DNA from: a virus
Length of the DNA: 41,600 nucleotides
Direction: 5' to 3' (one strand)
Virus record (IMG/VR): IMGVR_UViG_3300005842_000025
Coordinates: 1 to 41,600 of that record
The stretch's first letter is position 1. Each line of letters begins with the position of its first letter. Positions 1 through 41,600 of the stretch are shown here, piece after piece. The notes under the pieces were generated by a model. It was not told the origin of the DNA. It was given only the letters and a program-made list of their open reading frames with translations, and did no database searches. A program made the translations under genes and the position numbers.

Positions 1-1
1 A

Positions 2-382
2 CAATTTAGAGAAAGAGCATTAAAAGCATGGAATATTATTAAAAAATTAGATGATAAGAATGTAGCTATTTTAACATCATCTAAAATGATTAAAATGTTT
101 AATGCTTATAATCAAACTAATGGAATTTGGAATGAAGAAGCTAGAAATATCTATTTATCCAATGAAATAAATAAAGAAGAAAATAAGTTGCCAATACAAG
201 AGAAAATAACTAATATTGGAGAGAAATTTGAATTATCAAAAGAACAATACAATGAACTAAAATCAGATATTGAATTTTTATTTGAATTTCAACCACAATT
301 AAAAGAAGAACTTTTAAAAGAACTTAATGAAGTTCATGATGATGAAAGTTTAGGAAAATTAATAGAAAAAAAGTGTAAATAA
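2..382 (+). CDS. C-terminal end of a larger protein (cut by window edge)
   Basis: The reading frame is open from base 2 to the TAA at 380-382, so the first in-window ATG (86) is probably internal and the gene starts outside the window. The visible 126 residues are charged and helical (many Lys and Glu), with no recognisable motif. The stop is followed one base later by the ATG of the 873-residue gene, so the two are co-transcribed and probably belong to the same virion-protein group. In related phages very large proteins precede such genes, but its identity cannot be told from this end alone. Confidence 0.7.
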   Translation, partial: QFRERALKAWNIIKKLDDKNVAILTSSKMIKMFNAYNQTNGIWNEEARNIYLSNEINKEENKLPIQEKITNIGEKFELSKEQYNELKSDIEFLFEFQPQLKEELLKELNEVHDDESLGKLIEKKCK

Positions 383-383
383 T

Positions 384-3005
384 ATGGCTTTACAGTGCCC
401 AAATAAATCAGATCCTTCTTATAAAAAACTTGTAGAAGAACTTGGAAGTGAAGTATTAGCTAATGCTGCTTGGTATAAACAAACTCAAGAAGAAATCAAA
501 TCTCCAATATATTCTACACAGAAAATATATGTAGACAGGAGAATTAAAAGACTTGAAGGAGAATTAAAACAACTTAAAGAGAAAGACCCTAAATATTCAG
601 CTAAGTTAGAAGAATTAGAATATTTAACTTCTAAATCACAAGAAGCTAAACTATTAGATAAATCTAAAGAAGTATATTTAGAATTAGGTAATTATACATT
701 AGATAAAATAGATAGTTTTATTAAAGATTTAGAAAATAAAGAATTTGAACCTACAGCTAAGAATATTCAACATGCTTTAGAAGTTATTGGTACTTGGATA
801 GAATTTAAAGGATTAAGAGACAAATCTAGTGATTTATTTGATAGACTTATTCCTTTTTATAATGAGAATATGGTAGAACAAGTTAAAGAACATTCTACTA
901 CTAAAATAGCTCCAACATTAGAAGATATTAATAGACAGGATGAAGATATTAGAACATTTAAAAGATGGACTGGATCATTAAGTGATCTACCAAATTATAT
1001 TGGTTCTACAATTGGTTCTATTATTAGAAAGACACAAAATAAAGTTGAAACTAAAACCAAGGAATTAGGAAAGAATATTCAAGAACAAGTTTCAAAATTA
1101 GATGATTATGCTAAAAAAAATGGGGCTACTATTGATGATATTTATACAATATTAACTCAAGAACATAAAGGTACATTAATATTAGCTAAAGAATATCTCC
1201 AAAATGGAGAAGAAAATAAAAATTGGACTAAAATTCAAGAAACAAAAGAGTTAAAAGAATTTTATGATTTTTATCAGAAAACTATTGAAGAAGCAGAAGA
1301 TGGAATGCCTATTAAATTAGGTAAATATTTTGTTCCTAATATTAGAAAATCTGATTTAAAATCTAAATTAAAAGGATTAAATCCAATTAAAACTAGAACT
1401 TTAAAAGGATCAATAGAAGAAGAAAATCTATTAGATATAGTTCCATTGGAATATCATAAACCAATTCCTCTATCTGAAAAATCAAATGATTTAGGTACAT
1501 CATTATTTCAATTTGCTAAATTTGCTGAAAATTATAGACAAATGTCTGAAATTCTTCCACAAGTTAGAGTGCTACAAGAGCAATTAAAGTTTAAAATGGT
1601 TGATGGAGAAATTCAAAAAAGAAAATTCATCAATCCTTCTAAACCTTCTACACCAATTAATGGTGAAGATTCTAATATTTATAAAATTGTTGATGATATA
1701 ATTGAAATGCAGGTTAAAGGTAAAATGAAATCTGACCAAGGAAATTATATAATTGAAGATTTTTTTGATGCAGATGGGAATAAAGTTGAAAAATATATTG
1801 ATGGTGTTGGTTTAGCTGACACAATGTTAAGATATAACTCTTTATTAAGAATAGGTTTTAGTCCAATTGGTGCTACAGTTAACTGGTTATTTGGTGATAT
1901 AAGTAATATAATAGAAGGTATTGGAGGAAGATATTTTAATGTTAATAATTTAAAAGATGCTAGTAATATATTCTTTAAACAGAACTTTGATAAAGATTCT
2001 GTAATGAATAAATTACTTATTAGAATGAACTTTCTACAAGAATTAGATGATTATGAAATAGCTGAAAAAATATCTAAAACTGGAAAACCTAATAAACTTT
2101 CAACAGAGAAAGCATTAGAATATATGTATTCTCTACAAAAAGCTGGTGAGAAATTCTTACAATCAAGAACTGGAATGGCAGTTATGATTAAAGATGGATA
2201 TTTGACCTCACAAGGTGAGCTAACAGACAAATATAATAATGCCTCAGAACAAGAAATAGAGCAGTTAATTGATAAAATTCAAAGACTTAATCAAAAAATT
2301 CATGGTAGATATACACAAAAAGAAGCTGCTGCTGCACAACAAAATGTAGTTTATAGACTTGTATCACAATTTAGAAAATGGATTCCATCAGCAATTGAAA
2401 ATAGAATAGGTACACCACAATGGGACAATAGACTTCAAACAGATGTTGAAGGTATTTATTTAACATTCGGAAGACTTGTAATTAAAAATTGGAGAAATCC
2501 ACAACAAGCATTTGAAAATTTACTATTACCATTATTTGGTTATAAGAAGTTATTAGAATCAGGTAAAATGACTGAAACTGAAATATATAATATGCGTAGA
2601 ATGGTAGCTGAAATTATTACAGCTTCTGCTATGATATTATTTTATGCAGCTTTACATGGTGGAGATGATGATGAAGATAAAAAGTTTAGAAGACTACCAT
2701 TAGTTAAAGTAGGATTAACTTTATTAGACAGAGCATCTGGAGATTTAACATTCTTCTATTCTCCGTCACAAATTAATAATTTAGCTAAAAATGCAATTCC
2801 ATTAAGTAAAACAATTGGAGATATTATTCAAGCTACAACAATAGTTCCTAAAGTATTATATACAGGAGATTATACAATTAAAAAAGGATCTCATAAAGGT
2901 CAAAATAGAATATTAAAAGAACTATCTGATGTAACTCCATTAGTTAAACCTATATATGATATGTTAAGAGTATTGTCAGATAATCAATTGGAGGAATTAC
3001 ATTAA
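384..3005 (+). CDS. 873-residue phage protein, probably virion-associated
   Basis: The N terminus (CPNKSDPSYKKLVEELG, then NAAWYK) resembles a short segment I recall at the N termini of very large phage polyproteins. A long charged helical region follows at about residues 70-330. Near the C terminus (about 735-770) a hydrophobic helix containing ITASAMILFYAALHGG is followed by an acidic GDDDEDKK patch and a Gly/Lys-rich tail. No enzyme motif is visible. Large size, a late-strand position and an amphipathic C-terminal segment suggest an internal or ejected virion protein; this is inference. The stop overlaps the next start (TAATG), indicating translational coupling. Confidence 0.75.
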   Translation: MALQCPNKSDPSYKKLVEELGSEVLANAAWYKQTQEEIKSPIYSTQKIYVDRRIKRLEGELKQLKEKDPKYSAKLEELEYLTSKSQEAKLLDKSKEVYLELGNYTLDKIDSFIKDLENKEFEPTAKNIQHALEVIGTWIEFKGLRDKSSDLFDRLIPFYNENMVEQVKEHSTTKIAPTLEDINRQDEDIRTFKRWTGSLSDLPNYIGSTIGSIIRKTQNKVETKTKELGKNIQEQVSKLDDYAKKNGATIDDIYTILTQEHKGTLILAKEYLQNGEENKNWTKIQETKELKEFYDFYQKTIEEAEDGMPIKLGKYFVPNIRKSDLKSKLKGLNPIKTRTLKGSIEEENLLDIVPLEYHKPIPLSEKSNDLGTSLFQFAKFAENYRQMSEILPQVRVLQEQLKFKMVDGEIQKRKFINPSKPSTPINGEDSNIYKIVDDIIEMQVKGKMKSDQGNYIIEDFFDADGNKVEKYIDGVGLADTMLRYNSLLRIGFSPIGATVNWLFGDISNIIEGIGGRYFNVNNLKDASNIFFKQNFDKDSVMNKLLIRMNFLQELDDYEIAEKISKTGKPNKLSTEKALEYMYSLQKAGEKFLQSRTGMAVMIKDGYLTSQGELTDKYNNASEQEIEQLIDKIQRLNQKIHGRYTQKEAAAAQQNVVYRLVSQFRKWIPSAIENRIGTPQWDNRLQTDVEGIYLTFGRLVIKNWRNPQQAFENLLLPLFGYKKLLESGKMTETEIYNMRRMVAEIITASAMILFYAALHGGDDDEDKKFRRLPLVKVGLTLLDRASGDLTFFYSPSQINNLAKNAIPLSKTIGDIIQATTIVPKVLYTGDYTIKKGSHKGQNRILKELSDVTPLVKPIYDMLRVLSDNQLEELH

Positions 3006-3559
3006 TGGGAAGAAAATCATTATCAATAATAGACAACAAAAAACTTTGTATAAGATGTAATGAAAATAAAGAAATTTCAGAATTCAGCAAAAATATTTTA
3101 TACAAATGTGGGTTAGATGGATTTTGTAAAAATTGTTTAGCTATTAAAAAATATGGAACTCCATATAAAGGTAAAAAAGGAACATATCAATTAAAATCAA
3201 TTGAATATAAAAATGGTACTAAACTATGTACAAACTGTAATTTGATTAAATCAAAAGAAGAGTTTTCAAAAGAAAAAGAAAAATATAAAGCTCGCTGTAG
3301 AAAATGTTTAGGACTTAAATATAAATTAAGAAAATTTAAAATAACAGAAGAACAATATAATAAATTTCTTTCCATTCAAAAAGGATGTTGTGCTATATGT
3401 GAGAATCCAGAAAGCCAAGAAAAAGAATTATCAATAGATCATTGTCATAAGACTCTTAAAGTAAGAGGATTATTATGTCAGGCTTGTAATACTGGAATAG
3501 GATTATTAAGAGAAAATAAAAACATATTATTAAAAGCAATAGAATATTTAAACAAATAA
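3005..3559 (+). CDS. Endonuclease VII-like HNH nuclease
   Basis: The 184-residue protein has two N-terminal CxxC pairs (CIRC/CKNC and CTNC/CRKC), probably zinc-binding. The C-terminal part carries the recombination endonuclease VII signature: CAIC, then DHCHKTLKVRGLLC and CNTGIGLL. In T4 the family (gp49) resolves branched DNA before packaging; many phages also carry free-standing copies that act as homing nucleases. The extra N-terminal Cys4 modules and its place at the end of a late operon make either role possible. The start overlaps the previous stop. Confidence 0.85.
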   Translation: MGRKSLSIIDNKKLCIRCNENKEISEFSKNILYKCGLDGFCKNCLAIKKYGTPYKGKKGTYQLKSIEYKNGTKLCTNCNLIKSKEEFSKEKEKYKARCRKCLGLKYKLRKFKITEEQYNKFLSIQKGCCAICENPESQEKELSIDHCHKTLKVRGLLCQACNTGIGLLRENKNILLKAIEYLNK

Positions 3560-3560
3560 A

Positions 3561-3597
3561 AATACACTCTCTAGCACCATAAACTAGAGAGTGTATT
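3561..3597. terminator. Bidirectional hairpin terminator between convergent gene blocks
   Basis: A perfect 14-bp stem (AATACACTCTCTAG paired with CTAGAGAGTGTATT) closes a 9-nt loop. It lies in the 56-bp gap between the rightward virion genes and the leftward block, flanked by A/T-rich sequence on both sides. The symmetry fits termination in both directions. Confidence 0.85.
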
Positions 3598-3615
3598 AAT
3601 TTCAACTTCACTTTA

Positions 3616-5097
3616 TCAACCTTTTATTATTCTTTCTCTTATTTCAGATAAAGTAACTTCTTTGATTAATACTCCATCTTTATAAATAGTAGTTAATCCA
3701 CCACCAACTTCTTCTTTCCAAGAACATTGATCTTTTAAATATAAAGAATAATCACCGTTCATATTTACTCTCAACAAGCCTTTAGCAGACTTTTTAGTCC
3801 CATCATCAGTTATTGGATCTTTAAAGATTTCTCTAGCTTCACCATTAACTTCTACATAAGTAGACTTAACAGCTCCTCCTTGATTATCTCTAGTTGCATA
3901 TCCCATTGAATAACTACCAATACCTAAAACAATGTTAGTACTAGCAAATCCTTTAGCTTTAAGTCTTTCACAAATCTGTTGAGCCCTCTCTAAAGTAATT
4001 GAATCACCATAAATAGCTCCTATATGACTATCTAAGACTTTATATCTTTGTTCATTTATAGTTCCACCAAAAATATCCCAAAGTAATTCAATTACACCTT
4101 TATATTCAGGTGTGTCTTTTAATTTACCATATCTATTATCAGGATCTTTTCTTGTATTAATTCCACAAATAATATCAACAGGATCTCCAGAATCAGGTCT
4201 AATTACTAATTTACCATCTCTAGACATAATTCTATCTTTCAATTTAGGTAAATATTCAGTTAAAAGTTTCCACAAATCCCAAGTATCAGAAACAACACTT
4301 AAAATACCTTTTGGATATTGATCCATTAAATATTCTAATGTATTTATCTCTCCCTCTTTACCATGAGAACACATTACTGAATGTTCACTAGCTGGAACAC
4401 TAAAAGCTGTATTATTTTCTTTATAATAATAACTTAAAGCTTGTAATGCTGGAACTGTATCTGTACCTTTAAAACTAGTTAAAAAGCCCATTGCTGAACT
4501 AATTGCTGATTCAGGAGATTGCATTCCTCTAAAGCTAAAATCATGACCTTGAAAATCAACAAACCCTATATTATCTTTATCAGTTTCTAAAGCATATTTA
4601 GTTAATAGTTTTTTATAACCATAAGCTAAACTTGCTGAATGAACTGGTTTCCAAATTAAAGTAGAAATTAAAGTTTCCAAATAATTTGTTACCCAGAAAA
4701 ACTCTGGTAATGTATTTTTAATTGTAAATAATGGAATACCTGCTTGTATGATAGTTCCTTCTTCTAAAGCTTTAATTTCAATAGGTAAATAACCTAAATC
4801 ATGTAAAGCTTCAAAATGAGAAACATCATATTCACTTCCTAAATAATTAGTTAAATATTCTTTAGCTTCTCCACAAACAATTTCTTTAGAAACACCAAAA
4901 AAATCATTTTTAAATACATCATTAATATATTTAATCATATATTGAGTTCCAAATACAACTATATCTTCGGCTTCAACTGGCATTCTTTTAACAGTTCTAC
5001 AAGTATAATTACTATATACTAATGTTGTACCTTTTGGATACATTTTTTTATGTCCAACCTTGTAACCATCACAAAGTATTATTGGATTTATTTTCAT
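3616..5097 (-). CDS. Nicotinamide phosphoribosyltransferase-like protein (Nampt or Namat type)
   Basis: At 493 residues it matches full-length Nampt. Family landmarks are in order: the HDFSFRGM segment (HDFxxRG in Nampt), FKGTDTV (base-binding Asp), VPASEHS (catalytic His), SVVSDTWD, and IRPDSGDP (substrate-binding Arg/Asp), then a C-terminal KDGV..EVTLSEIRE tail like the human enzyme. Nampt joins nicotinamide to PRPP to give NMN. A phage relative, Namat, joins nicotinamide to ADP-ribose pyrophosphate to give NAD+ directly. Its start overlaps the HAD gene by 29 bp, and a PRPP-synthetase-like gene lies just upstream in the same operon, which points to an NAD+ rebuilding pathway. Sequence alone does not separate Nampt from Namat. 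Confidence 0.9.
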   Translation of the reverse strand: MKINPIILCDGYKVGHKKMYPKGTTLVYSNYTCRTVKRMPVEAEDIVVFGTQYMIKYINDVFKNDFFGVSKEIVCGEAKEYLTNYLGSEYDVSHFEALHDLGYLPIEIKALEEGTIIQAGIPLFTIKNTLPEFFWVTNYLETLISTLIWKPVHSASLAYGYKKLLTKYALETDKDNIGFVDFQGHDFSFRGMQSPESAISSAMGFLTSFKGTDTVPALQALSYYYKENNTAFSVPASEHSVMCSHGKEGEINTLEYLMDQYPKGILSVVSDTWDLWKLLTEYLPKLKDRIMSRDGKLVIRPDSGDPVDIICGINTRKDPDNRYGKLKDTPEYKGVIELLWDIFGGTINEQRYKVLDSHIGAIYGDSITLERAQQICERLKAKGFASTNIVLGIGSYSMGYATRDNQGGAVKSTYVEVNGEAREIFKDPITDDGTKKSAKGLLRVNMNGDYSLYLKDQCSWKEEVGGGLTTIYKDGVLIKEVTLSEIRERIIKG

Positions 5098-5482
5098 TTT
5101 TTACTGTTTGTATTAATTTTTTTAAATCATTATATACTTGAATTAAACCTGCTCTATCATCTAATAAAAATGAATGAAAAGGTTTTCTACTTGTCCAAGA
5201 TAATGGTATTCCATCACTATTAATTTTTTCATAAGGTATATTATGTTCTTTTAAAAAAGAAATAACATAACTATGATCTATATAAGCTATCCAACAATCT
5301 AATTTACAATTAATAGAATATAAATCTCTAATCAATTGTTTTACTAATTCATATGAAGCCCCTGTTTTATGATAATCATGTATTGTACCATCAAAATCAA
5401 AAGCTCCATATAAACTGCCATATCTCTTATATTCATCATATAATCTTTCATATGATTTTCCTTCTACTAAATATTCATCCAT
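5069..5482 (-). CDS. Small HAD-superfamily phosphatase-like protein
   Basis: Motif I is clear (AFDFDGTIHDYH, nucleophile Asp and +2 Asp), and a late acidic motif FLLDDRAG fits HAD motif IV. At 137 residues it has essentially only the core Rossmann fold with a minimal cap. It lies between the PRPP-synthetase-like and Nampt-like genes with one-base and 29-bp overlaps, so it is translated with them. A substrate in nucleotide or ADP-ribose metabolism, or 3'-phosphate removal in RNA repair with the nearby kinase, is plausible but unproven. Confidence 0.75.
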   Translation of the reverse strand: MDEYLVEGKSYERLYDEYKRYGSLYGAFDFDGTIHDYHKTGASYELVKQLIRDLYSINCKLDCWIAYIDHSYVISFLKEHNIPYEKINSDGIPLSWTSRKPFHSFLLDDRAGLIQVYNDLKKLIQTVKNENKSNNTL

Positions 5483-6249
5483 TATATTATTTTAAATTGT
5501 GTTACTTTAAGATCATCTATATCCTTCACTGAATTAGTACAATAAAAACTATCTATATGTTCAGTGAAATCTATTCCTTTATTAAAATAAGCATGAGAGA
5601 TATAAAGAAAAACTTTAATTGCACCTTGTTCTTTAAGTTGTTTAGCTAATAAATGAAAAGTATAACCTCCATCTAAAATATCATCAACTATTAAACAATT
5701 CTTACCTTTAACATCACCTAATATATTAAGTGTAACTTCACCCTTCAAATTCCTAAATTTATTAGCTGCAACTAAAGGTAAATTTAAATCTTCTGCATAT
5801 TTAAATACCTTCTTATAAGCTCCAGCATCAGGACTAACTAAAATTAAATCATCTGTTTTACAGTTTAAAAATGAATTTTTAATATAAAATATAGAATCCT
5901 TAACATAACTAAATGAACTAATCTTTTCTGAATTATTAATTAATGCCAAACTTACGTCACTATGAGGATCAAAGATTTTAACTCTATTAAAATTCATTGA
6001 ATTAATAAAATCACATATAATTTTTAATCCAAATGATTCATTTTCACTAAATCTTCTATCAGATCTCTGACCAAATAAACAAGGAATAAATAATTCTTTA
6101 TATTTTAAATGATTTGTATAATCAGATATTTCTTTTATTGCTTTTAATACAAATAAATCTTCATAAGAATTTATTCTCATAGATATTTTTGATTCAACAT
6201 CACTTATTTGAACATTTACTTGTCCATCTGGATATTTTATTACTTTCAT
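5482..6249 (-). CDS. PRPP synthetase-like pyrophosphokinase (possible ADP-ribose pyrophosphokinase, Adps)
   Basis: The 255-residue protein has the ribose-phosphate pyrophosphokinase signatures: RSDRRF (nucleotide-binding region), KIFDPHSD (metal-binding His/Asp), LVSPDAGAYKK, and the PRPP loop LIVDDILDGGYT. It is shorter than cellular Prs (about 310) and its N terminus is reduced. Cellular Prs makes PRPP from ribose-5-phosphate. The phage relative Adps pyrophosphorylates ADP-ribose for NAD+ reconstitution. Pairing with the Nampt-like gene in one operon fits the latter, but provision of PRPP to a true Nampt remains possible. Confidence 0.85.
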   Translation of the reverse strand: MKVIKYPDGQVNVQISDVESKISMRINSYEDLFVLKAIKEISDYTNHLKYKELFIPCLFGQRSDRRFSENESFGLKIICDFINSMNFNRVKIFDPHSDVSLALINNSEKISSFSYVKDSIFYIKNSFLNCKTDDLILVSPDAGAYKKVFKYAEDLNLPLVAANKFRNLKGEVTLNILGDVKGKNCLIVDDILDGGYTFHLLAKQLKEQGAIKVFLYISHAYFNKGIDFTEHIDSFYCTNSVKDIDDLKVTQFKII

Positions 6250-6451
6250 TTTCTTGAATATTTAATTTTATCTTTTTCCACTTATATTTCCATTTAAAAC
6301 CTTCAGCAGTTCTTTGTTTATTATTTAAACATTTTGAAAAATTTTGTCTTACAGTTTTAAAATTTAATACAATTTCTTCTACATTAGTCCATTCTTTAAT
6401 AAAATTTCCTTTTAAATCATATTGTAAAATAGGTTTATATTTTCTATTCAT
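6200..6451 (-). CDS. Homing-endonuclease DNA-binding fragment (NUMOD1/IENR1-like)
   Basis: The sequence ILQYDLKGNFIKEW..V.EI followed by KCLNNKQRTAEGFKWKYK is the modular NUMOD1/IENR1 pattern found at the C termini of HNH and GIY-YIG homing endonucleases. No nuclease motif is present, so this is either a remnant of a lost endonuclease or a stand-alone DNA-binding protein. Its last 50 bases overlap the PRPP-synthetase-like start, suggesting insertion or decay right at that gene's 5' end. Confidence 0.6.
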   Translation of the reverse strand: MNRKYKPILQYDLKGNFIKEWTNVEEIVLNFKTVRQNFSKCLNNKQRTAEGFKWKYKWKKIKLNIQENESNKISRWTSKCSNK

Positions 6452-6675
6452 TTCCTAGAATACTTTATTTTATCTTCTTCATCTTTAAATCCATCTTTAC
6501 CAAAAGTATAATCACAATAATCATAATCATTAACTATTTCTCTTGATTCAGGAATAATCTCTTTAAATGATTTAACTGCTTGATTTATTACTCTTCTAAC
6601 TCTTCTATAATAAGTAGAAGCTTTATATCGCCTAGGTTTTTCTTTAATTATGGGTTTACGTTTACTTCTTGACAT
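6448..6675 (-). CDS. Small basic protein of unknown function
   Basis: The 75-residue protein is very basic at the N terminus (MSRSKRKPIIKEKPRRYK, then YYRRVRRV) and acidic/aromatic at the C terminus. No family recognised; the Arg/Lys-rich half could bind nucleic acid. Start and stop overlap its neighbours by 1-4 bases, so it is part of the operon running from the RNA ligase to Nampt. Confidence 0.65.
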   Translation of the reverse strand: MSRSKRKPIIKEKPRRYKASTYYRRVRRVINQAVKSFKEIIPESREIVNDYDYCDYTFGKDGFKDEEDKIKYSRK

Positions 6676-7334
6676 TAATTTGTATTTGAACTGTGATGAT
6701 CTACAATTTCAGTTTTTATATTCTTCATAATATCTAATATCTCGTCTAAATGATAAGGATATAAATTATTAGTATCAACTCCAACATCCATTGATTTACC
6801 AATACCTTTTAAACTTCCATGAGAATGCCCAAACAAATGAATTGCTCCTTTATGAGATTTATTCCAAACTTGATGAGAATAATGAGATAAAACTATATTA
6901 GTTTTTCCATATTTACCAGATTTCATAGAATCAATTTTTAAATCTAATTCTTTATAATATTGAGTTGAAGAAAATAAACTTTGAATACCCATACATGAAG
7001 AATGAGATAAATCTAATTTATTATCTTCAATTTTTTCATCATGATTTCCAAATATTAAATGTATTTCTCTACATTCTAATCTATCTCTGAACTTTTTAAC
7101 CTGTTCAAGTCCACCAAAGCTCCAATCACCTAAATGATATAATACATCATCATATTTAACTATAGAATTAATAGATTTAATCAAAGCTTCATCATGTTCT
7201 TCTAATGTATCAAAATCTCTTAAAGATTGAATTCCATGATTAGATCCTTTTTCTTGAACTTCCCAAGTAGTTGTTCCTCTAACTATATTTTTATGATGAA
7301 AATGAGTATCTGAAGTAAAAAATATATTTTTCAT
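6675..7334 (-). CDS. Calcineurin-like metallophosphoesterase
   Basis: All metallophosphoesterase motifs are visible in 219 residues: FFTSDTHFHH (DxH), YHLGDWSFGG (GDxxx), FGNHD (GNHD), VLSHYSH and LFGHSHG (GHxH). The family hydrolyses phosphomonoesters or diesters with two metal ions. It starts within the last codons of the polynucleotide kinase gene (4-bp overlap), and the RNA ligase is upstream. Bacterial Pnkp joins exactly these three activities (kinase, calcineurin-like phosphatase, ligase) in one chain, so removal of 2',3'-cyclic or 3' phosphates from broken RNA is the likely job. Confidence 0.88.
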   Translation of the reverse strand: MKNIFFTSDTHFHHKNIVRGTTTWEVQEKGSNHGIQSLRDFDTLEEHDEALIKSINSIVKYDDVLYHLGDWSFGGLEQVKKFRDRLECREIHLIFGNHDEKIEDNKLDLSHSSCMGIQSLFSSTQYYKELDLKIDSMKSGKYGKTNIVLSHYSHQVWNKSHKGAIHLFGHSHGSLKGIGKSMDVGVDTNNLYPYHLDEILDIMKNIKTEIVDHHSSNTN

Positions 7335-7831
7335 ATTATTTTATCTTTATAATTTTCTTCAATAAATTTCTTTATTTGTTTGTAAGATTCATATTGTTTA
7401 TCAATATATTCAACTTTATCCATATTAGTAGGTAAAAAATACTCTTCTCTATTAGCAACTCTTAATTTTGCTTCTTCTAAAGATATATCAAATAATTTAA
7501 ATTTTAAATTAATTCTAGCATCTAATTTTAAACAATTGGATAAATTAATCCATCTATTAATATATTTTTCGGTTAAATTAGTATTATCAATAATTATATT
7601 AAATCCACTTAAACTTAAATGTTTATAAAACTCATCTTCTAATCTAGTTACATCTCTTTCAATATAATTTAAATCTTTTCTCTGATAATAACCATCTAAA
7701 TTACCTACTAAAGTTAATCTGATTGAGTCACGATTAATTCTTAAATAATTAGAATTTTCTTTAATAAAATTAGTAGTCCAAGTTGATTTACCTGAACCAC
7801 TAATTCCTATACATATAATTATTTCTTTCAT
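7331..7831 (-). CDS. P-loop polynucleotide 5'-kinase-like protein
   Basis: Starting at the ATG at 7831 gives 166 residues and places the Walker A motif GISGSGKST at the very N terminus, as in T4 Pnkp kinase domains; a longer frame to 7900 only overlaps the upstream gene. Downstream are INRDSIR (acceptor-binding region) and IIIDNTNLT, and LRVANRE resembles the lid with an active-site Arg. It would add a 5' phosphate to RNA (or DNA) ends before ligation. It is 4 nt from the upstream stop and overlaps the phosphatase start. Confidence 0.85.
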   Translation of the reverse strand: MKEIIICIGISGSGKSTWTTNFIKENSNYLRINRDSIRLTLVGNLDGYYQRKDLNYIERDVTRLEDEFYKHLSLSGFNIIIDNTNLTEKYINRWINLSNCLKLDARINLKFKLFDISLEEAKLRVANREEYFLPTNMDKVEYIDKQYESYKQIKKFIEENYKDKII

Positions 7832-7835
7832 ATTA

Positions 7836-8207
7836 CTAATTATCTTCTGAACCTCTTTTACAAAAAGTAACAGATTCTGAATAATAACCATTAGATTCAC
7901 CTAACCACCTTATAGTTACATAACCTTTAATAGTAGCTAATTTATAAAATGTCCAAGTAAATGAATCATATATCTCTCTATCTAATTTATCTTCAGAATT
8001 AGTTGATTCATCAGCTTGTAATATAGGAGTTCCTACTAAATTTTGTAAATCTCCTTCAATATCTTCTATATAAACACTTTCACAACAATCTTGACTATGA
8101 TATAAAATATATTCTTCACCATTATCTAATGTAAAAATAAGCTCAGCATTATCCTTATTTTCTATTTTACTTAATATTTTACCTTTTAATTCTTCAAAAT
8201 TTTTCAT
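7836..8207 (-). CDS. Conserved small phage protein in the RNA-repair operon
   Basis: The 123-residue protein is acidic, with a [23 protein letters not shown] core and a later [28 protein letters not shown] segment. This resembles a beta-rich DUF seen in many phages (a CCE..YI.DI.GD motif followed by WTFY..), with no known activity. It lies between the RNA ligase and the kinase with very short spacing, so it is co-expressed with RNA repair. Confidence 0.7.
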
Positions 8208-8218
8208 GTTTTTAATTA

Positions 8219-9382
8219 TTAATGAGAGTCTGGAATGCTATTACGTTCCCCAAAAATTAAATAATCTGGATTTATTACTTTTGAAATCTTCTTTCTATCT
8301 CCAGAAATACATTTTACAACTATTCCTTCATGTGGAATTTTAGTTCCTTCTATAAATTGATTATTTACAAAACTATCTTGAATTTCTTTAGACCACTTAC
8401 CTTCATATAAAACGGGAACCCTATTAAATATACTTAACTCTTCAAAGCAGTATTTATTACCTTCTTCATAATGAGGAACATATTTACCATTTAGTTCTAC
8501 ATCAAAAGCTAAAATATCAATGTTAGTTCTATTATAAGAATATTTATCTCCTTGTATACCTGGTCCATATATTTCACCGTAAATTATATAACCTTCTCCT
8601 AGGATGTCTAATGGAATATCTTTAACAATAGTCCATAATTCATTTTTTATATTATAAACATCAGCAATGTTTTTCCAAACATCTGTAGAGTAGAATCCCT
8701 GACTATCAGAACCCTTCTCCTTATTATGACTTCCGTAAACATATTCATATTCTATATATTTCCAATCATATGGAACAGTATAATAAAAAGTTTTATATAA
8801 AAATCTTTTAACTTTATCTAAAATAGATAATTTAGATTTCTTAACAATTCCATATCTAGCATTAGTTCCATGAATCTTTCTAGTTATTACAACATCATCT
8901 TCTTCATTAAACATGTTAGGCGTATTCTTTTGATTTGGAAATTTATAATAAATATGAAAATTAGGATTTTGATGATATTTATGTTTCCTTCCTTTAGAGT
9001 CTTGAGTTATAATTGCTGGAGGTTCATATTTAAAAATACCTAATTCATCCATTAAATCCTCACCTTCTTTATATTCAGGATTTTTAAGTTCTCTACTTTC
9101 CCAAGGAATTAAAATACATTCACTATAAACACCTTTTAATTTAACTGTGCGCACTCTATTACCTTTCCTAAGATAACTTGTTATTCCCCATTTATCACAT
9201 AAATCTTGAGATATTACAGCATCAGTTGTTATACATAAAACTAAATCTCCTTCTTTGTGTATATTCTTTTGAACTATTGAAGTCCAACCTTCCAAAGTTG
9301 CTAATTCTATCTTATTAGCACCTTCTATTGGACTTAGTTTAGTTATTTTAGCTATAAAAGCTACACTATTTTGATTTTCCAT
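8219..9382 (-). CDS. RNA ligase with N-terminal OB-like domain (Rnl5/DraRnl type)
   Basis: The N-terminal ~110 residues ([23 protein letters not shown] and following) form a tRNA-binding/OB-like domain as in the Naegleria and Deinococcus RNA ligases. The nucleotidyltransferase domain follows: motif I KIHGTN (nucleophile Lys), VYGSHNKEK, motif III-like IIYGEIYG, motif IV EGIVVK and a later KVINPDYL. At 387 residues it has full length. It is the first gene of a ligase-kinase-phosphatase series and would seal nicks or breaks in RNA such as cleaved tRNA; action on DNA is less likely because a separate DNA ligase is encoded at 24.1-25.1 kb. Confidence 0.88.
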
Positions 9383-9630
9383 TAATCATTAAAAATAGAA
9401 CTTAGTTTATCAACTATTTTATTATTAGATTTTTGAATATCTTTTAATTCCATATTTTCTGAAGTTAATATAGATATTTTAACTTCTTTAGAAACAATTG
9501 AAATATTAATATTTTCATTAATCTTCTTTAATTTATCTATTGTTTGTGTAAAGATATTTAATACATTAGCACTTAAATCTTTATGTGTTTGTACTTCTCC
9601 TTTTATAAGAGTATTTATTTTATTTACCAT
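9382..9630 (-). CDS. Small helical protein of unknown function
   Basis: The 82 residues are rich in Ile, Lys, Asn and Ser, with heptad-like spacing typical of a short coiled coil. No family is recognised. Its stop overlaps the RNA ligase start, so it probably leads the RNA-repair transcription unit or is carried with it. Confidence 0.6.
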   Translation of the reverse strand: MVNKINTLIKGEVQTHKDLSANVLNIFTQTIDKLKKINENINISIVSKEVKISILTSENMELKDIQKSNNKIVDKLSSIFND

Positions 9631-9635
9631 AATTT

Positions 9636-10022
9636 TTATTTATTTTTAATTCTATATTTTAATTCTTTTTCAAAAGTAGTTCTATATAATTCTGAAATAT
9701 GAGTTTGAGTAAATAATATTGCTTTAATATGATATAATTCCAAATCTTTAATTGGTTTCCAAAGAGTTTTAGGTAATATATCTCCATTTTTATCAAAACT
9801 AACTCCCCAATAAAGATATTTCCTACAATCAGAATGTTTATTAGAATAAATAGAAGCATCTAAGTAATTATATGATTCTCCACTTCTTTTTAAATAATTA
9901 AGTCCACCATCAGTAGCAACAGAATGACAATTACACCACACAAAATCGTGACCATGTTTACTTTGAATTAAATCATCACACAATAAACATAATATTCTAT
10001 TTGCTATTAATTGTTTTTTCAT
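9636..10022 (-). CDS. Zinc-binding DUF-type phage protein
   Basis: The start CLLCDDLIQSKHGHDFVWCNCHSVATDGGLNYLKR has two Cys pairs spaced like a zinc knuckle (CxxC..CxC). I associate it with a widespread phage DUF containing SKHxHDFxxC.CG and DGG. The second half (YWGVSFD, KDLELYHIKAIL) is ordinary globular sequence. Function unknown. It is 128 residues and overlaps the end of the next upstream gene by 26 bp. Confidence 0.7.
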   Translation of the reverse strand: MKKQLIANRILCLLCDDLIQSKHGHDFVWCNCHSVATDGGLNYLKRSGESYNYLDASIYSNKHSDCRKYLYWGVSFDKNGDILPKTLWKPIKDLELYHIKAILFTQTHISELYRTTFEKELKYRIKNK

Positions 10023-10263
10023 TATATATCTCTTTTAATTTTGATTCAATTTCATTTACTTTTTCTATAGGAACATTATCACAGTAAAAACAAAACCAAT
10101 TAAATTTACTTTTAATTTGAGAATATTTAAATCCTGGAATTTTAATTAATTCTTGAAATTCACCATCTAAATATTCTAAAGCTTCTGATTTATCTAAAGA
10201 CATACCATAATGACCTTCTTCTAAATAGTCTTTATATTTCTCATTAAATTCTTTACTTGTCAT
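9997..10263 (-). CDS. Small acidic protein of unknown function
   Basis: This 88-residue protein is rich in Glu and Lys with an aromatic centre (FNWFCFYCDNVP). No family is recognised. It is the first gene after a 173-bp non-coding gap, so it probably heads the transcription unit that carries the RNA-repair and NAD+ genes. Confidence 0.6.
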   Translation of the reverse strand: MTSKEFNEKYKDYLEEGHYGMSLDKSEALEYLDGEFQELIKIPGFKYSQIKSKFNWFCFYCDNVPIEKVNEIESKLKEIYNEKTINSK

Positions 10264-10436
10264 TATATTTATTATTTAATTATAAATGGTTTTACTCACT
10301 GATAACCATAAACAGTCTAACAAACGTTTTAGTTGAAATATTATTACTTACGTTCTATCAATTCTCATGATAAACTGGTACGTTTTAATAATTAAGCATT
10401 TCAAGAGTTTCGATCTATTCTAGAAATAGCTAATAT
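10264..10436 (-). promoter_or_regulatory. Non-coding leader or promoter region of the RNA-repair/NAD+ operon
   Basis: This is the longest gap between 3.6 and 16 kb. On the minus strand it holds several short inverted repeats, such as CTATT/AATAG around TCTAG and ATGGTT/AACCAT just before the first gene. It also has the words AAAACGTTTG and TTAGACTGTTTA; a similar word, TTAGACCGTTTTA, lies upstream of the SSB gene. I see no open frame of useful length. A start site for the downstream operon is likely, but no promoter box is certain. Confidence 0.45.
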
Positions 10437-11480
10437 TTATACTTTCTGAAATACAAATTCATCTTTTTTATGTACACATACAGTATAATGTTTACCACAA
10501 TCCTTACATTGTTTTTTTCTTCTTTTAGTACCTGTAGCCAAATATCTAAATCCCTGTTCTAAAACATTATTAGAACCACAATTAGGACAATCTAAATTAG
10601 ATTTACCCAAAGCAACAGCAACATGAGTTTTATGTTTAGTATGAGGGTTCATTTTATCATAAATTTGTTGCAATCTAATTACATCAATTTTACAATATTT
10701 AACCATTTTATCAAGAGCTTTCTCATCATGATCTATAAATATAGATTTCCAAGTTTTAAAGCCTCCAGCATCCATTTTCTTACCAACTCCTAAAACTTGA
10801 CCAATATAATCTAATTTATTAGAATTAAATAAATAATTACTTCTAGCTAACTTTAATGTATCAACTGTTTGATAGGAAGGAAGATGATCTATTCCATGAA
10901 TTAAGGCTCTAGTTTTAACCCATTTAACATCAAATTTATCAGAATTATGTCCAATAATTTCATCAGCAGAATTCATAATTTCAACAAAATCAATAATCAT
11001 TTGTTTATCATCTCCTCTATTCCAAGTTAAACTATGTACTTTTGATTCGTTAGCCCATTTATAACATATACAAATAATTGCTCTCTCTTGAAGAATATTA
11101 TCTGGACCTATTTGTAAATTATACCCAACTCTCCACGAAGCAACAATATTTGGACTAGTTTCTATATCAAAAAATAATCTCTTAAATTTAGTTTTTACTA
11201 TATTTTTTGGTGGATTCTTTATCAAAATATCTGCCTCATCTACATCTAATTTTTTATCTTCAATAACACTAATTACTTTATCTTTAGAATTAGGTTGATT
11301 AGTAATTAAAATATTTATTTTTTTAGAATCATTTCTAGCTTCTTTTAAAGCTATTTCATGATCTTTTAAAGATCCATATAAATCAGATATTTCACAAAGT
11401 TTATCTGCTGATTTCTTCAAATATCCAGGTTTAGAAATTAACCAATCATAAATTAATTTTTGTTTTTTCGTTAATTTCAT
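10437..11480 (-). CDS. DEDDy 3'-5' exonuclease (RNase H-like) with C-terminal zinc ribbon
   Basis: The 347-residue protein has an N-terminal helical region, then a DnaQ/RNase H fold exonuclease: FFDIET (motif I), IIGHNSDKFDVKW (motif II) and MVKYCKIDV (motif III, Tyr four residues before Asp, the DEDDy type). The C terminus carries a Cys4 ribbon (CPNCGSNNV and CKDCGKHYT) like those of transposase N termini. It could supply proofreading or DNA degradation. The family B polymerase at 31.7-33.7 kb has its own exonuclease-like domain, so this is an additional nuclease. Confidence 0.82.
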   Translation of the reverse strand: MKLTKKQKLIYDWLISKPGYLKKSADKLCEISDLYGSLKDHEIALKEARNDSKKINILITNQPNSKDKVISVIEDKKLDVDEADILIKNPPKNIVKTKFKRLFFDIETSPNIVASWRVGYNLQIGPDNILQERAIICICYKWANESKVHSLTWNRGDDKQMIIDFVEIMNSADEIIGHNSDKFDVKWVKTRALIHGIDHLPSYQTVDTLKLARSNYLFNSNKLDYIGQVLGVGKKMDAGGFKTWKSIFIDHDEKALDKMVKYCKIDVIRLQQIYDKMNPHTKHKTHVAVALGKSNLDCPNCGSNNVLEQGFRYLATGTKRRKKQCKDCGKHYTVCVHKKDEFVFQKV

Positions 11481-11887
11481 TATTTAAATTTTAGTGTTTT
11501 TCTTTCTCCTTTTAAATAATCAACTAACATTTTATTATTTCCATTATTTTGATTAACTTTAGTTGCAATAAAAACTTCAATTGGACTCCAATAATCATCT
11601 CTATCTTCTTCTTTTGGAGAACCATTAATTTTATTATTTTTTAACGTATTATTACCAAAATTACTATCATATTTATAAACTCTAGAAGCACACTTAGTAA
11701 TTAACTTTGTAGATCTATCAGTAAAACAATCTCCAGTCATTTGACCATATATACAACTAAATATAGACTCTGGATTTAATCTTTCAAAATTCAAATTATT
11801 TAATTCTTTCTTTTTAGCATATTTTAATAAATTAGTTGCTTCTTCTTTAACTAATTTTTGCATTAATAATTTTCTTTCTTTTGACAT
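11480..11887 (-). CDS. Unknown phage protein, 135 residues
   Basis: The sequence is basic at both ends, with a FSCIYGQMTGDCFTDRSTKLITKC segment and a YWSPIEVFIA motif. This resembles a small conserved phage protein of unknown role often near replication genes (IYGQMTG followed by CA), but I cannot name its function. The stop touches the start of the DEDDy exonuclease gene. Confidence 0.65.
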   Translation of the reverse strand: MSKERKLLMQKLVKEEATNLLKYAKKKELNNLNFERLNPESIFSCIYGQMTGDCFTDRSTKLITKCASRVYKYDSNFGNNTLKNNKINGSPKEEDRDDYWSPIEVFIATKVNQNNGNNKMLVDYLKGERKTLKFK

Positions 11888-11891
11888 TTTA

Positions 11892-12383
11892 TTAAAATTT
11901 TATATTTCTGATTTTATTTATCAAATCCTTTCTATTTCTTTCTAATTCATTAACTATTAACATAGAATTACAAGCCAAAGCATAATAATGAGAATAATCT
12001 TGTGTATCATCAGATAATTCACCTTTAAGAATAGCAATTAAATGTCTTATAAGAGCTTGATTCATTTCAGGAATATTAACACCTTTATCTCTCCATCCAA
12101 ACACATCATATTTACCATTTTTCTTATTCAATGCCATTCTTTTAGCCATTCCTTCTATAAATTCCCAGTCTATTTCATAAAATAATTTTCCTACACTATC
12201 TTTAGTTGGTTTATCATCAATAAATTCTTCATCATTTATACAATCACTAGAATGATAAAATAAATCATTATTTAAATCTCTAGCTAATTCCCCATTAAGG
12301 GAATCAACTCTAGTTTTAATTGGAAAATCATAATCTTTATACCAAGCATCTTCATCTGAACATTTTACTACTTGTATTTTCAT
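11892..12383 (-). CDS. MazZ/DUF5664-like protein (dATP/dGTP diphosphohydrolase N-terminal type)
   Basis: The C-terminal 100 residues match the DUF5664 pattern: LFYEIDWEFIEGMAKRM, then GKYDVFGWRD, NQALIRHLIAILKGE and SHYYALACNSMLIVNELE, with His/Glu/Asp positions typical of all-alpha NTP pyrophosphatases. In some phages such proteins trim the dNTP pool for modified DNA; in others the role is unknown. The first 60 residues are acidic and unmatched. It overlaps the sigma factor gene by 32 bp. Confidence 0.6.
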   Translation of the reverse strand: MKIQVVKCSDEDAWYKDYDFPIKTRVDSLNGELARDLNNDLFYHSSDCINDEEFIDDKPTKDSVGKLFYEIDWEFIEGMAKRMALNKKNGKYDVFGWRDKGVNIPEMNQALIRHLIAILKGELSDDTQDYSHYYALACNSMLIVNELERNRKDLINKIRNIKF

Positions 12384-12903
12384 AGTTTTTATATTTTTCT
12401 TTAATTTTTTGAATATTTCTAAATATAATATTTATATATAAATTACTTTTTTCTGCTATTTCCCTTTGAGAATATCCTTCTAAAAGATAATTTAATATCA
12501 AAGTTTCTCTTTCAGTTAATTCTTTCTTAAAAACATCAATTTCATCAAAATATTCATTTTCTATATAACATTTATAATGATCTGGAAGAATTTCTTCTTC
12601 CTCATTATCATCATCAAAAATAACTAATGATTTTTTAAACATTGTATATTGAGCATTTTTTCTTGTAATATCAAATAGTTGATAATAATTTGTCTTTAAA
12701 CATGAATTTAAAAACATTTTAAAATGATCTTCATCTTTCATTTTATCTACACCATATCTATGAAAATCTAAATATGTTTGTTGAATTAAATCATCTACTA
12801 ATAAATCTACATCTTTTAAAATAGTAGATCTTGAAAGTAATCTAAGACCAAATGCTTTTAAATTACTTCTTTGTTTTTCAAAATCTTCTAATTTAATTTC
12901 CAT
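12352..12903 (-). CDS. Phage RNA polymerase sigma factor, sigma-70/ECF type
   Basis: The 183-residue protein has a region 2-like N-terminal half (VDDLIQQTYLDFHRY, with FLNSCLKTNYY) and a clear region 4 helix-turn-helix: ELTERETLILNYLLEGYSQ, then REIAEKSNLY and IFRNIQKIKEKYK. Such proteins recruit host RNA polymerase to phage promoters. An acidic linker (DDDNEEEEILPD) separates the domains. It is embedded in the replication block, so it is a candidate for switching from early to middle or late transcription. Confidence 0.85.
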   Translation of the reverse strand: MEIKLEDFEKQRSNLKAFGLRLLSRSTILKDVDLLVDDLIQQTYLDFHRYGVDKMKDEDHFKMFLNSCLKTNYYQLFDITRKNAQYTMFKKSLVIFDDDNEEEEILPDHYKCYIENEYFDEIDVFKKELTERETLILNYLLEGYSQREIAEKSNLYINIIFRNIQKIKEKYKNYENTSSKMFR

Positions 12904-12906
12904 AAA

Positions 12907-13086
12907 TTATTTTGCTTCTTTATCTATTGTTATATCTTTTATTTTTTGTATAAGTTCATCATCACTCATATCTTCAAAACTACCTCCCATTAACTCTTTA
13001 ACAGCTTTACAAAATGTCATAGATTTCTTATTCCAGATGTAATCTAATTTTCTAAGTGTCACACCAATTGCATCTTGTTTTGTCAT
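12907..13086 (-). CDS. Small unknown protein, 59 residues
   Basis: The ATG at 13086 overlaps the stop of the upstream gene (ATGA), and the TAA lies 3 nt before the sigma factor ATG. The sequence is helical and acidic (SFEDMSDDELIQKIKDI). Its place immediately upstream of the sigma gene makes a partner or anti-sigma role conceivable, but nothing in the sequence proves it. Confidence 0.6.
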   Translation of the reverse strand: MTKQDAIGVTLRKLDYIWNKKSMTFCKAVKELMGGSFEDMSDDELIQKIKDITIDKEAK

Positions 13087-13658
13087 AGTTCATCTATATA
13101 TTTAAATTCTTCTTTTTCTAGATTTGGTGCATCTAACACCTCTTCAATCAATTCTATATTTTGTTCCAATTCATCTGCTATCATCCTCCTTGTACTTTCT
13201 AATGGATAAATAGCATCATATATAGAAACTTTTGGTAAATTAAACTTATTTAATCCTGTGTTTCTATAACTTTTATATTCTTCAATTAATACTTTCTTAT
13301 AATTCTCACTAAACTTTGAATACTTTCCTTTAACAAATAATTCAAAATCCTTTTTAAACTTTAATGGAACATCAAAAAATAATACAACTTCTTTATCATC
13401 ATCACTATATTCACAATCAATATATTCACTTATATTTGATATTCTATATATATCTTCTTTTAATGGTTCATAATCAAAATTATCAAATATTAATACTATT
13501 TGAGGAAATCCAATTTGTAAGAAATTAACATCAATTAAGTAATCAATTTCTCTTTCTTTATTTATATGCAATAATTTAATTCCAAGCATTGGAAGTAAGA
13601 ATAATCTACTCTTATTCTTATAATCATCACCACTCTTCAATATTCTCCTCTTTGACAT
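13083..13658 (-). CDS. Unknown conserved phage protein
   Basis: The frame is open up to 13691, but the second Met at 13658 (MSKRRILKSGDDYKNKSRLFLLPMLG) is the better start because the first 11 residues lie wholly inside the flap endonuclease gene. The product is 191 residues, with an N-terminal basic patch and mixed alpha/beta composition. The KSRLFLLPMLG segment is reminiscent of a phage family of unknown function found in Bacteroidota phages. Confidence 0.65.
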   Translation of the reverse strand: MSKRRILKSGDDYKNKSRLFLLPMLGIKLLHINKEREIDYLIDVNFLQIGFPQIVLIFDNFDYEPLKEDIYRISNISEYIDCEYSDDDKEVVLFFDVPLKFKKDFELFVKGKYSKFSENYKKVLIEEYKSYRNTGLNKFNLPKVSIYDAIYPLESTRRMIADELEQNIELIEEVLDAPNLEKEEFKYIDEL

Positions 13659-14415
13659 TATTATCAATATATTGTGCTCTATTATATTCAATAGGAGCTT
13701 TAATTTCTAAATTTTCATATTTGTCTAGTATTTTAATACATTTATAATTTCTATAAAACTCTTCTATTGCTATAGATTCATCTTTATAAAAATCTATATA
13801 TTCATTAAATGTTCTAGTTCTACACAAATCATTATCATGAGTTATTTTCCAAGTAAGACCAGTTCCTAAAAAAATCTTTTTAGCATAAACTTCACCTTTA
13901 CCTTTTAATCCAGAAATCCCATTATGAGTTCCTGTAATCATACTAGACCAGAATTTATAATTTGCTTGTTCCTTAGAAGTTATAATCCATTCAAATTTCT
14001 TATAATTGAAATGACTTCCTTCTAATCCTTCTAATATATCACTATCACAAGCACAAATAAAACTAGATGGTATATTATTACTATAAATTAAACATAAATC
14101 ATCAGCTTCCAAATCATGATTAAAAATAGCTTGATATTTATCTATTAAATATTCTCTACATTCTTCAAAATATAGAGGTTTATCACTTTTTCTATTTCCT
14201 TTATAATCAGATTTTATTTCATATCTAAAGTTTTTACCTAAAGTTAGAAATAATAAAAAGTGTGTAGCTTCTGTAGTAAATATTATTTTATATATATAAT
14301 TATCTAAAGATGCTTTACATTCTTCTAATGTTTTAGGAATTGTATCCTTTTTATTATACAAATTTATGTATAATAATGAATCTGAATCAATTAAAGCAAT
14401 CTTATTTGAGTTCAT
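13627..14415 (-). CDS. 5'-3' flap exonuclease (FEN/T4 RNase H type)
   Basis: The motifs follow the FEN order: IALIDSDSLLY (first Asp pair), DYKGNRKSDKP (primer/bridge Lys and Arg), LEADDLC (acidic pair), CDSDILEG (Asp pair) and the helix-hairpin-helix-like ITGTHNGISGLKGKGEVYAKK. The 262-residue size fits. The enzyme removes RNA primers and 5' flaps during lagging-strand synthesis, working with the primase, SSB and DNA ligase nearby. Confidence 0.85.
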   Translation of the reverse strand: MNSNKIALIDSDSLLYINLYNKKDTIPKTLEECKASLDNYIYKIIFTTEATHFLLFLTLGKNFRYEIKSDYKGNRKSDKPLYFEECREYLIDKYQAIFNHDLEADDLCLIYSNNIPSSFICACDSDILEGLEGSHFNYKKFEWIITSKEQANYKFWSSMITGTHNGISGLKGKGEVYAKKIFLGTGLTWKITHDNDLCRTRTFNEYIDFYKDESIAIEEFYRNYKCIKILDKYENLEIKAPIEYNRAQYIDNNVKEENIEEW

Positions 14416-14581
14416 AATTTTCCTCTAATAATTTAATTAATTTTTCAGCTTTTTTCCTTCTTTTAGTTAAAAATGTACCTAAATCCTTCATTCCAGTTGA
14501 ATATTCTGAAGGATATGAATTTGTATACATTTTTAAAACTAAATGAGCTTCTTTTAATACACTCGTTGGCACTTTATACAT
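14402..14581 (-). CDS. Small basic protein, 59 residues
   Basis: The ATG at 14581 overlaps the stop of the HNH gene, and the TAA at 14402 lies inside the flap-endonuclease start region (14-bp overlap). The product is helical with a basic stretch (TFLTKRRKKAEKLIKLLEE). Overlaps on both sides support it as a translated gene. Function unknown. Confidence 0.6.
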   Translation of the reverse strand: MYKVPTSVLKEAHLVLKMYTNSYPSEYSTGMKDLGTFLTKRRKKAEKLIKLLEENYELK

Positions 14582-15017
14582 TATTTCTAGCTTCTTTTAA
14601 TTGTTTTCTTTCTTCTTGACTTTTAATATTATGACAAGGATCACACAACATCTGATAACCATCAACTTCACAAAATAATCTCTTACAAAATTCTGGTAAA
14701 TCTTCAAATGAATTTAAACTACCAGCACCAATAATATGATCACATTTTATTTCTTTGTCAGGAAACCAATTTTCACATTTAGCACACTGTACTTCCCATT
14801 TAAGACGTTTATTAGATGACTGATTTGGTCTTCTAGCATTTTTTCTACATTCTTGAGCAGGCAACCAAAATCTAGATTTGGCCCTCAATGCAGCCCTCAA
14901 GAAAGAAAAAAAACTTGATGTTGTCATCGTACCATTATTAAATGGTTTTTCAACTATTTTCTTTTCTTTTTTAACTTTAATTTTCTTTTGTTTCACTATT
15001 TTAATCTTCCAAACCAT
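14574..15017 (-). CDS. Phage HNH endonuclease
   Basis: The Lys-rich N terminus is followed by RAALRAKSRFWLPAQECRKNARR, CAKC and CDHIIGAG, then LFCEVDGYQMLC and CHNIKSQEER, giving an HNH core with two zinc-binding Cys pairs. The layout matches the HNH protein found among phage replication genes. A nicking or homing role is possible. It has operon overlaps on both sides and no promoter of its own, unlike the free-standing GIY-YIG genes in this window. Confidence 0.82.
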   Translation of the reverse strand: MVWKIKIVKQKKIKVKKEKKIVEKPFNNGTMTTSSFFSFLRAALRAKSRFWLPAQECRKNARRPNQSSNKRLKWEVQCAKCENWFPDKEIKCDHIIGAGSLNSFEDLPEFCKRLFCEVDGYQMLCDPCHNIKSQEERKQLKEARNNV

Positions 15018-15222
15018 TCTTTTGTATTAAATATTTATTCCATTCATATTCATTACCAATATTAATTTCAAACTCAATACCAAACCAACAAAAAGAAAAC
15101 TCTGGAATTGAAATAATTACTTGAAAATCATTATCATAATCCAATAAATTTATATTAATACTAGGTATAAAGTTTATACATTTATTAAAAATTAAACTAA
15201 AATGTAATTTATATCTCTTCAT
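15001..15222 (-). CDS. Small unknown protein, 73 residues
   Basis: The protein is mostly beta-strand-like with many Ile, Asn and aromatic residues (FSFCWFGIEFEINIG). No family recognised. It overlaps the HNH start by 17 bp, and its ATG overlaps the upstream stop. Confidence 0.6.
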   Translation of the reverse strand: MKRYKLHFSLIFNKCINFIPSININLLDYDNDFQVIISIPEFSFCWFGIEFEINIGNEYEWNKYLIQKNGLED

Positions 15223-15659
15223 TATTTATATTTTTTAATTTGATCTGTCCAGAATTTTAAATAAGTAAAATATTTAAATTGAAGTTTATTAACATCAATT
15301 ATATTATTTATTAAAATTGCTTGTGTACCAGATACATTATTTTTTAATAAACTTATTGGATTTTGTAAATTTACTTCTCTTTCTAATATACTATCATCTG
15401 TAAGAAATATTGATATATTCATAGTTTCCAATTTAGTAATTACATCACTATTATCATTAACTATAAATATATTATCTGTATTTAATCCTGTTTCAACTAC
15501 TATATCATTAATAAGACCTTGATCTGTATTACTCGTAATAATATAAATATCACTACCATCAACATCTAATACTATTTCTTTAATTAAATCTCTAAATACT
15601 TGAAAACTCCACATTTCTGTTGTAGGAGAAAATGCTATTTGTAATTTATTATTGTTCAT
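15222..15659 (-). CDS. Rossmann/HAD-like protein lacking the catalytic Asp pair
   Basis: At 145 residues its secondary-structure pattern looks HAD- or CheY-like: IYIITSNTDQGLINDIV and ISIFLTDDSILEREV. The expected N-terminal nucleophile motif is replaced by IAFSPTTEMWSF, so phosphatase activity is doubtful. It is translated with the primase (4-bp overlap) and may be a structural or regulatory partner. Confidence 0.6.
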   Translation of the reverse strand: MNNNKLQIAFSPTTEMWSFQVFRDLIKEIVLDVDGSDIYIITSNTDQGLINDIVVETGLNTDNIFIVNDNSDVITKLETMNISIFLTDDSILEREVNLQNPISLLKNNVSGTQAILINNIIDVNKLQFKYFTYLKFWTDQIKKYK

Positions 15660-16669
15660 TTTAATTTATTTTCTATCATTTTTTTTGTTTCTTCTATTCC
15701 AAATTTCTTAGTGTAGTCTGAAATATCTTTCTCATTTGGAATATAAAAATAATCAAATTTATATTGATTTACCAACTTATTTGTTTCAATTATTCCTCTC
15801 TCATCATTGTCATAGTTAATTATTATCTTATTAAATCTTTTTAATAATTTATCAACTAATGATTGTTCTAGTTTATTTCCTTCACCTTGAAGTGAAATAG
15901 CATTATAACCAATTATATTATAACAAATTACATCTTTTAATGACTTTGTTAGGATTAATATATTACCAATTAATGGAAGCTGAGAATAACCCTCTATATC
16001 TGAACTGGAACCACCACTGAAAAGCCATTTATGTTTCTTATCTTTTGATAAAGGCCAATAAATCTTATATGAATACCCTATTTCAGAATTGAATCTATAT
16101 GCAAAACAGGGATTATTCTTATTATAGGAAAAAGTTATTCTTTTATTACCTTTTATAAGATAAACTTGTTTAGCTGAAAATACATCAAATTCTTCAAGTT
16201 TTTCTAATGGAATTCCATATTGTTGCCAATATTTGTAATCAGAAATTGTAAATGGTTGTTCTAAAATTGTAATTATAGATTTCTCTCTAGGAATATTAGT
16301 AATTTTACCCTTAAATTCATCATTAGAGAGAAGAATTCTTGGTTCTAATGTAATACTACTCTTTCTAATTGAAAAGTCATTACCAATAATAGTGAGAGCT
16401 TCAAAATAATTAGAATTAAACTTCTTAGCTACATAATCAAAACAAGTATATGATTCTCCATTACCAAAATCTTTATAAATTAGATTATTATATTTGGCTG
16501 TAATATAACAAGAAGGATTGTTATCTTTTCTAAGTTCAGAACAAAAAGCTACTTCTAATTCTTTAAAATTATGACAATAATATCTAAATATATCATATTC
16601 TGAAATTTTTGATAGTATTTCTTCCTTAGTAATAGAATTTAAATAGGCACTATCAAAATTTAATTCCAT
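15656..16669 (-). CDS. DnaG-type primase with degenerate zinc domain and TOPRIM
   Basis: The N-terminal region (RYYCHNFKEL, then AFCSELRKDNNPSCYI and YKDFGNGESYTCFDYVAKKFN) corresponds to the CHC2-like primase domain with altered ligands. The TOPRIM domain follows: ILTKSLKDVICYNIIG and NKIIINYDNDERG (acidic pair). At 337 residues it is a typical phage primase without a fused helicase; the helicase is at 21.3-22.4 kb. It is preceded by a strongly structured leader. Confidence 0.85.
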   Translation of the reverse strand: MELNFDSAYLNSITKEEILSKISEYDIFRYYCHNFKELEVAFCSELRKDNNPSCYITAKYNNLIYKDFGNGESYTCFDYVAKKFNSNYFEALTIIGNDFSIRKSSITLEPRILLSNDEFKGKITNIPREKSIITILEQPFTISDYKYWQQYGIPLEKLEEFDVFSAKQVYLIKGNKRITFSYNKNNPCFAYRFNSEIGYSYKIYWPLSKDKKHKWLFSGGSSSDIEGYSQLPLIGNILILTKSLKDVICYNIIGYNAISLQGEGNKLEQSLVDKLLKRFNKIIINYDNDERGIIETNKLVNQYKFDYFYIPNEKDISDYTKKFGIEETKKMIENKLK

Positions 16670-16683
16670 ATTATTATATTTTA

Positions 16684-16770
16684 AAATTATTAGGCTGAAT
16701 ATCTAGTAGCCTACCATTTAACTTACTTTCATAACCAGGTTATATAATCCTAGTAAGCACCTAATAATTT
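16684..16770 (-). promoter_or_regulatory. Structured leader upstream of the primase
   Basis: In the gap between SSB and primase, an 11-bp perfect outer stem (AAATTATTAGG with CCTAATAATTT) closes a multibranch region. Inside are CTTAC/GTAAG and ATAAC/GTTAT hairpins. A further possible stem, TAGGCT/AGCCTA, reuses the bases of the outer stem, so the two pairings exclude each other. The element ends about 15 nt before the primase ATG. It could be a terminator/attenuator or a switch; no known riboswitch class is recognised. Confidence 0.55.
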
Positions 16771-16798
16771 ATTTTATGTTAATTGTTTTTACAATTGA

Positions 16799-17353
16799 CT
16801 ACCAAGGTAGATCATCTCCAGCTTTACCTGCTGTAATTCCACCTACTGCTTCTACTGAAGCTGCTGTTTTAATGTGAACTTTAGTTGATAATTTACCTAA
16901 GTCTTTAACTGGTCTTGCAAATGTAAATCCTCCAAATACAGACTTAATCCATTTAGATTTATCTTCTCCCGTTGGCATTATTTCTTCTCCTGCAATATTA
17001 ATAGCAATTTCTTTACCTACTAATAAAGAAGACAATTTCATGTCAATATTTTCAGTAGACAAACCTGCCACTTTAGTTAATGCTATTTCCTCTGTACAAT
17101 CTAAAGCTGCTTCAATTAGCGTTAAAATTGCTCTTGTTGTATAAGGCATAGCTCCTTCACTAATATAATATACATGAGAACATTTAGCCAAATTCTTATC
17201 TTGAACACTTATTTCAACAAAAGGTGTTTTCTTTTGAGCACTTTCTCCTTTCTTAACTTCCATTATTGTAACAATATGATTTCCAGGAGCTAAAAATGCT
17301 GGGATATTTTCATTTGTTTTTACTTCTACTGCACTACTAAAATTTAATTCCAT
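16799..17353 (-). CDS. ssb: Single-stranded DNA-binding protein
   Basis: The 184-residue protein ends in the acidic tip AGDDLPW, equivalent to the DDIPF tip by which SSB recruits partner proteins, after a flexible Gly/Ala-rich stretch. The rest has a beta-rich composition fitting an OB fold (PGNHIVTIMEVKKGESAQKKTPFVEISVQD). It is flanked by non-coding leaders on both sides, suggesting its own promoter and high expression. The stop is TAG directly after the tip. Confidence 0.75.
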   Translation of the reverse strand: MELNFSSAVEVKTNENIPAFLAPGNHIVTIMEVKKGESAQKKTPFVEISVQDKNLAKCSHVYYISEGAMPYTTRAILTLIEAALDCTEEIALTKVAGLSTENIDMKLSSLLVGKEIAINIAGEEIMPTGEDKSKWIKSVFGGFTFARPVKDLGKLSTKVHIKTAASVEAVGGITAGKAGDDLPW

Positions 17354-17452
17354 TTTCTCTTCTTTTATATTTATTTTTATATTTTAAAATAAATTTCTAC
17401 GCAGATTTACATTCCCTATAAAACTTATTAAAACGGTCTAATTATTGTTATA
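17354..17452 (-). promoter_or_regulatory. SSB upstream region
   Basis: This 99-nt gap is A-rich near the ATG (purine-rich AGAAGAGAAAATG could be the ribosome site). Further up it contains TTAGACCGTTTTA, similar to TTAGACTGTTTA upstream of the 10.26-kb gene. No TTG-N20-TAnnTTTA promoter is seen. Confidence 0.35.
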
Positions 17453-17680
17453 TTAGTTTAGATTTTCAAAAACTAATTCTTTATCCATATTCAATTGATT
17501 TGTAGGAATATCATCTACCAATACAAATTTAGGTTTAAAATCTCTTTTAATCTCTAAATTTAGTTCTTTAGCTATTGCTTTAATATTTGTTAATGATAAT
17601 TCATATTTAGTCATTAACTCTTTTCTAGTTTTTCCTGAAGTTACATCTACTGTAAATTCTGTTTTTGATATTTGTTTCAT
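17453..17680 (-). CDS. Small HTH-like protein, 75 residues
   Basis: The middle part (TSGKTRKELMTKYELSLTNIKA, then IAKELNLEIKR) has the helix-turn-helix spacing of small phage regulators that contain an RxELxxxYxLS segment. The C terminus is acidic and hydrophobic. It may be a transcription regulator; function unproven. Confidence 0.6.
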   Translation of the reverse strand: MKQISKTEFTVDVTSGKTRKELMTKYELSLTNIKAIAKELNLEIKRDFKPKFVLVDDIPTNQLNMDKELVFENLN

Positions 17681-17685
17681 ATTAT

Positions 17686-17886
17686 CTATTTTAAATTTTT
17701 AATTTTTTCATAATCAAAATACTTCAAATAATTATCAATCATAAAATGACAATTAGTAGTTCCACCAACAGAATATTCTAATTTCATAGCATTATCCATT
17801 GCTTTTCCTGCTGCAATTGCTTTATTTCTTAGTTTATCTAAAGAATTTTGATATAATGTTTCTGCTTTTTCTTTATAAGAAATCAT
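17686..17886 (-). CDS. Small unknown protein, 66 residues
   Basis: Helical and Lys-rich in the first half (EKAETLYQNSLDKLRNKAIAAGK), then GTTNCHFMIDNYLKYF. No family recognised. Close spacing (5 nt) to the following gene supports translation. Confidence 0.55.
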   Translation of the reverse strand: MISYKEKAETLYQNSLDKLRNKAIAAGKAMDNAMKLEYSVGGTTNCHFMIDNYLKYFDYEKIKNLK

Positions 17887-17895
17887 TATTTTTAT

Positions 17896-18039
17896 TTATA
17901 CTAATAATAACTTTTTGTTTATTGTTTTTTCATTATCTCCAAGAAACTCACCATTTATATCAAAATATTTAATCAATCCGTCAGAATATTTTAAACTATA
18001 TTCTCCATCAGAATAAACATATTTAGTTATAGGTTCCAT
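17896..18039 (-). CDS. Tiny protein, 47 residues
   Basis: This gene runs from the ATG at 18039 to the TAA at 17896 and fills the space between two tightly packed genes (2 and 9 nt away). It contains a near-repeat YVYSDGEYSLKYSDGLIKYFD, a YSDG beta-hairpin pattern, and ends in NKKLLLV. Function unknown. Confidence 0.55.
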   Translation of the reverse strand: MEPITKYVYSDGEYSLKYSDGLIKYFDINGEFLGDNEKTINKKLLLV

Positions 18040-18041
18040 TG

Positions 18042-18332
18042 TTAAAATAATTCTTTCTGTAATTCCTTAGCTAATTTTAATTCTCTTTCTTTTAAATCTT
18101 TAGTATCAATTGCTTCTAAAATCAATTTAAGATTAAATGGTTTTTCACCTTTTGCTGTTTGAATTTTTAATTCTTGTTCAGCTATTGATTGTTCAATATT
18201 AATTACTTCTTTCTCTAAATCTTTTTCAGCTTTTCTAGCTTCAAAAGGAGCTTTAATTGCATCTAAAGCATCTTTACCTAACTTAATCAGGTCTATATAT
18301 TTTTTCTTAACTTCTGTTGATAATTCACTCAT
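18042..18332 (-). CDS. Coiled-coil protein, 96 residues
   Basis: Heptad-like Leu/Ile spacing and high Lys/Glu content run through the protein (DLEKEVINIEQSIAEQELKI), with a final LKERELKLAKELQKELF helix. It is likely an oligomerising accessory protein. It overlaps the upstream gene by 4 bp. Confidence 0.6.
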   Translation of the reverse strand: MSELSTEVKKKYIDLIKLGKDALDAIKAPFEARKAEKDLEKEVINIEQSIAEQELKIQTAKGEKPFNLKLILEAIDTKDLKERELKLAKELQKELF

Positions 18333-18691
18333 AATAATAATAATTTTTTATTTAATTTATTTTCTTGTTTAATTGGACTTTCTAATTTATATGGACTTGT
18401 TGGACTATATTGACTTCTATCAAAACCTCTAAATGGATCAGTACCTATTCCACCCCAATCTCTGATATCATCATTATGATCATCTTCTGCACAAACAGAC
18501 ACTATATAAGGTCTAATACTAGAAAGTGGACCACCATTCATTAAATCTTGATATTTTCTTCTCAAATCATAATTTGTTTGAGGACTTATTTTATATCTCA
18601 TACCTGTTTGATATTCTTGTATAAAATAACCATCAGTAGTAATTGTTACACTATTTAAAAAATCTAGTAGATTAATATTAATTACTTTCAT
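18329..18691 (-). CDS. Unknown protein, 120 residues
   Basis: The first 60 residues are beta-rich; then an acidic motif (CAEDDHNDDIRDWGG) and a Pro/Ser/Tyr-rich stretch (FDRSQYSPTSPYKLESPIKQ) look disordered. It ends in NKKLLLL. No family recognised. It overlaps the GIY-YIG gene end by 14 bp. Confidence 0.6.
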   Translation of the reverse strand: MKVININLLDFLNSVTITTDGYFIQEYQTGMRYKISPQTNYDLRRKYQDLMNGGPLSSIRPYIVSVCAEDDHNDDIRDWGGIGTDPFRGFDRSQYSPTSPYKLESPIKQENKLNKKLLLL

Positions 18692-19325
18692 TTATTTTGA
18701 TGTTATTATCTATTTTATATCTAAAAATATACTTTCTTGGTTTTATTAATCCTTTTAATTCAGAACATTGTTTTGATATACAAGCAATTGAAATACCTAA
18801 TTGTCTAGAAGTTTCAGAAATAGAATCAAATTCATAAAGAAAGTTAAATTTAGAATCATAAACAATTATTGCCTTACCTTGTAATAAAGTAGTTCTTTTT
18901 TTTAATGATTCAATTCTTTCTTTAGAAAATTTTTTACCTCTCCAAAAATCACCTACTTTCTTTTTAAATTCTTCACTTCTTGTTACTCCAATAGATGAAT
19001 AGGCATTTTTACAAATATTATATCCAATCTTTCTGTTATAGCATTTGGTAATATCTAACCAATATTGTTCTCTATTTAATAGACTTTCTTTTAATTCTAC
19101 TTCTTCAAGTATTTCAAATATAAAAGATTCTTCTCCATATTTGATCCAAGCTGATTGTAAATAAGGATTTTCATGTTCTTTCTTTCTTAATAAAGAAACA
19201 TGAGTTCCTATTCTTTTATCATAATATGATGCAGAACCAATATAAAATTTATTATTTACTATATTTATTATTTTATAAATAACATTTCTTTTTTTAAAAT
19301 AGATTGTTTGTTTATCTGAATTCAT
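18678..19325 (-). CDS. Free-standing GIY-YIG homing endonuclease
   Basis: The nuclease domain is at residues 13-95: VIYKIINIVNNKFYIGSA (GIY-YIG equivalent), then a conserved Arg in DKRIGTHVSLLRK and a HENPYLQSAWIKYGEESFIFEILE segment with the active-site Glu. A NUMOD3-like basic segment (RSEEFKKKVGDFWRGKKFSKE) and a NUMOD1/IENR1 module (AIIVYDSKFNFLYEFDSISE) follow. It has its own promoter, described separately, and interrupts the spacing of the replication operon, as free-standing homing genes do. Confidence 0.88.
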   Translation of the reverse strand: MNSDKQTIYFKKRNVIYKIINIVNNKFYIGSASYYDKRIGTHVSLLRKKEHENPYLQSAWIKYGEESFIFEILEEVELKESLLNREQYWLDITKCYNRKIGYNICKNAYSSIGVTRSEEFKKKVGDFWRGKKFSKERIESLKKRTTLLQGKAIIVYDSKFNFLYEFDSISETSRQLGISIACISKQCSELKGLIKPRKYIFRYKIDNNIKINESN

Positions 19326-19356
19326 TGTAATTTATTTAAGTTAAGGGTTACAATTA

Positions 19357-19387
19357 TAAAGATAATCATTTCCTTTCACTTTTACAA
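19357..19387 (-). promoter_or_regulatory. Promoter of the 18.7-kb GIY-YIG gene
   Basis: AAGTTGTAAA is followed exactly 20 nt after TTG by TATCTTTA, matching the Bacteroidota -33 TTG / -7 TAnnTTTG pattern. The same layout precedes two other homing endonuclease genes here. The leader then contains ATTGTAA...TTACAAT, an inverted repeat whose 3' arm runs into the ATG, so the start codon may be partly occluded. Confidence 0.65.
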
Positions 19388-19403
19388 CTTATTCATTAAT
19401 TAT

Positions 19404-20213
19404 TTAATCTATGTAGACTTTTTCCCAAGAAACAATAGAATAATCTTTTTTATCTGTATCCCATTCACCAATCAATAAATCTTGACCAGTTAAATGTTTA
19501 CTTCTACTACCTTCAGCTACAGCTTCTCCGGCTTTAAAACTCAAATATGTATTACCATCGGATCCTCTATGTAAATAAGCAATAGTATCTACAAATGAAG
19601 TTGTTATTGACTTGACCTTGCCTACAAGATCAATTTCACGTCCAATAACTTGTTCACTAAGTTTAGTTTCAATTAATTTATCTTTAACATGTGCTAAAAA
19701 TATTTTTCTACATTTTAAAGCCTTCATCCTCATAAACCATTTTTGATATGATTCCCTACTCCATTTATAACCATAACCCTGACCTAAACCATGAACAGAT
19801 TCAAATCCTTCTTTACCAGGAGGAAATTTAGCACCTAATTTTGATTGAGGAGCTAATCCAGCATCAATATGATCTTGTAACACTCTATTAAATGATTTAC
19901 CTTGACTACTATTCATATAATTTAATGTACCTTCAATTTCACACCATTCATCAAGTTTTGTTAGTGTATCAAAAGCTACATATTTATATGGATTTTCCTT
20001 TTCTAACCACGTTAAAACCTCATCCAACTCTTTTAAATTATTTACATTATGTACATAACCATTAACATAATTAGCACCACCTTCCAATTCAATAATTCCA
20101 CAATCATCTATTCTAGAAACTAAATCAGTTTTACCCATTTTAGGCTTAGAATAAATTAGAATTTCATTAGGAGATTGTAAACTTACTAATGTTTTTTCTT
20201 TTTTAAATGCCAT
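19404..20213 (-). CDS. Sak4-like RecA-fold ATPase (recombination mediator)
   Basis: The Walker A region is ILIYSKPKMGKTDL (the first Gly of the P-loop is Ser/Lys-like, as in some Sak4 proteins) and Walker B is YKYVAFDTLTKLD. At 269 residues it fits the phage AAA_24/Sak4 family, which promotes single-strand annealing together with a cognate SSB; such an SSB is encoded 2 kb downstream. A C-terminal HRGSDGNTYLSFKAG segment matches the family's beta-rich end. Confidence 0.8.
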   Translation of the reverse strand: MAFKKEKTLVSLQSPNEILIYSKPKMGKTDLVSRIDDCGIIELEGGANYVNGYVHNVNNLKELDEVLTWLEKENPYKYVAFDTLTKLDEWCEIEGTLNYMNSSQGKSFNRVLQDHIDAGLAPQSKLGAKFPPGKEGFESVHGLGQGYGYKWSRESYQKWFMRMKALKCRKIFLAHVKDKLIETKLSEQVIGREIDLVGKVKSITTSFVDTIAYLHRGSDGNTYLSFKAGEAVAEGSRSKHLTGQDLLIGEWDTDKKDYSIVSWEKVYID

Positions 20214-20421
20214 TATTTTTTATATCTTTTTTAATTTCATTTACAAATTTTAATAAATCTTTAGCAAACTTCTCCAATTGTTTTAAATCTAAATTATAAT
20301 CCAATGACAATTGAACACCATCTTCTTCTAAATCATAAGTTAAATAAACCTCTATAGGTTCTTCTATTGGAATATCTGAATTAATAAAGATTGTTTCATT
20401 ATAATATATTTGTTTTTCCAT
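20203..20421 (-). CDS. Small acidic protein, 72 residues
   Basis: Acidic beta-rich N-terminal part (DIPIEEPIEVYLTYDLEEDGVQL) followed by a Lys-rich helix. It overlaps the Sak4-like gene by 11 bp. It may be an accessory to recombination; function unknown. Confidence 0.6.
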   Translation of the reverse strand: MEKQIYYNETIFINSDIPIEEPIEVYLTYDLEEDGVQLSLDYNLDLKQLEKFAKDLLKFVNEIKKDIKNNGI

Positions 20422-20459
20422 TTTAAAAATCTTTTTTTATTTTATTTATTCTTTCATAG

Positions 20460-21251
20460 TCATTTATTAGTATAAAACCACTTATAACCATAAGCAGTTT
20501 TTCTTTTTCCAGCTAAACATGTACTTATATTATAACCTTTAGATCTATCACCAACAGATAGTGCGGCAGATGATATACTATTAAAATAGGTTTTATTACC
20601 ATTAATATCCATACTATAAATAGATATACCTCCATGCTTTTCACTAGGATTACTCCAAACTCTAGCTTTAGATTTTTTATTAATTATTTTAAGATTTCTT
20701 TTTTGAGATTCATCTTTATATTTCCAAATATATCCTCCACATTTATTATAAATACCATTCATACATTTACATATATTTGTAGAAGCTAAATTATATTCTT
20801 CACATGCTTCTCTTATTGAATTCCATTCTTTTATAAACAAACCATCTAAACTGTATTGTAAAATTTTAATATGTCCACAATTTTTTTGTAAACTTCTGGC
20901 TTGCTTAATCTTCTTTATACTTTCTTCACTTTGTTTAGTATTCAATCTAAAATTTTGAGGACTAGAAGTTTTATTATATCCATATTTTAAATCACAGACA
21001 TTTAATATATTTATCCAATATTGCTCCTGACTTAAACAAAATTCTAATTCACATTGTTCAAGAATTTCAAATATAAAATTAGATTCTACATATTTATTCC
21101 AAGAAGATTGTAAATGTTTATTTGGATGTTTATTATTTCTTAATAATGATAGATGACAGTTCCACCTTAATTGAAAAGATTGTGTTGTGCTACCAAGATA
21201 AATCTTTCCATTTATAATGTTGGTAATTGTATAAATTCCTATATTTTTCAT
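20460..21251 (-). CDS. Free-standing GIY-YIG homing endonuclease with NUMOD modules
   Basis: The Met at 21251 is chosen (MKNIGIYTITNIINGKIYLGST) because the longer frame to 21266 would begin inside the -7 box of the promoter. The GIY-YIG domain at residues 3-95 includes the catalytic Arg (RWNCHLSLLR) and Glu (FIFEILEQ). Two NUMOD1/IENR1-like modules follow: ILQYSLDGLFIKEWNSIREA and a second ISIYSMDINGNKTYFNSI, each ending in GYxWKY or GYKWFY. Confidence 0.88.
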   Translation of the reverse strand: MKNIGIYTITNIINGKIYLGSTTQSFQLRWNCHLSLLRNNKHPNKHLQSSWNKYVESNFIFEILEQCELEFCLSQEQYWINILNVCDLKYGYNKTSSPQNFRLNTKQSEESIKKIKQARSLQKNCGHIKILQYSLDGLFIKEWNSIREACEEYNLASTNICKCMNGIYNKCGGYIWKYKDESQKRNLKIINKKSKARVWSNPSEKHGGISIYSMDINGNKTYFNSISSAALSVGDRSKGYNISTCLAGKRKTAYGYKWFYTNK

Positions 21252-21255
21252 GCTA

Positions 21256-21286
21256 TAAATATACACAAAAATATATAAATTTACAA
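21256..21286 (-). promoter_or_regulatory. Promoter of the 20.5-kb GIY-YIG gene
   Basis: TAAGTTGTAAA is followed 20 nt after TTG by TATATTTA, the same spacing and words as at 19357-19387 and 30870-30900. The -7 box lies only 4 nt from the ATG, so the transcript would be leaderless or nearly so. Confidence 0.65.
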
Positions 21287-21291
21287 CTTAT

Positions 21292-22368
21292 TTATATTCT
21301 AAATTCACTGTCTCCAAGCTCTCTAAAATAATTACACTCACCTTGAAAAAATAAATCTAAATTAATATTTCCTCCACCTCTTCTATTAAAAATAATACAA
21401 AGTTCTCTATAGTTATCTTTTAATTTTTCTATATTAAATCCTTGATATTCTTTAACTTTGTAGCGAGCTGGTGCAAATAATCCAATCATCAAATCGCAAT
21501 CTCTACCAGTTAATTTACAATCACCTAAACCATCAGCACTAGGTCTTAATTTATCAATTATTGTACTTCCCTTAAAAGTAAATTGCTGCTTCTCTTGATC
21601 TCCTGCTTGCTGTTGAATATTAACTACTGTATATTTAAAATTATCTCTCATTTTTAAACTATAATCAGAACTAAATTTAAACATAGCATCCCAAAGTTCT
21701 TGTTGTTTACCATCAATTTTTTCAGGTTGTAATAAAGACAAACTATCAGTTATAACTATAACCTGTTCATGTGGATCATTTGGTTCATAATAATCATAAA
21801 ATGGATTAGCTACTGGATCCACTTCTGTACCATCTTTTAAAAAGAACTTACCATTTTCTCTAGCATATTTTCTAACCTCTTTATATATACCATGCGGATT
21901 CCTTATATTATCTATAATTGTAACAATAGATTCCACCCTAGTAAAATAATCTTTATAACTATCTATTAATTGTTCAACTCTATCCTCTAAAACATATCCT
22001 TTAAAATAAGATTTTAAATTATCCATAGAGATAATATATTTCTTATCATTATATATTTTATTAGAAATCATTTGTAATAATTTATCTTCTTTCGAGATTT
22101 CCAAGCTGAAATAAAAAATTTTTAATTTAAGATTAGTTTTATTATTTAATATATAATTTAAAGGTTCATATAAATATAAATAATCAGCAATTTGAGTTTT
22201 CCCAACTTTACTGTTTGCTGTTATAATTACATATCTACCTTTTTGTACTCCAGGAAGAACAGTAGAGAGTTTAGGTAAATTTAACCAAGGTATTAAAATA
22301 TCTTCACCTTTTAATCTCTTCTGTTTGTTTTCCTTTAGCTCTTCTATTACTCTTTCTATAATACTCAT
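21292..22368 (-). CDS. Replicative DNA helicase, RecA-fold (DnaB-like)
   Basis: The 358-residue protein contains IPWLNLPKLSTVLPGVQKGRYV with a P-loop-like ITANSKVGKTQIA (Walker A), KIFYFSLEISKED (H1a-type motif), VIVITDSLSLLQ (Walker B), a VVNIQQQAGD motif with sensor Gln residues, and RRGGGNINLDLFF at the C terminus (Arg-finger region). It lacks the N-terminal DnaB domain, which may be supplied by the 203-residue protein encoded immediately upstream (4-bp overlap). Confidence 0.8.
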   Translation of the reverse strand: MSIIERVIEELKENKQKRLKGEDILIPWLNLPKLSTVLPGVQKGRYVIITANSKVGKTQIADYLYLYEPLNYILNNKTNLKLKIFYFSLEISKEDKLLQMISNKIYNDKKYIISMDNLKSYFKGYVLEDRVEQLIDSYKDYFTRVESIVTIIDNIRNPHGIYKEVRKYARENGKFFLKDGTEVDPVANPFYDYYEPNDPHEQVIVITDSLSLLQPEKIDGKQQELWDAMFKFSSDYSLKMRDNFKYTVVNIQQQAGDQEKQQFTFKGSTIIDKLRPSADGLGDCKLTGRDCDLMIGLFAPARYKVKEYQGFNIEKLKDNYRELCIIFNRRGGGNINLDLFFQGECNYFRELGDSEFRI

Positions 22369-22976
22369 AATCTATCTTCTCTTAATTCATCACTTCCATT
22401 CTTATCAATAAACCCATCTTTCCTAATAATCTCTTCAACTTCTAATTTATATAATTCCCATTCTCTCTGGTTTAACCATGTTGTCATTAATTTAAAATAT
22501 TCTAAACTTTTAGCCTTAGTTCTTAAATTAATTTCATAATTAACACATTGTAATATTAAAGAATGTAATGCTTCATCAATTCTACCATTTTTAATAATAA
22601 TAGATTTATATAAATTCTTACATTTTTCAGGATTTCCTTGTAATCTTCTTTCAGAATTACCAGCTTTAATAGGAAAATGATCCCTTAGTTGTTGAAAAGC
22701 ATCATCAAATGTTAATGTACCATTATAATTAATTATTCCAAGAAATTCTTTAGCAAATTTATCTGTTAATTCAACATTATTTAAATCATTGGTTTCTCCA
22801 GTAAAAATTAACCAATTATCATTAGATAATAATTCATAAATATTAATAGGAATAGATTTATTATTATTAATATAATTAGCTAACGCATCTACTTCTTCAT
22901 TATAAATACACCAAAGAATAAAATAAGCTTCTAATGGAATCTTTAATTTTAATAATTTATCTATATTAACTTGCAT
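22365..22976 (-). CDS. Helical replisome accessory protein (possible helicase loader)
   Basis: The 203-residue, mostly helical protein (KLKIPLEAYFILWCIYNEEVDALANYI) ends in a basic region with WLNQREWELYKLEVEEI. No ATPase motif is seen. The 4-bp overlap with the helicase gene and the helical composition suggest an N-terminal-domain substitute, loader or replisome organiser; this is inferred from context. Confidence 0.6.
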   Translation of the reverse strand: MQVNIDKLLKLKIPLEAYFILWCIYNEEVDALANYINNNKSIPINIYELLSNDNWLIFTGETNDLNNVELTDKFAKEFLGIINYNGTLTFDDAFQQLRDHFPIKAGNSERRLQGNPEKCKNLYKSIIIKNGRIDEALHSLILQCVNYEINLRTKAKSLEYFKLMTTWLNQREWELYKLEVEEIIRKDGFIDKNGSDELREDRL

Positions 22977-23184
22977 TATTCTCCTTAAATTTATCTAAAT
23001 AATATTCCTTAGCTATATTATAAGCTTGTTCCATTAACATTTGGTTAATCATATCTCTAGGAATATTAATATTTACTTGTTTTTCTTTTAAATCAAAAAT
23101 ATATCTCTGAATTACTTCTATTTTATTTGGTGGTTGTAATTCTGCTATTTGAATTAATGATTTAATATCTTCATCATTTATCAT
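22966..23184 (-). CDS. Small unknown protein, 72 residues
   Basis: It is acidic at both ends with a central amphipathic helix (MINQMLMEQAYNIAKEYYLDKFK). It overlaps the next gene by 11 bp and touches the PGDYG gene. No family recognised. Confidence 0.6.
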   Translation of the reverse strand: MINDEDIKSLIQIAELQPPNKIEVIQRYIFDLKEKQVNINIPRDMINQMLMEQAYNIAKEYYLDKFKENNAS

Positions 23185-23459
23185 TATAATATATCATAAG
23201 TTGCTTCAAATATATCTTTCTTACAAGGATAATATTCACCTTTTATACCTCTTATAATTATATCATCATTTGTTACATTATATGAAGTTCCTTCCAATGT
23301 CTTTACACTTATTGTCTTGCTATCATAATTTAATACAAAATTATCAAGAAAATTATCATTAAATGAATTAACCCATTCAACTAATTTTGTACCATTCTCT
23401 GATGATTCTGTATTAATTATATAATAATCAATTATTACTGGTTTTTTCTTCGCTTTCAT
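23184..23459 (-). CDS. PGDYG-family small protein
   Basis: The 91 residues match a frequent phage family: an N-terminal (K)KPVIIDYY, a central SFNDNF..D..VLN, then NVTNDDIIIRGIKGEYYPC and KKDIFEATY. The variant here has TNDDIIIRG in place of the PGDY/W core. The biochemical role is unknown. Confidence 0.75.
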   Translation of the reverse strand: MKAKKKPVIIDYYIINTESSENGTKLVEWVNSFNDNFLDNFVLNYDSKTISVKTLEGTSYNVTNDDIIIRGIKGEYYPCKKDIFEATYDIL

Positions 23460-23604
23460 TTATATTTTCAATTTGTTGTTCATTTAAATTTATATCAAAC
23501 TCATATTTTAAATCATCAATTAAATCATGAATATTATCATATATTTTACTTTTCATCATAAAATCAATATACATTTGTAATTCTTCTGGTTCTTCAATAA
23601 TCAT
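23428..23604 (-). CDS. Small acidic protein, 58 residues
   Basis: The gene runs from ATG 23604 to TGA 23428, overlaps the PGDYG start by 32 bp, and fills an otherwise empty gap. The product is Glu/Asp/Ile-rich (IIEEPEELQMYIDFMMKSKIY) and helical. Function unknown. Confidence 0.5.
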   Translation of the reverse strand: MIIEEPEELQMYIDFMMKSKIYDNIHDLIDDLKYEFDINLNEQQIENINESEEKTSNN

Positions 23605-23624
23605 AAATTTAAATTTAGTTTAGT

Positions 23625-23882
23625 TTACTTCCAATTTTCTATTACATCATAATACATAGGTTCTTTATTCTCATAAAATCCATGTCTAAAATACTTCTTT
23701 CCTTTTAAATAAGCTTTCAAATGTCTTTTTTCATGAGCTTCTTCTAAAGAAGAAATAAAACCATCAATTTTACCACCAAAACTTCTTGTTAATTCTTTAG
23801 GTTCTTCAATTTTAGACATATCTCTATCATTAACTAACTGAGTAGCCATCCAAGATATATCTTCTTTACCATCTTCTGTCAT
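23625..23882 (-). CDS. Unknown protein, 85 residues
   Basis: It carries an LTRSFGGKIDGFISSLEEAHEKRHLKAYLKG region followed by FRHGFYENKEPMYYDVIENW; the EAHEKRHLKAYLKGKK.FRHG segment resembles a short conserved phage protein. No catalytic motif. Function unknown. Confidence 0.65.
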   Translation of the reverse strand: MTEDGKEDISWMATQLVNDRDMSKIEEPKELTRSFGGKIDGFISSLEEAHEKRHLKAYLKGKKYFRHGFYENKEPMYYDVIENWK

Positions 23883-23884
23883 AT

Positions 23885-24064
23885 TTATTCTTCTTTATTA
23901 CTTTTATTATGTAAATTTAACCATACTTCTTCTCTACATTCAAAACACAACCAATAATCTCTTTCTACTTCTTTTAATTCATCAAATTCACAACATTTAT
24001 CACAATATCCATTTCTATCAGGTTTATAATAAAATTCTGGAGGATTTAAATCTCTTTCTAACAT
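23885..24064 (-). CDS. Small zinc-finger-like protein, 59 residues
   Basis: ATG 24064 to TAA 23885, immediately before the DNA ligase stop-side gap. Two Cys pairs (CDKCCEF and CFEC) about 18 residues apart can bind one zinc ion. It may bind nucleic acid or a partner protein; unproven. Confidence 0.6.
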   Translation of the reverse strand: MLERDLNPPEFYYKPDRNGYCDKCCEFDELKEVERDYWLCFECREEVWLNLHNKSNKEE

Positions 24065-24069
24065 ATTTA

Positions 24070-25143
24070 TTAATTTAAATCATTTCTAATTCCAACCATT
24101 ACAGGAAATCTAGGAATTCCATCATCTGTTAATTCAAAATATCTAATAGTTGCTATTTTACCAATATACTCATCTTTATTAGTTAATAAATCTTCTCTAT
24201 CAGCATGAGATAATTTACAGCCTGCTTTAAAAAATTTACTATGTAAGCCTAATGTAAATAAAGGGGTTCCATGTAAAGGATTAGCATCATTTGGTTCTAT
24301 ATCATAAATTGGTAAATCCATATCTTTAAAGTCTTTATACTTTAATAAATTAGAACTTCTTCCATTAACTTTATAACCTTCTTCTCCATGTCTAATGATA
24401 GAACCTTCAAAACCATCATTTATATTTAAAGAATGTGAAATTTTTAAATCACTTTCAGACTTACAAGGAGTAGTCTCTACTAATTCAACTGTTTTAAAGA
24501 AAATTAAATTCTTACAAATTAAAGAATGTCTAGTATTATATGATTTATCAGAAATAACATCATATACATGATATTTTATTAATTCAGATTCACCCTTTCT
24601 ATATTTTTTAATTAGTTTCATATTTTCTTGAAAGCTTAATCCATGAGCATATAATTCACCATCCAAAATAATATCTTGTTTAATATTAGATAAATCATCA
24701 ATAATATGTTGCATATTTTCAATTATCTTACCATCTCTAGACATTAATTTAACATCTCCATTTGATTTAATAAAAGCAAGGCAACGTTGACCATCTAATT
24801 TAGGCTGAATAAATACATTTTTAGACCAATCTATTTTATGCTTTTCATCATCATATGATTTAGCTAACATAGGAAGAATTACTTTTTCACTTTCAGCTAA
24901 TTCTTTAGTTTCAAAATAACCTTCATCAAGTTTTTGTTTAATCAAAGAATCCATTTCTAATAAAGCTTGTTGATTACAATCTGTACCATTAGATTTACCA
25001 ATATTCTTAGGAGTACAAAACTTTTGATGTTTAACTAATTTACCATCTTCTAATCCACTTTCTTGAATTAATAAAGCTCCTTGAGTATAAATTTGCCATA
25101 TTCTAATCTTTCCACGACTATCACGCTTATATAATATTTTCAT
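24070..25143 (-). CDS. ATP-dependent DNA ligase
   Basis: The nucleotidyltransferase motifs are clear in 357 residues: motif I FIQPKLDGQRC (nucleophile Lys), motif III ILDGELYAHG, YHVYDVIS, motif IV EGSIIRHG and motif V LLKYKDFKD. A C-terminal OB-like end follows (IATIRYFELTDDGIPRFP). It seals Okazaki fragments after the flap endonuclease. The unusual N-terminal ~85 residues (KILYKRDSRGKIRIWQIYTQ) look like the small WGR-like or adenylation-preceding segment seen in some phage ligases. Confidence 0.88.
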   Translation of the reverse strand: MKILYKRDSRGKIRIWQIYTQGALLIQESGLEDGKLVKHQKFCTPKNIGKSNGTDCNQQALLEMDSLIKQKLDEGYFETKELAESEKVILPMLAKSYDDEKHKIDWSKNVFIQPKLDGQRCLAFIKSNGDVKLMSRDGKIIENMQHIIDDLSNIKQDIILDGELYAHGLSFQENMKLIKKYRKGESELIKYHVYDVISDKSYNTRHSLICKNLIFFKTVELVETTPCKSESDLKISHSLNINDGFEGSIIRHGEEGYKVNGRSSNLLKYKDFKDMDLPIYDIEPNDANPLHGTPLFTLGLHSKFFKAGCKLSHADREDLLTNKDEYIGKIATIRYFELTDDGIPRFPVMVGIRNDLN

Positions 25144-25931
25144 TAAAATATAGTTTTATCAATTGAAAATTCTATTTTATCTAATTTAATTTTATGTTTC
25201 ACAAATAAATTATCTAATTCTTGTTGAAATTCTTCAATATATTTATTATATAACCATTCATGATGTTCCTGTTTAGTACATAATTCTCTATAATCATTTG
25301 CTTCATTTAAACGTAAACTCATATAAGGAAAACTTAAAGAATTAAGAAATCCTTTAAAAGAAATACTATCTTTATAATTATTACGTCTAATACAATCAAA
25401 CCAATATAAATTAAATAATTCTTGTAAATATATTTCATTAGTTTCCCAATTAGCATTAGACATAAATTCCATTGCTATTCTAATATTATCTTCTTGTCTA
25501 GATTTCAATAAATCACTACATTGAATAAATAATTCTTGATTACCATCATATTTATAAAGATATTTATATAATTCAGTATCTAAAATATAATTATTATATT
25601 GATTATAAGTATTAAAGAAGTGTTCAATATTATATCTAGTATGAATTCCAACTTCACTTTTAGTTAAATAAGAATAATTTGATTTCAATTTATAATAATC
25701 AGAAATAACAATAACATTAGCTTTAGACACATCTCTTTTTATAATAAATCCACTATCTCTTAATTTAGTTTGAGAAACTGTATTATTAATTAAATATAAA
25801 GATTTTCCTTTAATATCTTCAGAAATATATTTTATATTATTATTTTCAAAGAAATCATTAAATTCTTGTTTATTATAATAATTCTCATTATATTTAACTT
25901 CTAAATGTTTAGGTTTATCATTTTGTTGCAT
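25143..25931 (-). CDS. Unknown protein A of a tandem paralogous pair
   Basis: The 262-residue protein shares its order of segments with the next gene upstream: a mid-protein (K)ANVIVISDY strand, then SRQEDNIRIAMEFMSNANWE with a second helical stretch, and a C-terminal EFQQELDNLFVKHKIKLDKIEF. The ExDNxxIAMExM segment is typical of a group of Bacteroidota phage proteins of unknown role. One-base contact with DNA ligase and 14-bp overlap with its paralogue. Confidence 0.65.
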   Translation of the reverse strand: MQQNDKPKHLEVKYNENYYNKQEFNDFFENNNIKYISEDIKGKSLYLINNTVSQTKLRDSGFIIKRDVSKANVIVISDYYKLKSNYSYLTKSEVGIHTRYNIEHFFNTYNQYNNYILDTELYKYLYKYDGNQELFIQCSDLLKSRQEDNIRIAMEFMSNANWETNEIYLQELFNLYWFDCIRRNNYKDSISFKGFLNSLSFPYMSLRLNEANDYRELCTKQEHHEWLYNKYIEEFQQELDNLFVKHKIKLDKIEFSIDKTIF

Positions 25932-26742
25932 CGTATTCTATCTTAAAATCATTAAGTTTGAATTTTTGAGTACCTAAAGTTTTGAAATATTCATTAATCT
26001 TATTTTGAAATTGAGATTTTATCATATAAGTAAATCTATCTTTAACTTGAGGATTAGTAACAACAGCTAAAGAACTATCTATTCTCGGTAATAAATCATG
26101 TAATCCAAAACCTAAATTAAGTGTATCAAAATAATTTCTTATGATATTTTTTTTGTCATAAGAACTAACCTGAGCTCCTTTATTATGATATAAATATAAT
26201 ATCCATTCCCAATTATTCTTTAAATCACTTCCAACTATCATATTAATAGCTAATTGATGATTATCAGCATGACTACTATCAATTAACTCTTTTAATGTAG
26301 AATAACTCTCAATATCAATTATATAACCATTATTTAAACTATCATTGAGTTTATTTTGATTAACATATTTAACTTCTTGTTTTCTATCTATAAAATCTAA
26401 TATTAAATCAATTGTATCTTGAATTTCACATGATTCATTATAAATTCCATATACAACTTCTTTAGTATCATTATCAACTATATTTGTTCCATCAAAATAT
26501 TGAGGATAATTTGATAAATTAAACTTATTAATAATTACATAATCAGCTTTTTCTTTCTTTATTACTCTTGATATTTTCTTTCCACAATAATCAGTTATTA
26601 AACGATTAACTGTAGTATTTTTTGTAAAATAAATACAACTATCATTGTCTATTTCAATATTATATGTTACCCAAATCTGATTAATATAATCGAATAAATC
26701 TTGATCTATAAATTTATTATTTCCACTTATTACTATTCTCAT
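25918..26742 (-). CDS. Unknown protein B of a tandem paralogous pair
   Basis: The 274-residue protein has the corresponding segments ADYVIINKF, SHADNHQLAINMIVG with NNWEWILYLYH, and SQFQNKINEYFKT..FKLNDFKIEY, matching protein A in order and spacing. It is probably an old tandem duplication. It directly precedes the MoxR-type ATPase in the operon (contact at 26742), so both may be clients or partners of the AAA+/VWA pair. Confidence 0.65.
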   Translation of the reverse strand: MRIVISGNNKFIDQDLFDYINQIWVTYNIEIDNDSCIYFTKNTTVNRLITDYCGKKISRVIKKEKADYVIINKFNLSNYPQYFDGTNIVDNDTKEVVYGIYNESCEIQDTIDLILDFIDRKQEVKYVNQNKLNDSLNNGYIIDIESYSTLKELIDSSHADNHQLAINMIVGSDLKNNWEWILYLYHNKGAQVSSYDKKNIIRNYFDTLNLGFGLHDLLPRIDSSLAVVTNPQVKDRFTYMIKSQFQNKINEYFKTLGTQKFKLNDFKIEYDATK

Positions 26743-27962
26743 TATTTTACCATATATTTAATAAATTCAGGATTTCCAGCTAATAATTGAGAAAATGTAT
26801 TATTAATTCCTACAGTCTGCTTAACCATTAAATATTTTTGATCTACACTAAAACTTGGATGTAAAATTAAAGCTAAATATTGTTTAATATTATCTTTACT
26901 TACAGTTTTTTGATTAAATCTCATATAATTATACATACGTGTAGTTAATATGGCTGCTGTAGCTGCTTTCCAATTGCTACTATCTTTCTCACTATCTCCG
27001 CAACATTGTGTTAATTGAGATTTAGCTGTTTTTTCATCATATTCTTTAATTAGTTTCTCAACACTTGGAAGTTTATCTAATTTCTTATTAACAAAATTAA
27101 TTAATTGACTAGTTAAATCTTTACCTACTGATATATCTCCATAAGTAGATATTATATCTAAATGTTTATCAAAATCATCAATTGTACTCACTAAACTAAA
27201 AAACTTATCCATCATTCTGGGACTAACATTTCCACTTGCACTAATTCCTTCAGCTTTTTTATTTTCTAATAGTTCAGGAGCCCATAATACAAAATTAATT
27301 AAACGTTCATCTAAACCAATTTTTTCAGCCCTTTCAGCCCAATCCTTAGCATCCCATACCATATTTACTTTAACCATCCTAGAAGCATGAGCTGCATCAA
27401 CTGTTTGAACATTATATTCTCCATCATCTGGATTTTCAGACAATATAACTTGAATCTTTTTATCTTTTAAATCCCAACCAATCATAGTTCCCTCATTACA
27501 GATTTCCATAACTGATTGCATTAGTAATTGATTACCTCTACTAAAATCATCTAAACACAATATTCCATTTTCTTTCAAATTAACAACCCAATCTGGAGGA
27601 CAAGCAGATGTTTTACTTAATGTAGTTCTTTGATAACCTAATTTACTATATTCAGGAATCATATTTTCAGTACACCATATACTATCAGTACCACTTTTAG
27701 CCATTTCATATTCTTTAGTATAAAATCCAACTAATTCAGATGGTTCTGTAATTTGTGATAAATTTAATTTAAAAAAATCTCTACCTAATTCTTCAGCTAA
27801 TTCTCTAATAACTGTAGTTTTTCCAATTCCATGAGGTCCAACTACAGACATTGAAATTGGAATTCCACCTTTATTAATTATTTTATCATTTGAATCTATT
27901 AATTGTTTTAATAAATTATATGTTTCTGTAGGTTTATATGTTGTTTGTTTAATTACACTCAT
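26742..27962 (-). CDS. MoxR-type AAA+ ATPase
   Basis: Walker A is VVGPHGIGKTTVI, Walker B is NGILCLDDFSRGN, and sensor 1 is VILSENPDDGEYN. The HASRMVKVNMVWDAKDW segment corresponds to the MoxR sensor/Arg-finger region. At 406 residues it is of usual MoxR length. MoxR ATPases work with VWA proteins, often encoded beside them, to remodel or insert metal in client proteins. The VWA partner is encoded 1 kb upstream in the same operon. Confidence 0.88.
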   Translation of the reverse strand: MSVIKQTTYKPTETYNLLKQLIDSNDKIINKGGIPISMSVVGPHGIGKTTVIRELAEELGRDFFKLNLSQITEPSELVGFYTKEYEMAKSGTDSIWCTENMIPEYSKLGYQRTTLSKTSACPPDWVVNLKENGILCLDDFSRGNQLLMQSVMEICNEGTMIGWDLKDKKIQVILSENPDDGEYNVQTVDAAHASRMVKVNMVWDAKDWAERAEKIGLDERLINFVLWAPELLENKKAEGISASGNVSPRMMDKFFSLVSTIDDFDKHLDIISTYGDISVGKDLTSQLINFVNKKLDKLPSVEKLIKEYDEKTAKSQLTQCCGDSEKDSSNWKAATAAILTTRMYNYMRFNQKTVSKDNIKQYLALILHPSFSVDQKYLMVKQTVGINNTFSQLLAGNPEFIKYMVK

Positions 27963-27969
27963 AATTATT

Positions 27970-28299
27970 TTAATATTTAGTTTTTAATCTACGTTCTTTT
28001 TTATATTTAAGAAAATCTTCATCTCTACTAATATAATATCTTTTATTTTCATAAGCAACCCTTGATAATCTATGTCTTTGAATTGCTTTATTAATCTTTT
28101 GTAAAAATCTATTCCCTAAATTATCCCAATGACGATAAATCTCTCTCATAATAATATCTAATTCAATTAAATCATTAATAGGCATGTTCTTTAAATCAAT
28201 TGAATTTATTGCCATAATCCAACCCATATCTCTAATGGTCCCATCTTTAGAAAATATAAAATCATCAAAATCTTCTAATTTATATTTCTCCTTTACCAT
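27970..28299 (-). CDS. Small unknown protein between MoxR and VWA genes
   Basis: The 109 residues are basic, with SIDLKNMPINDLIELDIIMREIYRH and an ending SRDEDFLKYKKERRLKTK. No family recognised. It is one of four tightly overlapping small genes linking the MoxR and VWA genes. Confidence 0.6.
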   Translation of the reverse strand: MVKEKYKLEDFDDFIFSKDGTIRDMGWIMAINSIDLKNMPINDLIELDIIMREIYRHWDNLGNRFLQKINKAIQRHRLSRVAYENKRYYISRDEDFLKYKKERRLKTKY

Positions 28300-28543
28300 T
28301 ATCTTCAGGTTCTAAATTCAAATCTTGTAAAGTTTTAAAATACCTAGTTTTATTAATTGAATTTCCATACTTATAATCTTTTATTTGATTATAAACATGA
28401 GTTTTAAACTTCTTTTCTGATGGATAAATTTCTAAATATTTTAAACACATAGTTTTAGCTAAAAGATAAGCATCTCTATCACTACTAAACATAGAAAGAA
28501 GTTCAATTTTCTCTTGCTTAGTTAATCTTTGTATTTCTTTCAT
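28280..28543 (-). CDS. Small basic unknown protein, 87 residues
   Basis: Helical and Lys-rich (RLTKQEKIELLSMFSSDRD, then KTMCLKYLEIYPSEKKFKTHVYNQIKDY). It overlaps neighbours by 20 and 4 bp. No family recognised. Confidence 0.6.
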   Translation of the reverse strand: MKEIQRLTKQEKIELLSMFSSDRDAYLLAKTMCLKYLEIYPSEKKFKTHVYNQIKDYKYGNSINKTRYFKTLQDLNLEPEDNGKGEI

Positions 28544-28800
28544 TTTTCTAATTCTAAACTATTTAATATATGAGCAGCTATTATTAAATCTTGATCATTT
28601 TTTGATTCAGAATTTACTAATAAATCCATAACTGTTGATATTATTTGATCTACATTATCATTTTTAAATGAATAATTTTTATATTCAGATAAAACTAAAT
28701 TAACAGCGGTTCTAAAATTACAGTCAGACTCAAGATTAAATTTTTTAAATAAAACTTCCTTTGTTAATTCTTTTTCATCCATTTTCATTTTTATTATCAA
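28540..28800 (-). CDS. Small acidic unknown protein, 86 residues
   Basis: Acidic helical sequence (DEKELTKEVLFKKFNLESD, then DQDLIIAAHILNSLELEK). The length could begin at the Met four or six codons in (MKMDEKEL / MDEKEL), but overlap with the upstream gene does not decide this. Function unknown. Confidence 0.55.
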   Translation of the reverse strand: MIIKMKMDEKELTKEVLFKKFNLESDCNFRTAVNLVLSEYKNYSFKNDNVDQIISTVMDLLVNSESKNDQDLIIAAHILNSLELEK

Positions 28801-28981
28801 TTATAGCTTTAGCAATTAAAAAATTATCAAGATCTTCAGATTTCATCAAATCATCAATAAAATTTTGTTCCTCTTTAGAAAAATTAATATTAAGATAGGA
28901 AATATGACTTACTCTATCATCATTGTCTAATTTATACTGAAATACAGTTTCTTTATTATTTTTATAACCTAATGAATACAT
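28775..28981 (-). CDS. Small unknown protein, 68 residues
   Basis: It is acidic with LNINFSKEEQNFIDDLMKSEDLDNFLIAKAIID. The ATG overlaps the VWA gene stop by one base. The FIDDLM..D..NF.IA.AII pattern is faintly shared with the 86-residue neighbour (DLLVNSESKNDQDLIIAAHIL), so the two may be related. Confidence 0.55.
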   Translation of the reverse strand: MYSLGYKNNKETVFQYKLDNDDRVSHISYLNINFSKEEQNFIDDLMKSEDLDNFLIAKAIIDNKNENG

Positions 28982-29967
28982 TAATTTTCTTTTGGAATTT
29001 TAATCCATTTTCCACACCCTTTAATTACTTCTTCTGATCCATTACTACTAATTACCCATAATAAAGTTTTATTTGTTTTAATTTCAGGAACTTCTGCATG
29101 ACCATCAGTAAATATTAAACAAGTTTCATATTGTTTTTGTTTATTATAAAATTCAATACAAGGAGTAAAATAAGTTCCTCCACATCTACTTCTTATAAAA
29201 ATATTTGAATTAGCTTTATATTTAACTATTGGTCCTACTTCTGTATCAAATGCTCTAATCTCTAAATCGGTTGTTTTACTTAAATGCGCAATCTCATTCA
29301 GAAAGTCCAATAATTCAGGTTCACTAACAGAACCAGACTCATCAATAAGAACTAGCACTTTATTTTTAGGTCTTAAAACTATCTTGGGAGATCCAGGAAA
29401 TCTTTGATTTTCTCTTAATTTAGTTGTTTTAATAAAATATTGCGTTGAATTACCAACAAAATTTCTTATGTACTTCTTATAATTAAATTTTGGTTTAGGC
29501 TTTTTAAAGCCTTTAATTAAACTACTTATTTCAGCAGGAATATGTCCTTGAGATTTTTCTATCTCTTCTACTATACTTTCAATTGTATGTTCAACCTGAA
29601 CTCTTATAGCATCCTTTTGACTATCTGATAATGGATCATTTGATATATTTCCTTCTCCATCAACTACTATCCAATGATGTTCAGCTTTTTCATCAATTCC
29701 TATTTCTTCCTTTTGTTCATCTGAAAGTTTACCTAATTCTTTATAATAATGATCTCTTCCAGCATTTGCTTTCCAATCTAAATCTGGATATTTAGTTTTA
29801 AAATCATCTATAAATATTCCCCAACTTGGTAATTGACTCTTATTAATTGTTTGATTAATCTCTAAATCACAAGCTATATTATCCATTTTAGAATTAGAAT
29901 ACATATCCATTGTAATTAAATGAAACAAACAAAGATGCTTTGCTTCATGACTGAGGCATTTTGTTAA
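28981..29967 (-). CDS. Metallopeptidase-like/VWA protein, 3' exon
   Basis: After splicing, the frame continues LTKCLSHEAKHLCLFHLITMDM..NIACDLEINQTIN, giving an HExxH motif (HEAKH) followed by the N(I)ACD segment of DUF2201-type proteins. The C-terminal ~130 residues are a VWA domain with MIDAS residues: LIDESGSVS (DxSxS), GGTYFTP and IFTDGHA. Joined to the 5' exon the protein has 400 residues. VWA partners of MoxR ATPases bind clients through the MIDAS. Without intron removal the frame is closed just upstream (TGA at 29977-29979), so a TTG start at 29928 is not needed. Confidence 0.85.
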   Translation of the reverse strand, partial: LTKCLSHEAKHLCLFHLITMDMYSNSKMDNIACDLEINQTINKSQLPSWGIFIDDFKTKYPDLDWKANAGRDHYYKELGKLSDEQKEEIGIDEKAEHHWIVVDGEGNISNDPLSDSQKDAIRVQVEHTIESIVEEIEKSQGHIPAEISSLIKGFKKPKPKFNYKKYIRNFVGNSTQYFIKTTKLRENQRFPGSPKIVLRPKNKVLVLIDESGSVSEPELLDFLNEIAHLSKTTDLEIRAFDTEVGPIVKYKANSNIFIRSRCGGTYFTPCIEFYNKQKQYETCLIFTDGHAEVPEIKTNKTLLWVISSNGSEEVIKGCGKWIKIPKEN

Positions 29968-29998
29968 CTTATATTCTCATATAAGATCGGACTATCCC

Positions 29999-30835
29999 TT
30001 AATCCTCATTTGTAGGATTGTGTATTATAGTCTCTGAACGTCTTGGTATATAATTAAAAAATTTAATTTTCTTTCTTTCCATACATAAACAATTATCATA
30101 ATAGAAAAAATCCCTTAATCTAATAGAGTCGAAACCTCTAAAATTAATTGTATATAATGGATTTTTTCTATTTTTTGTTACTTCATGAAAAGATTTTAAT
30201 TTTACAGGTAAAAATATTAATAATTGTTTTATAAATTCTTTATTAGCACATACAAAAGTTGAACCTAACAAAGTTCTTGTTTTTTGTCTACTTAAAGGAT
30301 TAGATACACTACCATCACCATCCCATAAACCTCTACAAAAATCCCCAATATATTCTTTTGGAATAATTGGAAATTTTAAATTCATGGTTTTATTAGGAGT
30401 TAATCCAAAAGATTCTAAATCTTTTCTCATTTGATGAGAACTTATTTTTAATTTATAAATATATTTATTATATTTTTTATGATGTTCTTTATTAATTATA
30501 CCAGTAAAATTAAACTCCTTTTTAATATCTTCTAATATTTGTAAATCAATATTAGAAATTATAAAAGATCTTTTATCTTTAGTTGGTAAATTTCCATCTG
30601 TATAAATTAAACCTAAAATATAATATTTATTTGAAGAGTCATTTGATTTAGAAAAGTAATTATCATTTACTTTATAAATCTTTTTTTCTCCAACTTTTCT
30701 ACTTATATTTAATTTTTTGGCATAAGACCATATTGTCTTATTATTTAATTTATATTTACTTGTAATTTGATTAATAGTCAAATTATCATAATCCCGTTTA
30801 AATTCTTCTAAATTTGTAATATTCTTAAATTTCAT
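29999..30835 (-). CDS. Intron-encoded LAGLIDADG homing endonuclease
   Basis: It has 278 residues with two LAGLIDADG motifs, LGLIYTDG (about residue 75) and RGLWDGDGS (about 170), so it can act as a monomer. The N terminus has a helix-turn-helix (NLTINQITSKYKLNNKTIW). The gene lies between intron core elements Q and R, and its 3' end overlaps the R element, so coding and ribozyme sequence share bases. It should cut intronless alleles of the VWA gene near the HExxH codons. Confidence 0.9.
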   Translation of the reverse strand: MKFKNITNLEEFKRDYDNLTINQITSKYKLNNKTIWSYAKKLNISRKVGEKKIYKVNDNYFSKSNDSSNKYYILGLIYTDGNLPTKDKRSFIISNIDLQILEDIKKEFNFTGIINKEHHKKYNKYIYKLKISSHQMRKDLESFGLTPNKTMNLKFPIIPKEYIGDFCRGLWDGDGSVSNPLSRQKTRTLLGSTFVCANKEFIKQLLIFLPVKLKSFHEVTKNRKNPLYTINFRGFDSIRLRDFFYYDNCLCMERKKIKFFNYIPRRSETIIHNPTNED

Positions 30836-30869
30836 AATGTAATAGTTATTAGGTGTATATAATCATAAC

Positions 30870-30900
30870 TTAATATACCATTTATTTATAACATTTACAA
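30870..30900 (-). promoter_or_regulatory. Promoter of the intron-encoded endonuclease
   Basis: AATAAGTTGTAAA is followed 20 nt after TTG by TATATTAA, the same arrangement as at the two GIY-YIG genes. The leader then has AGTTAT/ATAACT, a 6-bp hairpin just before the ATG. The endonuclease can thus be transcribed independently of the interrupted host gene. Confidence 0.62.
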
Positions 30901-31097
30901 CTTATTACTAAAATTTATTTTATATTTACCACTTTCGCTGCTGATTGTCCAATTTTTATCTTTTTTACTATACCTGAGTAATTAATTCAGCCCTATATTA
31001 TATTTCTATATATAGTTAGTAGATAAAACTCTAAGGAGTTTCCAGTCAATTTAACACATTTTAAATATATATTACTATATATTGGAGCTCTCTAGTC

Positions 31098-31313
31098 AAC
31101 CCCAAACTTCACTTCATCACTAAATTTAAACCATTCTTCTGGATTGATTAATAAACTAAAGTCCATTGTGCTCTTATTTATAGCCACAGCAGCTACAGGA
31201 ATATCCTTACATTCTTTTTTTTCAATGGTACTCATGAATAATCCATAGAAAATATCATTTATTAAAAGTTTCTTAGATATTTTACTAATATCTTGTATTA
31301 AATCTTGTGTCAT
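31098..31313 (-). CDS. Metallopeptidase-like/VWA protein, 5' exon
   Basis: 72 codons from ATG 31313 give MTQDLIQDISKISKKLLIND, then FYGLF, DIPVAAVAIN and LLINPEEWFKFSDEVKFGV. This is the N-terminal DUF2201-like pattern in which a short domain leads into an HExxH helix (…NP.W…LS.EE..F.L.HE). In the unspliced message the frame meets TAG three bases after the predicted splice site. It continues in the 3' exon at 29967. Confidence 0.82.
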
Positions 31314-31669
31314 TTATTCTTTTCTATTAATTCTAATTTTTTATTCTCAACTAAACTATAAACTATATTAGTTCCAATAATCCAATTAGCTGTATTTTTA
31401 GTTTTTAATAATTCATAACAATTATTGAGTTCTTGTTTATTTAAAAGAGTTAAAATAAAACTATTTGTAACAAGATATTCACCTAATAACTCACTTGAAA
31501 TACAAGTTTGATCCTCTGGATTCTCCAAACTAATTATTACTTGAAGCATTCTTCTATTTCTAACTTTAATTGAAGGTAATTCAAGATTCTTTAATATAGA
31601 AACAATTTCTGTATTATGAATATTAGCTATTTTAGCAAATATATTTTCATATTCTTTCTTTTTACTCAT
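31310..31669 (-). CDS. Unknown protein, 119 residues
   Basis: Helical, with KIANIHNTEIVSILKNLELP and a basic RNRRML segment, then NCYELLKTKNTANWIIGTNIVYSL. No family recognised. It lies between the DNA polymerase (8-bp overlap) and the VWA gene (4-bp overlap), so it belongs to the same operon. Confidence 0.6.
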   Translation of the reverse strand: MSKKKEYENIFAKIANIHNTEIVSILKNLELPSIKVRNRRMLQVIISLENPEDQTCISSELLGEYLVTNSFILTLLNKQELNNCYELLKTKNTANWIIGTNIVYSLVENKKLELIEKNK

Positions 31670-33656
31670 TTTCTATTTTATTAATAATCTTCATAGCTCT
31701 ATCAATATAATATTTATAACAAATATCATAATCATTAATATCTTTTTCAATATATTTATTAAAAATAGTACTTAACCAACCCGCTTCTATTTCAGATTCT
31801 CTAGTACCATCATCAATACCACCAAATATATCTAATTGCATCATGGCCTTTTTATTTTCTAATTTGGGAAGTCTTTTTAATATATTAACTCCATTATTGG
31901 AAATATAATATCTATTAATTTTTTGTAGTTCAAATTCTTCTTGTGTTTTCTTATTAAAACTAATTAGTCTATTTTGACCAATAGATTTAACTCCCAAACA
32001 AAAATCAAATATATTAATATGATTTTTAATAGTTTTTTCAATTGAAATATTATTAATAAAATATTCTTCTAAAGCTATTGGAACTATTCTGGCTGATTTA
32101 TTTTTATGAAGTTCAAATTCAGTTGTAAAATCACCCTTTTTCTTAATTTTATTATCAGTAGTTACTGCAATATAATCATTAACTGATGTTTGAATAAATT
32201 TAGAATATAAAGTCTCTTCTAATGTATGTTTAGATAATATTTCCCATTCTTTAGATAATTGTTCATATAATTCTTTTTGATCCATTTTGACATAACTTAA
32301 ACAACCATCTGTATTTAATGATACTACAGATATATTATTTAATAATAACATCTCTGCAAATCTTAATAATAAAAATTGATTAGTAATTGTAACACTAAAT
32401 GTTACCAATGGATCATATTGCCAACTATGTATTTGATTTGTCATACCAAATCCACCACCATTATTTGCAAGCTTATAAGCTTCACTATATGATTGGGCTT
32501 TTTTATCACCTTTTTTAATTAATGGTTTATATTTATATGCTCTTTCATCATAAATATATTTTACTCCTTTATACCAATTAACTCCTAAGTGTTTTGGATA
32601 CAATTGATTTTCAATTATTGAGCGTGGATACATTCCAATACAATCTTTATCAGTTAAATAATATTCTTTATCAGATATTATTTTTCTTGGTAAATCCACT
32701 GTATGAATCCCACCAAAATTGAATGATATTTTTAAGTTTTTAAATGTAAATATACTTCCTTTTTCTTCTTTAACTTTTTGTGGATTAAATTCTATTTTAC
32801 AAAATTCATTATAAAAACTTTGTAATTCTAAAGATTGAAAATTAGGAAATATTTTAACACAATCAATTACTTTAATTTTACTTCTAAATGTTCCTTTTTT
32901 TGGTAATTCATATTTAGAAATATTAGAAAGTTTAGAATAAATATGTTTATTTATTTCATCTCCAATTTTAACATCATTATAATTCAAACATTTAATTTTA
33001 AATTCTTCAATAATATCCTTTCTTAATTGAATTTTATCAATTCCTTTATATAAAGAATGCTCTGTTTCACCAATAGTTATCTTATATAACTCATAAGTCG
33101 ACATAACATCGTTCAAATTATAAGATTTTATCTCTTTTATTTGATTTAATGATATATCTTTAGTAGAATGATGTATTGACATCTCCTCTAAATTTAAATA
33201 ATCTATAGAGAATTGTATCCATTTTAATCCAGTTAATTTTGCCTTATTATCAAAATGCCAAATTTTAAATAGATCTAATTGAGAAATTAAAACTTCTTTA
33301 TTAGGAATAGATACATATACCTTTTTACCAATATTTTGATTTTGAGATTCAATTATCTCTTGAGCTTTATCATATATTAATTTAATAATATATTCCTCAT
33401 CATAAATATCAATCCATTTATTCCAATTTAAAAGAATAAAATGTATTATAGGATAATCAAAATTATTACCATTAAAAGTTATATGTCCTTTACATTCTTT
33501 TAAATGTTTTATTAATTGAATTAATTCACTTTTATCTTTATGAATTATATATTGAACAACTTCTTTAGTATCAATATTAAAACTTGTATATGTAAATAAT
33601 CCAGCTAACGTTTCAATATCTACACACCAAACATTTCTATTTAATATATTTGACAT
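31662..33656 (-). CDS. Family B DNA polymerase
   Basis: The 664-residue protein has an N-terminal exonuclease domain: VWCVDIETL (ExoI), HITFNGNNFDYPI (ExoII) and SYNLNDVMSTYELY (ExoIII). Polymerase motifs follow: motif A DKDCIGMYPRSI, motif B SEAYKLANNGGGFGM, and motif C VVSLNTDGCLSYV. Motif C has NTD instead of the usual DTD; the second Asp, the main metal ligand, is kept. KKKGDFTTEFELHK resembles the conserved K(K)xG motif. It is short for the family (often 700-900 residues) but contains all parts. It replicates the phage genome with the primase, helicase and SSB encoded here. Confidence 0.88.
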   Translation of the reverse strand: MSNILNRNVWCVDIETLAGLFTYTSFNIDTKEVVQYIIHKDKSELIQLIKHLKECKGHITFNGNNFDYPIIHFILLNWNKWIDIYDEEYIIKLIYDKAQEIIESQNQNIGKKVYVSIPNKEVLISQLDLFKIWHFDNKAKLTGLKWIQFSIDYLNLEEMSIHHSTKDISLNQIKEIKSYNLNDVMSTYELYKITIGETEHSLYKGIDKIQLRKDIIEEFKIKCLNYNDVKIGDEINKHIYSKLSNISKYELPKKGTFRSKIKVIDCVKIFPNFQSLELQSFYNEFCKIEFNPQKVKEEKGSIFTFKNLKISFNFGGIHTVDLPRKIISDKEYYLTDKDCIGMYPRSIIENQLYPKHLGVNWYKGVKYIYDERAYKYKPLIKKGDKKAQSYSEAYKLANNGGGFGMTNQIHSWQYDPLVTFSVTITNQFLLLRFAEMLLLNNISVVSLNTDGCLSYVKMDQKELYEQLSKEWEILSKHTLEETLYSKFIQTSVNDYIAVTTDNKIKKKGDFTTEFELHKNKSARIVPIALEEYFINNISIEKTIKNHINIFDFCLGVKSIGQNRLISFNKKTQEEFELQKINRYYISNNGVNILKRLPKLENKKAMMQLDIFGGIDDGTRESEIEAGWLSTIFNKYIEKDINDYDICYKYYIDRAMKIINKIENE

Positions 33657-33910
33657 ATTCTTGATTTATATAATACTAGGTCTGATTTTCTAACTCTTCT
33701 ATAACTATTTAAACACTTATTGTTGACATCTAATAATTCTATTATATAATCCCAAGAATCCCACGATAATAAACCACTACAATTACAATGACTTGTAAAA
33801 TTTTTAGGAACTATTTTAACATTTTGCTTACCACCTTTTCCAATATTTCCAACACCATTTCCTCCATTATTAGTAGCAATACATATATCACTAATTTTAA
33901 ATTTGCTCAT
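33641..33910 (-). CDS. Small protein ending in RICQIY (variant of the KIIQIY tag)
   Basis: The 89-residue protein has a Gly/Asn-rich N-terminal loop (ATNNGGNGVGNIGKGGKQ), a Cys pair (CNCSG), and a C-terminal beta stretch ending YKSRICQIY. The last six residues differ from the KIIQIY tag of six neighbours at two positions. Its last 16 bases overlap the DNA polymerase start in another frame, which constrains this tail. Function unknown. Confidence 0.65.
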   Translation of the reverse strand: MSKFKISDICIATNNGGNGVGNIGKGGKQNVKIVPKNFTSHCNCSGLLSWDSWDYIIELLDVNNKCLNSYRRVRKSDLVLYKSRICQIY

Positions 33911-34178
33911 TTTCTATATTTATTTCTTTATGATCTATACTATTAAAAATTTCTTTTGTTCCTTTATATTCTTTAAGATTAAATTTATTCATATGATAAA
34001 TTTGTTTTAAAAGAAATAAATAATCATATACAATTTTTTTAATATCTTCAGACTTATTAAAAGGATTAAAAAATATATTACTTTTAAAACCAATTATTGA
34101 TTTTTTAAAATCTTTTTTATATTTTCTTGGAAGTTTAAAAGACCTAACTAATTTTGTTTTCTTTGTTATTTTTATCAT
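33897..34178 (-). CDS. Small basic unknown protein, 93 residues
   Basis: Very Lys-rich N-terminal half (KITKKTKLVRSFKLPRKYKK), then KKIVYDYLFLLKQIYH and an acidic C terminus. No family recognised. It may bind nucleic acid. Confidence 0.6.
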   Translation of the reverse strand: MIKITKKTKLVRSFKLPRKYKKDFKKSIIGFKSNIFFNPFNKSEDIKKIVYDYLFLLKQIYHMNKFNLKEYKGTKEIFNSIDHKEINIENEQI

Positions 34179-34187
34179 TTTTATTAA

Positions 34188-34457
34188 TCATATTAAAAAG
34201 TTTATATTATTATCATTAATATTTGATTCTTTCTCTTGTTCATTAATATCATTAATTAAACTATGTACATTTTCAATTAATTGTTTAAGCTTTCTATTCT
34301 TAAACTTTAAATTTCTATTATTAAGAATATCTAAACTCTCATCATATAATTCAATTGGCATTTTATTATATAACTCAAGTTTAGCTTTCTTAATTTCTTT
34401 TAAATTAATTAAATTTAATGCTATTTCATAATGATTTTTTATTAAATTTTCATTCAT
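34188..34457 (-). CDS. Small helical unknown protein, 89 residues
   Basis: Coiled-coil-like sequence (LNLINLKEIKKAKLELYNKM, then LNNRNLKFKNRKLKQLIENV). Its ATG overlaps the stop codon of the KIIQIY-tagged gene just upstream (TAATG). Confidence 0.6.
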   Translation of the reverse strand: MNENLIKNHYEIALNLINLKEIKKAKLELYNKMPIELYDESLDILNNRNLKFKNRKLKQLIENVHSLINDINEQEKESNINDNNINFLI

Positions 34458-34660
34458 TAATATATCTGTATTATTTTATTAGATTCATTTAAATTTCCTT
34501 TATATATCCAAGTTCCATCATTAATCTTATTTTGAATTGATTGTTGATTCCAACCACTAAAGACTTGATACTTAGTAGTTTTAAACTTTTTATCAGGATC
34601 ATACAAATATTTAATATCATTTATTAAAACAATAGAACCTTCTTTAATTACATTATTCAT
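34457..34660 (-). CDS. KIIQIY-tagged small protein 1
   Basis: The 67-residue beta-rich protein (GSIVLINDIKYLYDPDKKFK, then VFSGWNQQSIQNKINDGTWIYKG) ends in KIIQIY, coded AAA ATA ATA CAG ATA TAT. The INDGTW element before the tail recurs as LNDGTW in the tagged protein at 35126-35356. Function unknown. Confidence 0.7.
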   Translation of the reverse strand: MNNVIKEGSIVLINDIKYLYDPDKKFKTTKYQVFSGWNQQSIQNKINDGTWIYKGNLNESNKIIQIY

Positions 34661-34826
34661 TTTCTTTTAATGTTTGATTGTTATTAACTACAAAAACTTT
34701 ATCTGAATTGATTTCAAATCTAGGTAAACAATGAATTCCTTCTTTTAAATGTAATTCTTTCTTAATAAATTTGCCATACTTCTTTAAATCTTTACCTTTC
34801 ACTTGTTTATAATCTATTTCCAACAT
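34653..34826 (-). CDS. Small basic protein, 57 residues
   Basis: ATG 34826 to TAA 34653, overlapping the next start by 8 bp. The N-terminal half is Lys-rich (DYKQVKGKDLKKYGKFIKKEL), then ...CLPRFEINSDKVFVVNNNQ. No family recognised; the overlap and even spacing support coding. Confidence 0.55.
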   Translation of the reverse strand: MLEIDYKQVKGKDLKKYGKFIKKELHLKEGIHCLPRFEINSDKVFVVNNNQTLKENE

Positions 34827-34844
34827 AATTTTAGTTTTTATTTA

Positions 34845-35126
34845 TTAATATATTTGTATTATTTTATTACATTTAAATGATTCAAAAGAAAGCCATCCAC
34901 TTTTTCTAACTTCTTTTAACCAATTAATTTCTTTATATGTAGCTTTTCTAATATTTTCTAAGGAGCAAAACTTATTACTATTATTATGAACATATTCTTC
35001 ATTCTTACACGCAGCAAAAATAGCCTTTGTATTAGTTTCATTTATACCATTAAATATGAATACATATTTGTGAACACTATTAAAATAATGATAATATTCT
35101 CCTATAATTAATTCTTCTTTTTTCAT
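34845..35126 (-). CDS. KIIQIY-tagged small protein 2
   Basis: The 93-residue protein has an N-terminal beta domain (GEYYHYFNSVHKYVFIFNG) and a RKATYKEINWLKEVRKSGW helix, a combination common in small phage proteins. It ends FKCNKIIQIY (AAA ATA ATA CAA ATA TAT). The start overlaps the stop of the tagged gene upstream. Confidence 0.7.
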   Translation of the reverse strand: MKKEELIIGEYYHYFNSVHKYVFIFNGINETNTKAIFAACKNEEYVHNNSNKFCSLENIRKATYKEINWLKEVRKSGWLSFESFKCNKIIQIY

Positions 35127-35356
35127 TAATATATCTGTATTATTTTTGAATGTTTTTTAACAACTTTCCATGTACCATCATTTAACATATCTAACTGTCT
35201 TGCTATAGATTCCTTATTTATACCACCATCTAATACTGCTTTAGAAATAACAAGTCCAAGTCCAAAATTAATTGATTTTATAATATAACTTCGATCTTTA
35301 CTATAATACCATTCTAAACCTATAATATTATTTACATTATATTCTTCTTTCTTCAT
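35126..35356 (-). CDS. KIIQIY-tagged small protein 3
   Basis: The 76-residue protein carries GLEWYYSKDRSYIIKSINFG, then LDMLNDGTWKVVKKHSKIIQIY (tag codons AAA ATA ATA CAG ATA TAT). The DGTWKVV beta strand directly before the tag resembles tagged protein 1. It is followed directly by tagged protein 2 (one-base overlap), so two tagged genes stand in tandem. Confidence 0.7.
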   Translation of the reverse strand: MKKEEYNVNNIIGLEWYYSKDRSYIIKSINFGLGLVISKAVLDGGINKESIARQLDMLNDGTWKVVKKHSKIIQIY

Positions 35357-35517
35357 TTACTTATATTTTTAGTATTTTTACATTTAGGATAATTAAAACA
35401 TCCAAGAAAATCTATATTTGTATTACTATTCTTTCTTAACATCCAATTAGATCCACAAGAACATTTACCATATATTTTATCAAATCTATGTTTTATATTA
35501 TAATTCTTTTTAAACAT
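35353..35517 (-). CDS. Small topoisomerase-type C4 zinc ribbon protein, 54 residues
   Basis: ATG 35517 to TGA 35353, overlapping the next ATG. The pattern CSCGSNWMLRKNSNTNIDF, then LGCFNYPKCKN is that of the C4 zinc ribbon repeated at the C terminus of topoisomerase I (CxCG..M..R....G.FxGCxxYPxCKxT). No topoisomerase domain is attached, so it is a stand-alone DNA-binding ribbon. Confidence 0.7.
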   Translation of the reverse strand: MFKKNYNIKHRFDKIYGKCSCGSNWMLRKNSNTNIDFLGCFNYPKCKNTKNISK

Positions 35518-35555
35518 TATTATAATTTTTAAATTAATAATTTATTTAATTAAGC

Positions 35556-35625
35556 TGTCATATTAAGAATCGAACTTAATATCTCTATCATCCTAGGAGT
35601 AGACTCTACCATTGAGTTAATGACA
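35556..35625 (-). tRNA. tRNA-like element with non-canonical anticodon arm
   Basis: The D arm is perfect (ACTC AATGGTA GAGT), and the T arm is perfect with a classic loop (TTAAG TTCGATT CTTAA). The acceptor stem pairs TGTCAT with ATGACA (6 bp plus one mismatch). The middle, CTACT CCTAGGAT GATAG, pairs only imperfectly (one C/A mismatch, one T/G) and leaves an 8-nt loop, so the anticodon is uncertain (AGG or CCT readings are possible). It may be a real phage tRNA with an expanded loop, a decayed tRNA, or a tRNA mimic. Confidence 0.5.
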
Positions 35626-35639
35626 TACCATTATTTATA

Positions 35640-36053
35640 CTAGTTTAAACTAAGAACTTCTTCTTGTTTTTTAACAACAGTTGTAGCAATTACATGACCT
35701 TGTTGTTTAAGAATAGTTTCTAGTTTCTCTCCTCTAAGTAATATTAGAGAATAACTATCTACCATTCTCTCTCCAACTTGATAAGGAGCTACTTTTACAT
35801 TTAAAAATTGACCAGGAATTTCCCTGTTTTCAGCAATAAATTGCTTCATTATTGAAGGATCTCCTGATTTCCAAATACAATCTGTTCCAGCATCATTTAC
35901 ATGAGATTGAAACACATTCCTTTGACGCATTTCTGCTAAAGGATTATTTGGATCCATGAAATAAAGTGTATAAAATTGACGGTTTTTCTTTGTGTCTTTA
36001 ATTCTTTTTTCTGTTTTAATTTCAGACATTCTAATTGGTTTTACTGTTTCCAT
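35640..36053 (-). CDS. Unknown phage protein with long structured leader
   Basis: The 137-residue protein includes FYTLYFMDPNNPLAEMRQRNV, IPGQFLNVKVAPYQVG and SYSLILLRGEKLE. The alternating hydrophobic pattern suggests a beta-barrel (possibly OB-like) fold, but no family is certain. It ends at TAG. Codon choice is less A/T-biased than its neighbours, and it has its own leader and probable promoter, both of which suggest strong expression. Confidence 0.7.
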   Translation of the reverse strand: METVKPIRMSEIKTEKRIKDTKKNRQFYTLYFMDPNNPLAEMRQRNVFQSHVNDAGTDCIWKSGDPSIMKQFIAENREIPGQFLNVKVAPYQVGERMVDSYSLILLRGEKLETILKQQGHVIATTVVKKQEEVLSLN

Positions 36054-36252
36054 AATGTTTTTGTTTTTTTTGTTATATTTTATTATTTTTATGATAATTT
36101 ATTATCATATGCACTTATATTTATAATGCCATAAGTTTCACATTTGTCCTTATTTTAAAGATATAGACTAATATCTATTAATAATATACAATTACAACTA
36201 TCTCTGTGGTTTGTCCCATCTATATAGAGAATTTATATATTATTTAATGCTT
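36054..36252 (-). promoter_or_regulatory. Promoter and structured 5' leader of the 36.0-kb gene
   Basis: This gap has no open frame. A possible promoter is AGTTGTAAT (TTG at 36195-36197) with TATTAGTC 21 nt on. Downstream come AGATAT/ATATCT, ACTTAT/ATAAGT and a 9-bp hairpin (TATGATAAT, AA, ATTATCATA), then an A-rich run before the ATG. The leader would be about 110-120 nt, long for this genome. Confidence 0.5.
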
Positions 36253-36345
36253 TTAATCTCTTTTAGTAACAAAGTATGCTAATCCTAATAGTACTACAAT
36301 CCAAAATGTTGAATCTATTAGTTCTATAATTACTTTTTCTGTCAT
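36253..36345 (-). CDS. Tiny single-span membrane protein, 30 residues
   Basis: The ATG at 36345 overlaps the stop of the lipoprotein gene (ATGA). The sequence has one hydrophobic helix (FWIVVLLGLAYFV) after an acidic N terminus and ends TKRD, suggesting an N-out, single-pass peptide. Phages use such peptides as holin-like or host-takeover factors; function here unknown. Confidence 0.55.
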   Translation of the reverse strand: MTEKVIIELIDSTFWIVVLLGLAYFVTKRD

Positions 36346-36551
36346 CTTATTGTATCTCCTATATAATATTTTTTGTTTGTAAAATAATTTAATCCTCCTT
36401 CTAAATGAACTATATACTTATAGCCACTATAAACAGAATTATTAGTTTTATTATTAGTTTCAACTCCTGTAATCACCAATGGACTTAACATAAAACTTTC
36501 ACAAGAACATAAAAATATTGCTAATAATATTACTAATATTTTTGTTTTCAT
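36342..36551 (-). CDS. Small lipoprotein, 69 residues
   Basis: The signal peptide KILVILLAIFLCSCES has a lipobox-like LCSC, predicting a lipid-anchored Cys at residue 15 or 17. The mature part is short and polar (VYSGYKYIVHLEGGLNYF). Lipoproteins in phages often act in superinfection exclusion or lysis; nothing decides between these. Confidence 0.65.
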   Translation of the reverse strand: MKTKILVILLAIFLCSCESFMLSPLVITGVETNNKTNNSVYSGYKYIVHLEGGLNYFTNKKYYIGDTIR

Positions 36552-36910
36552 TTTTCTACAGGTTTAGATTCATTCCAATTTTTCTCTATTTCTAAATTTA
36601 CTTTTGCTATTTTATCTCTATCATCTTTATATCTTTGAGAATAATAAATAGCTTTACCATAATGAGAGTTTAAATTATCATTTATATACACACCATCAAT
36701 GAATTTTTCTCCATCTTTCATAACTTCTATTTGATGATACCTAGTAGCATATAAGCTTTCTTTAGAATTCATATAAAACCAATTCCAAGAATATAATTCT
36801 TGTCTTCTTTTTAATAATTTTGATTTCTTAGATTCTTTGAAAGCTATTAAATTACTATTTTCATCAATTTTGAAATTGACACCATTTAATGTTATTATTT
36901 CTTCGTTCAT
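36548..36910 (-). CDS. Unknown protein, 120 residues, related to its upstream neighbour
   Basis: It starts MNEEIITLNGVNFKIDENS and contains YHQIEVMKDGEKF; the 117-residue neighbour starts MDDEEIIKIQGAGQFKFKD and contains FIEVMKDNGKKY. The shared EEII..xG..FK and IEVMKD segments at similar order point to distant paralogy. Otherwise unknown. Basic middle, acidic end. Confidence 0.6.
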   Translation of the reverse strand: MNEEIITLNGVNFKIDENSNLIAFKESKKSKLLKRRQELYSWNWFYMNSKESLYATRYHQIEVMKDGEKFIDGVYINDNLNSHYGKAIYYSQRYKDDRDKIAKVNLEIEKNWNESKPVEK

Positions 36911-37217
36911 AGTTTATATTAAGTTTTTGCAATATATTAACACTATATTCATATTTTTTCAACTTCTCTTCTATATTATTAAGAGATGTAGAAGAATTAA
37001 AATGATATTTAATCTTATCAGGATCTATTTTACATTCTTCATATAATAATTTAATTTTATTATATTTTTTACCATTATCCTTCATAACTTCAATAAACCA
37101 ATAAGGATGATTAGATGGTAAATCTTTAATAAGATGCTCATTAATATTACAGTTTTTCAAATCTTTAAATTTAAACTGTCCAGCACCTTGAATTTTTATT
37201 ATTTCTTCATCATCCAT
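36864..37217 (-). CDS. Unknown protein, 117 residues
   Basis: This is the presumed paralogue of the 120-residue protein (shared EEII..G and IEVMKD segments). The remainder is Lys/Asn-rich helix (KIKYHFNSSTSLNNIEEKLKKY). It overlaps the downstream gene by 47 bp. It is the first gene after an intrinsic terminator. Confidence 0.6.
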   Translation of the reverse strand: MDDEEIIKIQGAGQFKFKDLKNCNINEHLIKDLPSNHPYWFIEVMKDNGKKYNKIKLLYEECKIDPDKIKYHFNSSTSLNNIEEKLKKYEYSVNILQKLNINYERRNNNIKWCQFQN

Positions 37218-37243
37218 AATTTAATTATTAAATATTAATAAAA

Positions 37244-37300
37244 ATACAATAACCAAAACAATATAGCAATTAAATTGTAATATTATTAAGGTTATTGTAT
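37244..37300 (-). terminator. Intrinsic terminator with long hairpin
   Basis: An 11-bp outer stem (ATACAATAACC with GGTTATTGTAT) encloses inner stems AATAT/ATATT and CAATT/AATTG, giving one extended 57-nt hairpin. On the minus strand it is followed by TTTTTATTAAT. It separates the tagged gene at 37.4 kb from the 37.2-kb gene. Confidence 0.7.
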
Positions 37301-37364
37301 ATAAATCAACTTTACCTATTGATTTTGAGAACACAACATTAAAGTTGAGCACAAGACGTTTAAA

Positions 37365-37595
37365 TTAGTAAATCTGAATTATTTTCTTTGGTTTTGATAC
37401 TATTTTAGCCCAAACACCTTTATAATAAAGAAATCCACTACCTCTTCCTCCATCTATATTATTATCAGTATAAAATTGATATGTGTTAGGAGTAGTTTTA
37501 TTTATTGTAAAAGTACAAAAATTATTAGGACAAATAAATTTAGTACCATTGGGATAATCCTTCCTAGCTTTAATTAATAATTCTTCATTTGTCAT
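37365..37595 (-). CDS. KIIQIY-tagged small protein 4
   Basis: The 76-residue protein has a helical start (NEELLIKARKDYPNGTKF), then FTINKTTPNTYQFY and GSGFLYYKGVWAKIVSKPKKIIQIY. Tag codons are AAA ATA ATT CAG ATT TAC, the most divergent set, which shows selection on the peptide. A GVWAKIV strand precedes the tag as DGTWKVV does in protein 3. Confidence 0.7.
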   Translation of the reverse strand: MTNEELLIKARKDYPNGTKFICPNNFCTFTINKTTPNTYQFYTDNNIDGGRGSGFLYYKGVWAKIVSKPKKIIQIY

Positions 37596-37609
37596 TATAA
37601 TAATATAAA

Positions 37610-37643
37610 ATATAAGAGAACATATTTCTACATTCTCTTATAT
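37610..37643 (-). terminator. Intrinsic terminator after the coiled-coil gene
   Basis: ATATAAGAGAA and TTCTCTTATAT form an 11-bp stem around a 12-nt loop, followed on the minus strand by TTTTATATTATTAT. It ends the 37.65-kb gene before the tagged gene at 37.6 kb. Confidence 0.75.
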
Positions 37644-37653
37644 TAATTAATAA

Positions 37654-38142
37654 TTATTTACTTAAAATTTCTTTTAATGTAACACCAATACTTTCTAGTC
37701 TTGCTTTCTTTTTAGCTTCTTCAGAAAGACATTCTTCTAAAGCTATTTTAGTTTTCTTTAATTTCTGTAATTCTTCTTCATGAGTTACATTAGCATATTG
37801 TTCTAAAATAGCTTCTTGCCACTCACCAACAGTTCCACCTTCTTCCATATATTCCTTCAATTGTATTGGAGATACAGCAAGAAATTTATCTCTATTTTCT
37901 TCAATTGCTGCTCCTTTCTTTGTAATATAAGCATATAATTCTTGAAGCTTATTAACATCTTTAACTTCTGAAAGAGTTTCTCCCATTAGTTGACCACTAA
38001 GTCTTGATTTTTTCTCTTTGCTACCTGTTAATTGAGAAATTCTTTCAGTAATTTGTTTTAACATTGCTGGAATTCCTTCTTCAGTAATATTAAATTGTCC
38101 TGATAATGCTACTTCATTTGTTGCTTTTACTGTTTTTGCCAT
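37654..38142 (-). CDS. Coiled-coil phage protein, 162 residues
   Basis: The N terminus is Thr/Val-rich, then long amphipathic helices with Leu/Ile heptads (MLKQITERISQLTGSKEKKS, LQELYAYITKKGAAIEENRD, LQKLKKTKIALEECLSEEAK). It has balanced composition and its own terminator, suggesting good expression. No family recognised; an oligomeric or DNA-associated role is possible. Confidence 0.65.
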   Translation of the reverse strand: MAKTVKATNEVALSGQFNITEEGIPAMLKQITERISQLTGSKEKKSRLSGQLMGETLSEVKDVNKLQELYAYITKKGAAIEENRDKFLAVSPIQLKEYMEEGGTVGEWQEAILEQYANVTHEEELQKLKKTKIALEECLSEEAKKKARLESIGVTLKEILSK

Positions 38143-38174
38143 AATTGTTTTTTTATTTAATTGTTAATAATTGA

Positions 38175-38435
38175 TTAATAAATTTGTATTATTTTCTTTT
38201 TATTCATGTATTTATTCATGAATTCTTGTTCTGTAATATAATCAAAACTTCCTCTCATATGAATATCATATTCTATTTTTCCATCTCCATCAACACCTAT
38301 TAAATCTGTTGCATCACCCCAATATCCTTGAGGATTATCATATCCCTTATCTATTAATAATCTACAGATTCTTTCATTAAAATCGTATGAATTCAATTTT
38401 TCATTTTTACATTGTTGTATTACAAATCCTTTCAT
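38175..38435 (-). CDS. KIIQIY-tagged small protein 5
   Basis: The 86-residue protein begins with a GFVIQQCKNEKLNSYDFNER segment, has YWGDATDLIGVDGDGKIEYD, and ends TEQEFMNKYMNKKKIIQIY (codons AAA ATA ATA CAA ATT TAT). The YITEQEFMN element resembles the YTEEEFM ending of small phage proteins, to which the tag seems added. Confidence 0.7.
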   Translation of the reverse strand: MKGFVIQQCKNEKLNSYDFNERICRLLIDKGYDNPQGYWGDATDLIGVDGDGKIEYDIHMRGSFDYITEQEFMNKYMNKKKIIQIY

Positions 38436-38575
38436 AAGTCTATATAATAAAATAGTTTAAATCCAAATATACCTCTTAGAAATCCAATTACTAATGATTT
38501 ACTAGCTAATTCTGTTTCTTTGTAATATCTAATATAAATAATATCACCAATAAATTTTACTATTTGTTTTTTCAT
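38432..38575 (-). CDS. Tiny membrane-prone protein, 47 residues
   Basis: ATG 38575 to TGA 38432, overlapping the next ATG (ATGA). The sequence alternates basic and hydrophobic residues (QIVKFIGDIIYIRYY, then SLVIGFLRGIFGFKLFYYI), which could form one amphipathic or membrane helix. Confidence 0.5.
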   Translation of the reverse strand: MKKQIVKFIGDIIYIRYYKETELASKSLVIGFLRGIFGFKLFYYIDL

Positions 38576-38577
38576 TG

Positions 38578-38739
38578 TTATTTCTTATTAAAAGCATTAA
38601 TAACTCCAATAGCTAAGTTATTAGCTCTATTAAATGCTCTGTTTTGATTAATTGTATTTCCTCTATATCCTGTAGAAGAAGCTAATAGAATTTTATTTTG
38701 AATAATAATTCTAGGTCTTTTTGATGTAATTAATATCAT
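38578..38739 (-). CDS. Small basic protein, 53 residues
   Basis: ATG 38739 to TAA 38578, two bases before the next ATG. Basic sequence rich in Arg and Asn (LITSKRPRIIIQNKILLASS, then YRGNTINQNRAFNRANNLAI). No family recognised. Confidence 0.5.
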   Translation of the reverse strand: MILITSKRPRIIIQNKILLASSTGYRGNTINQNRAFNRANNLAIGVINAFNKK

Positions 38740-38750
38740 AGTTTTTAGTT

Positions 38751-38990
38751 TTAATAGATTTGTATTATTTTCTTAAATTGATTTTTATATTCTTTTTCAG
38801 TAACTTCAATAAAATATTCTTCTTCCCTTTCATTGATAAAGTAAAGATTCTGATTAATTCTATAATTAAGATTACCTAATGAATTATTAATTACTATACC
38901 AATATTATAAGATTGATATATAACATTCTTCATAATATAACCATTATAATTTTCTATTGCTTTTAAATATCTTATTTTAGTTATATCCAT
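38751..38990 (-). CDS. KIIQIY-tagged small protein 6
   Basis: The 79-residue protein is Tyr/Asn/Ile-rich (IRYLKAIENYNGYIMKNVIY, then IGIVINNSLGNLNYRINQNL) with an acidic EREEEYFIEVTEKEYKN helix, ending FKKIIQIY (codons AAA ATA ATA CAA ATC TAT). Confidence 0.7.
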   Translation of the reverse strand: MDITKIRYLKAIENYNGYIMKNVIYQSYNIGIVINNSLGNLNYRINQNLYFINEREEEYFIEVTEKEYKNQFKKIIQIY

Positions 38991-39132
38991 ATTTGTAACA
39001 TTTTATAAAAGGTATTTCTATTATTTTTGATTTAGCTTGTTCTTTGTTAATATCAGAAGTAATTAAAAATGAAGCTATTATAACAAATAATAATATAAAT
39101 ATACAATTTAATAAGTTTTTAATTGTTTTCAT
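38977..39132 (-). CDS. Small membrane protein, 51 residues
   Basis: ATG 39132 to TAA 38977, overlapping the next gene by 14 bp. One N-terminal hydrophobic helix (LLNCIFILLFVIIASFLIT) is followed by a polar tail with KEQAKSKIIEIPFIKCYKYG. Likely N-in, C-out or a signal-anchor protein; function unknown. Confidence 0.55.
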   Translation of the reverse strand: MKTIKNLLNCIFILLFVIIASFLITSDINKEQAKSKIIEIPFIKCYKYGYN

Positions 39133-39345
39133 TTGTTTATCATTTCTATGGTTTTTACACTGGTGTAGAACAAGACTTTCAACTTCACTGTATATTTTGT
39201 TCTAACTTAACTACCAGTGTCATCAAATCTACTTATAATGCTACTATTTTCCTCTAAATCACATTGTTTAGTATAAATACTTAACTTTAATAGTTGTAGC
39301 TTTTCAGATTAATTATAAGCTGCTTCTTTGAAAAGCTAGAAATAA
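39133..39345 (-). ncRNA. Structured non-coding segment downstream of the HNH gene
   Basis: There are two strong elements. One is a nested hairpin: ACACTGGT (39157-39164) with ACCAGTGT (39213-39220), and inside it TAGAACAA (39166-39173) with TTGTTCTA (39197-39204). The other is TAGCTTTTCA (39297-39306) with TGAAAAGCTA (39329-39338). No open frame of useful length. It may be the 3' part of a mobile ribozyme around the HNH gene, or a leader for the 38.98-kb gene. Confidence 0.5.
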
Positions 39346-39753
39346 TTAACAATATCTAGGCAAATTAGCTCTAGTTTTATTTTTACTATATTGATTACCT
39401 GATTTCATTAAACCAATACTATAAGCATGTTTCTTGTTATCTGAATCAGAACACCATTCTAAATTATCTTTACAATTATCTTCTTTATTCCCATTTTTAT
39501 GATTTAATTGAGGCAAATTAAAAGGGTTAGGTATGAATAATTCTCCAACTAACCTATGTATTCTTAATGTTTTACTTGAATTTCCTTTAGTTACTGTAAA
39601 TCTAAAATATCCAAATTTATCTGCGTTTAATTTAATTGGTTTGCCTTTTAATAAAACCTTGTTTTTAGAACATCTGTCTAAACTTCTTGCATTGCCAAAA
39701 TTGCTTATTTGATATAAGTTTTCATAGTTTGGGACATCTTTCCATTGTTCCAT
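39346..39753 (-). CDS. HNH homing endonuclease (NUMOD4-HNH)
   Basis: The N-terminal WKDVPNYENLYQISNFGNARS is the NUMOD4 DNA-binding module, followed by the RIHRLVGELFIPNPFNLPQL segment and the HNH core NHKNGNKEDNCKDNLEW. At 135 residues it is a complete small member. It is bordered on both sides by structured, gene-free DNA. Confidence 0.88.
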   Translation of the reverse strand: MEQWKDVPNYENLYQISNFGNARSLDRCSKNKVLLKGKPIKLNADKFGYFRFTVTKGNSSKTLRIHRLVGELFIPNPFNLPQLNHKNGNKEDNCKDNLEWCSDSDNKKHAYSIGLMKSGNQYSKNKTRANLPRYC

Positions 39754-39774
39754 TTTTTACTTTTTTAAATAAAA

Positions 39775-39800
39775 ACTACTCCACCTTACAGGTAAGTAGT
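39775..39800 (-). terminator. Intrinsic terminator upstream of the HNH gene
   Basis: On the minus strand, ACTACT..ACCT pairs with AGGT..AGTAGT around a 4-nt loop (6 bp plus about 4 bp), followed by TTTTTATTT. It would end transcripts covering the structured segment at 39.8-40.2 kb before the HNH gene. Confidence 0.55.
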
Positions 39801-40200
39801 GAGCTCATTTGTGTTGTAGAGCATAACCTTCTCTCTCTTGGGTTAATAATCCCTTTCTCAAGGGAACAACACATCTAATATTTCTATTAGTATCTTTATG
39901 TAAATTAGAGTTATTCTATTGATATATAATCAATTCTTTATTCAGTATCACTACTGGCAGTTTTAAGCTTTTATAAGCCTCAATTAAGAGAAATTATTCT
40001 AGCACCTCTATCTGATTGTCCCAGATTAATTTACATCAGGATCAATGTTTAGCCTGTAATATGGCACCGCGGCTCAAAGTTGTAAAGTTTATTTTTCTCT
40101 ATCTCGTAATAATGTACACTTATCCAAACTAGTATTTTTAAGCGTATATCTATTACTCCAGAGTTACCACCTTAAAGTGTTATGAGCCTTGGTATGTAAG
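39801..40200 (-). ncRNA. Structured RNA candidate between GIY-YIG and HNH genes
   Basis: This is the longest gene-free stretch, clearly richer in G and C than its surroundings. It holds a three-way-junction pattern: TGTGTTGT/ACAACACA (39810-39817 and 39866-39873, plus strand) enclosing TCCCTT/AAGGGA (39850-39865) and AACC/GGTT. Further hairpins include ATTGAT/ATCAAT and ATCTG/CAGAT. The word AATTGAGGC and GACAATCAGA recall group I intron 5' and core elements, but I cannot assemble a full core. A terminator follows at 39775-39800. Confidence 0.5.
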
Positions 40201-40206
40201 TATAGA

Positions 40207-40875
40207 CTATCTGTCCATTTCTAAGTATTTTAATACTTCTTCTTCAACTTTTGAAGAAAATAAAACATTACTTTTTCCATTTGTCTTTTTTCTAATTATA
40301 AACAATCCTTTATTATAAGTATAACCCTTTCTTTTTGATTTCCCTTTAACTTTAATCAAATTAGTTATTTCATTCCATTGTCTTCCATTTTTAACACCAA
40401 AATGAATTTGTCTACTATAGGTTGGATAGAATAATTTAATATCTTCAGTGGATTTATTTTCTTTTATTAATTTCCAAATATTTAACTTTTCTTCATTTGA
40501 AAATTTAGAAAACTGCCTACTCATTAATGATTTTCTTCTAATAATTTCTTCTTTAGAATAATTTTTTATTCCACTTCCTCCTAATCCACCATCAGAATTA
40601 TTACAAAGATTAGGAATAATTTTTCTGTAAAAATCAATCCAATAAATTTCTTTTTCTTGCCAATTACTTTCATTACAAATTTCTATAACTTCTATAATTG
40701 GAAGTAATCCAGAATTTATTAAATTGATTATCCAATTTAAAACATATCTTTTTCCTTTTGATTTTTTTGCTTCATATATGTGCCCATATAATCTTCTTTT
40801 TATATTGGTTGTTTTACCAATATATCTAATTAACCCATTTGGGTCTTTTAAACAATAAATGTATATTTTTTTCAT
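40207..40875 (-). CDS. GIY-YIG endonuclease, 222 residues
   Basis: The nuclease domain is at the N terminus: IYIYCLKDPNGLIRYIGKTTNIKRRLYGHI (GIY-YIG plus catalytic Arg and His), then LPIIEVIEICNESNWQEKEIYW with the active-site Glu. A SDGGLGGSG loop and NUMOD-like basic segments follow (YSKEEIIRRKSLMSRQF, GRQWNEI). An 11-bp inverted repeat flanks the gene (40203-40213 and 40924-40934), its left arm overlapping the 3' end. Confidence 0.85.
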   Translation of the reverse strand: MKKIYIYCLKDPNGLIRYIGKTTNIKRRLYGHIYEAKKSKGKRYVLNWIINLINSGLLPIIEVIEICNESNWQEKEIYWIDFYRKIIPNLCNNSDGGLGGSGIKNYSKEEIIRRKSLMSRQFSKFSNEEKLNIWKLIKENKSTEDIKLFYPTYSRQIHFGVKNGRQWNEITNLIKVKGKSKRKGYTYNKGLFIIRKKTNGKSNVLFSSKVEEEVLKYLEMDR

Positions 40876-40940
40876 ATATATAAGATGCAGAAAACATCAA
40901 AAAGGTTGCAAAAATATCTTCAGCAGATAGTCTAATTTCT

Positions 40941-41030
40941 TTATTTTCTATTAGTTAATCTAATATATCTCATCCAATCATTGAAACAAGTAAATATTAA
41001 ATCTGGATAAATTGTTTGTTTGATTTTCAT
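40941..41030 (-). CDS. Tiny unknown protein, 29 residues (possibly a truncated 5' exon)
   Basis: ATG 41030 is 1 nt after the upstream stop. The sequence MKIKQTIYPDLIFTCFNDWM continues RYIRLTNRK and stops. It is short and looks like the start of a longer protein, so it may be a 5' exon or the remains of a gene cut by insertion of the GIY-YIG region. No continuation with matching codon usage was found. Confidence 0.4.
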   Translation of the reverse strand: MKIKQTIYPDLIFTCFNDWMRYIRLTNRK

Positions 41031-41031
41031 A

Positions 41032-41232
41032 TTATAATTTTTTATCTATATAAAAGGCCCATGAAACTATTGTATTTATTATAGAACCTATAATTATTAT
41101 TGCTAAAGATATAAAAATTAAAAACATTTCATCTCTATCATAATTAAAAGTTTTTTGTATCCATCTACAATATAACGGAGAAAATTGAAATAACAAAAAT
41201 GTTATTATTGTTGATATTATTGATTTTATCAT
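41032..41232 (-). CDS. Two-span membrane protein, 66 residues
   Basis: Hydrophobic helices at residues 3-20 (SIISTIITFLLFQFSPLY) and 36-61 (FLIFISLAIIIIGSIINTIV) flank a short basic/acidic loop. Size and topology are holin-like, and it follows a spanin-like lipoprotein, but neither role is proven. Confidence 0.6.
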   Translation of the reverse strand: MIKSIISTIITFLLFQFSPLYCRWIQKTFNYDRDEMFLIFISLAIIIIGSIINTIVSWAFYIDKKL

Positions 41233-41246
41233 TTGTTTTAGTTTAT

Positions 41247-41543
41247 TTAATCATAAAATGCAGCAAATAATAGTAATACAATAAATAATCCTATTACTAT
41301 ACCAATAAATATACCAAAACCAATATCATCAGTTTCTTTATAATATTCACCAATATATTCATTTTGTTTAGTTTCAAACAAATATACTTTGTTATTATCA
41401 GATATTGTTAATACTGTATCAAATTTAGCTTCATCTTTTATTTTATCTACTAAAATAGGTAATTTATCTTGTTTTATTATTGTTGGTTCTTGACATGATG
41501 TTACAACTAATGCAATCATGAACATAAATATAATTTTCTTCAT
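41247..41543 (-). CDS. Lipoprotein with C-terminal membrane span (u-spanin-like topology)
   Basis: The signal peptide (KKIIFMFMIALVVTSCQ) has a lipobox VTSC. The middle is periplasmic and charged (LPILVDKIKDEAKFDTVLT). A C-terminal transmembrane helix (GIFIGIVIGLFIVLLLFAAF) ends the protein. An outer-membrane lipid anchor plus inner-membrane helix in one chain is the topology of unimolecular spanins, which fuse the two membranes at lysis. At 98 residues it is at the short end. Confidence 0.65.
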   Translation of the reverse strand: MKKIIFMFMIALVVTSCQEPTIIKQDKLPILVDKIKDEAKFDTVLTISDNNKVYLFETKQNEYIGEYYKETDDIGFGIFIGIVIGLFIVLLLFAAFYD

Positions 41544-41549
41544 TTATTT

Positions 41550-41600
41550 TTAATTATTAATATTATTAATTACTAATTCATCTGAAGCTTCAATTACCAC
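41550..41600 (-). CDS. C-terminal end of a gene entering from the right edge
   Basis: The frame is open from the window edge to a TAA at 41550-41552 and reads VVIEASDELVINNINN. Only 16 residues are visible, so the product cannot be named. Spacing to the following gene (6 nt) fits the surrounding operon. Confidence 0.45.
   Translation of the reverse strand: MVIEASDELVINNINN

What the first reader, a model, noticed from the sequence alone, without database searches (positions are those of the whole stretch)
35556..35625. tRNA-like gene with an 8-nt anticodon loop
D and T arms are textbook, but the anticodon arm has mismatches and an 8-nt loop with the palindrome CCTAGG. Expanded loops are known from frameshift-suppressor tRNAs; decay or tRNA mimicry are alternatives. 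A decoy for host anticodon nucleases would fit the RNA repair genes in the same phage.
Basis: partly seen in the sequence, partly recalled or inferred. Interest (0 to 1): 0.5.

Follow-up and report, generated by a model that had tools for sequence, protein, structure and literature searches.

The report
Non-decoding tRNA-like element between phage genes
A crAss-like phage carries, between two co-directional genes, an RNA element shaped like the outer half of a tRNA but without a usable anticodon arm; some related phages place tRNAs and tRNA look-alikes just ahead of gene starts, as if the host's tRNA-trimming enzymes were meant to cut the phage's long messages there.

Summary
On the minus strand at 35555-35625 lies a tRNA-like element (RF00005 25.9 bits, cut-off 29) with D, T and acceptor arms but no canonical anticodon arm. 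It is not chance: a finder for acceptor + T arm (+ D arm) scores it 17.3, and four Markov controls of 17 records gave nothing at 17 or above. In a sister lineage (L003-L005) the same slot holds a diverged element in which 5 of 12 acceptor/T pairs changed on both sides and still pair, again without a canonical anticodon arm. A frameshift suppressor, anticodon-nuclease decoy or plain decay therefore fits poorly. In five named Suoliviridae genomes 25 of 25 finder hits (9 ARAGORN-called, 16 not) point the same way as the next gene, and 21 end within 60 nt of its start (random mean 0.5, maximum 4). Best reading: 'tRNA punctuation', RNA-processing signals built from tRNA genes. This is inferred: there are no RNA data, RNase P's preferred U(-1) is not kept, and in a held-out Steigviridae genome 0 of 4 isolated hits lay so near a start. 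Ten literature searches listed no such report in phages.

The parts
35555..35625 (-). tRNA-like element (71 nt, acceptor to discriminator G)
   Evidence: RF00005 25.9 bits; finder score 17.3, no control hit at 17 or above
35619..35625 (-). acceptor stem, 5' strand TGTCATT (6 pairs with 35556-35562, T7.T66 mismatch)
   Evidence: sister lineage has 7 of 7 pairs, with two-sided changes at pairs 5 and 6
35603..35617 (-). D arm ACTC-AATGGTA-GAGT
35580..35602 (-). middle segment where an anticodon arm would be (CTACTCCTAGGATGATAGAGATA); no canonical 5-bp/7-nt arm
   Evidence: partly similar in sister lineage (shuffle p about 0.017)
   Evidence: not kept in L003
35563..35579 (-). T arm TTAAG-TTCGATT-CTTAA
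   Evidence: three of five pairs changed on both sides in sister lineage
35555..35562 (-). acceptor stem, 3' strand TATGACA, and discriminator G; followed by C at 35554 (position 74)
35640..36053 (-). upstream co-directional gene (137 aa, no Pfam or PHROG match at E 0.01); its stop lies 14 nt before the element
   Evidence: found in five contigs L002-L006
35353..35517 (-). downstream co-directional gene (54 aa, Zn_ribbon_Top1); its ATG lies 37 nt after the element
   Evidence: PF01396 35.4 bits, cut-off 32; 90.7% identical in L015

Best explanation
The element is a non-decoding tRNA-like structure kept for its acceptor-T-arm half and its 3' end, inside a run of co-directional phage genes. Most likely it is an RNA-processing signal ('tRNA punctuation'): in a long polycistronic phage transcript it folds into the acceptor/T stack that host tRNA-end enzymes recognise, and they cut there (RNase Z or another 3' enzyme just after the discriminator base, RNase P at the 5' side). 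That releases the upstream message with a defined 3' end and leaves the downstream message with a new 5' end 37 nt before its start codon. Shown by computation: the fold, its maintenance by two-sided changes between two lineages, the lack of a canonical anticodon arm, and, for related Suoliviridae, sense orientation and position just before start codons. Inferred: transcription, the cuts, the enzymes and any benefit to translation or mRNA stability.
For: (1) Same site, sister lineage: 5 of 12 acceptor/T pairs change on both sides and remain paired, one mismatch is replaced by G-C, and neither copy has a canonical anticodon arm; the sister copy scores 35.4 bits, above the cut-off. (2) Finder on 17 phage records, ordinary tRNAs included: 96 hits at score 14 or more against 1.25 per equal length in Markov controls. 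(3) In cr1_1, cr10_1, cr4_1, cr52_1 and cr50_1, 25 of 25 hits are in the sense of the next CDS, 24 of 25 overlap no CDS by more than 25 nt, and 21 of 25 end within 60 nt of the next CDS start: 9 of 9 ARAGORN-called and 12 of 16 not called. Random placement: mean 0.53, maximum 4 in 2000 trials; among random placements that are intergenic and sense, 17%. (4) The slot before DNA polymerase holds an element in 5 of 5 of these genomes, 16-20 nt before the start codon: a canonical tRNA-Val in cr1_1, a 59-mer without anticodon arm in cr52_1, odd forms in the others. (5) Position 74, not used by the finder, is C in 22 of 25 isolated elements not called by ARAGORN (background 0.156), as in clustered ARAGORN-called tRNAs of crAss001/cr106_1 (29 of 30) and Panino (16 of 16). 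(6) Held-out cr118_1: both hits at 14 or more are sense, 50 and 34 nt before a CDS. (7) Window element: 14 nt after a stop, 37 nt before an ATG, C74.
Against: No transcript or cleavage data. U(-1), preferred by E. coli and B. subtilis RNase P (PMC4919922, passage) and present in 28 of 30 and 14 of 16 clustered ordinary tRNAs, is found in 8 of 25 isolated non-ARAGORN elements, about background, and is A in the window. The pre-noted prediction that most held-out isolated hits lie within 60 nt of a CDS start held for 2 of 2 in cr118_1 but 0 of 4 in the Steigviridae phage cr112_1 (63, 279, 386 and 234 nt; two are ARAGORN-called tRNAs, two candidate Y RNAs), so 2 of 6 in all, though 6 of 6 are sense. 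cr118_1 also lacks an element before its polymerase, and one of its two hits has C at position 73, not 74. In the Steigviridae crAss001, cr106_1 and phi14:2 the isolated elements also sit 188 nt or more from the next ORF of 80 aa or more, or overlap an ORF. The position test is passed best by ARAGORN-called tRNAs, so it does not itself prove a non-decoding role. The window copy has a T.T mismatch, a sub-threshold score and a more stable alternative fold. The middle segment is partly conserved between the two lineages, which punctuation does not predict.
Confidence: 0.45

Rival explanations
1. A small stable tRNA-like RNA that acts in trans (sRNA, decoy or scaffold): the acceptor/T/D half gives tRNA-like ends and stability, and the middle is the working part.
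For: The middle is unrelated between close relatives L046 and L047, whose upstream flanks and arms are nearly identical; several elements carry 60-100-nt inserts; the middle segment of the window element is partly similar in the sister lineage.
Against: Position just before start codons in five Suoliviridae (21 of 25) is not needed for a trans-acting RNA; at the polymerase slot the middle has no evident common sequence, and in cr52_1 only 8 nt remain there.
Confidence: 0.23
2. An ordinary phage tRNA gene that is decaying.
For: The window copy has a T.T mismatch and a sub-threshold score and no ARAGORN call; some slots hold canonical tRNAs in other phages (cr1_1 tRNA-Val).
Against: Two-sided changes that keep pairing in acceptor and T stems of the sister copy; acceptor stems with 6 or 7 of 7 pairs in 25 of 25 and T stems with 5 of 5 in 24 of 25 isolated non-ARAGORN elements (partly by the finder's own selection); C74 kept in 22 of 25.
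Confidence: 0.17
3. A frameshift-suppressor or other decoding tRNA with an expanded 8-nt anticodon loop.
For: An 8-nt loop can be drawn by eye on the sequence.
Against: The stem then has a C.A mismatch and a T.G wobble and the second loop base is C, not U; the sister copy has no canonical anticodon stem.
Confidence: 0.03
4. A decoy for host anticodon nucleases that works with the phage RNA ligase and kinase.
For: RNA ligase and a P-loop kinase-like protein are in the window.
Against: The would-be anticodon loop is not kept as a loop at the same site; a decoy should keep it.
Confidence: 0.04
5. A Y RNA (YrlA type, Ro60 partner) with a tRNA-like module.
For: crAss001, cr112_1 and cr106_1 have about 140-nt tRNA-like elements near a TROVE (Ro60) gene.
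Against: No TROVE match in the window, in its 89.7-kb relative G004 or in the five Suoliviridae (the virus records may be fragments); the window element has no room for an extra stem.
Confidence: 0.03

Closest known systems
tRNA punctuation in animal and fungal mitochondria
   Same: tRNA structures sit between genes of long polycistronic transcripts and mark the cuts by RNase P and RNase Z (PMC4394434, passages seen).
   Different: There the elements are tRNA genes; here many elements have no canonical anticodon arm. Bacteriophage, not organelle; cleavage not shown.
t-elements of plant mitochondria (and mascRNA/menRNA in animals)
   Same: tRNA-like structures in longer transcripts that are processed by tRNA-end enzymes (PMC4919922, passage seen).
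   Different: Organelle or nuclear transcripts; not a set placed before many gene starts of one virus lineage; cleavage reported there, not shown here.
Bacterial Y RNAs (YrlA)
   Same: Non-decoding RNAs with a tRNA-like domain, described near Ro60 genes in bacteria and phages (recalled: Chen et al. 2014, not read).
   Different: They partner Ro60; no TROVE match in the window or its relatives searched.
Ordinary phage tRNA genes
   Same: Acceptor, D and T arms, C74, and some of the same genomic slots (tRNA-Val before DNA polymerase in cr1_1).
   Different: No canonical anticodon arm; U(-1) not kept.

Membership tests
tRNA (RF00005) | covariance score over the gathering cut-off | tested here: not met
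   25.9 against 29 bits for the window copy; 35.4 for the sister copies
tRNA (RF00005) | acceptor, D and T arms with T-loop consensus | tested here: met
   6 of 7 acceptor pairs, 5 of 5 T pairs, 4-bp D arm
tRNA (RF00005) | 5-bp anticodon stem with 7-nt loop and U33 | tested here: not met
   best reading pairs 3 of 5; sister copy 1 of 5; ARAGORN none
tRNA punctuation / t-element | tRNA-like structure between co-directional genes, in sense orientation | tested here: met
   window: 14 nt after a stop, 37 nt before an ATG; five Suoliviridae: 25 of 25 sense, 21 of 25 within 60 nt of the next start; but 0 of 4 within 60 nt in cr112_1
tRNA punctuation / t-element | determinants of tRNA-end enzymes (acceptor/T stack, R73-C74, U-1) | tested here: inconclusive
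   C74 in 22 of 25 isolated non-ARAGORN elements; discriminator A in 14 and G in 4 of 25; U(-1) in 8 of 25, not enriched
tRNA punctuation / t-element | cleavage at both ends by RNase P and RNase Z in vivo | not testable with these tools
   no RNA data
Y RNA (YrlA) | Ro60/TROVE gene nearby | tested here: not met
   PF05731 in 3 of 29 records (crAss001, cr106_1, cr111_1), none of them the window or its relatives; virus records may be fragments
tmRNA | tmRNA match | tested here: not met
   none by ARAGORN or Rfam at gathering threshold in the window
frameshift-suppressor tRNA | cloverleaf with conserved expanded anticodon loop | tested here: not met
   no canonical anticodon stem in the sister lineage

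The most novel reading that the evidence does not exclude
A lineage of crAss-like phages (Suoliviridae and relatives) runs a bacterial-virus version of tRNA punctuation: tRNA genes captured at gene boundaries were stripped of their anticodon arms, or had them replaced, and kept only as cutting marks before the starts of polymerase, primase, sigma-factor and other genes, so that the host's own tRNA-maturation enzymes cut the phage polycistronic messages.
Probability: 0.42. Interest if true: 0.78.

Novelty: new variant of a known kind. Interest (0 to 1): 0.6.

Why it matters
Single and 'pseudo' or undetermined tRNAs in phages are usually taken as translation helpers or as junk. If these elements are processing marks, they explain why some crAss-like phages carry isolated, anticodon-less tRNA look-alikes at fixed gene boundaries, give a route from tRNA gene to cis-acting RNA signal, and predict mRNA 5' ends that can be mapped in the transcriptome of any cultured phage with such elements. 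They also warn that tRNA counts and suppressor-tRNA inferences in these genomes can mislead.

Tried and rejected
Frameshift suppressor, anticodon-nuclease decoy, simple decay, Y RNA and tmRNA: see rivals. A tRNA with an intron was considered for the 112-144-nt elements; by eye the parts outside the insert do not make an anticodon arm, so I dropped it; not tested further. A strict first version of the finder missed many elements, the window's included, and was replaced by a scored one. cmscan did not report the sister element although genome search scores it 35.4 bits; I take this as a filter effect, untested. Searching viral contigs with the 137-aa neighbour and with the conserved flank as a DNA pattern gave only two allele types, so the two-sided changes at this very site rest on two lineages. 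The middle-segment motif has only one other match in the window, with two mismatches, within chance. Promoter-like matches in 35300-36150 are no more than shuffles give (7 against 7.5; two overlap the element on the opposite strand), and the one terminator-like site lies inside the upstream gene. L045 (29.9 bits) looks like a chance match in coding sequence (by eye). Window 34000-38000 has no nucleotide match among named phages, and the 137-aa neighbour has no relative there at E 0.01.

Rows dropped before counts: one search uses 38 of 96 finder hits (recount). Left out were 21 hits of W04 (Panino; 4 of them not ARAGORN-called), 23 of W09 and 11 of W11 in tRNA clusters (one of each not ARAGORN-called), 2 of W12, and W02:26610, which is part of a permuted tmRNA. 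The 25 non-ARAGORN elements left include three Y RNA candidates and the window's own. One search uses all 25 finder hits of five genomes (W07 without its last 3,665 bases); the annotated stretches had been chosen around earlier tRNA matches, but hold every hit found in those genomes.

Papers: PMC7886860, PMC12386605, PMC10136315, PMC4919922 and PMC4394434 were seen as abstract lines or passages only. Ten searches were made; searches returned no paper, and by title none of the listed papers of the others reports tRNA-like processing elements in crAss-like phages. The library lacks most subscription journals and all bioRxiv preprints. Chen et al. 2014 on Y RNAs is recalled, not read.

Full report
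What is there. The window is an IMG/VR virus record of 41,600 bases, 24% G+C, with crAss-like gene content: DNA polymerase, primase, Sak4-like protein, RNA ligase, NAMPT. Among the 40 best of 753 named-phage matches of its polymerase, at about 28-31% identity, are several Suoliviridae (cr1_1, cr10_1, cr55_1), mixed with other phages. On the minus strand at 35555-35625, between a 137-aa gene that ends 14 nt upstream and a 54-aa zinc-ribbon gene (PF01396) that starts 37 nt downstream, lies a tRNA-like sequence. It matches RF00005 at 25.9 bits, cut-off 29. ARAGORN sees no tRNA or tmRNA. The acceptor has six pairs and a T.T mismatch, the D and T arms are regular, and the stretch between them does not make a canonical anticodon arm. 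Folded alone, the RNA prefers another structure by 1.4 kcal/mol.

Is it more than chance? A finder that scores a 5-bp T stem with T-loop consensus, a 7-bp acceptor and an optional D arm gives 96 hits at score 14 or more in 17 phage records, ordinary tRNAs included, and 1.25 per equal length in first-order Markov controls; at 17 or more the controls give none in four replicates. The window element scores 17.3 and is the only hit of 8 or more in the window.

The sister lineage. Searching with the 137-aa neighbour found five contigs. L002 is identical over the element; L006 ends before it. L003, L004 and L005, identical to one another here, align to the window at 93-97% over 1.57 kb around the site, but their element is strongly diverged. 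Pair by pair, acceptor pairs 5 and 6 and T-stem pairs 1, 3 and 4 differ on both sides and stay paired, the T.T mismatch is a G-C pair, and six pairs are unchanged. The sister element scores 35.4 bits, above the Rfam cut-off, and has no canonical anticodon stem (best 7-nt-loop reading 1 of 5 pairs; a 4-bp stem with a 10-nt loop in the constrained fold). So the acceptor-T half is maintained while a canonical anticodon arm is not. The middle segment retains some similarity (p about 0.017 by shuffling), which I cannot explain.

Wider class. Four viral contigs related through the polymerase carry single tRNA-like elements of 112-139 nt, with acceptor, D and T arms and an unrelated insert where the anticodon arm belongs: L044, L046, L047 and L048. 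Of the other 20 records in that search, four had 21 or more RF00005 matches, one had a single likely chance match and 15 had none. L046 and L047 have nearly identical upstream flanks and arms but unrelated inserts. Named crAss-like phages show comparable forms: a 59-nt element in cr52_1 with 8 nt between D and T arms, hairpins with 4- and 6-nt loops in cr10_1 and cr50_1, a 124-nt element in cr4_1, beside canonical tRNAs.

Position. In cr1_1, cr10_1, cr4_1, cr52_1 and cr50_1, using the depositors' CDS, 25 of 25 hits at score 14 or more have the next CDS on the same strand, 24 of 25 overlap no CDS by more than 25 nt, and 21 of 25 end within 60 nt of that CDS's start: 9 of 9 that ARAGORN calls (two of these without a defined anticodon) and 12 of 16 that it does not. 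Random placement gives 0.53 on average and at most 4 in 2,000 trials; among random placements that are intergenic and sense, 17% are as close. The slot before DNA polymerase is filled in 5 of 5 of these genomes, with gaps of 16-20 nt. The slot before primase is filled in cr1_1, cr4_1 and cr50_1, and by a covariance match in cr52_1. The elements in the polymerase slot differ: a canonical tRNA-Val in cr1_1, odd forms elsewhere. Outside this family the rule is weaker. With ORFs of 80 aa or more, the isolated elements of crAss001, cr106_1 and phi14:2 lie 188 nt or more from the next ORF or overlap one, while those of Panino (4941), G007 and G015 (22219) lie 22-37 nt before one and a second G015 hit 178 nt.

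3' end. Position 74, which the finder does not use, is C in 22 of 25 isolated elements that ARAGORN does not call, against 15.6% background (two of the other three have C one base earlier), and in 11 of 13 isolated ARAGORN-called ones; clustered ARAGORN-called tRNAs show 29 of 30 (crAss001, cr106_1) and 16 of 16 (Panino). Bacterial RNase P pairs with R73-C74-C75, and the E. coli and B. subtilis enzymes prefer U at -1 (PMC4919922, passages). U(-1) is present in 28 of 30 and 14 of 16 of the clustered tRNAs, 7 of 13 isolated ARAGORN-called ones and 8 of 25 isolated non-ARAGORN elements, the last near background. This speaks for maintained 3'-end recognition and against a strong 5' constraint. I therefore regard the 3' cut, which would set the 5' end of the next message, as the likelier function.

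Held-out test. Before fetching six further accessions I noted the predictions. Only cr118_1 proved to be Suoliviridae. Its two hits at score 14 or more are non-ARAGORN, in sense, and 50 and 34 nt before a CDS; C follows the discriminator in one, and in the other it is one base earlier; it has no hit before its polymerase. The Steigviridae phage cr112_1 has four isolated hits (two ARAGORN-called tRNAs, two candidate Y RNAs): 4 of 4 are in sense and have C74, but 0 of 4 lie within 60 nt of the next CDS (63, 279, 386 and 234 nt). Over the whole held-out set the prediction on distance thus held for 2 of 6. Two Intestiviridae stretches and the two other Steigviridae stretches gave no hit at 14 or more. 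The pattern is lineage-bound on present evidence, and its independent support is one genome.

Interpretation. A Crassvirales review describes early and middle genes, which include the replication module, as driven by a virion-borne phage RNA polymerase and grouped in transcriptional modules (PMC10136315, passages). In long messages a tRNA-like acceptor/T stack is a ready-made cutting site, as in mitochondria (tRNA punctuation, PMC4394434, passages) and in t-elements (PMC4919922, passage). I put 0.45 on this reading for the window element. The main rival is a small tRNA-like RNA that acts in trans through its middle segment. Frameshift suppression, anticodon-nuclease decoy, Y RNA and tmRNA fit worse.

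Limits. No RNA data were available. The window copy is one of the weaker members of the class. The two-sided changes at this exact site rest on two lineages. ARAGORN-called tRNAs pass the position test at least as well as the odd elements, so the argument for a non-decoding role rests on the missing anticodon arms together with the kept acceptor, T arm and C74.

Noticed in passing
crAss001 (MH675552) 96203-96341 and 96453-96596; cr112_1 (L249) 41909-42050 and 42065-42202; cr106_1 (W11) 33830-33971: About 140-nt tRNA-like elements with a shared GAGTTACTTCAA motif, near a TROVE (Ro60) gene and not annotated in the crAss001 and cr112_1 records: candidate phage Y RNAs.
   Followed up: partly
cr50_1 39374-39869, cr10_1 26352-26737, cr52_1 81171-81551: Permuted tmRNA genes (annotated as SsrA) with similar tags (GNNFVTDYT..., GNTSYVTDYT...); RF04321 60.3 bits in cr50_1 and 49.6 in cr10_1 (cr52_1 not tested with it); in cr50_1 and cr10_1 a tRNA-like element overlaps the end of the annotated tmRNA.
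   Followed up: partly
window 3616-5097 and 5482-6249: Nicotinamide phosphoribosyltransferase (phrog_448) near a phosphoribosyl-pyrophosphate-synthetase-like protein: possibly an NAD+ rebuilding pair.
   Followed up: no
window 18678-19325, 20460-21266, 40207-40875, 39346-39753, 29999-30835, 3005-3559: Three GIY-YIG proteins, one NUMOD4/HNH-like and one LAGLIDADG protein, and an endonuclease VII-like protein, in 41.6 kb.
   Followed up: no
window 26742-27962 and 28981-29928: MoxR-like AAA ATPase and a VWA-like DUF2201 protein close together.
   Followed up: no
L023 7998-10477, L025 7998-10439: DNA polymerase split into two ORFs with a gap of about 0.3-0.4 kb, perhaps an intron.
   Followed up: no
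phi14:2 (KC821624) 1760-1850 and Maribacter phage Panino (PP540027) 4941-5032: Related tRNA-like elements with the shared inner sequence TAAATTCAACATAAA and a long variable-arm hairpin but no canonical anticodon arm; not called by ARAGORN.
   Followed up: no
L003 5427-5494: The Rfam cmscan tool did not report this element although genome search scores it 35.4 bits with RF00005.
   Followed up: no
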